From Acidobacteriaceae bacterium (GTDB taxonomy: Bacteria > Acidobacteriota > Terriglobia > Terriglobales > Acidobacteriaceae), in assembly GCA_003152695.1 (NCBI GenBank), contig PMAT01000035.1, forward strand, positions 1-54,543: a stretch of DNA of 54,543 nt, written 5' to 3'. The notes below the pieces were generated by a model. The model saw nothing but the letters and a program-made list of their open reading frames with translations, was not told where the DNA came from and ran no database searches. This document shows, in pieces, positions 1-54,543 of this stretch (positions are counted from its first letter, which is position 1; every line of letters starts with the position of its first letter). The position numbers and the translations under genes are program-made.

Positions 1-55
1 GTTTTAACCGGACAGCAGTGGGTTTTCTGGTGACCGCCCAATAATCGCACAAGGA

Positions 56-688
56 ATGAAATCAAACCTAAAAACGGCGTGCGTCTGCCACGATTGCAAT
101 ACTGGATGGATGAGCCAACTAGAGGCAGACGGCAGACTGATCTTGGGGCCGCTAATGGAAGACATAGGACTCCAGCTCAAGGGTAATCAGCAATTAACAA
201 TCGCGAAATGGGCAGTCAAAACGGCCATTACAGTAGCGTCGTTTAATCGCAAGACACGCAAACCTTTCTACACTCATGACGAATGCGCACGTTTCAGAAA
301 GTCATGGGATTTCCCGCCGCACACGCTCGTATGGCTCGGTCGCTATAGCGGCGTGTTCGAGATTGGCATCTTTGGAATTGACGGATGGGACAACCATCCC
401 AAACATCCTGAAGTAACGCATAGCTACATAACCACCCTTACGTTCCAGCGGGTTGTTATCCAAGTTATTTCCATACATGCTCGGAGGAATCTGCAGGGAG
501 GAATCATTAATATGCGACTCATCCCCGGACGTTGGCCGGAATCCCTCCTTGAGCTTCGCCCTAGTGGGAGTCTTTTTTGGCCCCCGTCCCTGTCTTTTGT
601 CGATGAGGGAGAGCTCTCGCTGAGACAGTTGGCTCAAAGGTTCAGCATCGGGAGAAGTCCGATGAGGCCGCTTACGCCTGACGATTGA
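56..688 (+). CDS. HNH/zinc-knuckle-like hypothetical protein, probably N-terminally truncated
   Basis: This is a 210-residue ORF whose first 20 residues hold a CxxCN-GWM knuckle (C11, C14, N15), followed by a helical region containing 'WAVKTAI'. From memory, uncharacterised HNH-related proteins carry this 'CxxCNxGWM..LE' block in the middle, after a first CxxC pair and an 'EHVWPRW'-like segment. Neither of those is present here. An in-frame TAA at positions 5-7 and the absence of any earlier start codon mean the missing half is not encoded in this frame inside the window. I see no clear remnant in the other two frames of the first 55 bases. It is therefore either a decayed fragment or a short variant. 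No function can be assigned beyond possible nucleic-acid binding or cleavage. It lies beside toxin-antitoxin genes and repeats, which fits an accessory region. Confidence 0.45.
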   Translation: MKSNLKTACVCHDCNTGWMSQLEADGRLILGPLMEDIGLQLKGNQQLTIAKWAVKTAITVASFNRKTRKPFYTHDECARFRKSWDFPPHTLVWLGRYSGVFEIGIFGIDGWDNHPKHPEVTHSYITTLTFQRVVIQVISIHARRNLQGGIINMRLIPGRWPESLLELRPSGSLFWPPSLSFVDEGELSLRQLAQRFSIGRSPMRPLTPDD

Positions 689-760
689 TGTTTGGGCAGG
701 TGGCCCAGGTCTCCTGCCAGGAGCCATCCTTAATTTTGGGCAACGAAATCAGGTAACTGT

Positions 761-896
761 GGGTGCCCCAGAGCCTGCCCTGAGCTTGTCGAAGGGTCTC
801 GTGCTTTTCGAGACCTGGGTGGGTGCGAGGCTTGGCCGGCCGGGTGATCGATGACGGACCTCCCGGGTCTCGAACCCCGCGAGACCCGGGGCACCC
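761..896. repeat. 136-bp palindromic intergenic element (REP/MITE-like)
   Basis: The outer ends are inverted 9-mers, GGGTGCCCC (761-769) and GGGGCACCC (888-896). Inside are two perfect hairpins: GGTCTCG/CGAGACC (795-801 and 809-815) and an 11-bp stem CCCGGGTCTCG/CGAGACCCGGG (862-872 and 880-890). The stretch 771-796 is a 'GAGCCTGCCCTGAGC'-type sequence of the kind seen as a dispersed repeat in many genomes (from memory). There is no coding signal. The terminal 9-mer occurs again at 2123-2131. Confidence 0.7.
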
Positions 897-938
897 GGCG
901 CCGGCTTCCGTGCTATTCTGGGCTGTAGGAGATAGGGT

Positions 939-1178
939 TTGAGGAGTTACGTTTTCAAAGTCGTCATCGAGGAAGATCAACACGAAGACGGGCGCAGGGC
1001 CTACCAGGCGTACTGTCCCGAGATCGAAGAAGCGGTGACGTGGGGCGATACCCCAGAAGAGGCGCTCCAGCGCATTAACGAGTTGCTGCAAGCGCTCGTC
1101 CAGATGCGGATCGAGGAAGGGCGCAAGATTCCCACCGCCCTCGAGCTTGAATCCTCCGCCGTGGTGGTCACCGTTTGA
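939..1178 (+). CDS. hicB: HicB-family antitoxin
   Basis: This 79-residue protein has the HicB antitoxin fold pattern. It begins with a beta strand, then has an acidic 'YCPEIEEAVTWGDTPEEAL' segment (the family's 'PElpG..t.GdT.eEAl' signature) and a following helix rich in E and R. HicB antitoxins neutralise the HicA mRNA interferase and usually repress their own promoter. The start is TTG at 939, preceded by a TAGGAGA ribosome site; no ATG fits the domain start. The gene ends with a TTGA overlap into a hicA-like reading frame that is cut short, so this antitoxin may now be an orphan. A lone HicB-like protein can also act as a plain regulator. The family call is firm; its present role is not. 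Confidence 0.8.
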   Translation: MRSYVFKVVIEEDQHEDGRRAYQAYCPEIEEAVTWGDTPEEALQRINELLQALVQMRIEEGRKIPTALELESSAVVVTV

Positions 1179-1270
1179 ACATCCCTCGCGGGGTCACCGC
1201 CCGCGACTTTACTCGTGCTCTCGAATCTGACGGATTCATCCTCAACCGCACCGCAGGTTTACCATATTGA
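1175..1270 (+). pseudogene. hicA: truncated hicA toxin remnant
   Basis: Starting at the TTG that overlaps the hicB stop (TTGA, 1175-1178), the frame reads 31 codons before TGA at 1268-1270. The protein starts 'MNIPRGVTARDFTRALESDG' and continues FILNRTAG, then LPY and stop. This matches the N-terminal half of HicA mRNA interferases (P-x-V-T-x-x-x-x-x-x-L-x-x-x-G-F-x-x-x-R-x-x-G). HicA normally continues directly with a GSHH-type segment carrying the catalytic histidine and the second half of the double-stranded-RNA-binding fold. Here the match stops just before that histidine, so the toxin should be inactive. The break coincides with the start of the dyad that precedes vapB, suggesting that a deletion or insertion of the vapBC module removed the rest of hicA. 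Confidence 0.7.
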
Positions 1271-1290
1271 ATGCTGGTATTGAGTATGGT
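1261..1290. promoter_or_regulatory. imperfect dyad upstream of vapBC (candidate autoregulatory operator)
   Basis: ACCATATTGAAT (1261-1272) and ATTGAGTATGGT (1279-1290) are inverted repeats matching at 10 of 12 positions around a 6-bp spacer. The dyad ends 14 bases before the vapB start codon. VapB-type antitoxins commonly bind such palindromes to repress their own operon. The assignment rests on symmetry and position only. Confidence 0.45.
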
Positions 1291-1304
1291 ATGTTGAGAC
1301 TGCC

Positions 1305-1508
1305 ATGCCAGCCGCGCGAAAAATCACCGTCGAGATACCTGCTGAACTTCTAGAGAAAGCACAAAAGGCCAGCGGAACCGGCATCACCCAGACGGTCCGT
1401 ACCGGACTGCAGTTGCTGGCGGCATCCCAGGCCTATGCCCGGCTGCGCCAGATGCGAGGCAAGGTCCGCTTTAGCCGCACGTTGGGGGAGCTGAAAGCTG
1501 ACCGATGA
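1305..1508 (+). CDS. vapB: VapB-type antitoxin
   Basis: This 67-residue protein begins with a beta strand (RKITVEIPAELLEKAQ) and a helix containing 'GITQTVRTGL'. That is the ribbon-helix-helix-like DNA-binding half of VapB-family antitoxins. The C-terminal part ('ASQAYARLRQMRGKVRFS') is the kind of tail that wraps around the partner toxin. The stop codon overlaps the vapC start in an ATGA arrangement (1505-1508), so the two are translationally coupled. The protein should neutralise the PIN ribonuclease encoded next and repress the operon together with it, perhaps through the dyad at 1261-1290. The start is the ATG at 1305; the ribosome site is weak. Confidence 0.8.
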   Translation: MPAARKITVEIPAELLEKAQKASGTGITQTVRTGLQLLAASQAYARLRQMRGKVRFSRTLGELKADR

Positions 1509-1888
1509 TCGCCGCCGATACCAGCACGTGGATCGCGTTTCTGGAGGGCAGCGGCGGCGCGGACACGCGTTTGTTGGACCAGGCACTGGGCGACCACCAG
1601 GTCCTCATGGCGCCGGTCGTGCTGACCGAACTCCTAAGCGACCCTAAACTTCCTGCCAGCGTGTCCGCAGCGCTGTCGGAAGTGCCAATGCTGGAGGTAG
1701 AACCAGGGTATTGGCAACGGGCGGCAGTACTGCGCGCAAAAGCAATTGCCAAGCACCGAAAAGCGCGACTCGGAGACGCCTTGATTGCCCAAAGCTGCAT
1801 TGATAGGGGCGCTCCGCTTCTCACGCGTGACCGGGACTTTCGCGCCTTCGCAGAGGCTGCGGATTTGGACCTGGTGCTGAAGTTGTGA
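1505..1888 (+). CDS. vapC: VapC-type PIN-domain ribonuclease toxin
   Basis: This 127-residue, full-length PIN domain carries the acidic residues expected to bind Mg2+/Mn2+: D5 in the opening 'MIAADTSTWIAFL', E42 in 'VVLTELLS', D91 in 'ARLGDALIA', and D109 or D111 in 'LLTRDRDF'. VapC toxins cleave RNA, often tRNA or rRNA, when released from VapB. All catalytic positions are present, so the module appears intact, in contrast to the broken hicA just upstream. The start ATG overlaps the vapB stop. No further gene follows on this strand for over 400 bases. Confidence 0.88.
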   Translation: MIAADTSTWIAFLEGSGGADTRLLDQALGDHQVLMAPVVLTELLSDPKLPASVSAALSEVPMLEVEPGYWQRAAVLRAKAIAKHRKARLGDALIAQSCIDRGAPLLTRDRDFRAFAEAADLDLVLKL

Positions 1889-2093
1889 GCGACTAGCGGC
1901 TCCTGGGAATTGTGGTTACCTTCGTTCTGCGGAATGCGTTTTCTTCTCAGCTCCGCTGCTCCCCGCAAAATACAATGAGAAACGCTGGAGTCAGTCTCCG
2001 GCGCCGTGAGCGCCCGTCTGAGCTGTTGCCGTTATGGTGAACGGCTTTCCGGGCGGCGGCAGCGATCTTTGAGAACCAGCGACCCAACAAATT

Positions 2094-2131
2094 CCCACCC
2101 TAGCCAAAAAGAAGGCTAGGATGGGGCACCC
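2094..2131. repeat. hairpin repeat ending in GGGGCACCC
   Basis: CCCACCCTAGCC (2094-2105) and GGCTAGGATGGG (2114-2125) pair at 11 of 12 positions around an AAAAAGAA loop. GGGGCACCC (2123-2131) follows, the same 9-mer that bounds the element at 761-896. No U-tract follows on either strand, so I treat it as a dispersed hairpin repeat and not a terminator. Confidence 0.6.
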
Positions 2132-2160
2132 CTTGGGCACCAGATAAGTGCTTTGTTCGG

Positions 2161-2283
2161 AATACTTTGCATGTATCTGCTTTAGATAGAATACTTTGGC
2201 GGGAATCGTGCAAAGTATTCAGCAGCAAGGACTTACGGCTGCTCGTAAATCGCCTGCTATGAATACTTTGCGGGCAAAGTATT
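2161..2283. repeat. cluster of five AATACTTTGC / GCAAAGTATT motifs
   Basis: The motif is at 2161-2170 (+), 2190-2198 (+, nine bases), 2210-2219 (inverted), 2262-2271 (+) and 2274-2283 (inverted). The last two form a tight palindrome around a 2-base centre. The copies differ in spacing and do not look like CRISPR. The cluster sits downstream of two convergent genes. Confidence 0.6.
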
Positions 2284-2330
2284 GAAAACAAAGATGCTGT
2301 CTGGCGGGGGGGACCCAATCCCCGCCGTGA

Positions 2331-3056
2331 TCAGGGCTGGACATAGATCGGATTGTTGGGCGACGGCGGCTGGTAATCCTGGCCGTACTTGTTCTTGTGC
2401 GGCGCAGACGCGGCCATGGTCACGCGCACGTGAATCAGGCCCAGCGCGTGGGAAGCGTCGCTCACCATTACCTCGCGCGAAAGCGCACGGAGCGTGGCGG
2501 GCAGCGCATTCTCATTCCAAACGTGCAGCCGGTAGCGGCCGGGCGGGACGGAGGCGATTGCGAACTCGCCCTGCTTGTTGGGGACGGCGAAGTATGCGCT
2601 GGACAGAACCACCACCACCGCGCTCATCTCGGGATGAATGTTGCAGAAGATGTACGACACTCCTTCGCGGTCGAAGTGGACGGTGCGGCTGGTTCCCGCC
2701 TCGTAGAGCCCGAGATCGAAACGCTTGCCGTTGAATAAGGAAAACACATTGTGAAACCAGGGATCGCGATTGGGAAAATCCACGGTCGAGCCCTTGGTGA
2801 CGACCAGCAGGTGGGGCTCGAAGGCCTTGTTCTTCTGTTGCAGCACGGCGTGCATGGGAGGGGCGATGGCCGGGTCGCCCGGCGCAGCGGCGATCGGGGC
2901 CAGCCAGACGACCGTGGCGCTGGCAGGAGACAGGTTGCCGCCTGCCTCGGCCACCACGCGACCGGATACGCTGATGTCTTGCGACCACAAGGCTGGCATC
3001 GCGCACAGCGCTAACGCGACAGTCAACGAGAGCGCGAATTTTCTGGCGGTCGGCAT
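2331..3056 (-). CDS. secreted cupredoxin-like (blue-copper) protein with carboxypeptidase-regulatory-like C-terminus
   Basis: This 241-residue protein has a signal peptide (cleavage after about residue 25, 'ALWSQ') and a cupredoxin-like domain. The likely copper ligands are all present: H102 in 'WFHNVFS', then C138, H141 and M144 in 'FCNIHPEM'. The segment around 146-185 ('PNKQGEFAIASVPPGRYRL') resembles the Ig-like fold that often follows in such methylamine-utilisation-type proteins. It probably acts in the periplasm as a copper-binding electron carrier or sensor. It is the last gene of a minus-strand cluster, starting 8 bases after the porin stop with no clear ribosome site, which suggests coupled translation. 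The redox partner is unknown; the copper ligation is inferred from the ligand pattern. Confidence 0.75.
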   Translation of the reverse strand: MPTARKFALSLTVALALCAMPALWSQDISVSGRVVAEAGGNLSPASATVVWLAPIAAAPGDPAIAPPMHAVLQQKNKAFEPHLLVVTKGSTVDFPNRDPWFHNVFSLFNGKRFDLGLYEAGTSRTVHFDREGVSYIFCNIHPEMSAVVVVLSSAYFAVPNKQGEFAIASVPPGRYRLHVWNENALPATLRALSREVMVSDASHALGLIHVRVTMAASAPHKNKYGQDYQPPSPNNPIYVQP

Positions 3057-3064
3057 AGTTCGGC

Positions 3065-4645
3065 TCAGAACAATATCCCCATCGCCATGTTCAACTGCCC
3101 AGCCTCATAGCTGTGATCGTAGATCGAGAAGGTTTGCAACCGGCGGTATTCCAGCGACAACAGCAAATCGGAACGCGGCCGGTAGATGACGTTGCCAAAC
3201 CCGGCGCGGTTGCGGGTCAAGAAAGGATTGGCATAGCTCTGAGCCTGCTCGCCGAAGAAGCGAATGTCTGCCGCAAAAGGATTGTCCTGCCCAAACGCGG
3301 CGTTGAACTCAAGCTTCGGCAGCGGCTGATACTTCAACTGGGCCCAGCCGCCGACGGAATTCAGCGGCAGCACGCTGGTGGCCGGATCGGTGAGCGGCCC
3401 GTTATAGACGACACTGCGACTGAGGGCAGCGCCAAGTCCGCCGATGGCTTGTCCGCGGTAGAAGAAGCCGCTCAGCGTGAACCAACGGTTAAGCGGCAGG
3501 TTCAAGTCTGCGGTTGCGGCGTATCCATTCACGTTTCGGTTGAAGCCCCAGTACTCGCGGCTGTAATAGCCTCCGGTCCCCAGCGTGAAGGTCCGGCCCA
3601 ACAACGGATGCGAGTAAGCAACTCGCGCCGCGAAAGCCGGCTGGCGCGATTCTTCTCCGGCATCGGGAGTCCGGTACCAAACGTAGTTGAAATTGTTGGG
3701 GGTTTCGCCGGTCACGGGATCGAGCACACCCGCTTGCAGACTCACATTGGAATGGTTCGCAAACTCAAACCGGTGCTCGATGCGCAATTGCGGAGTCCAC
3801 GACCAGAGATTGCCCGAGTAGGTGAGCGCCGGAACGATCAGCGACGCGAACGAAGTTGGAGACTGCGGCGAGAGGAACAAGCCTTCCTGCCCGGCGATCA
3901 CGGAGGTGTCTTTCCAATCCAGGCGAACGGCGGCAGTACGCAATCGCACCACACCGGAGTTCACGCCGTTGTTGGTGGCGGGAAATCCGCCCCCGAAATC
4001 AAGGTTGACGTTGCCGCTGGAGTGCGCCCCGAACAGGTCTGGCCCGAAGACCTCGAAGCCGAGAATCGATTGCCGCAGCGTGCCGCCCACCGAGCCCGGC
4101 GAGTCCATGGGATCAGGTCTGAGCACCCACGTGGGGACGTCCGCGTTATCCGGATAGCCGCTGTTGCCGAACAAGTTGAAGAGCACGATGCCCGAAAAGC
4201 GCACCCGGTATTTCGAGGCGCTCTCCAGCTTCGTCTGATACTGTTCGTTCACCTTGTCGGAGAGCAATTGCTGATCTTCGGCCATCTGGTCCACGCGATG
4301 CTGCAATTGGGCGGTGGTCGACGAAGACGTTGCCGGCGATGGTTCGTCGAGCGCGGATTCAGCGCCGGTTACGGTGCTGCTGGCGCTGTGTTGCGCTTCG
4401 AGTTCCTGTCGCAGGTTGGAGATCTCAGCGCGGCCGGCCATGGTCTGCTGTTGCAGTTGCAGGACCATTTCCTTCAGTTCGCGGACTTGGGATTGAAGTT
4501 CTCCCAAGGACGCGTTCACGCTGGCGTTGTCTCCGGCCGTGGCGTTGGATTGAGCAGTCTGCGCCAAACCCGGCACAGCTGCCGCCAAGGCAAGTGCCAC
4601 CAGCAGCGCCGGACGCGAAACCTGCAAACACCTGGTGAATTTCAT
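3065..4645 (-). CDS. outer-membrane porin-like protein with N-terminal coiled coil
   Basis: This 526-residue protein has a signal peptide ending near 'GLAQ' (residue 29). A heptad-rich coiled coil follows at about 45-85 ('LGELQSQVRELKEMVLQLQQ') with a second short one near 115-140. The remaining roughly 380 residues alternate hydrophobic and polar residues as in beta-barrels and end in 'MAMGILF', a terminal phenylalanine typical of outer-membrane proteins. A coiled coil ahead of a barrel is known from trimeric porins and cell-envelope anchoring proteins. Substrate is not evident. The start has a good ribosome site (GAGGTG). It sits between the sensor kinase gene and the cupredoxin gene, so it may serve copper or another nutrient handled by those proteins. 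Confidence 0.65.
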   Translation of the reverse strand: MKFTRCLQVSRPALLVALALAAAVPGLAQTAQSNATAGDNASVNASLGELQSQVRELKEMVLQLQQQTMAGRAEISNLRQELEAQHSASSTVTGAESALDEPSPATSSSTTAQLQHRVDQMAEDQQLLSDKVNEQYQTKLESASKYRVRFSGIVLFNLFGNSGYPDNADVPTWVLRPDPMDSPGSVGGTLRQSILGFEVFGPDLFGAHSSGNVNLDFGGGFPATNNGVNSGVVRLRTAAVRLDWKDTSVIAGQEGLFLSPQSPTSFASLIVPALTYSGNLWSWTPQLRIEHRFEFANHSNVSLQAGVLDPVTGETPNNFNYVWYRTPDAGEESRQPAFAARVAYSHPLLGRTFTLGTGGYYSREYWGFNRNVNGYAATADLNLPLNRWFTLSGFFYRGQAIGGLGAALSRSVVYNGPLTDPATSVLPLNSVGGWAQLKYQPLPKLEFNAAFGQDNPFAADIRFFGEQAQSYANPFLTRNRAGFGNVIYRPRSDLLLSLEYRRLQTFSIYDHSYEAGQLNMAMGILF

Positions 4646-4705
4646 GTCACACCTCGCGCAACGAGTTTTGAATGCCCCGACACGTGCGGGTCTCGGCCCG
4701 CGGGT

Positions 4706-6487
4706 TTAGGCTGTGAACGGTTGAGAGGCGTCCGCGGTCCGGCCATTCCACGTGACGATCTTCTTGCACATCCGGGGAAGCACGATCTGCATCACCGTGC
4801 GCCCCGGTACCGAGCTTTCCAGTTCCAGGGTGCCGTCATGGTCCTGCACGATCTTCTGCGCGATCGTAAGACCCAGTCCGGTGCCGTTCTCCTTGCCCTG
4901 GCTGACGAATGGCTGAAACAGCTTGTCGCGGAGAGAGGATTCTACTCCGGGACCATCGTCGGTGGTGCGGATTTCCAGGTTGCCGTTGACCTCAGCCACG
5001 TGGACCGCGACGTGGCCGCCGCAAACCTGGGCAGCCTGGCAGCCATTCAGCAGCAGGTTGTAGAAGACACGCTCCATTTTCCGCGAATCGAATTGCGCGC
5101 TGTGCAGCCCCGGCGATTCGATGCTGACCATAATCCTGTGGAATTGAGGATGCGCTTGCACCAGCTCAATGGCACGGCTGATGGTCCGCTCGATGGGAGC
5201 TTCGCTGACGTTCAACGAATCGGCGGGACGTGACAGCTCCAGCAGCGAATCCACCAGATCGGTCAGCCGGTTCACCGCAATGCGGATCTCCTGATAAAGC
5301 TCTTCGCGCTGTTGCCGGGTCAGATCGGCATCGGCCAGAAACTCGGCATTGGCCAGGACCGCGGTCAGGGGATGGCGCAAGTCATGCGAAATCGAACTGG
5401 CCATTCTGCCAATGGTCGCCAATCGTTCGGCATTGAGCAGGCGCTGCTGCGCTTGATGCAGGCTCTCGCGCATGAGCGAGAAAGCATTGGTAAGCTCGGC
5501 GATCTCACTCGCCCCGCGCGCCTCGACCGGGTAACGAAAGTCGCCTTTGCCCAGGGCCCGCACTCCGTCCACCAGTTCCTCCAAGGGACGGGTGAAGGTC
5601 CTAGCTGTAACGTACACCAGCACGCTCCCTACGAACACCGCGCCCAGTCCTACCGCCAGCAACAGCCGCCGTAGATGGTTGAGGAATGCCGTGGCTTCGT
5701 CGTACGACTTCATCACCAGCATGGTGACCGGCGGCGTCTCGCCGGGATCCAGAGCGAGCAACGAAACCACGAAGCTTTCGCCGCCCAGCTTCCAATCGAT
5801 GGGACCCCGCGGAATGGCTTGGCCCTTCAGGTAGGCGCCGACTTCGCTTCGCTGACCGGCATTGAGCGTACTGACAACCATCTCAGACCCGCAAACGATG
5901 GTCACCTGGCTGGCCGCGATCTGGCTCACCTGGCGGGCAACGGCGGCGTTCATCTCGTCGCCGACCGCAACCACCCCGAGCAGCGAATTGTCAGTGCTGG
6001 GCCCGAAGTAGATTGGGGCCAGGACAACTTCATAGAGATGCCCGCCGGCAAACCACCACTGCAACGGCTGGTCGAGGGAGTTGCGATGTTCCAGCAGTTG
6101 CTGGGCCTGCTCGCGGGTGATGCCTGGCGCTTTGGTGTGAAATCCCACAAACTGGCCGGACGGATCGAGTAGAGCGAACAGATCGCCGCCGGAAAGGCGG
6201 AACATCTCACCCGACGCATCCTGGATGGTGGGCGGGTGATGGGATGTCATGAGCGCCTTCAGGCTGGGAAGATCAGCCATCAGCTTGGCGGAACGCGCCA
6301 AGGCCGCCTCGCGCTCCTTCTGGGCATTGCGGAAGGTCTCGACGGAGTTGGCCAGGTCGTTGCTGAGGTCGCGCCGGACTTGGTTTTCCACGGTGCGTTG
6401 CACAATCAGCAGGGAGACTGCCGTCAATCCCGCCGAAGTCAGCAGCATGGCGATCAGGAACTTGGTCCGCAACCGCACCCGACCCAT
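4706..6487 (-). CDS. membrane sensor histidine kinase (HAMP-HisKA-HATPase)
   Basis: I place the start at 6487 because GGAGGAG lies just upstream and the first transmembrane helix follows at once. An open frame extends further back but overlaps the regulator gene. The 593-residue protein has TM1 at about 9-30, a periplasmic Cache-like sensor region to about 270, TM2 at 275-295 and a HAMP linker at 296-348. The phosphoacceptor is H368 in 'SISHDLRHPL'. The ATP-binding domain has the N box ('FYNLLLNGCQA'), 'DDGPGV' and 'GTGLGL'. It should autophosphorylate on H368 and pass the phosphate to the OmpR-type regulator encoded 23 bases upstream. The downstream porin and cupredoxin genes suggest an envelope or metal signal; the ligand cannot be read from sequence. 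Confidence 0.9.
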   Translation of the reverse strand: MGRVRLRTKFLIAMLLTSAGLTAVSLLIVQRTVENQVRRDLSNDLANSVETFRNAQKEREAALARSAKLMADLPSLKALMTSHHPPTIQDASGEMFRLSGGDLFALLDPSGQFVGFHTKAPGITREQAQQLLEHRNSLDQPLQWWFAGGHLYEVVLAPIYFGPSTDNSLLGVVAVGDEMNAAVARQVSQIAASQVTIVCGSEMVVSTLNAGQRSEVGAYLKGQAIPRGPIDWKLGGESFVVSLLALDPGETPPVTMLVMKSYDEATAFLNHLRRLLLAVGLGAVFVGSVLVYVTARTFTRPLEELVDGVRALGKGDFRYPVEARGASEIAELTNAFSLMRESLHQAQQRLLNAERLATIGRMASSISHDLRHPLTAVLANAEFLADADLTRQQREELYQEIRIAVNRLTDLVDSLLELSRPADSLNVSEAPIERTISRAIELVQAHPQFHRIMVSIESPGLHSAQFDSRKMERVFYNLLLNGCQAAQVCGGHVAVHVAEVNGNLEIRTTDDGPGVESSLRDKLFQPFVSQGKENGTGLGLTIAQKIVQDHDGTLELESSVPGRTVMQIVLPRMCKKIVTWNGRTADASQPFTA

Positions 6488-6510
6488 CGCCCATCTCCTC
6501 CCCGCTCCGC

Positions 6511-7191
6511 TTAGCGGACGAACTTGTAGCCCGTGCCGTGGACAGTACGGAAATGTACTGGATCGGTGGGGTCTTTTTCCAATTTTTGGCGCAAGCGCAG
6601 AATGTGGGTATCGACCGTGCGCGTGGTTGGGTAATTGGTGTAGCCCCACACTTCATTGAGCAGTTCGGTGCGCGAGACTACCCGCTCCTGGTGGTTGAGG
6701 AAGAAGCGCAGCATCTTGAACTCTTGCGGAGTCAGAGGAACCGACTGGCCATCACGGCGCAACTCCATCTTGGAGAAGTTCACTTCCACATCATCGAAGC
6801 TAAAAATGTCGGACTTGTCCGAAGCCTGGTTCAAGCGGCGCATGGCGGCGCGCACCCGCGCCAGCAGTTCGCGGGGACTGAAGGGCTTGGTGACATAGTC
6901 GTCCGCACCGATTTCCAACAGCAGCACTTTGTCCAGCACATCGCTGGCGGCGCTCAACACCAGGATAGGAACGCTGGAAAATTCATGCTTGATCTCACGA
7001 CAGAGATCCTGGCCCGACTTTCCCGGCAAACGCAAATCCAGGATGACGATCCGCGGCAGGGTGGCGCGGAAGGTGTCCATGGCAACCGCCCCATCGGCAG
7101 CTACCGTCACCTCGAAACCGGCGGATTCAAAGGTCCGCCGCAAAGCGCGCTGCACTGCCAAATCATCTTCAATGACCAGAATTTTTTCCAT
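6511..7191 (-). CDS. OmpR/PhoB-family response regulator
   Basis: This 226-residue two-domain regulator has a receiver domain (1-120) with D9/D10, phosphoacceptor D52 in 'ILDLRLPG' and K102 in 'VTKPFS'. A winged-helix DNA-binding domain occupies about 130-226, with the expected 'LTPQEFKMLRFF' and 'TVDTHILRLRQKLE' elements. It is the first gene of the minus-strand cluster and pairs with the kinase that follows. Likely targets are its own promoter and the porin/cupredoxin genes. A GTCAAC-N5-GTTGAC dyad in the divergent promoter region is a candidate site. Family assignment is secure; the regulon is not known. Confidence 0.92.
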   Translation of the reverse strand: MEKILVIEDDLAVQRALRRTFESAGFEVTVAADGAVAMDTFRATLPRIVILDLRLPGKSGQDLCREIKHEFSSVPILVLSAASDVLDKVLLLEIGADDYVTKPFSPRELLARVRAAMRRLNQASDKSDIFSFDDVEVNFSKMELRRDGQSVPLTPQEFKMLRFFLNHQERVVSRTELLNEVWGYTNYPTTRTVDTHILRLRQKLEKDPTDPVHFRTVHGTGYKFVR

Positions 7192-7244
7192 GCGTCAGTT
7201 CCCCACAGCGTCTGAGCTACAGCTAACAACACCTCGAAACGGCA

Positions 7245-7261
7245 GTCAACGGGTTGTTGAC
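7245..7261. promoter_or_regulatory. GTCAAC-N5-GTTGAC dyad in divergent promoter region
   Basis: A perfect 6-bp inverted repeat (7245-7250 and 7256-7261) lies 54 bases upstream of the response-regulator start and about 200 bases upstream of the divergent TIGR03118 gene. TTGACA-like sequence overlaps its right arm. OmpR-type regulators more often bind direct repeats, so another factor is possible. Confidence 0.3.
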
Positions 7262-7456
7262 AATTCCGTGACATCCTTCGCACCCGAGTGAATTGCTTTC
7301 CTGAAGGCATGTCTACAAACTTTGACAAGGTGTTGACGTGGCCACGACAACTCCCACTTCTGTCCTCGATAGATTGCAGAAGACTCATGGCAACAAAGTT
7401 CCACCGGGATCCCGCGTTGCCTAAGTGAATTCTCGACTGAAATTGATGGAGGAACC

Positions 7457-8572
7457 ATGCTGAGCACCTACACGTTCAACCAATCCCAAACCGCTTCTCG
7501 GCTGCTCTTGAATGCCGCCGCGTTGCTGGTAGCGGCTACGTTATTTAGCCTGCCGGCAGCGGCCCAGAAGGGCCAGGCGACGATTCTCACATCCGACATC
7601 GTCAACATCAGCGTCAATACCGATGCCAACCTGGTCAATCCATGGGGCATGTCTTTCAACCCCACGGGCCCCTGGTGGGTCTCCGACAATGGCACAGGAC
7701 TTTCCACCCTGTACAACGCCGCCGGAACACCCCAGGGTCTGGTGGTTACTATTCCTTCGGGAAACGGGTCAGACACGGGGACCCCGTCGGGACAGGTTTA
7801 TAACAGCACGACAGACTTCAAGATCGCCGGCACTCCCGCGCACTTCCTCTTTGCCACCGAGGACGGAACCATCTCGGGATGGTACACCGGCACGACTGCA
7901 CAGCTGGTGGTCAACAACAGCGGTAGTGGAAATGCCGTCTATAAAGGAATTGCTTTGGCCTCGGCGGGCGGCGCCAACTACTTTTATGTGGCCAACTTCC
8001 ACAACGGCTCGGTAGATGTGTTTGACGCGAACTTTGCCCCGCACTCGTTTGGGGGAAGCGCATTCACGGACAACAGGGTTCCGACCGGCTTTGCACCTTT
8101 CAACGTTGCCAATATCGGAAATGGCAAGCTGGCCGTTACCTTCGCCAAACAAGATGCCGCCAAGCATGATGACGTGGCGGGTCCGGGAAATGGCTACGTT
8201 GATATCTTTGACACCTCAGGCAATCTGCTTATGCGCTTTGACCACACCTTCTACCTGAACTCTCCCTGGGCCGTGGTGGTCGCCCCCGCGACCGGCTTCG
8301 GCGGATTTAGCGGGAAGATTCTGGTGGGGCAATTCGGCAGTGGTGCAATCCTGGCGTTCGATCCGAGCACGGGTAGGTTCGGCGGGCTGCTATTTGATCC
8401 TAATCTCCTGTATTCGCAGATTAACGGGTTGTGGGGCTTGGGGTTTGGCAACGGTGGCTCGGCCGGTCCGACGAATACTCTGTTCTTTACCGCGGGAGTT
8501 TTCGGGGAAGCTCACGGACTGTTTGGATCGATCGTGGCGCTGCCCGGCATCCCCCAACCCACTCAGAAGTGA
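7457..8572 (+). CDS. TIGR03118-family secreted beta-propeller-like protein
   Basis: This 371-residue protein has a signal peptide ending near 'PAAAQ' (residue 36). It then follows the TIGR03118 pattern closely: 'NLVNPWGMSFNPTGPWWVSD', 'LVVTIPSG', 'FLFATEDGTISGW', 'AVYKGIALA', 'YVANFHNGSVDVFD' and 'GPGNGYVDIFD'. Repeats of this type suggest an NHL-like propeller exported to the periplasm or surface. The function of the family is unknown. A strong ribosome site (GGAGGAACC) precedes the ATG, and an intrinsic terminator follows 26 bases after the stop, so it is monocistronic. It is divergent from the two-component cluster and could be controlled by it. Confidence 0.85.
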   Translation: MLSTYTFNQSQTASRLLLNAAALLVAATLFSLPAAAQKGQATILTSDIVNISVNTDANLVNPWGMSFNPTGPWWVSDNGTGLSTLYNAAGTPQGLVVTIPSGNGSDTGTPSGQVYNSTTDFKIAGTPAHFLFATEDGTISGWYTGTTAQLVVNNSGSGNAVYKGIALASAGGANYFYVANFHNGSVDVFDANFAPHSFGGSAFTDNRVPTGFAPFNVANIGNGKLAVTFAKQDAAKHDDVAGPGNGYVDIFDTSGNLLMRFDHTFYLNSPWAVVVAPATGFGGFSGKILVGQFGSGAILAFDPSTGRFGGLLFDPNLLYSQINGLWGLGFGNGGSAGPTNTLFFTAGVFGEAHGLFGSIVALPGIPQPTQK

Positions 8573-8598
8573 TCGAAACCGCAGTAAAACCAATCTCC

Positions 8599-8624
8599 AG
8601 GAGGGCGAACGCGCCCTCCTTTTT
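8599..8624 (+). terminator. intrinsic terminator after the TIGR03118 gene
   Basis: AGGAGGGCG (8599-8607) and CGCCCTCCT (8612-8620) form a perfect 9-bp stem with an AACG loop, followed by a run of T. This is a textbook Rho-independent terminator. Confidence 0.9.
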
Positions 8625-8692
8625 CTTGTGGCCGCGAATGCTTGACGCGCAGGGTTCACAGCCTGACGGAAATTGTCGTAGAAATCTCGCTC

Positions 8693-8794
8693 TCACCGAG
8701 CCAGGTATTTCCATGCCACAGCGACGACAAAAATAACTATTCCGACTGCGTAAGCCCAAGCTCGCCCTTTTTGGAGCTTTTCGTGATCGATCAT
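8693..8794 (-). CDS. 33-residue single-span membrane protein (candidate)
   Basis: The frame encodes a short basic head ('MIDHEKLQKGRAWAYA') followed by a hydrophobic helix ('VGIVIFVVAVAWKY') and a basic end. An upstream GCGAGGTG could serve as ribosome site. A longer frame runs back to 8926, but its extra residues look non-coding and the ribosome site favours the internal ATG at 8794. No family is recognised. Tiny single-span proteins of this sort often regulate larger membrane proteins, but there is no evidence for a partner. It lies opposite to, and between, the TIGR03118 gene and rpsT. Confidence 0.4.
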   Translation of the reverse strand: MIDHEKLQKGRAWAYAVGIVIFVVAVAWKYLAR

Positions 8795-8971
8795 GGAAGC
8801 ACCTCGCAAGGTCGCGTCTACTATGCCACAGACGGGACGCTGAAGCGAGCCTGCGGAAATCCAAACTGACCCACCACCGCAAGCTGCTCCCGTTTGCCCG
8901 GAAGGGACAGCATCCGGTAGAATCAATTATCCGGCTCACGTCGAGATTTCCTACAAGGACCACAGCAGAAT

Positions 8972-9244
8972 ATGGCAGACCATTTTTCGGCGCTCAAGCG
9001 TGCGCGTCAAACCGAGACCAAAACTACGCGCAATCGCGCCAACAAGTCACGTCTGCGCAGCGCCTTGCGTGCCCTGCGCGAGGCCATTGCCAAGGGCGAG
9101 AAGGAAACCGCCCAGGTCGCCTATCGCGAGACGGTTTCCGTGGTGGACAAGGGCGTCCAGAAGGGCATTCTGCACAAGAACACCGCCAGCCGCTACAAGT
9201 CCCGCCTCAGCAAGCGGGTGAAGGCCGTCGGCGCGGCGAAGTAG
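8972..9244 (+). CDS. rpsT: 30S ribosomal protein S20
   Basis: This 90-residue, lysine/arginine-rich helical protein has the S20 signature: '[20 protein letters not shown]', then a helix with 'ALREAI', and the closing '[15 protein letters not shown]'. S20 binds 16S rRNA early in assembly of the small subunit. The length matches the family. The start ATG has AAGGAC upstream. It stands alone between unrelated genes, as rpsT usually does. Confidence 0.97.
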
Positions 9245-9276
9245 GGAACGTCTCAGGAAAGAGGCCAGCTTCGCTT

Positions 9277-9753
9277 CTAAGGCGCGCCCGCAGCTGCTGA
9301 CACCAGGTCGTCCACCTCGACGCCCATGTGGCGCAGATGGTGCAGCATGTGGTCCACATAATCATCGAAAACGAACTGCAGCGTCAGCGGCGCCGAGTCG
9401 GCGATGGTGCAAGTTCGCGACCATGCCGCGTCCGGCACAGCTTCGGCAGCGGCCAGTAGTTGGCGATTGAGACCCACCCAGATCGCAATCAACGAAGACC
9501 AGTCCCGGCGCTGATAGCGATGCAATGCCACCCAGCGATCGCCGTCGTATTCCGGCATGGCTGGAGTGTCCTCCAGTTGCGTCCGCACAATTCTCTGGTG
9601 ATTATTGGCTGCGGAGTCCAGCAGATGCCCAAGCTCCTCTTTGAGCGACCACGCCGAGGAGGAGGGCTTGCGTTGGACTTGATCGAAGGGCAGATTGTTC
9701 AGGCGGGCGGGCAACCGATCGAGGAGGGCGCGCAGCAGCAACAAGCTTTGCAT
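9277..9753 (-). CDS. DinB-like metal-binding four-helix protein
   Basis: The 158-residue protein has the DinB/YfiT arrangement of helices with a probable metal triad: H43 in 'EELGHLLD', then H135 and H139 in 'YVDHMLHHLRHM'. Members include thiol transferases that use bacillithiol or mycothiol, and many of unknown function. Conserved 'AWSLKEELGHL' supports the DinB_2 group. It starts 63 bases after the stop of the RpiB-AraC regulator on the same strand, so the two may be co-transcribed. Substrate unknown. Confidence 0.75.
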   Translation of the reverse strand: MQSLLLLRALLDRLPARLNNLPFDQVQRKPSSSAWSLKEELGHLLDSAANNHQRIVRTQLEDTPAMPEYDGDRWVALHRYQRRDWSSLIAIWVGLNRQLLAAAEAVPDAAWSRTCTIADSAPLTLQFVFDDYVDHMLHHLRHMGVEVDDLVSAAAGAP

Positions 9754-9816
9754 TATGAGACTCCCACCGCCGCTATGATGGCCTTTCGGTGTTGGCTGGT
9801 GAAACTTGCGGTCCAG

Positions 9817-10611
9817 CTATGCTGCTCGCGCTGACTTCTGCTGCTGGTTCAACTCCTGTGCCGACGGGTCCATCGGTGCGGCTGCCTGGTGGATCTCGCG
9901 ATAGTGCTTGGGGGTGACCCCCGAGAGCCGGCGAAACACGCTGGTAAAGTGGCTCTGGGTTTCGAACCCCACGTGGGTGGCCACCTCGGCCAGTGGGGTC
10001 AGGCCCGCACGCAATATTTCCTGGGCGCGCTCCACCCTTTGCCGCATAACGTATTGGTGCGGGGTGGTGCCGGTGCTCAACTTGAACAGCTTGGAGAAGT
10101 AATACTGACTCATGCCCACCACCTGCGCCAACTCCGCCACCACCAGTTCCTGGGCAATGTTCTCGCGTACGTGGGAAAACACGCGCTGCAAACGGCGAGG
10201 CGGTAAACCGCCGACCACCTCGACCGGCGCCAGGCTTGCGCCCAGGTAGGCATCCACCACCTCCTGTGCGTGGTCCGGCTGCAACGAATGCATAGCCAGC
10301 ACCAGCACGTTCATGCCTTCCGCTTTGGCGCCGACGGCCGCCGAATGGGCGTCATGGCACGCGGCGGCTCGAATACCCGGCACCCGGTTGGCGGCCACGG
10401 AAGCTCCCACCACTCGACTGGTGACGATAATGCCGCGTTCTGCATGGTGGCGCAGCACCAACATGGCCACTTGTTCGGCGTAGTCGGCACTGCTGTGCGG
10501 CTGCACCGCCAAGGTTGCATCCGTCACCTCATGTCCCGCCTCGACTAGCTTTGCCGCGATTTGCTCTTTAGCGGCATGGCCTGCTTGATCGGATCCGATT
10601 GCGATGCGCAC
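9817..10611 (-). CDS. AraC-family regulator with a catalytically dead RpiB-like sensor domain
   Basis: The start is GTG at 10611, with GGAGGAG seven bases upstream; the longer frame back to 10770 adds non-homologous residues. The 264-residue protein has an RpiB/LacA-type Rossmann domain (1-133), then two AraC helix-turn-helix motifs (about 141-241, e.g. 'VVGMSQYYFSKLFKLSTGTT'). Compared with the genuine RpiB in this window, the fold-defining segments remain ('GASVAANRVPGIRAAACHD'). The catalytic ones are lost: D-H becomes D8-Q9, catalytic Cys68 becomes Thr64, GSG becomes SRV, His101 becomes Ala97 and phosphate-binding Arg112 becomes His108. It should therefore bind a sugar phosphate or related ligand without isomerising it. 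It is transcribed away from the pentose phosphate operon, its obvious target. Domain fusion and residue losses are seen; the sensor role is inference. Confidence 0.88.
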   Translation of the reverse strand: MRIAIGSDQAGHAAKEQIAAKLVEAGHEVTDATLAVQPHSSADYAEQVAMLVLRHHAERGIIVTSRVVGASVAANRVPGIRAAACHDAHSAAVGAKAEGMNVLVLAMHSLQPDHAQEVVDAYLGASLAPVEVVGGLPPRRLQRVFSHVRENIAQELVVAELAQVVGMSQYYFSKLFKLSTGTTPHQYVMRQRVERAQEILRAGLTPLAEVATHVGFETQSHFTSVFRRLSGVTPKHYREIHQAAAPMDPSAQELNQQQKSARAA

Positions 10612-10820
10612 GTTTGCTCTCCTCCATTTTGTCAGACTGTTTTTGATTCGCTGTGCTGGGCACGGGAAACAGGGAGCGCTGGCCGGTCGCACCCGCGTGT
10701 TGTTCCAATAAACATTCCTGCAAACGCCTTCCATGGTTCCGACAATGTGGCGGGATCTCGCGACGTACACAGGCGACCTTCGCGGTTGCCCATGCCGTTC
10801 TATAGGTTGCGGTGGTCATA

Positions 10821-10862
10821 ATCCAACATCGACCGATTACACGGTCACCTTGATTGTTGGAT
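10821..10862. promoter_or_regulatory. nested dyad ATCCAACA...GACCG-N6-CGGTC...TGTTGGAT
   Basis: Outer arms ATCCAACA (10821-10828) and TGTTGGAT (10855-10862) enclose GACCG (10831-10835) and CGGTC (10842-10846), which are symmetric around ATTACA. The inner spacing differs on the two sides by several bases. It may be an operator or an RNA stem in a long leader. Function is inferred from symmetry and location only. Confidence 0.4.
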
Positions 10863-11013
10863 GCGCCGGCAACGACGCACCCGTCGCGCGACACAACATT
10901 CTGCGAACACGTACGGTTAATGGTTCCACCCCAGCGTGGCACTTGGGGAAGCGCCCTGATGTGCATAATGATATCAAGTACACGCCACCACCGGCTGCCG
11001 CCATTCACTTCAT

Positions 11014-11033
11014 ATTTACAATTATTTACAATT
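11014..11033 (+). promoter_or_regulatory. perfect tandem 10-bp direct repeat ATTTACAATT
   Basis: ATTTACAATT occurs at 11014-11023 and again at 11024-11033, so the copies lie one DNA helical turn apart. It is the most AT-rich stretch in this gap and lies 81 bases upstream of the glucoamylase start. AraC-type proteins recognise direct repeats, so these may be half-sites next to the promoter, or part of the promoter itself. Confidence 0.4.
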
Positions 11034-11114
11034 CGCAGCTTCTAACGCGAAGAAGTCGCCGCTCGCGATACACTGCGGAAACGGTAGGTTAGAGCAACGT
11101 CTGGCAATCCGAGA

Positions 11115-13565
11115 ATGGCAAACCCTAGTCAGAGGATCGGCAAGAATCCAGCGCCCGGCGGGCCGGGCATTGTGCCTCGCTGGACGCGAGGAGCTAAAGA
11201 TGCGGTCGGGACCGCGTACGCCGTTTCCAGTCGTGTCTGGTACACCATGGCCAGCGGGGTGATCACCGAAGTCTATTACCCCACCATTGATACGCCGCAA
11301 ATCCGCGACCTGCAATTTCTGGTCACCGATGGCGAGTCGTTCTTCCACGACGAGCGCCGGCACATGGCAACCCACCTCGACTGCTTCGGCACGTTCGGCC
11401 TGGGCTTCAAGGTCACCAACACGGACCCGGATGGGCGCTACTCCATCGAGAAGGTGATCATCGGCGATCCGCACCTGAGCTGCCTGCTGGTGCACACGAA
11501 ATTCAATGTCGCACCCGAGTGGCAAGGACGGCTGCATCTCTTCGTTCTCTGCGCCCCTCACCTGCAGATTGGCGGTTATCACAACAATGGACTGGTGATG
11601 AAGGAGCGAGGGCGAAGGTTCCTGATGGCCTATCGCGACGATGCCTTCCTGGCGATTGCCGCCACTGCGCATTTCTGCAAGGCGTCATGCGGATACGTAG
11701 GCGTGAACGATGGCTGGACGGACTTGTCCAATAACTTCGAAATGAATTGGGAATACGACGCCGCGTTGGACGGCAATATCGCGCTCACCGCCGAAATCGA
11801 TCTTTCTCGCGGCACCGAGTTCACCCTCGGCGTCGGTTTCGGACATACCGGCCACCATGCCGGCGCCACCCTGTTTCAGTCGCTGAGCATCCCGTTCGAT
11901 GCGGCGCTAGAGAACTTCCTCGAGCAGTGGCAACGGACCAACAAGCGCCTTGCCTTGATGGACAAACTTGACCGGCGCGAGTCGTCGCTGTTCGCCCGCA
12001 GCGTCAACCTGCTGCTGGCCCACGAGGACAAGGTCTATCCCGGGGCCATGATCGCCAGCTTGAGCATACCCTGGGGAGAAGACCGAGGCGACGACGATCT
12101 GGGCGGCTATCACCTGGTATGGACGCGTGACCTGGTAAACGCCGCGACCGCACTGCTCGCCGTGGGCGACACCGCGACTCCGCTGCGCGCTCTGATTTAT
12201 CTGGCCATCACGCAACGCGAGGATGGCGGCTTCTATCAGAATTTCTGGATCGATGGACGTCCTTTCTGGACAGGGGTACAGCTCGACGAGGTTTCTTTCC
12301 CCATCATGCTGGCGTGGCGACTGTGGAAAGCCAACGCACTCGCCAACTTCGATCCCTATGTAACCGTGGTGCGCGCTTGCGGGTATCTGATTCGCGAAGG
12401 ACCAGCGACGCCCCAGGAGCGCTGGGAGGAAGCCGCAGGCTATTCTCCTTCTACCCTAGCCAGCAACATTGCGGCCCTGATCTGTGCGGCGGAGTTCATC
12501 GAGGCGCACGGTGACAAGGATGGCGCCGAATTCGTACGCACCTACGCCGACTTCCTTGAGTCGCACGTGGAGAAGTGGACCGTCACCAATCAAGGAACGT
12601 TGGTGCCCGGCATCGCGCGGCACTATATCCGCATCAATCCAGCCAACAGCTCGCAAGGCGATCGCGGCGATGAGGATCCCGACGGTGGCGAGCTGGTGCT
12701 GGCCAATCAGCGTCCCGGAAATCGCTACCAGTATCCAGCCAACCAAATCGTCGACGCGGGCTTCCTCGAATTGGTGCGCTTGGGCATCCGTAAGGCAGGC
12801 GATCCGCTCATCGAGGCCTCCTTGAAAGTCGTGGACGCGGTGTTGAAGGTAGATACCCCGAAGGGACCTTGCTGGAAGCGCTACAACCATGATGGGTATG
12901 GGCAGCGCGATGATGGCGAATCGTTTGACGGCTGGGGCGTGGGACGCCCCTGGCCTCTGCTGACGGGCGAGCGTGCCACCTACGAATTGGCGGCGGGACG
13001 CAATGTTGATCTGTACTTGCGGGCCATCGAGAATTTCACCACCGGCATCGGGCTTATTCCGGAACAGATTTGGGACGGTCCGGACATGCCCGACAAGTTC
13101 CTGACCCGCGGGGGCGCGACCGGAGCGGCCATCCCTTTGATGTGGGCGCACTCGGAGTATGTAAAATTGTTGCGCTCGGTCGTGGACAATCGGCTGTTCG
13201 ACTTGATCGACCCGGTGGCGGAGCGATATCGCAACGATAGGCCACGCCGGGTAATCGAAGTTTGGAAGATGAATCGGCAAGTCCAGGCAGTTCCCGCCGG
13301 AGGCTTGCTGCGGGTGCAGGCCTCTTCTCCATTTATGCTGCATTGGAGTAACGACGAGTGGAAGACGGTACAGGAAACAGCGTCCACGCCGACTGCGGTG
13401 GGGGTAGAGTACGCGGACATCGAGGTTGCGGCCTCGCAAACGATGCCGCTGAAGTTCACTTTTTTCTGGCGGCAACAGGCCGAGTGGCAAGGCACCAATT
13501 ATCAGGTTAACGTTCAACCAGCAGCACCAACTGTTATGGACACCGGAAAGGCGGCAACGGGTTGA
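11115..13565 (+). CDS. GH15 glucoamylase/glucodextranase-type enzyme, apparently cytoplasmic
   Basis: The 816-residue protein matches the glucodextranase architecture. An N-terminal beta-sandwich domain covers about 15-290 ('[20 protein letters not shown]', '[17 protein letters not shown]'). An (alpha/alpha)6 GH15 catalytic domain covers about 300-690, and a C-terminal beta domain follows. The general acid is in '[14 protein letters not shown]' (E438/E439) and the general base is E650 in '[12 protein letters not shown]'. It releases beta-D-glucose from non-reducing ends of alpha-glucans or dextran. No signal peptide is present, so it should act on internal glucan such as glycogen, or on imported oligosaccharides. 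It is the first gene of the pentose phosphate operon and overlaps transketolase by 4 bases. A glucokinase is not in the window. Confidence 0.9.
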
Positions 13566-15682
13566 GTAGCCAAGTGGAAGTCACCGCTCCTGGAAACGAG
13601 CAGACGAGCCCGAAGGGAATGGCAGTCAGTATCGCAGTGGGCCCCAAAGATGGGTTCGACGACGAAACGCTGGAGCAGCGTCAACTCAACTGCCTCTGCA
13701 TTAACACCATTCGTACGCTCTCCATGGATGCGGTGCAGAAGGCCAACAGCGGACATCCGGGAACTCCGATGGCACTGGCGCCGCTGGCGTTTACGCTGTG
13801 GAACCGCTATCTGCGCCACAATCCCAGAAATCCGCATTGGCCGGGCCGTGACCGCTTCATTCTCTCCAATGGGCATGCCTCCATGCTGCTTTACTCCATG
13901 TTGTACTTGACGGGCTACGATCTTTCGCTCGACGACATCAAGCAGTTCCGGCAATGGGGATCCAAGACCCCGGGACATCCGGAGTACGGCGTGGTGCCGG
14001 GAGCGGAAGCCACCACGGGCCCGCTGGGCCAGGGCGTTGGCAATTCGGTCGGCATGGCAATTGCCCAGCGCTGGCTGGCTTCGCAGTTCAACCAGGATGG
14101 CCACGACGTTTTCGACTACCGTGTTTACGCTTTTTGCGGCGACGGCGATTTGATGGAAGGCGTGAGCAACGAAGCCGCCTCCATCGCCGGACATCTTGGA
14201 CTCTCCAACCTGATCTGGTTCTACGACAACAACCACATCACCATCGAGGGCAACACCTCGCTGGCCTTCAGCGATGACGTAGGCACGCGCTTCCTCGGCT
14301 GGCACTGGAATGTGCAACACGTGAGCAACGTCAACGATCTCCCGCAGCTTGATCGTGCCATTCAGACCGCGCTGAAAGAGACCGAACGCCCGTCGCTGAT
14401 CATCGTTGACACCCACATCGCCTATGGCTCTCCCCATCGCCAGGACACCAAGGAGGCGCATGGCGAGCCTCTGGGCGTAGAAGAAGTCCGCCTCACGAAA
14501 ATGTTTTATGGCTGGCCGCCCGATGCGCAGTTCCTGGTTCCCGACGAGGCGAAGGCCTACCTGGGCAAGGCCCTCGAGCGCGGCGCGCAGTGGGAGGAGG
14601 GCTGGGACAGTCGCTACAACGGGTGGGCGAAAGAGTTCCCTGATCTGGCGAAGACCTGCCAGCAGATGCTCAATCAGGAGTTGCCCGATGGCTGGGACAA
14701 GGACATTCCGTCTTTCCCTGCCGACGCCAAAGGTCTGGCTACGCGCGAGTCGGGTAGCAAGGTGCTGAACGCAGTGGCGAAGAACGTGCCGTGGTTGCTG
14801 GGCGGGGCGGCTGACCTGGATCCTTCGACCAAGACCAAGCTCAGCGGCACTACAAGCTTCGAGAAGAATAGCTATGGGGGCCGCAACTTCCATTTCGGCA
14901 TTCGCGAGCACGCCATGGGCTCCATCGTCAACGGCATGGCGCTGTCGAAGCTGCGTCCGTTTGGATCGACCTTCTTTGTGTTTTCCGATTACATGCGGCC
15001 GGTGCATCGACTGGCTGCGATGATGGACCAGCCGGTCATTTGGATCTACACGCACGATTCCTTCTGCCTCGGCGAGGACGGACCCACCCACCAGCCGATC
15101 GAGCATCTTATGTCCCTGCGCGCGATTCCGCGGCTGCTGCTGATCCGGCCGGCGGATGCCAACGAGGTCGCCGAAGCCTGGCGCTACATCATGCCGTTAA
15201 AGACGGTGCCGGTAGCGCTGGTGCTTACCCGCCAGGCCGTCCCCACATTCGATCGCACCAAGTATGCGTCGGCGGCCGGCCTGGCCAAGGGCGCATACAT
15301 CATGGCGGATTCCGGCGGCACGCCTGACATCATCTTGATTGGGACCGGCTCGGAGGTGCAGCTTTGCGTGGGCGCGTATGAAAAGCTCACTGCCAACGGC
15401 GTGAAGGCGCGCGTGGTCTCCATGCCGTGCTGGAGACTGCTCGGTGAGCAGCCCGAAGAGTACAAGCGTCAAGTGTTCCCGCCCGAGGTGCGCGCTCGGG
15501 TGGCCGTGGAGGCGGGCACCGACCTGGGCTGGAAGGAATACGTCGGAAATGACGGATATGTTGTCGCCAGGACCGACTTTGGCGCATCTGCTCCTTATAA
15601 AGACCTGTTGAAGCACTTCGGCTTCACGGTGGATGACGTGGTGGCGAAGGCCCAGGACGTCATGAAAAAAACCAAGCGTTAA
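13562..15682 (+). CDS. tkt: transketolase
   Basis: This full-length transketolase (706 residues) transfers two-carbon units between ketoses and aldoses using thiamine diphosphate. It shows '[14 protein letters not shown]' near the N-terminus. The cofactor-binding '[20 protein letters not shown]' stretch is followed by '[10 protein letters not shown]'. 'GIREHAMG' contains the catalytic E449 that activates the cofactor. The start is TTG at 13562, overlapping the glucoamylase stop in a TTGA junction; an ATG at 13619 is an alternative that would also keep all domains. It is the second gene of the operon, 15 bases upstream of rpiB. Confidence 0.96.
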
Positions 15683-15697
15683 TCTTGCAGGCGTAGG

Positions 15698-16171
15698 ATG
15701 AGCATGAAGATAGCCGTGGGCGCTGACCACGCCGGAGTTCCCCTCAACGAGACCGTTATTGCCGAGCTCAAACGGCTGGGGCATGAGGTGGTTGACTGCG
15801 GGACCCACGACGCCAGCAAGCCCGACGACTATCCTGATTACGCGGAGGCGGTCGGCCGCGCTGTACTCGAGGGCAAGGCGGAGCGCGCGGTACTCATCTG
15901 CGGCAGCGGCGTGGGTGCGTCGGTGGCAGCCAACAAGCTTCCCGGCATCCGCGCTGCGCTTTGCCACGATTGTTATTCGGCGCATCAGGCCGTCGAACAT
16001 GACAACATGAATGTGCTCTGCCTGGGCTCGCGCGTCATCGGACCGGAGCTGGCATTGGACTTGGTACGTATTTTCCTTGGGGCGAAATTCAGCGGAGAAG
16101 AGCGCCACCGTCGGCGCCTGGCGAAAATTACTGCGCTCGAACAGCAAGATTTGCGAGGACTACTAAAATGA
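15698..16171 (+). CDS. rpiB: ribose-5-phosphate isomerase B
   Basis: This 157-residue RpiB interconverts ribose 5-phosphate and ribulose 5-phosphate. All active-site elements are present: D10-H11 in 'GADHAG', catalytic C68 in 'LICGSGVGASVAANK', H101 in 'EHDNMNV' and R112 in 'LGSRV'. This makes it a useful in-window reference for the degenerate RpiB-like domain of the divergent AraC regulator. The stop overlaps the next gene by ATGA. The likely ribosome site is GTAGGATG just upstream; start at 15698 or the in-frame ATG two codons later. Confidence 0.96.
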   Translation: MSMKIAVGADHAGVPLNETVIAELKRLGHEVVDCGTHDASKPDDYPDYAEAVGRAVLEGKAERAVLICGSGVGASVAANKLPGIRAALCHDCYSAHQAVEHDNMNVLCLGSRVIGPELALDLVRIFLGAKFSGEERHRRRLAKITALEQQDLRGLLK

Positions 16172-19065
16172 GCAGCAACCCCTTACTGCAGCTTCGTGAG
16201 TTAGGACAAAGTGTTTGGCTCGATCAGCTTAGCCGGTCTCTGTTGACAACAGGCGGACTCAAGCGCCTGATCGACGAAGATGGGCTTCGCGGTGTGACGT
16301 CGAACCCTACCATCTTCCAAAAGGCCATTAGCGGCAGCCAGGATTATGCCGAGCAACTGGAACGGCTGGCGCGCGCTGGCGGTAACGTCTCCCATATCTA
16401 TGAAGAACTCGTCCTCCAGGACATTGGCAATGCCGCCGACGTGCTGCGCGGTGTTTACGACGCCAACGACGGCGCCGACGGGTTCATCAGCCTGGAAGTT
16501 TCTCCGCTCCTGGCCAACGACACCAAAGCGACGATCGAGGAAGCCAAGCGGCTGTTCGCCCGTCTGAATCGGCCCAACGTAATGATCAAGGTGCCGGGCA
16601 CGCCTGCCGGTCTTCCGGCGGTTGAGGAGTTGCTGTTCTCTGGCCTGAACATAAACATCACGCTCATCTTCGCGGTCGAAGTATACGAGCAGGTTGCTGA
16701 GGCCTACCTCAAGGCGCTGGAGCGCCGCGTCGCCGCCGGACTGCCGGTGGACCGTATCGCCTCGGTGGCCAGCTTCTTCGTCAGCCGCATTGACAGCATG
16801 GCGGACAAACAGCTCGGACAGCTCGCCGAACAAGCCACCGACGATGAGCAAAAGCAGCGTATCGAGGCTCTCCTGGGCAAAGCTGCGATCGCTAACGCGA
16901 AGCTGGCCTACGAATCGTTCAAGCGCATCTTTGGCAGTGGCAGCGACCGTTTCGCCAAGCTGAAGGAAAAAGGCGCCAGGGTGCAGCGCCCGCTGTGGGC
17001 GTCCACCAGCACCAAGAATCCGGCCTATCCCGACACCATGTATATCGATACCTTGATCGGCGCCGACACCGTGAACACGGTTCCCCCCGCGACTTTGGAC
17101 GCCTTCCGCGATCACGGCATCGCAAAGCCGACGCTGGAGGCCGGACTTGAGGAAGCCCATCACGCGTTCGACGAACTGAAGGCGGTCGGCATTGATATGA
17201 CGGCGGTCACCACCAAGCTGACGGAAGAGGGCGTGGCCTCTTTTTCGGACTCGTTCGACGAGTTGTTCGAAGTGATCGAAGCACGTCGTGTCGAGGTAAT
17301 GCGCTCCATCGTCGCGCGTCACGGCGCGGCGCTCGGCCACTACCAGGCCGGTTTCGAAAGCACCCTCAAGGACCTCGACAAACAGAAGGTTGTCTCCCGC
17401 ATGTGGAAGAAGGACCCCACGGTGTGGAAGGACGATCCCGAGCACGAGAAGATCATCGGCAACGCGCTGGGCTGGCTCAAAGTTGCACAGACTATGCAGC
17501 CGCATGTTACCGAACTGGTGGCGTTCGCGGAGGAAATTCGCAAGGCCGAATTCGAATATGCCGTGGTGCTGGGCATGGGCGGATCGAGCCTGTGTCCCGA
17601 GGTGCTGGGCCGCACCTTCGCCAAGAAAGACGGTTACCCGCAGCTCTACGTCCTCGACTCCACCGTGCCTACGGCCATACGTCACCTGGAGCAGAAGATC
17701 AATGCCGGCAAGACGCTATTTATCGTCTCGTCGAAGTCGGGCGACACCACCGAACCGCAAATGTTTCAGCGCTATTTTCACGAGCGGGTAAAGCGGGTCA
17801 AGGGCGACACAGCGGGTGAAAACTTTATCGCCGTCACCGATCCCGGGACCCAGCTCACCAAGGACGCCGCGCACTACCGCTTCCGCCGCGTCTTCCTCAA
17901 CATGCCCGACATTGGCGGGCGCTACTCGGCGTTGTCGTACTTCGGCATGGTCCCATTCGCCGTGATGGGCGGCGACGTAAAGACCTTGCTCGACCGTGCT
18001 CTGCAGGCTGGCCACGCCTGCGCAGGACCGGTCGGCGTCAACGAAAATCCAGGTGCTCGGCTGGGCGCGATACTTGGCTCGCTTGCCAAGGCGGGACGCA
18101 ATAAGGTGACTTTCGTTACGCCTGCGCCTCTTGACTCGCTAGGCCTCTGGATCGAACAGCTCATTGCCGAGAGCACCGGCAAAGAAGGAAAAGGCATTGT
18201 CCCGGTTGCCGGCGAGCCGCTGGGTTCGCCCGACGATTACGGCGACGACCGCGTGTTTGCATTCATTCACACGCAGTCGTCCAAGACCGGAGATATTGAT
18301 GCCAAACTGGCCGCGCTCGAGGCCGCCGGCCATCCGGTGTTACGCCATGCGCTGCACGATCCGCTCGACCTGGGCGAGGAATTCTTCCTGTGGGAATTTG
18401 CCACCGCGATTGCGGGAGCGCTGCTTGGCATCGATGCCTTCGATCAACCCAATGTGCAGGAATCGAAGGACAACACCAAGCGCCTGCTCGGCGAGTATGT
18501 GCAGAACGGTTCGCTGGCGCAGCAGAAGCTGATCATTGCCGAGGAATCGATGCGCATCTTTGGTGACGAAGCCACTCGCGACCTGCTGCGGCGGAGCGGC
18601 TCGTCGATGCAGCAGATCGTTACCGCGCATCTCTCGCGGATCAAACCGGGCGATTACTTCGCGGTCACCCAATACATCGAAGAACTGAACAACTACGAGG
18701 GCCTGCTGCAGCAGGTCCGCATCGCCGTGCGCGATGAAAAGAAAGTGGCGACCACCAGCGGCTACGGGCCTCGCTTCCTCCATTCCACCGGGCAATTACA
18801 TAAGGGCGGTCCCGATACCGGCGTGTTTGTCCAAATCACTTCCGAGGACATCAATGACATCGAGATTCCCGGCGAGAAGTTCACCTTCGGAGTGCTCAAG
18901 CAGGCCCAGGCGCTGGGTGATTTCGAGTCGCTGGCGGCCCGCGGACGCCGGGCCATTCGCGTTGATCTCGGACGCGACGTGGAGAAAGGCCTGCGCCGCT
19001 TGGCGGCGCTGATCAAGGAAGCGGTGTCTCAGGCCGCCGCCGCCGAAGCCGGCGTCCGCCACTAA
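16168..19065 (+). CDS. tal-pgi: bifunctional transaldolase / glucose-6-phosphate isomerase
   Basis: A single 965-residue chain combines two enzymes. Residues 1 to about 370 are a transaldolase: 'GVTSNPTIFQKAI' near the start and the Schiff-base lysine K141 in 'VMIKVPGTPAG'. Residues from about 395 to the end are a phosphoglucose isomerase with 'GMGGSSLCPEVLG', 'SSKSGDTTEP' and a C-terminal 'GKFTFG'-type region reading 'GEKFTFGVLKQAQALGD'. Such Tal-Pgi fusions are known in several bacterial groups. The fusion links the non-oxidative branch to fructose-6-phosphate/glucose-6-phosphate exchange, which lets carbon cycle back into zwf. The gene overlaps rpiB by ATGA and is followed 10 bases later by gnd. 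No frameshift or internal stop suggests two genes. Confidence 0.95.
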   Translation: MSSNPLLQLRELGQSVWLDQLSRSLLTTGGLKRLIDEDGLRGVTSNPTIFQKAISGSQDYAEQLERLARAGGNVSHIYEELVLQDIGNAADVLRGVYDANDGADGFISLEVSPLLANDTKATIEEAKRLFARLNRPNVMIKVPGTPAGLPAVEELLFSGLNINITLIFAVEVYEQVAEAYLKALERRVAAGLPVDRIASVASFFVSRIDSMADKQLGQLAEQATDDEQKQRIEALLGKAAIANAKLAYESFKRIFGSGSDRFAKLKEKGARVQRPLWASTSTKNPAYPDTMYIDTLIGADTVNTVPPATLDAFRDHGIAKPTLEAGLEEAHHAFDELKAVGIDMTAVTTKLTEEGVASFSDSFDELFEVIEARRVEVMRSIVARHGAALGHYQAGFESTLKDLDKQKVVSRMWKKDPTVWKDDPEHEKIIGNALGWLKVAQTMQPHVTELVAFAEEIRKAEFEYAVVLGMGGSSLCPEVLGRTFAKKDGYPQLYVLDSTVPTAIRHLEQKINAGKTLFIVSSKSGDTTEPQMFQRYFHERVKRVKGDTAGENFIAVTDPGTQLTKDAAHYRFRRVFLNMPDIGGRYSALSYFGMVPFAVMGGDVKTLLDRALQAGHACAGPVGVNENPGARLGAILGSLAKAGRNKVTFVTPAPLDSLGLWIEQLIAESTGKEGKGIVPVAGEPLGSPDDYGDDRVFAFIHTQSSKTGDIDAKLAALEAAGHPVLRHALHDPLDLGEEFFLWEFATAIAGALLGIDAFDQPNVQESKDNTKRLLGEYVQNGSLAQQKLIIAEESMRIFGDEATRDLLRRSGSSMQQIVTAHLSRIKPGDYFAVTQYIEELNNYEGLLQQVRIAVRDEKKVATTSGYGPRFLHSTGQLHKGGPDTGVFVQITSEDINDIEIPGEKFTFGVLKQAQALGDFESLAARGRRAIRVDLGRDVEKGLRRLAALIKEAVSQAAAAEAGVRH

Positions 19066-19075
19066 GGAGCGACTC

Positions 19076-20548
19076 ATGCCGACCACGAGCCCAGCCGTGA
19101 AGACGGCGCAGTTCGGCGTCATCGGTCTTGGCGTCATGGGCGAGAACCTGGCGCTCAACCTTGATGACCACCATCACAGCGTCGCGGTGTGGAACCTGGA
19201 GCCGGAGTGGGTTGACCGCTTCGTACGCAAGAACTCTGACCGGGCTTTCGTCGGCGCCAAGTCGCTGCCGCAATTCTGCCACTCTTTGGAACGGCCGCGC
19301 CGCATCTTGATGATGATCACGGCTGGCGATCCGGTGGACCAGACGCTGCAGAAGATCATTCCGTACCTGACGCCTGGCGACATTGTCATGGACGGTGGCA
19401 ACTCCTTCTTCAAAGACACCATGCGTCGCGAAGCCGGCGCGCGCCAAACCATGGTGCATTACTTCGGTATGGGCGTTTCCGGAGGCGAGGAAGGGGCGCG
19501 GCACGGTCCCTCGCTAATGCTGGGCGGACCGCATGTCGCTTACGATCACGTCGCCCCGATTCTGCAAGCCATTGCCGCCAAGACCGACTCCGGCCCGTGC
19601 GTCGCTTACGTTGGCCCCGATGGCGCCGGACACTTCGTAAAGATGGTCCACAATGGCATCGAGTACGGCGACATGCAACTCATCGCCGAGGCTTACGAGA
19701 TCCTTCACAAAGCGCTCGATCTGGATGCGCAGGAACTCTCCGACATTTTCGGTGAATGGAACCGCGGCCCGCTGGAGTCGTACCTGATTGAGATCACCTC
19801 ACAGATCCTCGGTGTCGTCGATCCGGAGAGCGGCAAGCCGCTGGTCCACATGATTCTCGATAAGGCCGGACAAAAAGGCACTGGCAAGTGGACAGCCCAG
19901 GTGGCCCTTGACTTGGCGGTGCCTATTCCAACCATCGCCGCCGCGCTGGACGCGCGCATGATCTCCGGCATGAAGGACGAGCGCGTCATCGCCAGCCGCC
20001 TGATCAACTCGTCCGCGACGGTATCGTATTCCGGAGCTAAGAAGGAATTGATTCAAGCTGTGCACGACGCCCTGTATGCATCCAAGATTTGCTCGTATGC
20101 GCAGGGCATGAGCCTCATCCGCGCCGGGTCGAACGAGTGGAAGTGGGACATTAACCTGCGCGAGATGGCGCGCGTCTGGAAAGGCGGGTGCATCATTCGC
20201 GCGCGCTTCCTCGATGACATCATGCGCGCCTTCGAGCGTCAGCCCGGCCTGCCCAATCTGCTGCTGGATGCGGAGTTCATGTCGTGGTTGCAGAGGTTCG
20301 AGGGAGCCTGGCGCAAGCTGATTGCCACCGCCGTGCAGATGGGAATTCCCGTTCCGGCGATGTCCGCGTCACTTTCGTATTTCGACAGCTATCGCAGCGC
20401 GCAGTTGCCGCAGAACCTGACCCAGGCGCAGCGCGATTTCTTCGGGGCGCACACCTATCAGCGCGCTGACCGGCCCAGCGCGGAATTCGTCCATACAGAC
20501 TGGCTCAGCCTATTACCCAAGGCATCGAAGCCACGCGGAGCGAAATAG
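19076..20548 (+). CDS. gnd: 6-phosphogluconate dehydrogenase, decarboxylating
   Basis: The 490-residue enzyme oxidises 6-phosphogluconate to ribulose 5-phosphate, CO2 and NAD(P)H. It has the N-terminal Rossmann motif ('FGVIGLGVMGENLALNL'), the signature 'GMGVSGGEEGARHGPSLM' and the catalytic lysine K189 with N193 in 'HFVKMVHNGIEYGD'. Length fits the long NADP-type family. One variation is Leu for the usual Pro in the 'GPSLMPGG' segment, close to the substrate site. GGAG precedes the ATG by a normal distance. Genes on both sides are separated by only 10 and 3 bases. Confidence 0.96.
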   Translation: MPTTSPAVKTAQFGVIGLGVMGENLALNLDDHHHSVAVWNLEPEWVDRFVRKNSDRAFVGAKSLPQFCHSLERPRRILMMITAGDPVDQTLQKIIPYLTPGDIVMDGGNSFFKDTMRREAGARQTMVHYFGMGVSGGEEGARHGPSLMLGGPHVAYDHVAPILQAIAAKTDSGPCVAYVGPDGAGHFVKMVHNGIEYGDMQLIAEAYEILHKALDLDAQELSDIFGEWNRGPLESYLIEITSQILGVVDPESGKPLVHMILDKAGQKGTGKWTAQVALDLAVPIPTIAAALDARMISGMKDERVIASRLINSSATVSYSGAKKELIQAVHDALYASKICSYAQGMSLIRAGSNEWKWDINLREMARVWKGGCIIRARFLDDIMRAFERQPGLPNLLLDAEFMSWLQRFEGAWRKLIATAVQMGIPVPAMSASLSYFDSYRSAQLPQNLTQAQRDFFGAHTYQRADRPSAEFVHTDWLSLLPKASKPRGAK

Positions 20549-20551
20549 AAT

Positions 20552-22108
20552 ATGGGCACACTCGTTCAACCGAAGCCGCACAAACTGGCGCAGCCTTCCC
20601 TGCCCCAGGGTGACTCCTGTCTGCTGGTTATCTTCGGCGCAACCGGCGACCTCACGCATCGCAAGCTGGTCCCTGCGCTCTACGATCTGGCTTGTGTCGG
20701 CTGCACGAGCCGCAACTTCGACGTGCTCGGCATCGGCCGTACCAAGCTCACCGATGAGGAGTTCCGGGGGCGACTCCGCGAAGGCGCCGCCAACTCAAAA
20801 GACGCGCGCAACTTCAACGCCGACGCGTGGAACGATTTCGCCAAGCGCCTGCACTATCTGGTCGGCGATGCCAGCCAGCCGGAGTTCTATCCTCACCTAA
20901 AGGCGAAGCTGGAAGACATGCAGAAGAACGGCGCAAGCAAGAATGTGCTGTTCTACATCTCGACTTCAGCCTCGCTGGCGCCGCCGATTGTCGAAGGTCT
21001 CGACGCAGCGGGCCTGGCGCGCAATACCCAAGGCTGGACACGAATCATTCTGGAAAAGCCCTTCGGACGCGACCTGCAAAGCGCGCATGAGCTGAACGAA
21101 ATTGTTTCGCGCGTCTTCGATGAGCCATCGGTTTACCGCATCGATCACTACCTCGGCAAGGAAACGGTGCAGAACATCATGATGTTCCGCTTTGGTAACT
21201 CGATGTTCGAGCCGATTTGGAACCGAAATTACATCGAGTACATCGAGATCACCGCCGCCGAAACTTTGGGAGTGGAGAATCGCGCCGCGTTCTATGAAGA
21301 GACCGGCGCGCTGCGCGATATGGTGGCGAATCATCTGCTCCAGTTGCTGACGTTGACGGCGATGGAGCCTCCCGTCGCCTTCGACGCCGACGCCGTTCGC
21401 GGCCACAAGGTGGAAGTGCTGCGCGCCATTGCTCCCCTGTCGAAGGATGACGTGGCTCGCCACACGATTCGAGGGCAGTACGGGCCGGGACAGATCGAGG
21501 ACAAGCCGGTGCCCGGCTATCGCCAGGAAAAAGGCGCGGACCCGAATTCGCGCACCGAAACTTACGTTGCGGTCGAGTTCCACATCAACAACTGGCGCTG
21601 GGCGGGAGTTCCCTTCTATGTGCGCGCCGGCAAACGGCTGGCCAATCAGTTGACCGAGATTGCGGTCCACTTCAAGCGCACGCCGCAAGCGCTGTTCTCT
21701 CGCAGCCCCAAGGACGTCCACCACAATGTCATCACCATGCGCATTCAGCCGAACGAAGGCATCGCAGTGAGTTTTGGGGCCAAGCAGCCTGGGCCACAGA
21801 TGCGCGCCATCCGCGTGAACATGGACTTTTCGTATCGCGATGCTTTCGGCGGTGAAACGCCCACGGCCTACGAAACGCTCCTGCTCGACGCCATGCGAGG
21901 TGACGCGACGCTGTTCACTCGTCGCGATGAAGTGGAAGCCGAGTGGCGCATCATTACGCCGATTGAGGAGGCCTGGGCCGAGTTGCCGCCGCCGCAATTC
22001 CCCAACTACGCCGCTGGCAGTGAAGGGCCGGAGGCTGCCGACGGGCTCATCCAGTACGACCGTCATCGCTGGCGCCGGCTGAAGCCGAACAGCCCTGAGG
22101 ACTTGTAA
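20552..22108 (+). CDS. zwf: glucose-6-phosphate 1-dehydrogenase
   Basis: The 518-residue enzyme catalyses the first oxidative pentose phosphate step, glucose 6-phosphate to 6-phosphogluconolactone. The nucleotide fold 'VIFGATGDLTHRKLVPALYD' is near the N-terminus. The catalytic signature 'RIDHYLGKETVQN' includes D198, H199 and K203, and 'EKPFGRDL' precedes it. The gene begins 3 bases after gnd, and its TAA stop shares an A with the ATG of the HAD gene. A pgl-type lactonase, usually nearby, is absent. Confidence 0.96.
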   Translation: MGTLVQPKPHKLAQPSLPQGDSCLLVIFGATGDLTHRKLVPALYDLACVGCTSRNFDVLGIGRTKLTDEEFRGRLREGAANSKDARNFNADAWNDFAKRLHYLVGDASQPEFYPHLKAKLEDMQKNGASKNVLFYISTSASLAPPIVEGLDAAGLARNTQGWTRIILEKPFGRDLQSAHELNEIVSRVFDEPSVYRIDHYLGKETVQNIMMFRFGNSMFEPIWNRNYIEYIEITAAETLGVENRAAFYEETGALRDMVANHLLQLLTLTAMEPPVAFDADAVRGHKVEVLRAIAPLSKDDVARHTIRGQYGPGQIEDKPVPGYRQEKGADPNSRTETYVAVEFHINNWRWAGVPFYVRAGKRLANQLTEIAVHFKRTPQALFSRSPKDVHHNVITMRIQPNEGIAVSFGAKQPGPQMRAIRVNMDFSYRDAFGGETPTAYETLLLDAMRGDATLFTRRDEVEAEWRIITPIEEAWAELPPPQFPNYAAGSEGPEAADGLIQYDRHRWRRLKPNSPEDL

Positions 22109-22941
22109 TGGCTGGCGCGAGCGCCCGGCCGGGCGTGGCATTAGTCGTGTCGGATGTTGACGGCACGCTGCTCGATCCAGAGAGGAACCTCAGTCCCGGC
22201 GCGCCCGCCGCGGTCGAGCACCTCAAGCAGGCGGGAATTCGATTCACCATTGCCAGCGCACGGCCGCCACGCCTGACGCAGCCACTGTTGCGCAGTCTCC
22301 ATGTCTCCGAGCCCTCGGCGTGTTTCAATGGGGCGCTGCTGATTGATCCTGACCTCAACATCCTGCACCAGTTGCCGATGACTTCGACCGACGCGCAGAC
22401 CGTGGCCGACCACATCCACAAAAGCCAGCTCGATCTGTGGGTCTATACCGAGACGGATTGGTACGTCAGCAATCCGGCTGGTCCGCATGTGGAGCACCAG
22501 GAAAAGCTGATGCAGGGCAAAGCCGCGCCATTGCTCAGCTACGATATGGCGCAATTTCATGTCTTGAAGCTGGTCGGCGTCAGCGACGATTACGGCGCGG
22601 TAAAGCGCGCGCAGTTCGAAATCGATCATTTGCTTGGCGCCGCAATTTCAGCCACCTGTTCGTCCGACTACTATCTCGACGTGACCCATGCCGACGCTAA
22701 CAAAGGCATGGTCGTCCTCGCGCTATCGAAGATGTTGAACATCCCCGCGAAGCAGATTGCCACCCTTGGCGATATGCCGACCGATGTGCTGATGTTTCGC
22801 CAAAGCGGCGTCAGCATCGCCATGGGCAATGCAACCGACGAAGTGAAGAAGCAGGCGACGTACGTTACGAAGAGCAACTCGGAAGATGGGTTTGCCTACG
22901 CCATCGAACACTTCATTCTTGGTGGCGAGCAGAACAAGTAA
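22108..22941 (+). CDS. Cof-type HAD-superfamily phosphatase
   Basis: The 277-residue HAD hydrolase has motif I 'DVDGTLLD' (D16, D18) and 'ITIASARPP'-like motif II ('FTIASARPPR'). Motif III/IV is 'GDMPTDVLMF' (D222, D226), where Cof proteins usually have GDxxND, so T replaces N. A Cof-type cap separates the motifs. These enzymes hydrolyse sugar phosphates and related metabolites. As the last gene of the pentose phosphate operon, sharing one base with zwf, it may clear excess or side-product sugar phosphates. It is not a lactonase by fold. Confidence 0.85.
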   Translation: MAGASARPGVALVVSDVDGTLLDPERNLSPGAPAAVEHLKQAGIRFTIASARPPRLTQPLLRSLHVSEPSACFNGALLIDPDLNILHQLPMTSTDAQTVADHIHKSQLDLWVYTETDWYVSNPAGPHVEHQEKLMQGKAAPLLSYDMAQFHVLKLVGVSDDYGAVKRAQFEIDHLLGAAISATCSSDYYLDVTHADANKGMVVLALSKMLNIPAKQIATLGDMPTDVLMFRQSGVSIAMGNATDEVKKQATYVTKSNSEDGFAYAIEHFILGGEQNK

Positions 22942-23039
22942 ACCCAGGTCTTTTTTCGGTGTGTCCATCCTGAGGGCTACATGTGCCTGCGGAGCAGCTA
23001 TTCAGAAACGTACCAGGCGAGAGTGAGTAGGCAGTATAG

Positions 23040-23099
23040 GGGTCCTTCGACTCCTCGTCCGGTCGCCGTGGCGACCGGACTCGTCGCTCAGGATGACAG
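23040..23099. repeat. hairpin repeat with CCTTCGACTC...CTCAGGATGACA ends
   Basis: GTCCGGTCGCC (23057-23067) and GGCGACCGGAC (23070-23080) form a perfect 11-bp stem with a 2-base centre. It lies between the flanks TCCTTCGACTC and GCTCAGGATGACA, which are familiar from dispersed repeats in many bacterial genomes (from memory). It sits between the convergent HAD and SDR genes. Confidence 0.65.
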
Positions 23100-23115
23100 G
23101 CTATAAGGGTCACGG

Positions 23116-23868
23116 TCAGCGGCTGGCCAGCCCGCCGGCGGTCTCGGCGCCGTCGATCACGTACACCTGCCCGTTAACGTAGGCGGCATCGTCCGAGGCC
23201 AGGAACGCAAACAGGGCAGCAACTTCTTCAGGCTGGGCGTGGCGACGAAGGGGCAGCTTTTGGTTGACGGCCTCCAGCATTTCATCGGAGTACTCGGCGC
23301 GTTGCATCGGGGTCAGCACATATCCGGGCGCGACCGCGTTCACCCGCACCTTGGGAGCCAGCTCCAGCGCCATGGAGCGCGTCAGCTCAATCACGCCGGC
23401 CTTGGTGGCGTTGTAATCGGAGTAGTAGGGATAACCCACGATGCCATTGGTGGACGCGGTATTCAGGATGACGCCGCCATCGTGCTCCATCATGTAGCGG
23501 GCGGCGGTTTGCGCGACGTAGAAAACGCCGGTGAGGTTCACGGCGAGCACCCGGCCCCATTCCTCGGGAGTGATGTCGAGGAACTTGTGACGAATACTGA
23601 TGCCGGCGTTGTTGATGACGACGTCCAGCCCGCCCAGATCGCGCACTATGGCTGCGAAGGCGCGCTGTACTTGTCCGTGGTCGGCGACATCGGCGAGGAA
23701 TGTTCCCGCGATGCCGGGCTGTTGCGCGCGGATCTTTTCGCACGCGGCAGGGTCGCGGTCGAGGACCGCGACTAGCGAACCTTCCTCCAGGAACCGCGCC
23801 GCCGTGGCCGCGCCGATGCCGCTGGCGCCTCCGGTGATGACCACGCGCTTGCCCTTGAGTCCCCGCAT
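23116..23868 (-). CDS. short-chain dehydrogenase/reductase (FabG-like)
   Basis: I use the ATG at 23868 (GAGGAG upstream); an open frame extends further but without homology. The 250-residue classical SDR has the cofactor motif 'TGGASGIG' (12-19), 'NNAG' (86-89), and catalytic S139, Y152 and K156 ('YNATK'). The C-terminal 'DDAAYVNGQVYVIDGA' is typical. D37-R38 after the second strand suggests NAD preference. It is divergent from the acyl-CoA synthetase-like gene with about 100 bases between, and may act on a related acyl or alcohol substrate. The substrate cannot be told from sequence. Confidence 0.88.
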   Translation of the reverse strand: MRGLKGKRVVITGGASGIGAATAARFLEEGSLVAVLDRDPAACEKIRAQQPGIAGTFLADVADHGQVQRAFAAIVRDLGGLDVVINNAGISIRHKFLDITPEEWGRVLAVNLTGVFYVAQTAARYMMEHDGGVILNTASTNGIVGYPYYSDYNATKAGVIELTRSMALELAPKVRVNAVAPGYVLTPMQRAEYSDEMLEAVNQKLPLRRHAQPEEVAALFAFLASDDAAYVNGQVYVIDGAETAGGLASR

Positions 23869-23965
23869 AAGCTCCTCGATTGGCGCGGCTAATCTCCGCC
23901 AGACAGAATAACAAACGCTGTCTGCCCGTTGTCGGTCCCGGTATAAGTCATCATTTGTTACACTT

Positions 23966-25576
23966 TTGCGCACACCAATGGCACAGCAAGCGGAAGGTCT
24001 TCGCACCCAGCTCTACGGCAATCCCGAGGGCAGGTTTGTCCACGATGTCATCCTCGATTCCTGCCGCCAACATGCGGCGAAGGTCGCCATGGTCGATACT
24101 TCCTGCACGCCCGCGAGGCGCATCACCTACGCGGCGTACGGCGAACTGGTGGAACGCGCCGCGCGCGGTCTGGTCGCGGCCGGGGTTCGCCCCGGAGAGA
24201 TGATCGGCATCTACCTGCCGAATTGCTGGGAGTTCGGCATCGCCTACCACGCTGCGACCTTGGCCGGGGCCGTGCCGACAACCATGAACCCGACCTACCG
24301 CGAGCGCGAAGTCCGCTATCAGTTGGAGACGGCGGACGCGGTCGCTCTCATCAGCGACGGCGCATTGCTCACCGGCATCGATCTCGCGGGGCTTCCCGCA
24401 TTGAGGAAGGTTTACACCGTCCGCAATCCGGGGCCAAGCGGCTCGGAGATGTGGGAGTCTCTCCTCGAGCCCAACCTCAGCGTGCGGCTGCCGGAACCGC
24501 AGCAGGATTCCCGCGAGGCGCTGGCCACTCTTCCCTTCTCCAGCGGGACCACGGGCCTGCCCAAAGGAGTCATGCTGTCGCATTTCAACCTGGTCGCCAA
24601 CGTTTTTCAGACGCTCACCCCGGGCGAATTTGGGGCCATCAGCGACCCGGATGTGCTGTTGTGTTTCCTTCCGCTCTATCACATTTACGGTTTGACGGTG
24701 GGCCTGAATCTCACGCTGATGCGGGGTTGCACCGTGGTATTGATGCCGCGTTTCGACTGCGAACGTTCGCTGGAAACCATCGTGGAGGAGGGCGTGACCG
24801 TCACCCTTTGCGTGCCTCCCACGCTGCTGGCCTATTGCCAGGCTGCAGAACAGGGGAAATTTCCCCACCAGCATCGCCTGCGCTGGGTGAAGTCAGGAGC
24901 AGCTCCGCTGGCCCCGGAACTGGCGCGCCGTTTTACTCAGAGCACCGGCATTCCCATTCGCCAAGGCTACGGGATGACGGAAGCCTCGCCGGTTACGCAC
25001 ATGGGATTTCTTCTCCCCGAGCTGTACAAACCCGATTCCGTCGGCGCACCCGTGGCGCATACCGAGTGCCGGATTGTGGATGAAAAGGAGAATGACGCAG
25101 CGCCGGGAGAAATTGGCGAGTTGGTAATGCGCGGACCGCAATTCATGCTGGGCTACTGGAAATCTCCCGACGCCAGCGCCGCGGTGTTGCGCGACGGCTG
25201 GTATTGGTCCGGCGACATCGTTCGCGTGGACGACAGCGGCCAGTATTACGTGGTCGATCGGCGCAAGGAAATGATGAAGTACAAGGGCTTCTCGATTGCG
25301 CCGGCCGAGGTGGAAAGCGTGCTGCTGGAACATCCCGGAGTGCGCGACTGCGGCGTGGTTTCGCGAGTCGATAGCGCGGGCGAAGAGATTCCCTGCGCCT
25401 TCGTGGTGTTGCGCGAAGAAGAGTTAGCCAGCCCGCAAACCGCGTCTCGCCTGCAGGAGTTCGTCGCCGACCGCCTGACCCATTACAAGATGCCGCGCGA
25501 AGTCTATTTCGTGCAAACACTTCCGCGTACCGCCTCCGGGAAGATCCTGCGGCGCGAGCTGCGCAAGCTGCTCTGA
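23966..25576 (+). CDS. AMP-dependent acyl-CoA synthetase / ligase (4-coumarate-CoA ligase-like)
   Basis: The 536-residue adenylating enzyme has all core motifs: A3 'FSSGTTGLPKGVMLSH', A5 'GYGMTEASPVTH', A7 'YWSGDIVRVD', A8 'DRRKEMMKYKGFSIAPAEVE' and A10 'PRTASGKILRREL' with the catalytic lysine. It should activate a carboxylate with ATP and CoA. The overall arrangement resembles the 4CL/long-chain acyl-CoA group, but the acid is unknown. The first start is TTG at 23966; the ATG at 23978 is an equal candidate, and neither has a strong ribosome site. It is transcribed divergently from the SDR gene. Confidence 0.9.
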   Translation: MRTPMAQQAEGLRTQLYGNPEGRFVHDVILDSCRQHAAKVAMVDTSCTPARRITYAAYGELVERAARGLVAAGVRPGEMIGIYLPNCWEFGIAYHAATLAGAVPTTMNPTYREREVRYQLETADAVALISDGALLTGIDLAGLPALRKVYTVRNPGPSGSEMWESLLEPNLSVRLPEPQQDSREALATLPFSSGTTGLPKGVMLSHFNLVANVFQTLTPGEFGAISDPDVLLCFLPLYHIYGLTVGLNLTLMRGCTVVLMPRFDCERSLETIVEEGVTVTLCVPPTLLAYCQAAEQGKFPHQHRLRWVKSGAAPLAPELARRFTQSTGIPIRQGYGMTEASPVTHMGFLLPELYKPDSVGAPVAHTECRIVDEKENDAAPGEIGELVMRGPQFMLGYWKSPDASAAVLRDGWYWSGDIVRVDDSGQYYVVDRRKEMMKYKGFSIAPAEVESVLLEHPGVRDCGVVSRVDSAGEEIPCAFVVLREEELASPQTASRLQEFVADRLTHYKMPREVYFVQTLPRTASGKILRRELRKLL

Positions 25577-25699
25577 CCACCCGCTGTGCCCACAACTCAC
25601 ATTGCTTTGTGATTGGCGACACACCACTTTTTGGCCAGTTTATCTACACTGAAGTTGGACTATTACTCGCCCACAACTGATGGGCTTCATTGGAGGCAT

Positions 25700-26077
25700 A
25701 TGTACACCCGGAAAAGAATGTTCGTCGTCCTAATCGGACTGGTCTTAGTGCTGCTGGGCAGCATGGCGGCAAAAGACAATCCCATGGGCATCGCTACAAA
25801 ACAAACTCTTAACTTTACCCAGCCGACCGTGGTTGCCGGAACCTTGCTGCCGGCGGGCGACTACAACGTCACCCATGAAATGCAGGGCCAGACCCACATC
25901 ATGATCTTCAAGCAGAAAGGCGGGACCGCCCAGGCCAAAGCCAAGTGCACGCTGATGCCGCTCGCTTCCAAAGCCATGGTGTCAGAGCAGCGTTTTACTG
26001 AGAACGCGCAGAACCAACGGGTGCTGGTGCAAATGACATTCTACGGTGATAAAGCAATCCACGTGCTCGAACCGTAG
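25700..26077 (+). CDS. small secreted protein of unknown function
   Basis: The ATG at 25700 has TGGAGG five to nine bases upstream and begins directly with a signal peptide ('MYTRKRMFVVLIGLVLVLLG'). The 125-residue product is all-beta in appearance, with 'TKQTLNFTQPTVVAGTLLPA', 'GDYNVTHEMQGQ' and 'HIMIFKQKGG'. Short proteins of this kind, with a 'G.LLPAG.Y.V' core, occur as multi-copy secreted families in acidobacteria (from memory). I do not recognise a function. A GC hairpin lies downstream. Confidence 0.65.
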   Translation: MYTRKRMFVVLIGLVLVLLGSMAAKDNPMGIATKQTLNFTQPTVVAGTLLPAGDYNVTHEMQGQTHIMIFKQKGGTAQAKAKCTLMPLASKAMVSEQRFTENAQNQRVLVQMTFYGDKAIHVLEP

Positions 26078-26103
26078 CGGTCTGAACTGTCGCGCAAATA
26101 TCA

Positions 26104-26125
26104 ACGGCGGCCAAGGGGCCGCCGT
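26104..26125 (+). terminator. GC-rich hairpin after the small secreted protein gene
   Basis: ACGGCGGCC (26104-26112) and GGCCGCCGT (26117-26125) form a perfect 9-bp stem with an AAGG loop, 27 bases after the stop codon. No U-tract follows, so it may stabilise the mRNA end or act as a weak terminator. Confidence 0.4.
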
Positions 26126-26178
26126 GCGATACCACCCTGCGCTTGCGTTTCAGATACTGGTCCGGATTAACGTAAACT

Positions 26179-27318
26179 ATGAGGCCACAGGCTTGCCCCA
26201 TGAATGGCCGCGACTTGCGGAGGTTCGCCCTTTTCTTAACGGCCGTTGCTTGTCTGCTTTCTGCTCCAACCCTGGCTGCACAGCAAGGGCCGGCGACGCC
26301 TCCACCTGACATTTCGAAGTGGGACTTAATTTGTTTTTGCATCACCTCGGTTAGTACTCCCCATTTTGCAGTTCGTGCCGACGCGAATGGACAGATTCTC
26401 TATTATGCGCAGAGTGGCGCCACCAAATCGCAGCTTGAGCAAGCAATGCGAGCGCCTGTATTAAACAGCCAACTCTATCTGCTGCGAGACTGGCGCCTTC
26501 TCAAGCACGACGGCGATGTCTATACCACGAACATTCCGGTCCTCGGTCCCGACAAAAGTGCTCAGCTACGGGAGGATATGAGGAATCTGGCAAGCGAGAT
26601 CCTGCCTAAAATGCGGCCGCAGGTACGGAAAATTGCCGCTGAGCTTCAGCAGAGAAAACTTTCAGATCATCTCTACTCGGTACTTTTCTCCTATGTTCTT
26701 GATGGGCTGACGTGGGACGAGTTGAAGGCGAGCAAAGCTATTCCGGAGATGCAGATTACCGCCGATCATCCCTTTTGGGACGGAACCTTCTGGGCCCGCT
26801 ATCCAACGCGGGCTGCGGAACCCGGCACCAATTCAACGGGACCTCACGGAATTACGCTGTTGATGACATGGACCGACCCTGTGCTGAAGCAACTCCTCGC
26901 GTTGCAGGATGCGCCTAAACTTACGGCTATGTTGCAGCGAGCTGCCAAGGGGGATTGCCGCGGCCTGTCGGTCGAAGACGCTACGCATAACGAATGGAGC
27001 CTAGGAACCGCCGACGGGTCGTGTCTTTTCCCAGTGATCCATGAGGATACGCACGACCCGATTTATGCGACCGGTGAGCAAATCGCCCAACAGATCGCAA
27101 GAGCCGTGCTCGCAAATGACGTGCAGAAGCTGATTGGAGGCGGAGCAAGCTTGCAACAAGCGCACCTGATCGAAGCTCACGAATTAATGTGGGAAGTGCT
27201 CGACATCATGGTGCGGGAAGGTATGGTGCACGAGCCATCTGTTCTGCGCACCGGTACAGCAACAACAACCGTCCTTTCGCGACTGCTCGTCGTCACTGTA
27301 CAAAAACAAACGGATTAG
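26179..27318 (+). CDS. secreted hypothetical protein with a winged-helix-like segment
   Basis: The frame encodes 379 residues. The ATG at 26200 (eighth codon) is a likely alternative start, since it leads straight into a signal sequence ('RRFALFLTAVACLLSAPTLA'). After this the segment around residues 77-125 ('SQLEQAMRAPVLNSQLYLLR', then 'WRLLKHDGDVYTTNIPVLG') looks like a small winged-helix fold. That would be odd in an exported protein and may be only a structural look-alike. Two more helical regions follow. No enzyme motif is seen and no family is recognised. The gene stands alone and is convergent with the rml operon. Confidence 0.55.
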   Translation: MRPQACPMNGRDLRRFALFLTAVACLLSAPTLAAQQGPATPPPDISKWDLICFCITSVSTPHFAVRADANGQILYYAQSGATKSQLEQAMRAPVLNSQLYLLRDWRLLKHDGDVYTTNIPVLGPDKSAQLREDMRNLASEILPKMRPQVRKIAAELQQRKLSDHLYSVLFSYVLDGLTWDELKASKAIPEMQITADHPFWDGTFWARYPTRAAEPGTNSTGPHGITLLMTWTDPVLKQLLALQDAPKLTAMLQRAAKGDCRGLSVEDATHNEWSLGTADGSCLFPVIHEDTHDPIYATGEQIAQQIARAVLANDVQKLIGGGASLQQAHLIEAHELMWEVLDIMVREGMVHEPSVLRTGTATTTVLSRLLVVTVQKQTD

Positions 27319-27354
27319 ACGTGGAGCTGCCCGACTGGCAAACCTGGCCTTAGG

Positions 27355-28374
27355 CTAGGGCGCGAAGGTCCTCTCCCGCTGCACGTAATGTTTCTGGAAG
27401 TAGTCGCGGTACTGGCCGGTACGCAGGTCATCGAGCCAGGGCATATTTTCGCGATACCACGCGATGGTCCGCTCCAATCCCTGATCGAAACCAATTTCGG
27501 GCCGCCAGCCCAGCTCTCGTTCCAGCTTTTCACAGTTGATGGCGTAGCGCAGGTCGTGTCCCTTACGATCGCTCACGAACTGAATGAGCGATTCGGAGCG
27601 GCCCAGGGTGGCGAGAATCAGCTTGGCCACCTCGAGGTTGCGCTTCTCACATCGTCCACCGATGTTGTAAACCTGGCCTTCGCGCCCGCGCTGCAACACG
27701 GCGTCCAGGGCGGTGCAGTGATCGCTGACATGGATCCAGTCACGCACGTTGCTGCCTTTGCCATACACCGGCAGCGGTTCGCCCGCCATCGCCTGCGCGA
27801 TCATCAGCGGGATGAACTTCTCGGGAAACTGATACGGCCCATAGTTATTGGAGCAGCGCGTCACCACCGCGGCAAACTTGTGGGTGCGCACATAGGCCAG
27901 CACTAGCAGATCGGAAGCCGCTTTGGTGGCCGCGTACGGGCTGTTGGGCTGCAGCGGAGATTCTTCCGTGAACTCGCCTTCCTCGCCGAGGCTGCCATAC
28001 ACTTCGTCGGTGCTGACATGCAAGAAGCGCGGCACCCCTGCTTCGCGGCAGGCCTGGATGAGGTTGTGCGTGCCATCTACATTGGTGCGGACGAAGGCCG
28101 CCGCGTCCTCAATGCTGCGGTCCACGTGGCTCTCGGCAGCAAAGTGAATGACGGCGTCGCATCCCCGAAGGGCATCCAGCACCGCGGGATCGCAGATGTC
28201 GAGCTGCACAAACTCGCACCTGCCCTGTTGCAGAGCCGGTTCCAGGTTCTTCAAGTTGCCAGCATAGGTCAGCTTGTCGAGGACCACCAGCTTCCATTGC
28301 GGATGCGTGGCCAGCGTGTGATGGACGAAGTTGGAGCCAATGAATCCGGCACCGCCTGTGACCAGCAGCTTCAT
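27355..28374 (-). CDS. rmlB: dTDP-glucose 4,6-dehydratase
   Basis: The start ATG overlaps the rmlA stop in ATGA (28371-28374). The 340-residue extended SDR enzyme has 'GGAGFIGSN' (7-15) and the dehydratase signature 'STDEVYG' with T122, D123 and E124. The catalytic pair Y147/K151 is in 'YAATK'. It converts dTDP-glucose to dTDP-4-keto-6-deoxyglucose. It is the last gene in the rmlCDAB order. All key residues and the usual length are present. Confidence 0.96.
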   Translation of the reverse strand: MKLLVTGGAGFIGSNFVHHTLATHPQWKLVVLDKLTYAGNLKNLEPALQQGRCEFVQLDICDPAVLDALRGCDAVIHFAAESHVDRSIEDAAAFVRTNVDGTHNLIQACREAGVPRFLHVSTDEVYGSLGEEGEFTEESPLQPNSPYAATKAASDLLVLAYVRTHKFAAVVTRCSNNYGPYQFPEKFIPLMIAQAMAGEPLPVYGKGSNVRDWIHVSDHCTALDAVLQRGREGQVYNIGGRCEKRNLEVAKLILATLGRSESLIQFVSDRKGHDLRYAINCEKLERELGWRPEIGFDQGLERTIAWYRENMPWLDDLRTGQYRDYFQKHYVQRERTFAP

Positions 28375-29126
28375 AGGCTGCGCACCGCCGCCGGCTCTTC
28401 CGCGTTGCGCAGCACCTTGTCGCGCACCATGTTGCTGGCGTGCCACAGCGATTCGAAGGTGCCGGCGTCGGTCCACCAGCCTTCCAGGAGCGTGTGGTGC
28501 AGCGAGCCATCCGCAATGTAGCTGTTGTTGATGTCGGTGATTTCATACTCGCCGCGGCCCGACGGCTTTAGCGTGCGTATGCGGTCGAAGACGGTCCCGT
28601 CGTAGAAATAGATGCCGACGACGGCATACGACGAGAGCGGCTTCTTGGGCTTCTCCTCAATGCGAACGACGCGCCCTTGGTCAAAGACGGGCACGCCGAA
28701 GCGCTCGGGATCTGTCACTTCTTTCAGCATCACCATGGCGCCCTTTTCGAGCCGGTCGAAGGACGTGGCCGCCTCGCGAATGTCGCCTTCAATGATGTTG
28801 TCGCCCAAAACCACGCAGATTTTGTCGCCCTTGGCCCAGGGCTCGGCCAGGCGCAGCGCATCGGCGATTCCAGCTTCTCCCTCCTGATAGGCAAAGCTGA
28901 GTTGCTGCAGACCGAATTCCTTACCGTTCTGTAGCAGGCGGAGAAAATCGCCGGCGTTCTGCCCGCCGGTCACGATCAAAATGTCGCGAATGCCTGCGTC
29001 CACCAGCGTCTGCAAGGGATAGAAGATCATCGGTTTGTCATACACGGGCAGCAGGTGCTTGTTGGTGACGCGGGTCAGCGGATACAGGCGCGTACCGATG
29101 CCTCCCGCCAGGACTATTCCCTTCAT
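28371..29126 (-). CDS. rmlA: glucose-1-phosphate thymidylyltransferase, short form
   Basis: The start is the ATG at 29126 with GGAGAT upstream. The 251-residue nucleotidyltransferase has 'GGIGTRLYPLT' (8-18) and 'NKHLLPVYDKPMI', then 'VVLGDNIIEGD'. 'VVRIEEKPKKP' and 'EYEITDINN' follow. It makes dTDP-glucose from glucose 1-phosphate and dTTP. It is about 40 residues shorter than the usual ~290-residue RmlA, lacking the C-terminal helices that form the allosteric dTDP-rhamnose site in long forms. That suggests weaker or different feedback control. The gap to rmlD is 139 bases, the largest in the cluster. Confidence 0.92.
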   Translation of the reverse strand: MKGIVLAGGIGTRLYPLTRVTNKHLLPVYDKPMIFYPLQTLVDAGIRDILIVTGGQNAGDFLRLLQNGKEFGLQQLSFAYQEGEAGIADALRLAEPWAKGDKICVVLGDNIIEGDIREAATSFDRLEKGAMVMLKEVTDPERFGVPVFDQGRVVRIEEKPKKPLSSYAVVGIYFYDGTVFDRIRTLKPSGRGEYEITDINNSYIADGSLHHTLLEGWWTDAGTFESLWHASNMVRDKVLRNAEEPAAVRSL

Positions 29127-29265
29127 CAGATCTCCATTCTTGTGCCGTGAACAGTGGGGGTTCGCGCAACGGGGTTCGCCGGTCTTCCTCTGCCAAACCC
29201 TGCGGAAGCGCGCGCTGCCGAAGCGCGAGAAGATGAACTGTTCAGCAACCGAATAATCACGATTA

Positions 29266-30198
29266 TCAGCGAATCGCGTCCTGCATGGCAAGCCGTAGCT
29301 GGCTCCGCCAATCCGGCAGCGTAACCCCAAAGGTGGCCTGCACCTTGGCGTTGGAGAGCACAGAATTTCGCGGCCGGCGCGCCGCCGCCTGAAATTGCTC
29401 GCTGGTGATGGGGACAACCCGCTTGGCCTTCAACGGCCCGCCAAATTCACCGGTGTCGGCCGGCCAATCGAGGAGCGCGTCGTAATCCTCAAGGATGGCC
29501 CGCGCAAATCCCACCCATGAGGTCTGCTGCGCCGCCGTGAGATGGAAAAGCCCGCTCGGCCAAGCGCCGGTTTCGCTGTTGCGCTCCAGGGACCTGGCCA
29601 GAATGATGGCGGTTGCCTCGGCGATTGTCCGGGCCCAGGTGGGCGCGCCGTACTGGTCGCCCACCATGCGCAGCTCGTCCTTCTCGCGGGCCAGACGCAA
29701 AACCGTGCGCAGAAAATTCTTGCCGCGGGTGTCGTACACCCAGGTGATCCGCAGGATGATGTAAGGGCATCCAGCGGCGACGATCAACCGCTCGCCTTCC
29801 AGTTTGGTCCGGCCATAGACATTGATCGGCCCGGTCGCATCGTTCTCTTCGTAGGCCTGGGCCGTCGGCTTGTTGCCGTCGAAAACATAATCGGTGGAGT
29901 AGTGAATGAGCAGACAGGCGTTGCGCGCCAACTCCTCGGCCATGCGCGCGGGGGCCAGGGCGTTGATGGTCCGCGCCAGTTCTGGCTCGCTTTCGGCCTT
30001 GTCCACCGCGGTGTAGGCGGCAGCGTTTACCAGCACATCAGGCTCGAACTCGCGCACCGCTCGCGTCACGGCGTCAAGATCGGACAGGTCTAGTTGATCG
30101 CGGGTGAGGGCTGTCACGTTGCCGAGCGGCGCCAGAGTGCGCTGCAAATGCCAGCCTATCTGGCCGGTCGCGCCGGTGATGAGCACTCGCAAACTCAT
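29266..30198 (-). CDS. rmlD: dTDP-4-dehydrorhamnose reductase
   Basis: The start at 30198 overlaps the rmlC stop by ATGA. The 311-residue NAD(P)H-dependent reductase has 'TGATGQIGWHL' at the N-terminus, 'NAAAYTAVDKAE' (58-69), T102 in 'YSTDYVFDG' and the catalytic Y128/K132 in 'YGRTKLEGE'. It performs the last step to dTDP-L-rhamnose. Residues and length agree with the family. Confidence 0.95.
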   Translation of the reverse strand: MSLRVLITGATGQIGWHLQRTLAPLGNVTALTRDQLDLSDLDAVTRAVREFEPDVLVNAAAYTAVDKAESEPELARTINALAPARMAEELARNACLLIHYSTDYVFDGNKPTAQAYEENDATGPINVYGRTKLEGERLIVAAGCPYIILRITWVYDTRGKNFLRTVLRLAREKDELRMVGDQYGAPTWARTIAEATAIILARSLERNSETGAWPSGLFHLTAAQQTSWVGFARAILEDYDALLDWPADTGEFGGPLKAKRVVPITSEQFQAAARRPRNSVLSNAKVQATFGVTLPDWRSQLRLAMQDAIR

Positions 30199-30773
30199 GG
30201 CTGGAAGCGCGGCAACTGGTCGCGCGCAATCTGTGAAAGCGGAAGGTAACGGCTGTCCTTCTCCGACAGGAGGGGCGAAGGCGTTTGCCAATCGATGCCG
30301 ATTTGCGGATCGTTCCACAGCACGCCCCGGTCGTCGCCGGCATCGTAGTAGTCGCCACATTTGTAGAGGAAGTCGGCGGTCTCGGACTGCACCACAAAGC
30401 CGTGCGCGAATCCCTTCGGAATATAGAGCTGCAAATGGTTTTCTGCGGAGAGCAACACGCTGACCCATTGGCCAAAGTGCGGCGACCCGAGGCGAACATC
30501 CACCGCGATGTCGAGCACCTCGCCCTGCACCACGCGACAAAGCTTGGCCTGCGGATTCCGCAGCTGGTAGTGCAACCCGCGCAGCACTCCCCGCGACGAA
30601 TGCGAATGGTTGTCTTGCACGAACTGGTCATGGATGCCGGCACCCGCCAGCACCTTCTGGCGATAGGTTTCCATGAAGAAGCCGCGCGCGTCCTGGTGGA
30701 CTCGCGGTTTCACCACCACCACGCCGGGCAGCCGGGTTTCGATGATTTCCAAGTTCTCTCCAGGCGCGGCCAC
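30195..30773 (-). CDS. rmlC: dTDP-4-dehydrorhamnose 3,5-epimerase
   Basis: The 192-residue cupin epimerase carries 'DARGFFMETY', 'QDNHSHSSRGVLRGLHYQ' with catalytic H68, and 'YIPKGFAHGFVV'. It epimerises the 4-keto sugar at C3 and C5. It is the first gene of the minus-strand rmlCDAB operon, with promoter elements presumably inside the short gap to the divergent GT2 gene. Confidence 0.95.
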   Translation of the reverse strand: MAAPGENLEIIETRLPGVVVVKPRVHQDARGFFMETYRQKVLAGAGIHDQFVQDNHSHSSRGVLRGLHYQLRNPQAKLCRVVQGEVLDIAVDVRLGSPHFGQWVSVLLSAENHLQLYIPKGFAHGFVVQSETADFLYKCGDYYDAGDDRGVLWNDPQIGIDWQTPSPLLSEKDSRYLPLSQIARDQLPRFQP

Positions 30774-30840
30774 CGCGTGAGACGTGCGCGCCCCTTCGAA
30801 GAATAGACGAAGCGACGATTATAATGCGTGCTTCCTCCCT

Positions 30841-31752
30841 ATGTTGCGCTGCTCCGCCATCATCGTGACCTACAACTCCGGCGATAGTATCTGGGCCTGC
30901 CTGGAGGCTCTGGTGAATCAGGACTGCGAGATCGTAATCGTGGACAATGCTTCGCGCGACGAGACCGTGCCGCGGGTGGAAGAATTTGTCGCCTGGCATC
31001 CGGTGCATCTGGCGGCAAATCCGGAAAATCTCGGCTTTGCCGCAGCCGTGAACCATGGAGCTCGCGAGAGCGCCGGAGATGTTCTGCTGATCCTCAATCC
31101 CGACGCCATCGCCGAGCCCGGGGCCGTCAAAGCGCTGCTGCAGTGCCTGGAAACGACCGGCGCAGTCGCAGTTGGGGGCGCCCTGCTGGAGAACGACGGA
31201 CAACCGGCGCGCGGCTTCGCCTTTCGACGGCTGCCCACTCTCATCAGCTTGCTCTATGAGGCGATGCTGGTGAACCGGCTTTGGCCGGGCAATCCGGTGA
31301 ATCGACGTTATCGCTGCCTCGACGCCGACTATTCACAGCAACAGGAGGTCGAGCAGCCGGCGGGAGCGTGCCTCGCCATCACACGCGCGGCATGGGAGTC
31401 GGCTGGCGGTTTCGACGAGCAGTTCTTTCCCGTGTGGTTCGAGGATGTCGATCTCTGTCAGCGGCTGCTGGAACACGGCGGGAAGATCGTGTATTGCCCG
31501 GCAGCGCGTTTCCGCCATAGCGGCGGGCACAGCGTGGGCCAGTTGCCGTTCCGTGATCAGCAATTGTTCTGGTACGGAAATATGCTGCGCTACGCGCGCA
31601 AACATTTTTCCGGTGCGCAGGTAGCAACGTTGCGCGCGGGGATCGTTGCGGGAATGTTGTTGCGTTCGCTGGCTGCCTTGTTCGGCGCTCGCCAAGCTCC
31701 CTTCGGCGAAACCTTATCGGCATACTGGGCGGTGATACGCAGCGCGTTTTAG
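30841..31752 (+). CDS. GT2-family glycosyltransferase (rhamnosyltransferase-like)
   Basis: The 304-residue GT-A enzyme starts at its first strand ('LRCSAIIVTYNSGDSIW'). It has 'VDNASRDETV', 'NLGFAAAVNHG', a 'LNPDA' metal-binding region and 'FEDVDLCQRL' near the catalytic base. A hydrophobic C-terminal segment may lie against the membrane. This subgroup includes rhamnosyltransferases of the WbbL type. Its position divergent from rmlCDAB supports, but does not prove, dTDP-rhamnose as donor. A GTG at 30784 is an alternative start, but it adds residues without family match. Confidence 0.85.
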   Translation: MLRCSAIIVTYNSGDSIWACLEALVNQDCEIVIVDNASRDETVPRVEEFVAWHPVHLAANPENLGFAAAVNHGARESAGDVLLILNPDAIAEPGAVKALLQCLETTGAVAVGGALLENDGQPARGFAFRRLPTLISLLYEAMLVNRLWPGNPVNRRYRCLDADYSQQQEVEQPAGACLAITRAAWESAGGFDEQFFPVWFEDVDLCQRLLEHGGKIVYCPAARFRHSGGHSVGQLPFRDQQLFWYGNMLRYARKHFSGAQVATLRAGIVAGMLLRSLAALFGARQAPFGETLSAYWAVIRSAF

Positions 31753-31829
31753 CCGGGCAGTTGTTCCGCTGCAATGTTCGCCATGGTTTATGCTCCTTGT
31801 TGCGGGCGAATCTCCGCAATGGGTGAGTT

Positions 31830-32378
31830 ATGGAAAGGCACTCCGTGAAGTCCTCAGTAAGATTCTGCTTCGATGTGGCTGTGCTGGCGACATTCGCTGC
31901 ACTGTTCGTGACTGCCGGTTACGCCGCCGCGAATGGGTGGACTGGCCCTGGTGCGGCGCCGACCCCGCAAATGCAGGCCCAGTCTGCATCTGAATTAGCG
32001 CCGGGCAGCGCCCAACTGATCAATCCCGAGGACCTGGTCAAAATTCTGCAATCGCCCAAAGGCGAAAAGCCGCTGGTCCTCAACGTTGGCCCTCATCTTC
32101 TGTACATGCAGGCGCACATTCCCGGCTCTGAGTACATCGGGGCCGGTTCGGATTCGCAGGGCATCGAATCTTTGCGCAGGCGGGTAAAACCACTGCCCCG
32201 CAAAACGTTCATTGTTCTCTATTGCGGGTGTTGCCCCTGGAGCCATTGTCCCAACGTGCAGCCGGCCTACAACGAGTTGCACAAAGCGGGCTTCACCAAT
32301 GTGAAGGTCCTCTATATTGCCGACAACTTCGGCACCGACTGGGTGTACAAGGGCTACCCCACCATCAAAGGCCAATAG
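31830..32378 (+). CDS. secreted rhodanese-like protein with a CxCCPWSHC loop
   Basis: The 182-residue protein has an N-terminal signal/anchor (about 10-33) and a rhodanese-like domain at about 60-182 ('INPEDLVKIL', 'VLNVGPHLLYMQAHIPGSEY'). The active-site loop is unusual: C132-G-C134-C135-P-W-S-H-C140, i.e. four cysteines instead of the single rhodanese cysteine. This suggests metal binding or disulfide/persulfide chemistry in the periplasm. The TlpA-like thiol-redox protein follows 3 bases later, which supports a shared thiol function. Confidence 0.75.
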   Translation: MERHSVKSSVRFCFDVAVLATFAALFVTAGYAAANGWTGPGAAPTPQMQAQSASELAPGSAQLINPEDLVKILQSPKGEKPLVLNVGPHLLYMQAHIPGSEYIGAGSDSQGIESLRRRVKPLPRKTFIVLYCGCCPWSHCPNVQPAYNELHKAGFTNVKVLYIADNFGTDWVYKGYPTIKGQ

Positions 32379-32381
32379 TCA

Positions 32382-32909
32382 ATGAGGCGAGCTGTCCTGA
32401 TTGTCGTCGCGATCATACTCGCGGCCGGCATCTACGAAGTGGGCCGGCGGAGTTCCGCACACTCCAAACTCGGCGTCCCGTCAGCCGTGGTTCATTCGGC
32501 CGCGCCCGATTTCTCGCTGCAGGATTTGGATGGGCAGTCGCTGGCGCTTGCAAACTATCGAGGGAAGGTCGTGCTGCTCGACTTCTGGGCGACCTGGTGT
32601 GCGCCCTGCCGAGATGAGATCCCGCACTTTGTGGCGTTGCAAAACGAGTATCGCGAACAGGGCCTGCAAGTGATCGGCATTTCCATGGATGATGGCCCCA
32701 AGCCGGTGCGCGAGTTCTACCAGCAATTCAAGATGAATTATCCCGTCGCGTTGGGAACTGAAAAGCTGGCGGAAGCCTACGGCGGTGTCCTGGGACTGCC
32801 GGTTACTTTCCTGATCGGCCGCGATGGCCAGGTTGCGGCCAAGTATGTCGGCGAGGTGCAGATGCCCGTCCTGGAACAGGAGATCAAGTCTCTGCTTCAG
32901 GCGAAGTGA
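32382..32909 (+). CDS. TlpA/ResA-like membrane-anchored thioredoxin
   Basis: The 175-residue protein has an N-terminal anchor (about 4-18) and a thioredoxin fold with the active site 'WATWCAPCRDEIPHF' (C73, C76) and a cis-Pro loop 'LGLPVTFLIG'. Such proteins keep cysteines of apocytochrome c, or other exported proteins, reduced. It follows the rhodanese-like gene with a 3-base gap. Given the many c-type haems encoded later in the window, a role in cytochrome maturation is possible, though the genes are 10-20 kb apart. Confidence 0.88.
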   Translation: MRRAVLIVVAIILAAGIYEVGRRSSAHSKLGVPSAVVHSAAPDFSLQDLDGQSLALANYRGKVVLLDFWATWCAPCRDEIPHFVALQNEYREQGLQVIGISMDDGPKPVREFYQQFKMNYPVALGTEKLAEAYGGVLGLPVTFLIGRDGQVAAKYVGEVQMPVLEQEIKSLLQAK

Positions 32910-32942
32910 GGACCGTGCGGGTGCGCTTCGCGCGCGACTATT

Positions 32943-34472
32943 TCAGCGAGCGTCGGGATACGGCGTGAACTCCACGACCCAGATCTCGTCGAACCTTCCT
33001 AATACACGATAGGTGTGCGTGCTTTGCGAGTCATAAGCAATGAGATCAAGGATTCGCAAAGACGGCCAGGGCACCAGCACCAGGAAACGAGTGTGCTCCT
33101 GGGCCGCCTTCAGCAGGAATTGTTTGGCTTGGCGCTCAGCTTCCGCATTCAAGGTACGCGGAAGTGGAACCACGGGCGCGCTCACGTTGTAGTAGCTCAA
33201 GGGCGAATACAACACGCTCTCACTGGCGACCGCTGGCATGGGCTGAAAGTCGGCTTCCACCAAAGGGCTGCACATCAGCAGAGGCGCGTGGTCTGCGGCC
33301 GCGTTGGCATCGGCAAAGGCAAGCGCTTCCTTCCACGACTCTTCGTGCCTGCGTGAAAGTGGCGAGGAATAGGCCTGCGACACGCACAACGCCACAAAGG
33401 CGAAATAGAAAAAAGCGCGAAGAGCGCGCGAATCGATAAGGCTGCACAGCCCTCCCCAGCACAAGGCAATGCCGGGCACCGCTACCAGCAGATAGCGTGG
33501 GATAAAAACATGCACCGAGGTGCTTACGCTGATCGCATACAGACACAAAGTGGGGACCAGCGCCAGGCTAACGCACAGCAGAAGCTTGTCTAACCTCTCG
33601 CGCCCGGGAGGGACCAACCGGCGTGCCACCACCGCGAGGAGGAGGACGCCAGCCAATATCAACAACTGCCCGGTTCCAGGATTCAGCACCTGAAAGAATG
33701 ATGTCCATTGCGGCGCCGGGGCGAAGGAGTGCGTAGTCCGCGTCTGGTAAATGTACTGGAGCCGCGGCAAGACCGGAAGCAGGACGATGGCAAAGCAGCC
33801 GAGCGCGACACCGATTTGTCGCAGATCGGCCCGCAGCGAAGAACGCCGAGTCAACAGGTAATAAACTGCCAGCGCTGCCAGAATGCTGGCGAACAAATAG
33901 TGGAAGTAGAAGATTCCCGCGGCCGCGATGCCAAACAGCGCAGCGTACAGCGTCCGATTGGTTTTCATCCAGCGCAGGAATAGGAAAATCGTAAGGTTGG
34001 TCACCAGTAGCGCGAACGGATAAGGACGCACGTCGATGGCGGCAAAGGCGATTCCTCTGGGCAGGATGAACACCATGGTCGCGATGAGCGACACATCCCA
34101 GTCGAACAGCTCCCTGGCGCACCGGTAAAACACATACACAGCGGCGAGCATCGCCAGGATGGAAGGAATCCTGAGGACGAGCTCGCTGCTGCCGAACAAT
34201 GTCTTGGTAAGCCACAGAATGTAGGCGTAAGCAGCGAACGAATTGCCCTGTACGGAGCGCACCCAAATCTGCTTGAAGCCACCGGCGATCTGCCAGTAGG
34301 AAAGAGTTTCATCCGTCCACAATGGCGCGCGTACCGCCAGAAACCAAACGGAAAGGCAAACTAACAGAGCCACGCCATAGGCCGCGGCGAGCCAAGTCTC
34401 GTATTTCGGGCGTGACGTGGCGTCCACTTCGGAACTTGCTGCTACTGCCATTTCGAGGGTCGCGCTTGTCAT
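32943..34472 (-). CDS. polytopic membrane glycosyltransferase, GT39/PMT_2-like
   Basis: The 509-residue protein has around ten hydrophobic segments. An acidic motif follows the first ('APLWTDETLSYWQI'), where GT-C enzymes using polyprenyl-phosphate sugars have their catalytic D/E. 'AAIDVRPYPFALL' fits the next conserved loop. Such enzymes add sugars to lipids or proteins on the periplasmic face. It is convergent with the TlpA-like gene. Sugar and acceptor are unknown. Confidence 0.75.
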   Translation of the reverse strand: MTSATLEMAVAASSEVDATSRPKYETWLAAAYGVALLVCLSVWFLAVRAPLWTDETLSYWQIAGGFKQIWVRSVQGNSFAAYAYILWLTKTLFGSSELVLRIPSILAMLAAVYVFYRCARELFDWDVSLIATMVFILPRGIAFAAIDVRPYPFALLVTNLTIFLFLRWMKTNRTLYAALFGIAAAGIFYFHYLFASILAALAVYYLLTRRSSLRADLRQIGVALGCFAIVLLPVLPRLQYIYQTRTTHSFAPAPQWTSFFQVLNPGTGQLLILAGVLLLAVVARRLVPPGRERLDKLLLCVSLALVPTLCLYAISVSTSVHVFIPRYLLVAVPGIALCWGGLCSLIDSRALRAFFYFAFVALCVSQAYSSPLSRRHEESWKEALAFADANAAADHAPLLMCSPLVEADFQPMPAVASESVLYSPLSYYNVSAPVVPLPRTLNAEAERQAKQFLLKAAQEHTRFLVLVPWPSLRILDLIAYDSQSTHTYRVLGRFDEIWVVEFTPYPDAR

Positions 34473-34506
34473 GGCCTACCTGCCCAAAAAATGAACCTCG
34501 GGCCCG

Positions 34507-35199
34507 TTATCCCTTTGGTTGGGTCGAAGACTGCGCGGTATTTTTTTGCTGCTGGGCCTGGGCGATCAACTGCTCGATCACCGCCTTCTGCGGGAAGTTC
34601 GGGTTGAGCTTGAGCAGCTTCTCCCAAGCGGCCACTGCGCCGTTGACGTCGTTCTTGCCTCGCCACTTGATGATTCCGATGTTCATCAGCGTTCCCGGGT
34701 GCTTCGGATCATAGGCCAGCGACTTGTCCAGTTCTGTGAGAGCGCCATCCACGTCGCCGGTGTAGTACATGCACGAAGCCATGTCGGTGCGGATCGGCAC
34801 GTTCTTGGGATCGACATCCAGAGCCTTCTGGAAGTACGCGACGGCCTCTTTGAATTGATGGGTCGCTTTGTAGGTAAGGGCAATCTTGTTGAGCAGATCG
34901 ACATTCTTGGGATCGGTCTTCAGCTTGGCCACCAGCGGGTCTGCTTGTTTGTCGGCCATGCGCTTCATGTCATCCAGGGTCGGCATCTTCTCTTGTTGTC
35001 CGGCGGCGGAGGGCGGGGCGGTTGCAGCCTGCTGCATTTCGGCGGAAGCCGGACTCACCTGGGCCGCGGGTTTGGCCGAGCCGCGCACCAAATATCCCAC
35101 CAACACGCCGATCAGCAGGCAGACGGCTGCCATGGCGTAGGTTTGGGTTGCCGTCCAGTTGGTGGTTGTGGTGCCGCTTTGCTTCGATTCCGCTTCCAT
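34507..35199 (-). CDS. membrane-anchored TPR protein
   Basis: The ATG at 35199 has AAGGAG upstream; the longer frame has no support. The 231-residue protein has one N-terminal membrane span (about 22-40, 'AMAAVCLLIGVLVGYLV') and at least three TPR units at about 100-215 ('AVAYFQKALDVDPKN', 'ALTELDKSLAYDPKHPG', 'AVAAWEKLLKLNPNFP'). The repeat domain should face the periplasm and act as an assembly scaffold. It lies 34 bases downstream of the GT39-like gene start on the same strand and may share a transcript with it. Confidence 0.8.
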   Translation of the reverse strand: MEAESKQSGTTTTNWTATQTYAMAAVCLLIGVLVGYLVRGSAKPAAQVSPASAEMQQAATAPPSAAGQQEKMPTLDDMKRMADKQADPLVAKLKTDPKNVDLLNKIALTYKATHQFKEAVAYFQKALDVDPKNVPIRTDMASCMYYTGDVDGALTELDKSLAYDPKHPGTLMNIGIIKWRGKNDVNGAVAAWEKLLKLNPNFPQKAVIEQLIAQAQQQKNTAQSSTQPKG

Positions 35200-35545
35200 C
35201 TTCACTGCTCCTTCGTAACAATCTGGGAGGGGCTCCCCCCAGCTTCTCTTCTTGGATAGAGAGTGCGAGGGCGCACACTTGCAGGAACCTATGGAAAGTG
35301 CACACGGCTTGCCAAACACTGCAGATCGGAAATTCGCAGCTAGTCATTCTTATTCAGTAACTTAGCGGAATGAGCAGAGCCGATCCAGAGCGGCAGTACC
35401 CTTGCGGAAGCGTCTTTGTCCGCACTGCGCGTGTGATTTGGCGCGGACTAGGTGGGCTTTCGGGCCCTTCGAGGCGTGTAATCCGCTGTACAGCTTAGAC
35501 TTATTCCAGTTCTTCTTTGGAAGGCCACCTGCATCTTAGGCAGAT
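35200..35545. other. 346-bp divergent intergenic region
   Basis: No gene, repeat or convincing promoter box is recognised between the TPR gene and the divergent membrane protein gene. Promoters for both must lie here. Confidence 0.5.
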
Positions 35546-37111
35546 ATGAGTGTTGTCGCCGACGAATCCCGGCCATTGCCGTCGACGAAGGGCGAAGACT
35601 CCCTGGCGAAACGCGGTGGCGTGGGTTTTGTCAACGAGCTGCGCCCGCTCCTCGGTCTGCGCTGGCTGCAAGTGCTTACCCTGGCCGGCCTGCTGGTCAC
35701 GGTGGGCGTGATCGCCTTCAATCTGAAATTCTCGGTGCTCGACCTCGACATCTGGTGGCACCTCAAAGTTGGCGATTGGATCATCCAGCACAAGGCGGTG
35801 CCCCACACCGGCCTGTTCTCGTGGACGGCGGCCGATCGCCCGTGGGTGGCTTACAGTTGGGGCTACGAAGTTCTGATGTCGCGCGCCTACGCCTGGTTCG
35901 GGCTGGTCGGCGTCGGAGTGTACGGAACGCTGCTGACCCTCGGAGTCGCCTACTTCATTTATTGGATGACGCGCCGCCTTTCTGGCCGGTTCTGGCTGGC
36001 GTGCATCCTGGCAATCGTTACCTGCTCGGCGTTCCTCTTTAACCTGATGCCGCGGCCGGTCTTCCTTTCCATGATGCTGTTCTGCGTGACGCTGACACTG
36101 GTGTTGGAAGCGCACCGCACGGGCCGTGTACACCTTCTCTATTGGCTGCCGCTGATTTTTCTGTTGTGGGCGAACCTGCACATCCAGTTCATCTACGGAT
36201 TGTTTGTGGTCGGATTGCTGCTGGCGACGAACCTTGCGCAGCGGCTGGCCGCCCGCCTTGGATGGGAGCCCACATGGCTGCTGCCTCCTAGCCTTCCGGC
36301 TGCAACATTGGCCGCGGTTTTTGCGGCGTGCGTCATCGCCACCTGCATCGGACCATACTCCTACCATCTTTACCAGGTGATCTTCCAATATTCTCAGGCG
36401 AAAGTCCCATACCGCATGATCCGGGAGCTGCAGCCGATAAACTTCCGGGCCGGCAGCCATTATGTGGAGCTTCTTCTGATGGCTTTCGCGTTCTTCGCCG
36501 TGGGGCGGCGACGCCAGGTTGACGTCTTCAAACTCCTGCTGCTGTCCATTGCCGGGGCAGTAGCCTTCCGCACCATGCGCGACGCCTGGTTCATCTGCAT
36601 TCCGGCAGCAGCTTGCATCGCTGACGCGCTGGCCGACGAGACCACGCGTGAGGCGAAAGAAACCTGGCGGCAGAAAGTTGCGGTGGCGGCGGTGGTCGCC
36701 GTATCACTGTTCGTTTTTGCGGGCAGCACTGACTTCAACACGCGCGGCCTCGACCGCGCCATCAGTGGCTTTCTGCCCGTCAACGCGGTGAACTACCTGC
36801 GCAAGAATCCGGCGCCGGGGCCGCTCTACAACACGCTGGACTGGGGCGGCTTCCTCACTTGGTACATGCCGGATTATCCGGTGGCCATCGACGGGCGCAC
36901 CGATCTTTACGGCGACGAGCTGGATGAGCAGTTCTTCGATACAGCCAATGGGGCGCCGTCGTACATCAACGATGCTTACCTCAACCAGGCGGGCGTGGTG
37001 ATTCTGCAGAAGAGCAACAACCTGGTAAGTGTTTTGCAGGCGGACCCACGATTCCAGCTGGTGTACGAGGACCAGCTCGCGGCGGTGTTCGTGCGCAGCG
37101 GCCCACGCTAG
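35546..37111 (+). CDS. large polytopic membrane protein, GT-C-like, unknown function
   Basis: The 521-residue protein has about ten membrane spans, starting at about residue 45. It contains 'VLDLDIWWHLKVGDWIIQH' followed by 'FSWTAADRPWVAYSWGYEVL' in the first outer loop. This acidic/tryptophan-rich loop recurs in uncharacterised membrane families that resemble lipid-linked sugar transferases. The C-terminal part is soluble with 'YNTLDWGGFLTWYMPDYPVA' and 'DGRTDLYGDE'. A role in surface polysaccharide or glycoprotein building fits the neighbouring genes but is inference. Confidence 0.7.
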   Translation: MSVVADESRPLPSTKGEDSLAKRGGVGFVNELRPLLGLRWLQVLTLAGLLVTVGVIAFNLKFSVLDLDIWWHLKVGDWIIQHKAVPHTGLFSWTAADRPWVAYSWGYEVLMSRAYAWFGLVGVGVYGTLLTLGVAYFIYWMTRRLSGRFWLACILAIVTCSAFLFNLMPRPVFLSMMLFCVTLTLVLEAHRTGRVHLLYWLPLIFLLWANLHIQFIYGLFVVGLLLATNLAQRLAARLGWEPTWLLPPSLPAATLAAVFAACVIATCIGPYSYHLYQVIFQYSQAKVPYRMIRELQPINFRAGSHYVELLLMAFAFFAVGRRRQVDVFKLLLLSIAGAVAFRTMRDAWFICIPAAACIADALADETTREAKETWRQKVAVAAVVAVSLFVFAGSTDFNTRGLDRAISGFLPVNAVNYLRKNPAPGPLYNTLDWGGFLTWYMPDYPVAIDGRTDLYGDELDEQFFDTANGAPSYINDAYLNQAGVVILQKSNNLVSVLQADPRFQLVYEDQLAAVFVRSGPR

Positions 37112-37235
37112 AGGAGATTTTCTGAATTGGTATGTCCGGATTGTCCTTATCCGGGCACGATGCCGAAAAGCTAATGGCCCCGCAAAGCTGGAGGTGACCC
37201 CTCTTTGGCCGAACTAATTAATCCAGGTCGTTTTG

Positions 37236-38567
37236 TCACCTGTCCGTCAATTGGAAGAGTTGAACGCGAGCATTCGCCGTGTCGGTGACATAGAATCGGT
37301 CGCTGGCATCGAACCACAGCCCTCTGGGAGCGCTGAACTCGCCCGCTTTGGAACCGGCCTGACCGAACGACGCCACCAATTTGCCAACCCGGTTGTACAT
37401 TCTGACTTCGGAAGTATCGGCGTACGCGACATAGATATTGCCCCGGCTATCTAATGCCAGCCCATTGTCCCTATCCCGGTCATCAGCCGAAGGGTTCGCA
37501 ATATTGAAGCCTGAAAGCAGGTTGCATTCCAAATCCATGATCTGAACCCGCGTGCCGGCGGTGTCCAAAACGGCAACCTCGTCACCGCTCACCGCAATCT
37601 CGGTTGGATTATTGAACGGTTGGGCGTCGTCTCGCCGCTTTAACTCGAATCCAGCGCTATCGTCCCATTGCACTCCATTACGTCTCAAGAGATTGCCTTG
37701 CAGGTCGAGCAAAAGAACCAGATGGCGAGGGCTGTCAACAAGGTATAGATGGCCCGCCTTGCGGTCGATCGCAATTCCACTTGGGCCTTGATACATCCTC
37801 TCGCCATGGAAGTTGCCGATGTAGCGCAGAAACTGTCCGTGCGGGTCGTACACCAGAATCATCCCCAGCTCAGAATCAGCAACATAAATATTGTCTTCCT
37901 GATCTACGGCGACCCCGGCCGGTGACTGAAGGCGACGGCCGGGCCCTCCCAGAATGCTGAATGAGCTCTTACCCTTTGCGTCCAGCACATGAATAGCCGG
38001 GACGCCTGGATCGCTAATGATAATGCGCTGTTGTGAGTCGGTCGTCAGGTGTTGAGGCGTTTTCAGCACGGGGAGCCGACCGTAGACAAAGGAAACAATG
38101 CCGTTTCGAACTTCACCAGCAAGGGACTGCACTTCCGGCAGAGCGATTGCGTGTCCGGGCGGCGCAACATCGTCCACCCGCCGCACGTAGGACGATAGCA
38201 TTGATGGCGGAACGTCGCGTTGCCTCGCGGCTCGCGCCTCTGGACTCCAGGAGAGCGTGGTGCTTCTCGCGTCCATAAAACGTGTGCGCCTGGACGTCCT
38301 GCGAAACTTTCCGTCAGGCTGGAACATGCCAACATAGTCGAGCTCACGGCCGCTTCCAACGTCGAGATGGGGAAGGGTCCGCGCCCGTTGGGTGGCATCC
38401 CGAGTGGTTGCAAGCGAAGACGTGCTCCCACCATCAAAATTCTGACCCTGCGCTGAGTGAGGAAATATCACGGTTAGCGCAAACATGATCGCCATCGCTA
38501 TCGTCAGCCGATGGGCCTGTGTGGGGGATCTGGGATGGAAAAAGGTGCAAGCCCGCGTGAAACGCAT
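37236..38567 (-). CDS. secreted NHL-repeat beta-propeller protein
   Basis: The 443-residue protein has a signal sequence (about 20-41, 'IAMAIMFALTVIFPHSAQGQ'). From about residue 150 it carries six NHL-type repeats, for example 'AGVAVDQEDNIYVADSELGM', 'SGIAIDRKAGHLYLVDS' and 'NGLALDSRGNIYVAYADTSE'. It resembles the NHL protein at 43933-45036 repeat by repeat ('DPGVPAIHVLD' versus 'DPGAIGVHVFD'), so the two are paralogues. Such propellers are often scaffolds or cell-surface partners. A good ribosome site (GAGAGGTG) precedes the ATG. The Ser/Thr kinase gene upstream is separated by about 460 bases. Confidence 0.8.
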   Translation of the reverse strand: MRFTRACTFFHPRSPTQAHRLTIAMAIMFALTVIFPHSAQGQNFDGGSTSSLATTRDATQRARTLPHLDVGSGRELDYVGMFQPDGKFRRTSRRTRFMDARSTTLSWSPEARAARQRDVPPSMLSSYVRRVDDVAPPGHAIALPEVQSLAGEVRNGIVSFVYGRLPVLKTPQHLTTDSQQRIIISDPGVPAIHVLDAKGKSSFSILGGPGRRLQSPAGVAVDQEDNIYVADSELGMILVYDPHGQFLRYIGNFHGERMYQGPSGIAIDRKAGHLYLVDSPRHLVLLLDLQGNLLRRNGVQWDDSAGFELKRRDDAQPFNNPTEIAVSGDEVAVLDTAGTRVQIMDLECNLLSGFNIANPSADDRDRDNGLALDSRGNIYVAYADTSEVRMYNRVGKLVASFGQAGSKAGEFSAPRGLWFDASDRFYVTDTANARVQLFQLTDR

Positions 38568-39028
38568 TGGTTCACCTCTCGGCCAGGAGGAGATTCACCG
38601 AAGGCACTGGCGAGCTTCGACGCCTGGCGGGCATCGACCACGCTGCTAAATTGTTTACAAACTACCCACGTCGGCCGACCCGAGAGGAGGAGAACATCGA
38701 GGGCTGGCCGCAAATTCTTGCCTGGCAATTACTCCAAAGATGAGTTGCCAGGGGGCAGGGAGAAATCCGGTACAGGATTCTAGTGCGTGTCTCGACCCTG
38801 TCACCTGCACCCACAGCTTGCGTTCGCCGGGGACAAAGAGCAAGTGCAAAGCTGCTCATGTTGTCTTAAATTGATTATTCGTTCCCATTTTAGGAAACGG
38901 TGCTAACAGCAAAACCATCCCTTCAGATCGATTATTCATGAAGGCCTCACCCCTTGAAGGGGCACGGCTGAAGCCGTGCCCTGATACAAAACGACTCATG
39001 AGGTACCTTAGATAGCTTTTAGTCTCTA
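38568..39028. other. 461-bp intergenic region with one hairpin repeat
   Basis: No gene is supported here. It holds a GGGCACGGCT hairpin (38960-38981) that could end transcription of the kinase gene. I see no other clear signal. Confidence 0.5.
38960..38981. repeat. GGGCACGGCT-GA-AGCCGTGCCC hairpin repeat
   Basis: GGGCACGGCT (38960-38969) and AGCCGTGCCC (38972-38981) form a perfect 10-bp inverted repeat with a 2-base centre. The preceding CCCC-TTGAA-GGGG offers an alternative stem. This is a typical REP-like sequence just beyond the end of the kinase gene. Confidence 0.65.
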
Positions 39029-41971
39029 TCAACGTATCTGTTGATACTCGGCCTTGGCTTGTCTCATTACAGGCAGGTCGGGGTCGGCATCTTTCCAGAG
39101 AGCGAAAAACTCCTGGTAGCTGCCACGCGCCTTGATGGAGTCTCCTGCCAGCGCATAGGCCCGGCCAAGCTGAAGGCGGGCCAACGCCGCTAACGGACAA
39201 TTGACTGCGACACCGCGCTGATCCAGAAACTTGCGAAATTCGGCGGCGGCTTCTTTACCTTTTTTCAGCGACAAGTAGGCCATGCCGCGGATATACACCG
39301 GGTAGAGCGACCCGCCCACTTCGAACTGGGGAAGTGGAGTGCCGAGTTCGTACGGTTCGGTTGTCTGGAGGATATCGAGGGCCTTGGCCGGATCGCCGCG
39401 CCCGATTTCGATGGAAGCATAAATGGCGGGCAGCCAATAGTGATTGATGACCGTGTTCAGCGGAAAGCGCTCAGCCAAATCATCCGCCATATGTTTCGCC
39501 CGGTCGGCATCTCCGATACGGGCCAGTGCCAAAGCTGCCAGAATGTCCACATCACGAGTGGGCGCGGCAGCAAGCGCTGCGGCGATGTCTTGCCGGCTGC
39601 GGGCAGGATCGTTAAACTCCGCCTCCCGTAACGCGGCATCCATCTGCCATGCTGCCGCGGTTTCCGCTGAGCCATCGCGCCGGGCCGACTCGGCCGCCCG
39701 TTTGGATAATTCCCGCGCAGCGTTGAGGCGTCCATAGAAAGCTTCGGTATCGGATGCGAACGAAAGAAGAATGTCCTCCCCCGGTTTGCCGCTCGCGGCC
39801 GCGACTTGCCGCTTCATCTCGGCGGTGTCGCTGTCAAGAAAGGCAACGCCATAGCGGTTGCCGTGGAGAAACGGATTGTCAACCTTGTGCTCTACCGCTT
39901 CCTTATACGTCCTCTTCGCATCATCAAGACGGTCCAAGGCGGCATACAATCCCACCAGGTTGGTGTAGGCTGCTGCGCTACCCGGGTTAAGACGAAGATC
40001 CTCGAGGCTCGCGGCAACCGCCTTTTCGTATTGTCCTAAGTAGCTGTAATCAACCCCTAGGTTGCCGTAAGGTTCGCCGTTGCGCGGATAGGTCTGGGCC
40101 CACATCTCATACGCCTGGATGGCTTTCTCCAGTTCGCCCGTAACCAGCAGATAGTAGGTGCCCGAAATGCGAAACCTTTCCCGCTCGCTCACTTTGTCCC
40201 GCAGGTCATAAGCCTTCTGCAGGTTCTGACTGGCGAGGCCGGGCTCTCTGAGGTTGGAGTATGAGATTCCCAAGGCTGCGTAGGCAGCCGAGAAGTCAGG
40301 ATCGAGTTCGATGGCGCGGTTAAAGAAGGGAACGGCTGCCAGACTGCCTTGTTCCTGCAACGTCTTCCTTCCTTCGGAGAGGGCCTTCAGAGCTTCCAGG
40401 GAGGGAGTGGTGGCTTGATCCAAAGGAGTGTCGAATTTCTCCACCGTGCTCAGCGACTCGCCGAGTTTTTCCCGCAGCTTGGTCGATGCCTCGCCCAACG
40501 CTTTTAAGACGTGTTCCTTGTTTTCCGCCGTGACTTGTTCCTGCGCCAGCGGATCACCCGACGTGCAGTTGACGGCGTCGAGACCGATTACATACTGCCT
40601 TCCCAGACTGGCAATGGCGCCTGCGATGTAGGCTTTTGCGCCGGCGCGCTGACAGAGATCGCGCGCTACCTCCGGAGTCAGCTTGGTACCACGGGGTTTT
40701 GCCATCAGCTTCAGGGTGGCGCGAATTCTCGCATCGGACAGGATGTTCAGAAAGGGAGACTGGCCCAGTTGCACCGAAATCGCCTGCTTCAAAGTGTCAT
40801 CGAAGACGGGATCTCCAGTCGTATTGTCGAAGTCGGCCAGCATCAGGGTGTCCTGCTCGGTCAACTTAGGGGCGCGGTGCGAGCGCCAGTACAAACCAGC
40901 GGCAATAATTACCGCGATTAACAACAGGACGGGCGCGCCTGTCTTCCACGAGAAAGCGCGCGGAGCTTTGGTGATCGCCGCCTGAGAGACGCTCTCTTTT
41001 GACGACGCAACCTGGCTTTTGAGATGGGATGGTCCGCTTGCAGCAACCTGCTCAGCCGGCAGTTCATTGTCTGCGGCGACAACGACCGAGCGTTGCGAGG
41101 AGTCCGTGTCGCGCTTAAGGCGACGCAGTTCGGCGCGCATGTCCGAGGCATTCTGGTAGCGCAGGGTGCGGTCTTTCTCCAGCGCGCGGTTGATGATGTC
41201 TTCCAGTTTCGGAGGCAGGTCGGGGTTCAGTCGAACCGGTGCGACGGGAGCTTTGTGAAGGATGGCGTCGAACAACAAAGCGGAGGTGTCGCCGCGAAAC
41301 GGCATTACTCCCGTCGCCATCTGATACAGCACTGCGCCAAAGGAGAAAAGATCGGTGCGGCTATCCAGCGGCTTTCCTCGCGCCTGCTCAGGAGACATAT
41401 AGGCGAGCGTGCCCAGGGTGGTGCCGGGGCTGGTGAGATGCTCCTCACCCGCCGCGCTGAGCGTGAGTCCCGATTGATCACTGGCAGAACTCGTACGGAC
41501 AACGGTTACTTTTGCCAAACCAAAATCCAGGATCTTAGCGTGGCCGTTCTCGGTCACGAAGATGTTGGCCGGCTTGATATCGCGATGAACGATCCCCTTG
41601 GAGTGGGCCGCATCCAATCCATCGGCGACCCCAATGGCGATGTCGAGCAGCCGCTCCATCTCCATGGGCCCTTTGTCGACCAGATGCTTTAGTGTGGTTC
41701 CGTCGAGAAACTCCATGACCAGGAATGCGCGACCGTCCTCTTCGCCAATGTCATAGAGGACGCAGATGTTGGGATGGTTCAGGGCGGAGGCGGCACGGGC
41801 CTCGCGGCGAAACCGTTCCAGCGCCTCGGGGTCGCGTTCGACCTGCTCAGGAAGGAACTTGAGTGCGACCAGACGGCCCAGGCGGATGTCTTCGGCCTTA
41901 TACACGACCCCCATTCCGCCACCGCCGATTTTCTCGACGATGCGATAGTGCGAAATGGTCTTGCCCACCAC
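39029..41971 (-). CDS. membrane Ser/Thr protein kinase with C-terminal TPR repeats
   Basis: The 980-residue protein starts with a eukaryotic-type kinase domain (1 to about 270): glycine loop '[14 protein letters not shown]', K38, E57, 'HRDIKPANI' with catalytic D131, and DFG D149. All catalytic residues are present, so it should be active. A juxtamembrane linker and one membrane span (about 345-364, '[15 protein letters not shown]') follow. A periplasmic region then carries many TPR-like repeats (e.g. '[20 protein letters not shown]'). This layout is common in acidobacteria. The start is GTG at 41971, or the next codon. It lies 66 bases after the 12-haem cytochrome gene and could be read from the same promoter. 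Confidence 0.92.
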
Positions 41972-42037
41972 CTGGGAGAGCCCCCTTAGCGTGCGGACTA
42001 TGTTAGGAGTTGCGCGTGCGGCAAGTCAATGCGTTCT

Positions 42038-43936
42038 CTAGTGTCTGATGGGAAGGCCTGCCCCGCCCTTGTTCTTCTGCGTGGCTTGGTTGATGGAGCC
42101 GTCTGGGTTATGTGCGACATTGTGACACACCAGGGTGCAAGTATTGGTGGCGCGGGTGTAGGAGACCGGGGTGCCCCCATTGGCAGCCACCACATTGATG
42201 TCGAAGTTCACCAGACGCTCGCCGGAGATGGTGCCGCTTCTCGCGCCCATGCCGTGGGCGGTATGGCAAACCGAGCAGGTGAAGCCGGTGTTGATGTGGT
42301 CACCGTGATGGTTCCAGCTTGCATTGGAGACGATGTTGTTAAGGTCGTGGCACTTGCCGCACATGGCGTACGGGCCCTTGATGCTAAGGTCGGGGTTCGG
42401 ATACAGGTTCGTAATCAACTGACCGGGTCCGGGCGTCTGGCTGAACTCATAGTCTCTTTCGAGGATGTGCTTGTTGGTCGATCCATGCGGACCGTTGGGA
42501 CCCAGGCCCCCAAACTCGCGATTGTCGTCGCTGTTGTGGCAATCGGTGCAGAAAATCTGGTTGCCCATGGAACGCCCGTGAGTGGTACCGCCATTCAAAT
42601 CCAACATCGTAATCAGCAAGCTGGGCTGGGGTAGCGAACTGGTGCGGGGGTGGGTCACGGGATGGCTCGAGGTAGCGGTGGCAGCGAATTGCGGGATCAC
42701 ATTCAGAGGATCGCCCGCCGAAACCGCCCTTAGCGGCAGATAGCCGAATACGGGATTGGCAAGTTTTCCCGAACTTGAGCCGTGGCAGCGCAGACAATTC
42801 TCGTATTGATTGACGGACGGATTAAGGATGGTTATGCCGTCCGTGGCACTGATTCCGGCAACGCCATTTTGCGACACGCGGATGGCGGGAGGCGGCGGGA
42901 AGACAGACACCTGATTGGAGGAATGTCCGTTGTGGCAGTCCGCGCAGGTGGCATGCCGGTTGTTGTTCAGCAGAACATCTTCGGCAGCGTCGTGGGCATT
43001 GTTCCCCGCGGGAAACGGATGTCCCACCTTGGCAAACTCGGCATAGACATTGGGGATCGCAGGATCGATATTCGCACTGCCGTTGTGGCAGGCGATGCAG
43101 TCCTGCTCATTGGGCCCGCGCAGCAGGCGCATCGGGCCCTGCGCGTTGTGGGGCACATGGCAGGAGATACACGCGTCTTGCCCAACGGTGCCATAGCCGC
43201 CAAGTTTCGCCTGCCCGGCTACTTTGTTGGTCGCCAGGGCATGCGCGCTGGTGGCCCATCCCGCGAGCGGGTTGACCTGGCCGGACATCGTCCGGGTGGG
43301 ATCGTGGCAGGCAAGGCACATCTGCGCGTTCGAACTGTCGCGCACCAAAAAGTTCTGCGATAACCTATCGATGGCCTGCACATGAGGGTTATGACAGGAC
43401 GTGCACTCAATGTTGCCATCGATCAGTGTCACTTTCCCCAACGGATCGCCGGTCTTACCCTGCGAAGCCAGCGACGCGATCAGGTCGATCGTATCCTTGA
43501 TGGGCAGAACCAGGCTGAAAGGATGCGAACTCTGGAGGTTGGTCCCGAAGACGTCGGCGGGATACATGGACCCAGTCATGGTGATCTGGCCATAGACAAT
43601 CGTCTGACCGGGTGCGACAGTTCCGTCGTGACAGCTCAAACACAAGTTGCTGTCGGCGCCCAAGGTAGGTTGGGTGCCTTTTTGGTGATAGGTAGTGCTG
43701 GTATAGAGCGAATAGGTCGCCGTAGTCTGCGTCTGGTTCCAAAGCGGAGTTCTTCCCCCAGCCCCGTTGTGCGGCTCATGGCAATAGGTGCAGGAACCAG
43801 GGCGCGCGCCGGTAATCGGCGATTTGCTGCTCGGCCCCAGGTCATGCATGCCGATTACATCGCCCGTGATTTGCGCCAGCAGGGCAGGCCCAGCCAACAT
43901 CAGCACCGCGCAAACAGATAACAAGCGCCGCTTCAC
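42038..43936 (-). CDS. secreted 12-haem c-type cytochrome
   Basis: The 632-residue protein has a signal peptide (to about residue 21, 'ALLAQ') and eleven CxxCH motifs starting at C49, 99, 178, 207, 256, 280, 331, 381, 463, 526 and 554. One CxxxCH follows at C600. Many lone histidines can provide second ligands. The first four haem sites follow the order seen in the tetrahaem cytochrome of the same operon: D-V-x-G-x-H, CxxCHxPHxG, 'LCLSCHDG', 'HP', CxxCHNxH, then CxxCH. Haems 5-8 repeat this order. It likely carries electrons at the outer surface. The GTG start overlaps the NHL stop (GTGA), so it is translationally coupled. It is the last cytochrome gene of the operon. Confidence 0.92.
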   Translation of the reverse strand: MKRRLLSVCAVLMLAGPALLAQITGDVIGMHDLGPSSKSPITGARPGSCTYCHEPHNGAGGRTPLWNQTQTTATYSLYTSTTYHQKGTQPTLGADSNLCLSCHDGTVAPGQTIVYGQITMTGSMYPADVFGTNLQSSHPFSLVLPIKDTIDLIASLASQGKTGDPLGKVTLIDGNIECTSCHNPHVQAIDRLSQNFLVRDSSNAQMCLACHDPTRTMSGQVNPLAGWATSAHALATNKVAGQAKLGGYGTVGQDACISCHVPHNAQGPMRLLRGPNEQDCIACHNGSANIDPAIPNVYAEFAKVGHPFPAGNNAHDAAEDVLLNNNRHATCADCHNGHSSNQVSVFPPPPAIRVSQNGVAGISATDGITILNPSVNQYENCLRCHGSSSGKLANPVFGYLPLRAVSAGDPLNVIPQFAATATSSHPVTHPRTSSLPQPSLLITMLDLNGGTTHGRSMGNQIFCTDCHNSDDNREFGGLGPNGPHGSTNKHILERDYEFSQTPGPGQLITNLYPNPDLSIKGPYAMCGKCHDLNNIVSNASWNHHGDHINTGFTCSVCHTAHGMGARSGTISGERLVNFDINVVAANGGTPVSYTRATNTCTLVCHNVAHNPDGSINQATQKNKGGAGLPIRH

Positions 43937-45036
43937 TGGGACCCTCCCTTGCCCGGCTTGGCGACGCCGTAGTAATGAAAGACCTGGACCCGCCGGTTGA
44001 AGGAATCCACCACGAAAATCCGGTCGTTATGGTCGATAAACAAGCCGGCCGGCAACTGAAATTCACCTGCACCGGTGCCGCGATTGCCAAAGTAGTACAG
44101 CAGATTGCCGTCGCGGTTGAAGACCTGCACCACGCCCCACAAGCCATCCACCACGTAGAGATCGCCCTCCGAGTCGAGCCCAATCCCTTTGGGACGGAAC
44201 ATTGTCCCGGGAGCGTCGCCGATCCTCCCCACCGCGTACTTAAAAGCCCCGGAACGGTCCAGCACCTGCACGCTGAAGTTCATCGCGTCCACCACGATCA
44301 GGTTCTGGCCGTCCAAGCGCAGCTCGGTCGGGAAATTGAACTTGCCGGGGCCTTCGCCGTTATCCCCGATGGTCTGCACCACGCCGCCCTGCATGTCCAG
44401 AACAAATATCTTGTTGCGCAGCGTGTCGGTGACATAGATCCGCTGGGCCGCTGAATCCACCGCAATCCCGGTGGGACGCTTGAAGAAACCTTCGCCGCCC
44501 TTCAGGCTCCCGATGGCCCGCTGATACTTCCCGTCGGAGTTGAAGACGAACACCTTGCCCACCTCGGAATCGGTCACGTAGATGTTGTCCTGGGCATCCA
44601 CGGCGACGCACTGCGGCGCCAGCATCGGGTCCTTCCCTTTGCCGGCGCGCGACAGAAACTTGTACTTCTGTTGCTGGAAATCGAAGACGTGGACCCCGAT
44701 GGCTCCCGGGTCCGTCACGATGATGCGCCCGCGGGAATCGACGGCGACGCTGTAGGGACGGACCAGACTGTGGAACTCCGGCTCGCCGGCTACGAAGTCA
44801 ACCACTTTGTTCCAGAAGCTGCGCTTCGGCTTCACTTCGCGCTGCGAGCTGAAGCTACGCTCGTAGCTAAGCTTGCGGCCGCCTTCCAGCAACATATCCG
44901 GAGGCGCCGGCTGGGTGGGCTTCTCTTTGGGCTTGGACGCCCACGCCGGGGTCAGCAGGAGAAGAACAATGCAGGCGGCGTTGGAGAAAAAATGTGAGGT
45001 TCTCGTGCGCGCTCCCCCTAGAAGAAATTGAACCAC
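43933..45036 (-). CDS. secreted NHL-repeat propeller in the cytochrome operon
   Basis: The 367-residue protein has a hydrophobic signal near residues 18-33 ('ASNAACIVLLLLTP'-like; seen as 'ACIVLLLLTPAWA') and six NHL-type blades from about residue 90 ('SVAVDSRGRIIVTD', 'QCVAVDAQDNIYVTDSEVGK', 'TGIAVDSAAQRIYVTDTLRN'). The GTG start lies inside the end of the barrel gene, overlapping by 19 bases; the start is not certain because no good ribosome site fits. It overlaps the 12-haem cytochrome at the other end. NHL proteins recur beside multihaem cytochromes and may organise the surface complex. Confidence 0.85.
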   Translation of the reverse strand: MVQFLLGGARTRTSHFFSNAACIVLLLLTPAWASKPKEKPTQPAPPDMLLEGGRKLSYERSFSSQREVKPKRSFWNKVVDFVAGEPEFHSLVRPYSVAVDSRGRIIVTDPGAIGVHVFDFQQQKYKFLSRAGKGKDPMLAPQCVAVDAQDNIYVTDSEVGKVFVFNSDGKYQRAIGSLKGGEGFFKRPTGIAVDSAAQRIYVTDTLRNKIFVLDMQGGVVQTIGDNGEGPGKFNFPTELRLDGQNLIVVDAMNFSVQVLDRSGAFKYAVGRIGDAPGTMFRPKGIGLDSEGDLYVVDGLWGVVQVFNRDGNLLYYFGNRGTGAGEFQLPAGLFIDHNDRIFVVDSFNRRVQVFHYYGVAKPGKGGSQ

Positions 45037-46850
45037 CTGGTCACCCCAATAAAGAACGAGGAAATGTTGGCGGGCGGAAGTCCAGACGCGCTGAAACCCT
45101 GCGACAGGTTTGCGTATCCCCCTACCAAATTCATTTTACGGAATTGGTATTGGAATTGCGCATTCATTCCTTCAAATTGGTTGGAAGACCCAATTCCGGC
45201 ATTCACCGTGTTGGTCGATGATTTGGAGTAACTGGCCGAGACCGTCAGCTTGCGCAGCGGGGTGCTTCCAAGGCCGAATCCGTAGCTGGTCCCACCGTAA
45301 AGGGTGATCAGGTCCGATGGTATGATCGGCGACAGGTTCAGCGGCAGTATCCCGCCCCCGGTAATAAGTCCGATGCCATTCGATTTGGCGTAATTACCGG
45401 TGAGATTGATGTACTGTTTCCACCCGAAGCCGGTCGAATAGCCTTGGCTGTTGCTGTTGGTACCGGGTAGGTTGGTCAGACCACTGTGGCCGACGTTTGC
45501 GGCCGCGCTCCAATTGAAATCGCCGAGGCGGCGCCTCACGTTCCCCGAATAACTGTAATACGAAGTCGTGTAGCTGATCAGCAGGGTGGAGACATTCTGC
45601 GCATAGTTGAAGGACCCGCCCACGAACCAGGGGCCGATGCGGCGGTTATAGCTGGCGCTGGTCGCGAACCCGAGCGCGTTCTGGTTGCTGCGGTCCACCA
45701 TGCTGTCAATCAAGCTCAGAGCAGTGTTCAGGGAGCCGCCCAAAAGACCATGCGAGTAGGTGACGCCCGCGCTAAAGGAAGTTGCTCCGAAGTTGTCACC
45801 CAGGTAAGTCTGATCGCGGCGATCGGCTTGCGCCTGGAGTTGCAGGTTCGACGCCAGGGAATAGCTCGCCCCCCCGGTCAGGTCCCAGGCATGGGACGAT
45901 TCCAGATTGTTTGCCGGTACCAGGCTGTTGCCCGATTGGAGCAGCGATTGAAACAGAATTCCAGCCAGATTATCGGTGTAGCTGGTGGTCACCGACATCT
46001 GCAGTTTGTCGTTAGGTTGCACCGCCGCCGCGGCGACCAGGGTGTCAAAGTCGCCCTTGTAGCTATATCCAAGATAGTCCGTATCGATATTTGACCGGTA
46101 GAAGCTGGTGGAAAAATTTCCATTCAGGGGAAGCCTATGCGACGCATTCACCCCGTAACCGCTGTTGTCGGTGGTGATGGTTCCCGTCTGCTCGCCCTGG
46201 AATACCTGTGGAACAATGGAGTTGGAAGCGCCCTTCTGATAAGAAGCGCCCAGATTGAAACCTGCAATCGAATAACTCGAACTCAGGCCGAAGGAATGAA
46301 AGTCCGAACTGCCATTGCTATTCTCCCCATACACCGAGTACTGGTTATTGCCCGTCTGGAAATTTGCCGTGAGGGAGGGCCAGTCGGGAAGGAACTCGCT
46401 CCAGTTAATCCCAAAGGTGTCGCTATTGCCATGGGTAGTGAAGTTGGGCAGGCCGGGCACCGCAAACTGCCCCTCGCTGTTATACGCCTTGGCATAACTG
46501 ATCGATCCCGGAAAATGGCTGCCGCTGAAGATGGAACTGGAGAAATTGACGCCGCTGCTGTCGGAGATGGACTGGAAGTTGGAGTTGGCCCGCGATTGCC
46601 CGTAATAAGGGGAGAGATTGAAGGACACGAAATTGGGACTGTAGTAGTACCCGGAGGCGGTGGCATTGCCCCCGAAATTGAGGCCGTGTGACGACTGGAT
46701 ATCATTGCCAAAGTCGCCGCTGTAGCCGGCGGAAATGACACCGCTCAGGTTGGTGCTCAGCTCGCCCACTTGGATCTGGCCGACGGCCGGCAGCGCCCAA
46801 AGCAGCAGCCCGGCTATCCCGCAAAACGCATCTCGGATCCTACGGCGCAC
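45018..46850 (-). CDS. large outer-membrane beta-barrel of the cytochrome operon
   Basis: The 610-residue protein has a signal peptide (to about residue 24, 'LPAVGQ'). It then has a long series of short amphipathic strands rich in Y, N, S and G ('GYYYSPNFVSFNLSPYYGQS', 'YSYSGNVRRRLGDFNWS'). It ends in 'FFIGVTRWFNFF', a strong outer-membrane terminal strand. Length would allow more than 20 strands. There is no coiled coil, unlike the porin at 3065-4645. Situated between a foldase and cytochromes, it is a candidate conduit or export pore, as in porin-cytochrome complexes. The GTG start has GAGG upstream; it starts 16 bases after the PpiC gene. Confidence 0.8.
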   Translation of the reverse strand: MRRRIRDAFCGIAGLLLWALPAVGQIQVGELSTNLSGVISAGYSGDFGNDIQSSHGLNFGGNATASGYYYSPNFVSFNLSPYYGQSRANSNFQSISDSSGVNFSSSIFSGSHFPGSISYAKAYNSEGQFAVPGLPNFTTHGNSDTFGINWSEFLPDWPSLTANFQTGNNQYSVYGENSNGSSDFHSFGLSSSYSIAGFNLGASYQKGASNSIVPQVFQGEQTGTITTDNSGYGVNASHRLPLNGNFSTSFYRSNIDTDYLGYSYKGDFDTLVAAAAVQPNDKLQMSVTTSYTDNLAGILFQSLLQSGNSLVPANNLESSHAWDLTGGASYSLASNLQLQAQADRRDQTYLGDNFGATSFSAGVTYSHGLLGGSLNTALSLIDSMVDRSNQNALGFATSASYNRRIGPWFVGGSFNYAQNVSTLLISYTTSYYSYSGNVRRRLGDFNWSAAANVGHSGLTNLPGTNSNSQGYSTGFGWKQYINLTGNYAKSNGIGLITGGGILPLNLSPIIPSDLITLYGGTSYGFGLGSTPLRKLTVSASYSKSSTNTVNAGIGSSNQFEGMNAQFQYQFRKMNLVGGYANLSQGFSASGLPPANISSFFIGVTRWFNFF

Positions 46851-46866
46851 AGCCTATACCTCGTCC

Positions 46867-47880
46867 CTACAACACCTCGACCTTGGCGCCCTGGTGCAGT
46901 TGTTTATCGAAGCTGGCGCGCAGGTCGTTGGTCTTCTTCTGCTGCAGCTCTTTTTGCAGCGAGGCTTTGACATCGTCAAATTTCGTTTTGCCAGCCGGGA
47001 CGTGCTTGACCAGCCGAACGATGGTGTAGGCCTGCTCCACCTGGATAATGTTGCTGATCTGCCCCGTCTGCATGGCTGCCAGCGCCTGCACCACGGAGGG
47101 CGGCAGCTTGGCGCGATCCACCGGCTTGTGGTAGCCCATCATCACGCGGTAGTCATCCTCGGAGATTTTTTCCGCCAGCATGCCAAAGGCTTCATCCGTG
47201 TTCGCCGCCTTCGCCTGCTTGAGCGCGTCCTCGGCCCGCTTGCGCTGCTCTTTCAACAGGCTTGGGGTGGGCTTCTCCGGCGGCAGAATGGTAATGGTCT
47301 GGAAGGCGAAGGCTTCGGGATACTTGAAGCGGTCAGGGTTCTTATCGTAATAGGCCTTTAGCTCGGCCAGGCCCACCGTGGACTTTTTGTCCACCTCGGC
47401 CTTCAGCAGTTGGTCGATCAACAGCGAGCGCTTGATCTTTTCGCGCAGTTGCTGTTCCGAGCCTTGAAACTCTACCTTCAAGAGCTGTTGGTACTCCTCG
47501 GGAGTGGCGAATTGTTTACGGAAATCTGTCTCGGCGCTTTTCAGACGCTCCGGCGAGACCGTCATTTTCCGCCGCTGCGCCTCCTGATACACCAGTTCCT
47601 CGAAGATGATCATCTGCAGCGCGCCGCGGCGGATGTCTGGTGCCATCTCCGCGGGAATGTTGCCGTTATGCTGGCGCGCATAAGGAAACATGGTAAACAT
47701 TTCCCTCTGCAAATCGCGGTCGGTAAGCACCGCGCCGTTCACGCGCACCACCGGCTTGCCGCTGGGTTGGCTGACTGTCTTTTGCGGTGTTGAGAACTGT
47801 GAGGGGGCGTGCGAGGCAACCTGGGCAACTGCGGCGGTGACGGTAAGCAGAACTATTGCGATTGCATTCCGGTACTTCAT
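46867..47880 (-). CDS. PpiC/SurA-like periplasmic peptidyl-prolyl isomerase
   Basis: The preferred start is the ATG at 47880, five bases after GAGGAG; a GTG directly before it is possible. The 338-residue protein has a signal peptide (to about residue 20), a SurA-type N-terminal helical part ('VRVNGAVLTDRDLQREMF'), and a parvulin-like rotamase region at about 190-310. The latter contains 'YHKPVDRAKLPPSVVQALAA' and 'QAYTIVRLVKHV'. Such foldases help outer-membrane and multihaem proteins fold. Located between the tetrahaem cytochrome and the barrel, it probably serves one or both. A hairpin separates it from the cytochrome gene. Confidence 0.87.
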   Translation of the reverse strand: MKYRNAIAIVLLTVTAAVAQVASHAPSQFSTPQKTVSQPSGKPVVRVNGAVLTDRDLQREMFTMFPYARQHNGNIPAEMAPDIRRGALQMIIFEELVYQEAQRRKMTVSPERLKSAETDFRKQFATPEEYQQLLKVEFQGSEQQLREKIKRSLLIDQLLKAEVDKKSTVGLAELKAYYDKNPDRFKYPEAFAFQTITILPPEKPTPSLLKEQRKRAEDALKQAKAANTDEAFGMLAEKISEDDYRVMMGYHKPVDRAKLPPSVVQALAAMQTGQISNIIQVEQAYTIVRLVKHVPAGKTKFDDVKASLQKELQQKKTNDLRASFDKQLHQGAKVEVL

Positions 47881-47910
47881 CACTTCTCCTCACCCCTGAG
47901 GTTAAAGATT

Positions 47911-47933
47911 GAGGGGAGGGAGTTCCTCCCCTC
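47911..47933 (-). promoter_or_regulatory. intercistronic hairpin between the tetrahaem cytochrome and ppiC genes
   Basis: On the transcribed strand GAGGGGAGG and CCTCCCCTC form a perfect 9-bp stem around a 5-base loop, 15 bases after the cytochrome stop codon. The sequence after it (AATCTTTAACC) is not a proper U-tract. It could partly terminate transcription or protect the cytochrome mRNA, giving more cytochrome than downstream proteins. Confidence 0.6.
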
Positions 47934-47948
47934 GGATAAGCCGACAAA

Positions 47949-48821
47949 CTAGAAGGTCGTCGGAATGGCGTCGCCGCCGTTCATTTCGTTGGCTTCGCCA
48001 CCATGGCACTGACGGCAGAACTGCGCCGTCTGGTTGGAGCCAGCCGTTCCGCTGCCCGGGTTGTAAGGCGCGCGGATGAAGAACATCGTCTTGTAGTTGC
48101 CCGCAGGCAGACCTGAATTCGAACTCTTGACAGGCACTACGTTCATGAGGTGCTGGTTGTGGCAGGTCGTGCAGGTTACGACGGCCGTGTTGTTATAGGC
48201 GCTCAGGCTGACGAAGAAGCCATAGTTCGTAAAGAACTCAGACGACTTCGGGCCGTTCATGGAGATGACGCCGTTGGTTTCGGTGCAATCCCAGTTATGC
48301 GAGCCACCGCAGCCAACCGCCGCAGTCAGGCCCACCGGGTGATCGTTGAGGTAATCGCCAGCGCCGTTGCCGTCCTTGCCGAGCAGGGTCGGAATGATGT
48401 TCTTGGTTCCATAAGTTGGCGGCAGGGTCTCATAGACCTGGTTTCTCATCATGGCGCCCTGGGCGTAGTTGCCGTCGTGGCAGCTCAGGCACAAGGTGAT
48501 GTTGAGGTCAGGCGTAGTAGCGGTGAATCCAACCAGCGTCTCCGCGTAATTGTGGCCCGGGCCGGTCCCGCCGAAGTTGAAGGTCTTTCCAACCAGATTG
48601 CCTACGTCCTGGCCCCACAGCGCGACGTCGCCAGAAGTAGTATCGCCAGAGGTCATGTTGCCGTTGCCCCATGCGCCGCTGTGCGGAGCGTGGCACGCAG
48701 CGCAGCCGCGGCCGTAGTTAAGGTGAGCGCCCAACACGTCAGACGTTGGGTTTCCGATCTGGGCCATCGCGAACATCCCGAAGGCCAGAATCGTGAGGGT
48801 TACTAAGATTACTTTTTTCAT
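47949..48821 (-). CDS. secreted tetrahaem c-type cytochrome (candidate filament subunit)
   Basis: The 290-residue protein has a clean signal peptide cut near 'AMA-Q' (20/21). Four CxxCH haem sites are at C40-H44, C111-H115, C217-H221 and C269-H273. Six other histidines (H33, H47, H90, H161, H175, H224) can give bis-His ligation. C171 and C179 may form a disulfide. Motifs include 'DVLGAH', 'CAACHAPHSG', 'NDHPVG' and 'CTTCHNQH'. The chain is long for four haems and rich in G, N and T. A strong AGGAGAT ribosome site precedes the ATG. It leads an operon with a foldase, a barrel, an NHL protein and a 12-haem cytochrome. OmcE-type tetrahaem nanowire subunits of Geobacter have comparable haem number; homology is not shown here. 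Confidence 0.9.
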   Translation of the reverse strand: MKKVILVTLTILAFGMFAMAQIGNPTSDVLGAHLNYGRGCAACHAPHSGAWGNGNMTSGDTTSGDVALWGQDVGNLVGKTFNFGGTGPGHNYAETLVGFTATTPDLNITLCLSCHDGNYAQGAMMRNQVYETLPPTYGTKNIIPTLLGKDGNGAGDYLNDHPVGLTAAVGCGGSHNWDCTETNGVISMNGPKSSEFFTNYGFFVSLSAYNNTAVVTCTTCHNQHLMNVVPVKSSNSGLPAGNYKTMFFIRAPYNPGSGTAGSNQTAQFCRQCHGGEANEMNGGDAIPTTF

Positions 48822-48960
48822 GAGATCGATCTCCTGATATGAACTGCAGTTTTTGATTCCGTACTCCTGGAGACCCTAGGCCCCAAATGGCCTCCGCTGG
48901 TGGTAAGAGCAACTGGCTGGCCGAAAAATGAACAGCGCCTCATTTTTATACAAGTTGCTG

Positions 48961-48989
48961 ATAATAAGCTGCTTGCTTGACAATTAAAA
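48961..48989 (-). promoter_or_regulatory. candidate sigma-70-type promoter of the tetrahaem operon
   Basis: On the minus strand TTTTAA (48989-48984) and TATTAT (48966-48961) are separated by exactly 17 bases. The -10 box is good and the -35 weak, as expected for an activator-dependent promoter. Transcription would start near 48954, giving a leader of about 130 bases. A second TATAAA (minus strand) lies a little further downstream and is an alternative -10. Confidence 0.4.
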
Positions 48990-48991
48990 CC

Positions 48992-49009
48992 TTGTGACGG
49001 CGGTCACAA
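48992..49009. promoter_or_regulatory. Crp/Fnr-family palindrome TTGTGAC-N4-GTCACAA
   Basis: TTGTGAC (48992-48998) and GTCACAA (49003-49009) are perfect 7-bp inverted arms. The core fits TGTGA-N6-TCACA, the classical binding pattern of Crp-type regulators, without mismatch. It lies directly upstream of the -35 candidate, centred about 45 bases before the inferred start of transcription. That suits an activator touching RNA polymerase. Confidence 0.65.
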
Positions 49010-49193
49010 ATGGGTGAAAAGAGCCACTTGGCAGGACTGGCTGGTTAAATGCCCCAATTGCAGCAAAAGCTGGGGTAAGTTTGGTACGGGGAAACACCGG
49101 GAGGAGACTACGGCGTAGCCTTCGACGTCGCGCCAGTCGGGCTCACAAAATACAACTTTAGCCGTAGGCCCCTGGGAAGGCAATGGACCAAGA

Positions 49194-49273
49194 ATTCACC
49201 ACGGAGGCACGGAGGGCACTGAGAAAACTCCATGGAGACTAAGAACTCGTTTCTTCGCGGCTCCGTGGTGAAT
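49194..49273. repeat. 80-bp element with 13-bp perfect inverted ends
   Basis: ATTCACCACGGAG (49194-49206) and CTCCGTGGTGAAT (49261-49273) are exact inverted repeats. The interior has no coding signal. Elements with 'CACGGAG...CTCCGTGGTGAA' ends are widespread dispersed repeats (from memory). It lies just after the stop of the NHL gene, between the two cytochrome operons. Confidence 0.75.
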
Positions 49274-49286
49274 GATTCGTTGAAAC

Positions 49287-50591
49287 TTACTTCTTGACCT
49301 CGGGCACGGCTTGCGTGTCGGGTTTGGCCTGCGCGGCCTGCTGCGTGGTGGCAGGCTGCTCGTTGGCCGACTTCTGGCCGCCTCTCTGCGCTTCCTTCTC
49401 CTTCTTGAGCTGTTCGGCTTCGGCATCGGTGATGTAGCGGAACTGCTGCACCCGGCCGGGGTATTGCTCCGAGGTGAAAACGCGATTGTCCTTGTCGATC
49501 GCAACCCCGACCAGCGATTCAAACTGGCCCGGATAGTGACCAGGTCCGCCGATGTACGTCAGCAGTTGTCCCGCGCGGTTGAAAACCTGCAACTGATTCT
49601 GCATCGCGTCAGCCACCCAGATGTGCCCATCGCCGTCCACCGCGATTCCCTTGGGCCGCGCAAAATAGCCCGGGCCGTCGCCGTTCTTGCCGAAGGTGCT
49701 GAGGAAGTTGCCGTCAGCGTCGAAAATTTCCACCCGGTCGTTGAGCGTGTCGGTGACGTAAACGTTGCCGTCCTTGTCCACAGCCACACCCTGGGGCGCG
49801 GCAAAATTTCCCGCATCCATGAGGAAGTGGTTCTTGCCGGCGGTGCCAATCTTGCGCAACAACTTGAGGCTGTCTGCGTCATAAACCAGCACCTGGTCCT
49901 GTTGGGTATCCACGATGTAAAGGAACCGGTTCTCCTTGTCAATCGCCAGTCCCACCGGATCGATGAGGCCTTTGTCAATCTGGTCCACCACCTCATGCTT
50001 GGCGTTGAAAATCAGCACGCGGCGCAGCTTGCCATCGGAAACAAATAGGCGGTCGTCGTCGTCGATGGCGAGAGCGTTGATCAGGCCGAAGTGCGCCTCA
50101 TAATTATTGCGAATCAGCACTACGTCGCGGGTTTCCGTGTTGAAGATGAAGATCGCCCCCACCCTTTGGTCGGCCACATAGAGCTGGCCCTTGGAGTCCA
50201 CCGCCATGCCATAAGGACCAATGAGCTGGAAGGGGAAATTCTTAAGATTTTCCTTTTCGTCCTGCGGCTTGGAGCCCGCCAGACGATCCATCCAACCCTG
50301 CTTGGGCTTCGGTTTCGACGCCGTCGGGGTACGGTCGATCTTCATCCCCGCGTAGTAAGCCGTATAGCGTACGCGCGGAATGGAAGGCGGCTGCGGCCAC
50401 ACCAGTTTGGAGATGTCGATCTTGGACAGATCGACCATTTGTTCTAACCCTGGCTGGGAGGGGGCCGCATCGGTCTTCTTTTTCTTGCCGGCATAAACGG
50501 AAACTGGCGAAGCCAGCCCCACCATAAGCAAGAGCGCCAGCGCCATCCCAGCTTTGCCGCGGCAAAAACGAGTTGGGCAAATCGTAAGCAT
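49287..50591 (-). CDS. secreted NHL-repeat propeller paired with the 16-haem cytochrome
   Basis: I prefer the ATG at 50591 (TGGAGA eight bases upstream) over longer starts that overlap the cytochrome. The 434-residue protein has a signal sequence at about 14-34 ('AGMALALLLMVGLASPVSVY'). It has six NHL blades at about 125-385 ('YGMAVDSKGQLYVADQRVGA', 'QGVAVDKDGNVYVTDTLNDR', 'KGIAVDGDGHIWVADAMQNQ') and a low-complexity Q/K/A tail. It follows the 16-haem cytochrome by 26 bases. The N-terminal part 'IPRVRYTAYYAGMKI' is shared with NHL proteins found in cytochrome loci (from memory). Confidence 0.85.
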   Translation of the reverse strand: MLTICPTRFCRGKAGMALALLLMVGLASPVSVYAGKKKKTDAAPSQPGLEQMVDLSKIDISKLVWPQPPSIPRVRYTAYYAGMKIDRTPTASKPKPKQGWMDRLAGSKPQDEKENLKNFPFQLIGPYGMAVDSKGQLYVADQRVGAIFIFNTETRDVVLIRNNYEAHFGLINALAIDDDDRLFVSDGKLRRVLIFNAKHEVVDQIDKGLIDPVGLAIDKENRFLYIVDTQQDQVLVYDADSLKLLRKIGTAGKNHFLMDAGNFAAPQGVAVDKDGNVYVTDTLNDRVEIFDADGNFLSTFGKNGDGPGYFARPKGIAVDGDGHIWVADAMQNQLQVFNRAGQLLTYIGGPGHYPGQFESLVGVAIDKDNRVFTSEQYPGRVQQFRYITDAEAEQLKKEKEAQRGGQKSANEQPATTQQAAQAKPDTQAVPEVKK

Positions 50592-50617
50592 AATCACTAT
50601 TCTCCACATCCTAAAAT

Positions 50618-52048
50618 CTATTTCGTGATGACCCTCATGTCGAGCCGGTTCTTGTGGCAGTTGTCGCAAAACGCCATGTTGTTGGCCTGGTCCTTCACCA
50701 GCAGATCGGGCTGGGCGGAAGAATGCGGCTGGTGGCAGCTCAGGCAGCTCATGGAATACTTCACTTTGGTAATGTTGGCCGGATCCATAACGTCACCAAC
50801 CGGGTGGTTCTCCACCGGATGGCCCAGGCCGTAGCGCAACGGAAGGATCGCCACCTTGTGCTTCACATAGTAGTCGTCGGGCAGCTTGACCTTGCCATTA
50901 AAGATGGTCAGCAGGTGTTCGGATTCCAACTTCTGCGGTCGCGAATCGGGGCCATGACACTCCAGGCACAGCGCATTGCCCTGCGCCCGCAGCAGCTTGG
51001 GATGGTCGCCGCCATGCGGCTCGTGGCAGGTGGCGCAGCCCTGGCCAAACGCCGGTTGATGCAGGTGCGCCTTCTTCATCTGCTCCGACTGCTCACTGTG
51101 GCAGGCGAGACATGCGTTCACCGGATCAGGCTGCAAGAAGCCCGGCGTCGCTCCGGCGTGCGGATTGTGGCAGGCGATGCATTCGCCCTGCGCGCCCGGA
51201 TGTGGCACTTTGGCCTTGTCAATCTGCTCGGCCTGCTCGCTGTGACAGGTAACGCAGAGCGCCTTGGTATCGCTCTGGGTCAGCACCACCTTGCCGTCTT
51301 TGGCGGGCGCATGACAGGTATCGCAGCTCCCGCTGGCGAAGGGCGCGTGCGTGAACGCCTGCATCAGTTTGGGCTGCGACGACTGGTGCGGATCGTGACA
51401 CTGCACGCAATTGGCGGTGGCGAACGGTTGCCCTTGATGCGCCTTGATCAGGCCCTCATCCTTGGGATCGTGGCAATCGAGGCACAGCGCCGGAGTGGCC
51501 TTGGTCAGGTGATAGTCGAACTCGATCTTGCCCTTCTCGCCGACCTTGTGAGTGACGTGGCAAGTTTCGCAACCCATGTCTAACGCAGCATGCCGGCTGC
51601 CCTTGTCAGGAACATTCAGTCCTTGCTTGTGGCAGCTCAGGCAGAGGTTCTCGTTGGCCCCGCCTGAAGTCGGCTTCAGCAGTTGGTTCTTGTTGTCGGA
51701 AGTATGCGGATCGTGACACTTGAGGCAATCGCGAACTGCCGGAGGATGGACCGTGCCTTTCAGGTTGGCAGCGTTCTTGTCGGCGTGGCAGGTAAGACAA
51801 AGCGAGTATGGCGTTGCGGTGATCAGCTTCACGCGAGTGACATCCTTGTTCACTCGCACTTCGTGGCAACTGGTGCAGCCGGTCGCGATGGCCGAGTGGA
51901 CTGACTTGCCCTTGGCTTTGTCCTGATGACACTCGATGCACTTGGCGGAGTCTGTGTTCTTGTCCAGAGGTACGGGATGTGTGGCCGCGCCGCACAGGCC
52001 GGCGCTCCAAATCAAGCCCAATCCCAAAAACAACCGTACTCCCCTCAC
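50618..52048 (-). CDS. secreted 16-haem c-type cytochrome
   Basis: The 476-residue protein has a signal peptide (to about residue 21) and sixteen CxxCH motifs spread evenly from 'CIECH' near residue 37 to 'CDNCH' near the C-terminus, about one per 28 residues. Many motifs are followed by 'xPH' ('CHDPH', 'CHNPH', 'CHEPHGG', 'CHQPH'), giving nearby second histidine ligands. This resembles the doubled CxxCH type of cytochrome used as a molecular wire in the periplasm or at the surface. The GTG start at 52048 is preceded by GGGAGG. It is the first gene of a two-gene operon with an NHL protein and is divergent from resB-ccsA, which supply the haem attachment it needs. Confidence 0.95.
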   Translation of the reverse strand: MRGVRLFLGLGLIWSAGLCGAATHPVPLDKNTDSAKCIECHQDKAKGKSVHSAIATGCTSCHEVRVNKDVTRVKLITATPYSLCLTCHADKNAANLKGTVHPPAVRDCLKCHDPHTSDNKNQLLKPTSGGANENLCLSCHKQGLNVPDKGSRHAALDMGCETCHVTHKVGEKGKIEFDYHLTKATPALCLDCHDPKDEGLIKAHQGQPFATANCVQCHDPHQSSQPKLMQAFTHAPFASGSCDTCHAPAKDGKVVLTQSDTKALCVTCHSEQAEQIDKAKVPHPGAQGECIACHNPHAGATPGFLQPDPVNACLACHSEQSEQMKKAHLHQPAFGQGCATCHEPHGGDHPKLLRAQGNALCLECHGPDSRPQKLESEHLLTIFNGKVKLPDDYYVKHKVAILPLRYGLGHPVENHPVGDVMDPANITKVKYSMSCLSCHQPHSSAQPDLLVKDQANNMAFCDNCHKNRLDMRVITK

Positions 52049-52510
52049 AAACTACCTCCCCACCTGAGACTAACTATATGTGCAAGTCGAATGCCGTCGC
52101 CCGCCAGGCCGCAGAGATGTGGGCATGACGGCGCTAAGTTATTGTTTCAGAGAGAATTAGACGGTCGCGGGATTTCCCCGCTGGCACCCCGGGAGGGCCG
52201 GATTGAGACTCGCGGAATGGGTTTTCCTCCGCACGCAAAGGTGAAATCCCCCACCAACTTCTCTCTGCCATAGAGTAACGCAAGCGCCTGCCGTCGGCCA
52301 TAGCACCCCAGAGTCGGATGCGGAAGTTGGTCGAGGACTGCAGCCCCGAATGCGCGCTTTCATCACCGCAATGCGTGATATGCCTCACTCCAGCGGCGGA
52401 CATTGAAGTGTTCGCTCTCGCGCAATTGCCCCAATCGCAATGACTTGCATGTTTGTCGCGGGATGGCTTCCTACGTGCACTTTGTTAGGTGCTCACGGGA
52501 AGGAGCACGC
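52049..52510. other. 462-bp divergent region between the 16-haem cytochrome and resB
   Basis: No gene is supported. A short dyad ATCAC-N8-GTGAT (52362-52379) and a GCGGG-N5-CCCGC stem near 52170 are visible. Neither arm matches the perfect Crp-type palindrome at 48992. Promoters for both operons must be here, but I could not pick one with confidence. Confidence 0.5.
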
Positions 52511-54001
52511 ATGGCCTTCAGCCTTTCATGGATTCCAAAACGCATTCATAAGACCTTCGCCAATTTGCGGACAGGCATTGTCCTGTTGATTCTGGTTGTA
52601 ATCGCGTCTGCCATGGGAACGTTCGTTCTGCAGCGCCCCGCCACTGACGCGGACAAACTCACCCAGGCTTACTCGCCCAACACGCTGCGCTTGCTCGATC
52701 ACTTGATGCTCACCGACGTATTCCATTCGTGGTGGTTTCTCACTCTGTTGGGATTGGTAAGTCTGAGCATCGTGTTGGTGTCGATTGATCGCTTTCCCAA
52801 TGCCTGGCGCTTCTACGCCAGGCCATATCGCAAGACGGACTGGCACTTCCGCGCAGCGCTTCCCCACAAGGTTGAGCTGCCCATCAAGAATGCCGAAGAC
52901 GGACTGAACGCTGCCGAGCGTGCACTCAAGAAGCTGGGCTGGCCGGTCGATCGCGTCGCCTACAAAAACGAACCCTCCTTATATTCCGAGCGGCATCGCG
53001 TCTCGGTGATGGCGGTGTACATCGTCCACGCCAGCCTGCTTCTGATCTTCGCCGGCGGCATTGTTGATGGGATCTTCGGGTATAGCGGTTTTCTGGCGCT
53101 GCACAAGGGTCAAGCCGACAACGTCATCGAGCTGCGCAGCGGGGGCAAGAAACAGCTTCCGTTCGCGTTGAAGTGTTACGCCGCCGGACAAGAAAACTAT
53201 GCCGACGGTTCGCCCAAGAAGTGGTGGTCGAAGCTGGCCGTGGTTCGAGATGGACAGGATGTGCAGAAAAAGGAAATTGTTGTCAACGACCCGCTCCTTT
53301 ATAGCGGCGTTCGCTTTTATCAGGCGAGTTACGGATCCAACGGCAAGGTTCAGAAGTTCAGCCTGCTTGCCACTCCGAGCAGCGGCTCTGGCGAAAAGCA
53401 GGAAATTGGCATGGCGCTGAACGACAGCGTTGCACTCGACGCCGATACCAGCGTGCGCTTCGTCGAATTCATCCCCGACTTCGCGGTGCGCGACGGGCAG
53501 GTCTACAAAAAATCAAACTACTTGGACAATCCCGCCGCCCACCTGGTCGTGACTTCGAAAAAAGCTGGCAAGGATTTTGATGTTTGGCTTCCGCAAATGG
53601 GCGACGTCACCGACAACTCCAAGGCACCCTATCAATTTCAGCCTACCGATTTAAAGATGGGCCACTTCACCGGCTTGCAAGTCTCGCACGAGCCCGGGCA
53701 GTGGGGAGTGTGGTCCGGCGTAGTGCTGATGGGCATCGGTCTGGCCTTGGTGTTTTACGTAGTACACATGCGCTTTTGGATGGTGCCGGTTTGCGATCCA
53801 AAAACCGGCAAGTACTCGCTGTGGATCGGTGGCAGCGCGAACCGCAACAAGGATGCCTTTGATCAGCGCTTCAATGACCTGGTCGCGTTGGTGGAAGAAA
53901 ATCTAAAGGCCATTCCTGCCGACATTTCGCGCGAAGCAATCGAGAGTGTCGCCGGTAACCAAAGCTGCGAACTGTCACAGCGAACCGACTTAGCGAATTG
54001 A
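52511..54001 (+). CDS. resB: cytochrome c biogenesis protein ResB (System II)
   Basis: The start at 52511 follows GGAAGGAG; the frame open from 52403 has no homology before it. The 496-residue protein shows the ResB layout: TM1 about 20-40 ('TGIVLLILVVIASAMGTFVL'), TM2 about 75-92, and TM3 about 165-187 containing H173. A large periplasmic domain with 'GVRFYQASYG' and a last TM near the C-terminus ('WSGVVLMGIGLALVFYVVHM') follow. ResB with CcsA moves haem across the membrane and joins it to CxxCH motifs. ccsA follows 36 bases later. The neighbouring genes carry 32 haem motifs, so the pairing makes sense. Confidence 0.94.
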   Translation: MAFSLSWIPKRIHKTFANLRTGIVLLILVVIASAMGTFVLQRPATDADKLTQAYSPNTLRLLDHLMLTDVFHSWWFLTLLGLVSLSIVLVSIDRFPNAWRFYARPYRKTDWHFRAALPHKVELPIKNAEDGLNAAERALKKLGWPVDRVAYKNEPSLYSERHRVSVMAVYIVHASLLLIFAGGIVDGIFGYSGFLALHKGQADNVIELRSGGKKQLPFALKCYAAGQENYADGSPKKWWSKLAVVRDGQDVQKKEIVVNDPLLYSGVRFYQASYGSNGKVQKFSLLATPSSGSGEKQEIGMALNDSVALDADTSVRFVEFIPDFAVRDGQVYKKSNYLDNPAAHLVVTSKKAGKDFDVWLPQMGDVTDNSKAPYQFQPTDLKMGHFTGLQVSHEPGQWGVWSGVVLMGIGLALVFYVVHMRFWMVPVCDPKTGKYSLWIGGSANRNKDAFDQRFNDLVALVEENLKAIPADISREAIESVAGNQSCELSQRTDLAN

Positions 54002-54037
54002 AAAATTGAACCGCACCGCCTCAATGGGAGGATGTAA

Positions 54038-54543
54038 ATGGCACACGCAACGGTAGAACAGCAGCAACCGGCAACCGGCACAACCCTCGTCGTACTGGTC
54101 GGACTCGCCGTTACCTTCTTGCTGTTCATGGCATTTCTGAACGTGGTGAAAAGCGGCAACATCGTGAATGAGAGCAACCTGCTCTTTGCCGCACTGATCT
54201 TTTACTCTGGCGCCGGAGCGCTCTATCTCGGATTTGGCGTTACCGGTACACCTTCCTACTTGAAGTTTGCATCGTTCTCCACCTCGCTCGGATTGGTCGC
54301 GAATACGGCAGCCATCGCCCACCGCTGGTATGAAAGCGGACACGCGCCATTTTCCAGCGTCTACGAAATGCTGCTCAGCTTCGTGTGGACGCTCGCGGTG
54401 CTCACGCTGGTCGCCGAGAAAAAATATGGCGTCAAAGTAATTGGCACCGTCACCATGCCGGTCGCAATCGTCGGCGTAGTGTTGATGCAGTTGCTGCGTA
54501 CTGACGTGCATCCCCTGGTTCCCGCGCTGCAATCGACCTGGCT
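54038..54543 (+). CDS. ccsA: cytochrome c biogenesis protein CcsA/ResC, cut by the window end
   Basis: Translation from the ATG at 54038 (GGGAGG upstream) stays open to the last base, giving 168 residues. It has three or four membrane spans ('TLVVLVGLAVTFLLFMAFL' first). The CcsA-like stretch 'HRWYESGHAPFSSVYEMLLS' is followed by 'DVHPLVPALQSTW' at the break. The conserved haem-handling WWD loop would lie beyond the window. It forms the System II synthetase with ResB just upstream. Confidence 0.92.
   Translation, partial: MAHATVEQQQPATGTTLVVLVGLAVTFLLFMAFLNVVKSGNIVNESNLLFAALIFYSGAGALYLGFGVTGTPSYLKFASFSTSLGLVANTAAIAHRWYESGHAPFSSVYEMLLSFVWTLAVLTLVAEKKYGVKVIGTVTMPVAIVGVVLMQLLRTDVHPLVPALQSTW

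Follow-up and report, generated by a model that had tools for sequence, protein, structure and literature searches.

Among the closest known systems is the tetrahaem cytochrome OmcE, which forms filaments in Geobacter sulfurreducens (PDB 7tfs) and has a homologue in 9yuq. For a hexahaem counterpart, OmcS, Shen et al. reportedly described in 2025 an Osc (omcS-companion) cluster, in which the filament cytochrome is accompanied by a beta-propeller, a prolyl isomerase and proteins resembling channels. Electron transfer across the outer membrane is represented by the MtrAB(C) conduit (PDB 6r2q), of which we take chain A to be MtrA and chain B to be MtrB. The export, anchoring and electron feeding of cytochrome nanowires are treated as an open question in an excerpt of a 2025 review (PMC12307469). 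Excerpts of two further reports (PMC10734462, PMC12575090) deal with uetABCDEFGHIJ, the Uet (undecahaem electron transfer) cluster found in Tenderiales and Gallionella, and present it as a porin-cytochrome complex that takes up electrons and not as a filament system. In Geoalkalibacter, one locus encodes a homologue of OmcE together with a pair of NHL proteins and cytochromes of the MtoA-like kind; isomerase, barrel and OmcE-module fusion go unmentioned in the excerpted text (PMC12016550).

The window, a stretch of 54,543 nucleotides from a member of the Acidobacteriaceae, contains a cassette of seven genes (A to G) in which a tetrahaem cytochrome, an isomerase, a barrel, two NHL proteins and a cytochrome with 11 CXXCH motifs are all present. 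Set against the published description, as excerpted, these correspond to UetA (tetrahaem; C), UetB (isomerase; D), UetC (barrel; E), UetHI (NHL; B/F) and UetJ (11-haem; G), and the gene set matches one already known, the trihaem cytochromes excepted: UetDEG are absent among the seven cassette genes, and the 16-haem, MtrA-like A is found instead. The sequence-only reading had regarded such a system as little described in this type of bacterium; the system has a precedent in the nearly identical published gene set. The locus is probably a cassette for assembling and anchoring a cytochrome nanowire of the OmcE type, complete with a dedicated end subunit. As a small conserved unit, it offers a concrete candidate answer to the question of anchoring and feeding, namely an end subunit carrying a copy of the wire subunit.

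Extent and conservation of the cassette

Five tightly ordered genes (C to G) occupy positions 42038-48821 of the minus strand, with overlaps of 19 bases (E/F) and 4 bases (F/G) and gaps of 65 bases (C-D) and 16 bases (D-E), and C has its own ribosome site (AGGAG, 9 bases upstream of ATG), all in agreement with the sequence-only reading. The borders given there were too narrow: the operon unit also includes the NHL gene B and the 16-haem gene A and extends to 52048, with resB adjoining (Table 1).

Table 1. Coordinates of the cassette genes, their sub-features and the adjoining biogenesis gene in the window
Feature	Position	Strand	Remarks
Gene C, secreted tetrahaem cytochrome	47949..48821	(-)	290 aa, 4 CXXCH; divergent OmcE homologue by profile, proposed filament subunit
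Terminator-like hairpin between C and D	47911..47933	(-)	9-bp stem, GAGGGGAGG/CCTCCCCTC; proposed attenuator
Gene D, SurA/PpiC-type peptidyl-prolyl isomerase	46867..47883	(-)	338 aa; proposed periplasmic foldase
Gene E, outer-membrane beta-barrel	45018..46850	(-)	610 aa; proposed conduit/export pore
Gene F, NHL beta-propeller	43933..45036	(-)	367 aa; PF01436
Gene G, 12-haem cytochrome	42038..43936	(-)	632 aa; 11 CXXCH + 1 CX3CH; proposed filament end/adaptor subunit
OmcE-like tetrahaem module, N-terminus of G	43301..43936	(-)	residues ~1-212 including signal peptide
CTLVCH (CX3CH), atypical twelfth haem motif of G	42122..42139	(-)	motif scan and alignment
Gene B, second NHL beta-propeller	49287..50669	(-)	PF01436 3e-26; start codon probably further inside
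Gene A, 16-haem periplasmic-type cytochrome related to MtrA/DmsE	50618..52048	(-)	16 CXXCH
ResB, System II cytochrome c biogenesis	52403..54001	(+)	PF05140 9e-84; divergent neighbour

The order CDEFG was unbroken in all 28 named relatives, within reach of each fetched stretch, at per-gene identities of 35-95%, and because this order is kept in 28 named relatives the locus is not a chance arrangement. Gene A adjoins B in 21 of 21 named loci showing both genes, and a ResB relative was found in 10 of the 28 named loci, all ten among the 11 loci with the order ABCDEFG. Across 28 G loci examined, an NHL gene lies immediately upstream of G in every case and PpiC was detected at nine; where the contig sufficed, a tetrahaem gene of the C/OmcE family stands upstream of G (24/24), OmcE-like in 19 loci and C-like in five. 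As judged by homology, the C slot in other acidobacterial families is filled by clear OmcE homologues. The order A-B-tetrahaem-PpiC-barrel-F-G was observed in L080-L082 and L097.

A terminator-like hairpin was present 3' of the in-operon C in all 27 intact loci (no masked bases); at L029, where C is broken by masked bases, no hairpin was detected in the 21-base gap. Comparable hairpins followed second copies of C in one of seven cases and other cassette genes in two of 140, with 0.1-0.2 per set expected from shuffling. A hairpin at this place is what overproduction of C relative to the assembly proteins would lead one to expect. This bears on the alternative of a porin-cytochrome conduit without a polymer, in which A and G line up their haems across barrel E and the chain ends outside the cell in C, a reductase or oxidase that is monomeric or oligomeric. 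Although the gene set is nearly that of Uet, for which the excerpted text (PMC10734462) gives a porin-multihaem complex that includes an 'extracellular tetraheme cytochrome', and the MtrA-like A and Mtr-like E fit a conduit, we consider this alternative unlikely: profiles place C and the G module in the OmcE family, among whose members 7tfs has been solved as a filament, an excess of C, as suggested by the hairpin, would be superfluous in a 1:1 complex, and 7 of the 28 named loci carry second copies of C next to just one G.

Relationship of genes C and G to OmcE

The families of both C and G at E up to 0.01 were doubled-CXXCH/cytochrome c7. Profile comparison identifies C as a divergent, full-length homologue of the OmcE filament subunit. 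In a single hhalign comparison against an OmcE-like alignment (OmcE, 9yuq and 12 acidobacterial homologues), C was matched over columns 1-276 with a probability of 99.2 and E of 1.9e-19, whereas the 16-haem A family, serving as control, reached 55.9 and 1e-4 over 56 columns only. A profile of 34 C proteins matched PDB chain 9yuq_N (E 4e-4; an entry with 16 chains), with 9yuq the only entry matched directly, a best-domain i-Evalue of only 0.87 and high composition bias; 9yuq_N in turn matches OmcE 7tfs_A at E 7e-33. When the two cysteines and the histidine of each haem motif were fixed and the remaining letters shuffled, OmcE scored z 6.4 against the window C and 8.7 against the N-terminal module of G, compared with 0.2 and 0.8 against the rest of G and 2.0 and 3.6 against two parts of the control A. 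C is very divergent, with a branch length of 2.5 from other tree members, and it differs from OmcE in length (290 versus 232 aa), in added loops and in a conserved C-terminal tail. The hexahaem OmcS differs in haem number (four in C); the C profile gave no match to OmcS at E up to 10, and the OmcE-like profile matched it weakly (26 bits, E 4e-5), the best stretch spanning 18 positions.

Every one of the 34 C proteins in alignment A1 keeps the eight cysteines and four histidines of the four CXXCH motifs, and also H33, H47, H161 and H224, the candidate distal haem ligands. In all 34 a histidine precedes the first CXXCH, haems 1 and 3 each have a CHxxH, and an HP lies between the second and third haems. 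Three of the four extra histidines align directly with OmcE (39-40 of 40 rows), while the N-terminal one, without direct alignment to that of OmcE, pairs with the histidine of the G module, which pairs with OmcE's. We infer that the four are haem ligands in the OmcE pattern, a complement that would suit a C monomer as well. Regarding the earlier suggestion that C is an abundant polymer subunit, the OmcE homology and the conserved hairpin, expected with an excess of C, are in agreement with it, and polymerisation itself is what we infer. Codon bias did not single out C (0.674) from its neighbours (0.62-0.69) or ribosomal proteins (0.66).

It could be argued that C is a soluble tetrahaem shuttle, secreted or periplasmic, that the cassette has a different function in the envelope and that the OmcE likeness is the shared CXXCH pattern only. 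Many C members indeed resemble OmcE little when compared singly (z below 3.5 in 15 of 34, not above the A control maximum of 3.6), the single-sequence search of the PDB with the window C returned no match, the profile search carries the composition bias noted above, and the AlphaFold2 model of C was uninformative (pLDDT 42). The z of about 6 retained by the window C with its CXXCH letters fixed, the local-only alignment of the 16-haem control and the occupation of the C slot by OmcE homologues proper in other families make this explanation very improbable.

The nanowire reading, end subunit included, draws further on G, which by sequence is an OmcE module (N-terminal ~210 residues) fused to an 8-haem part. 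The module matched 9yuq_N (1.2e-12) and 7tfs_A (1.7e-11) as a single sequence, OmcE 7tfs_A at E 4.2e-20 as profile A2, and OmcE-like proteins at 3.7e-35 with hhalign. In L083, L084, L086 and L088 the OmcE module and the 8-haem part are two neighbouring genes, and the stand-alone tetrahaem half of these split loci groups with the G modules (SH-aLRT 99). Because G carries 11 CXXCH and one CTLVCH (CX3CH), the '12-haem' label applied by the sequence-only reading is true only if the atypical motif is counted. Its residues C600, C604 and H605 do not vary across the 22 alignment rows, and CxLxCH occurs in 28 of 28 full-length G from other fetched stretches (of which L109 and L110 repeat two of the 22 rows) and in 9 of 14 shorter G-like ORFs with 6-8 haems. 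The OmcE module fits a base or end piece, lending some support to the proposed role of G as a base or terminal wire. No match to G was found in plasmid records.

Candidate outer-membrane conduit and proposed mechanism

Family matches of D to PF13145 (3e-16) and PF13624 (6e-14) are of the SurA/PpiC type and give some support to a foldase, and F matched PF01436 (6e-23; NHL). Gene A matched TIGR03508 at 1.5e-52 with 178.6 bits, under the curated cut-off of 192.2, and its profile matched 6r2q_A of the Mtr complex at E 4e-25, best over profile positions 251-367; on this basis A is homologous to MtrA, with 16 haems versus 10. No Pfam or NCBIfam family was detected for E at E up to 0.01. Its AlphaFold2 model is a barrel (pLDDT 74.5, pTM 0.58), for which Foldseek placed the Mtr-complex barrel chain 6r2q_B first (E 2e-12, TM 0.51). 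Together with the likeness of the neighbouring A to chain A, this lends some support to the barrel as pore or conduit, and an MtrA-like A with an Mtr-like E likely forms a conduit whatever the reading. A routine role for E as a nutrient porin or receptor, present in a cytochrome operon by accident, is hardly credible, even though small porins were top among the VIA-align matches listed (Z 17-18, rmsd 10-15, at most 305 of 610 residues) and the Mtr barrel was absent among the 50 listed, since the model has 28 strands and no plug domain, the Foldseek E-value of 6r2q_B is ~85-fold below the runner-up, and E and full-length C co-occur in the same 6 of 396 genomes at the thresholds used, albeit with a distant E relative beside an OmcE-like gene in L078 (own profile, 5e-16) and a weak one at L045 (own profile, 4e-5).

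In the nanowire cassette as proposed, C would be exported via Sec, loaded with four haems by System II (ResB adjoining), kept in a folded state by the PpiC protein D and passed across the outer membrane through barrel E. It would polymerise outside the cell, one histidine per subunit ligating the neighbour's haem as in OmcE. G would be a low-copy end subunit whose OmcE module attaches to the filament base and whose 8-haem part carries the chain of haems on to the 16-haem, MtrA-like A, lodged in or beneath E, and the NHL propellers B and F may be assembly scaffolds or regulators. The hairpin after C would reduce read-through, and C would therefore be in excess over D-G. The wire could link the quinone pool to outside acceptors in peat and soil (Fe(III) or humic substances), or carry electrons in reverse.

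A broader proposal is advanced tentatively, being somewhat doubtful: Uet-type 'undecahaem' loci and OmcE nanowires would be one machine, an OmcE-type polymer on a dedicated base subunit (OmcE module plus 8-haem wire, 12 haems with the invariant CX3CH), docked on an MtrAB-like barrel conduit, with a hairpin attenuator setting the subunit-to-machinery ratio. If true, G would be the part, so far missing from the picture of cytochrome nanowires, that anchors them and lets electrons in. The cassette may also join the literatures on Uet electron-uptake clusters and OmcE nanowires.

The trait is placed here in Acidobacteriaceae/Terriglobia, several carriers coming from peat bogs. In peat, methane formation would face competition from electron transfer to humics or iron. 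The cassette is patchy within the family of the window organism, G being matched in 8 of at least 28 sampled members, and the isolate names of 8 of the 28 named relatives contain bog, palsa or fen.

Gene content and conservation of the cassette

All five genes claimed in the sequence-only reading were present on the minus strand, with overlaps of 19 and 4 bases by ORF coordinates: a tetrahaem cytochrome (C), a PpiC protein (D), an outer-membrane barrel (E), an NHL-repeat protein (F) and a 12-haem cytochrome (G). The borders given there were too narrow, since a further NHL gene (B) and a 16-haem cytochrome gene (A) lie upstream on the same strand. Like G, C was assigned to the doubled-CXXCH/cytochrome c7 group (Pfam, NCBIfam), and a search of the window's own genome returned a single match to C, namely C itself.

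Features of the cassette and its surroundings (window numbering)
Feature	Coordinates	Strand	Basis
C, tetrahaem	48821-47949	-	ORF
C-D hairpin	47933-47911	-	hairpin scan and folding energy
D, PpiC	47883-46867	-	Pfam and NCBIfam: SurA/PpiC
E, barrel	46850-45018	-	no Pfam/NCBIfam family at E up to 0.01
F, NHL	45036-43933	-	Pfam and NCBIfam: NHL
G, 12-haem	43936-42038	-	Pfam and NCBIfam: doubled-CXXCH/cytochrome c7
ResB and CcsA-like open frame, System II cytochrome c maturation	52403-54541	+	CcsA label by eye
CcsA-like open frame	54038-54541		label by eye
Inverted repeat, B-C gap	49175-49270	-	
Serine/threonine kinase with TPR repeats	39029-41971	-	label by eye
Third NHL-repeat protein	37236-38567	-	PF01436, 7e-24

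The seven-gene cassette is conserved. Locus conservation had been put forward earlier as a check, and the order CDEFG was unbroken, as far as each stretch reaches, in all 28 named relatives, all of them acidobacterial loci from fetched genome records. Eleven of these read ABCDEFG, four CDEFG-c-AB (c being an inverted second copy of C) and three CDEFGAB, while the ten shorter strings come from stretches ending early on one or both sides. Beyond A, and divergent from it, lies the cytochrome c maturation gene for ResB (PF05140, 9e-84), followed by the CcsA-like frame; ResB relatives were found in 10/28 named loci, all ten belonging to the ABCDEFG loci. Plasmid records searched with G gave no match. 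A consensus scan of 41900-52400 yielded 6 promoter-like sites (3.4 expected), all of them outside the gap upstream of C, as well as 10 terminator-like sites (10.7 expected).

The B-C gap contains an imperfect inverted repeat (caccacggag ... ctccgtggtg) resembling a dispersed palindromic element, and a similar stretch occurs in the C-D gap of one relative (L009). The kinase gene lies directly downstream of the cassette, and a 92% identical relative adjoins G in L008. The third NHL-repeat protein is encoded near the cassette.

Homology of C with OmcE and conservation of candidate haem ligands

On sequence evidence, C is shown to be homologous to OmcE, the Geobacter tetrahaem filament subunit (PDB 7tfs according to PMC12954529). 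A phmmer search of the PDB with C as a single sequence gave no match at E up to 1. A profile of 34 C proteins (alignment A1) matched 9yuq_N, a 218-residue multihaem cytochrome from an entry of 16 chains, at E 4e-4; composition bias was strong in this search, and the i-Evalue of the best domain was 0.87. 9yuq_N is itself homologous to 7tfs_A at 7e-33. By hhalign, C aligned over columns 1-276 with OmcE, 9yuq and 12 acidobacterial OmcE homologues (E 1.9e-19 for one comparison, probability 99.2), while the control, the 16-haem A family, gave a match of 56 columns at probability 55.9. AlphaFold2 with the 34-sequence alignment produced a low-confidence model of C (pLDDT 42.3, pTM 0.31).

To guard against a score driven by CXXCH, a shuffle test was used in which the C, C and H of each motif were fixed and all else was shuffled. 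OmcE reached a global-score z of 6.4 against the window's C and 8.7 against the N-terminal module of G, compared with 0.8 and 0.2 against other parts of G and 2.0 and 3.6 against two parts of A as control. Across the 34 C proteins z ranged from 0.9 to 7.2, the five lowest being two second copies and three in-operon copies; as 15 fell below 3.5 and the A control reached 3.6, many C proteins taken singly are no better than that control, and it is the profiles that carry the case.

In OmcE and OmcS the haem-binding motifs and distal histidines are common to both while the remaining sequence drifts freely, as stated in PMC9473688. This ligand pattern is conserved in C: the four CXXCH sets and H33, H47, H161 and H224 are invariant in 34/34 proteins of A1. 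In a 40-sequence alignment including OmcE, the positions of H47, H161 and H224 were His in 39, 40 and 40 rows. H33 was out of register with OmcE both there and in the profile alignment; its partner is the N-terminal His of the G module, which in turn pairs with that of OmcE. Every sequence examined had a His at most 60 residues before the first CXXCH, namely 34 C, 49 other tetrahaem and 28 + 24 G sequences (the two G sets overlap). The other three positions were kept in 34/34 C and 52/52 G sequences and in 45-47 of 48 other tetrahaem proteins. An OmcE subunit hands one histidine to the neighbouring subunit. C may likewise polymerise, with histidine swapping between its subunits. At least 90% of the C family share two non-haem cysteines, C171 and C179, which are unseen in the OmcE sequence and could possibly form a disulfide.

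The OmcE-type module of G and the C slot across Acidobacteria

G contains 11 CXXCH motifs and one CX3CH. Its residues 1-210 are homologous to OmcE as judged by profile (4.2e-20), single-sequence (1.7e-11) and hhalign (3.7e-35) comparison. In most lineages this module is fused to the 8-haem part; in L083, L084, L086 and L088 it stands alone as a tetrahaem gene, and the next gene, with 7 CXXCH motifs, matches the remainder of G. A quick tree of 96 modules, made without bootstrap, united 34 G modules, the four split copies and one module from L114 in one group (SH-aLRT 99) apart from the free OmcE-like proteins, and placed the C family on a very long branch (2.5). Taken together, the homology, the split copies and the tree group indicate that G bears a second, distinct OmcE-type module, and G may form the filament base. 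The CX3CH site, always CxLxCH, was found in 28/28 full-length G proteins, after removal by hand of L086_3190 and L106_15252 (A-like proteins of 21 and 13 haems), and in 9/14 shorter G-like ORFs. Given this conservation, so-called undecahaem proteins of the G type probably carry 12 haems.

C was found in 7/396 acidobacterial genomes, once as a fragment and six times in full, always in the window's family for the full copies; E was found in those same six. The G profile matched 44/396 genomes of many families, 26 over nearly full length, the others being mostly a stand-alone OmcE-like gene or part of G. Forty stretches were fetched from 37 of the 44 (one of the remaining seven is the window's own genome), with two G loci each from genomes G003 and G046; L109 and L110 share the coordinates of L025 and L020 and are apparently the same loci, so the sets overlap. 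An NHL gene lies directly upstream of G in 28/28 full-length G loci, and a same-strand tetrahaem gene of the C/OmcE family lies upstream in 24/24 (19 OmcE-like, 5 C-like), setting aside L099, L102, L104 and L105, where the contig ends just upstream of G. The OmcE-like genes matched OmcE at 3e-11 to 4e-45 by BLAST against only nine proteins, so that these E-values look smaller than in a large database. The order A-B-T-PpiC-barrel-F-G, with an OmcE-like tetrahaem gene as T, was observed in L080, L081, L082 and L097. PpiC was recognised in 9/28 full-length G loci, and barrel candidates beyond close relatives solely by length and an aromatic C-terminus. In L078 and L079, which belong to the window's family, an OmcE-like gene takes the place of C, and L078 also carries a distant relative of E (5e-16). 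With OmcE-like genes in this position elsewhere, C occupies the slot of OmcE-like genes. Distribution of the cassette is patchy: the sample contains at least 20 other members of the family in which G has no match. The CXXCH count of A-like proteins near the cassette varies from 5 to 42 between families (L083-L086, L112 and others).

The hairpin after C, the putative conduit and related systems

A G+C-rich hairpin followed by T's lies directly 3' of in-operon C in 27/27 loci free of masked bases, the window's locus among them. The same type followed 1/7 second C copies and, for other cassette genes, A 0/22, B 0/19, D 0/27, E 0/25, F 0/24 and G 2/23, where mononucleotide shuffles predict 0.1-0.2 per set. 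The C genes of L028 and L029 contain masked bases and were excluded from A1 and from this count; L029 has no hairpin in the 21-base gap after C. Stem sequences vary from locus to locus, and the stems of aligned hairpins are not in register. After tetrahaem genes of other fetched stretches the hairpin occurred in 21/49 (0.2 expected), a set in which some loci occur more than once and some genes lie outside the operon slot. The consensus terminator scan required 5 T of 8 and hence passed over the C-D hairpin with its 4 T of 8; the dedicated scan accepted 4 T in 8, a rule fixed after the hairpins had been viewed.

A leaky terminator after the first gene is a known route to excess structural subunit, e.g. 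in pilin operons, and the hairpin is the strongest hint outside homology that C serves as a polymer subunit. Such an attenuator would look no different from a full terminator or an RNA-stabilising stem. Codon adaptation of C is not above that of its neighbours in the window and is thus silent on C abundance either way; in four near relatives the value for C is 0.66-0.70. Second C copies were found in L012, L014, L019, L020, L023 and L024, with an upstream copy in L018; in six of these seven loci the copy is inverted downstream of G, and the hairpin is absent after six of the seven. A further solitary copy occurs in L094.

E was modelled as a 28-strand barrel. Foldseek placed chain B of the Mtr complex (6r2q) first (E 2e-12, TM 0.51); S-layer barrels, receptors and LptD ranked below it. 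An ordinary nutrient porin is rated low on strand number, although VIA-align preferred small porins, with poor rmsd. The A profile matched chain A of that complex at 4e-25, a chain whose molecule name is odd in the entry; we take chains A and B to be MtrA and MtrB. Based on these two matches A and E likely form a conduit. A wire built of C would carry electrons to acceptors outside the cell, or in the opposite direction.

Osc is the system for OmcS. The undecahaem electron transfer cluster, Uet, is known from Tenderiales and has also been found in Gallionella; it comprises a tetrahaem protein (UetA), an isomerase (UetB), a barrel (UetC), trihaem cytochromes (UetDEG), NHL proteins (UetHI) and the 11-haem UetJ (PMC10734462; PMC12575090). 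Every listed part except the trihaems has a counterpart in the window, and the locus is therefore termed Uet-like rather than a Uet member. Also on record is a locus of Geoalkalibacter that combines an OmcE homologue with two NHL proteins (PMC12016550). In the accessible open-access literature neither a link between Uet and OmcE-type filaments nor such a locus in Acidobacteria was found, and either may exist beyond open access. Within the same scope, the OmcE module inside an 11/12-haem protein together with its split form, the CX3CH twelfth site, the putative attenuator after C and the tie between Uet-type loci and OmcE filaments appear to be new.

The window's genome seems rich in multihaem cytochromes, with further cytochrome c7-type matches at entries C3, C10, C15, C27, C39, C41, C121 and C128 (handles distinct from gene C), in open frames spanning 149 to 724 aa.
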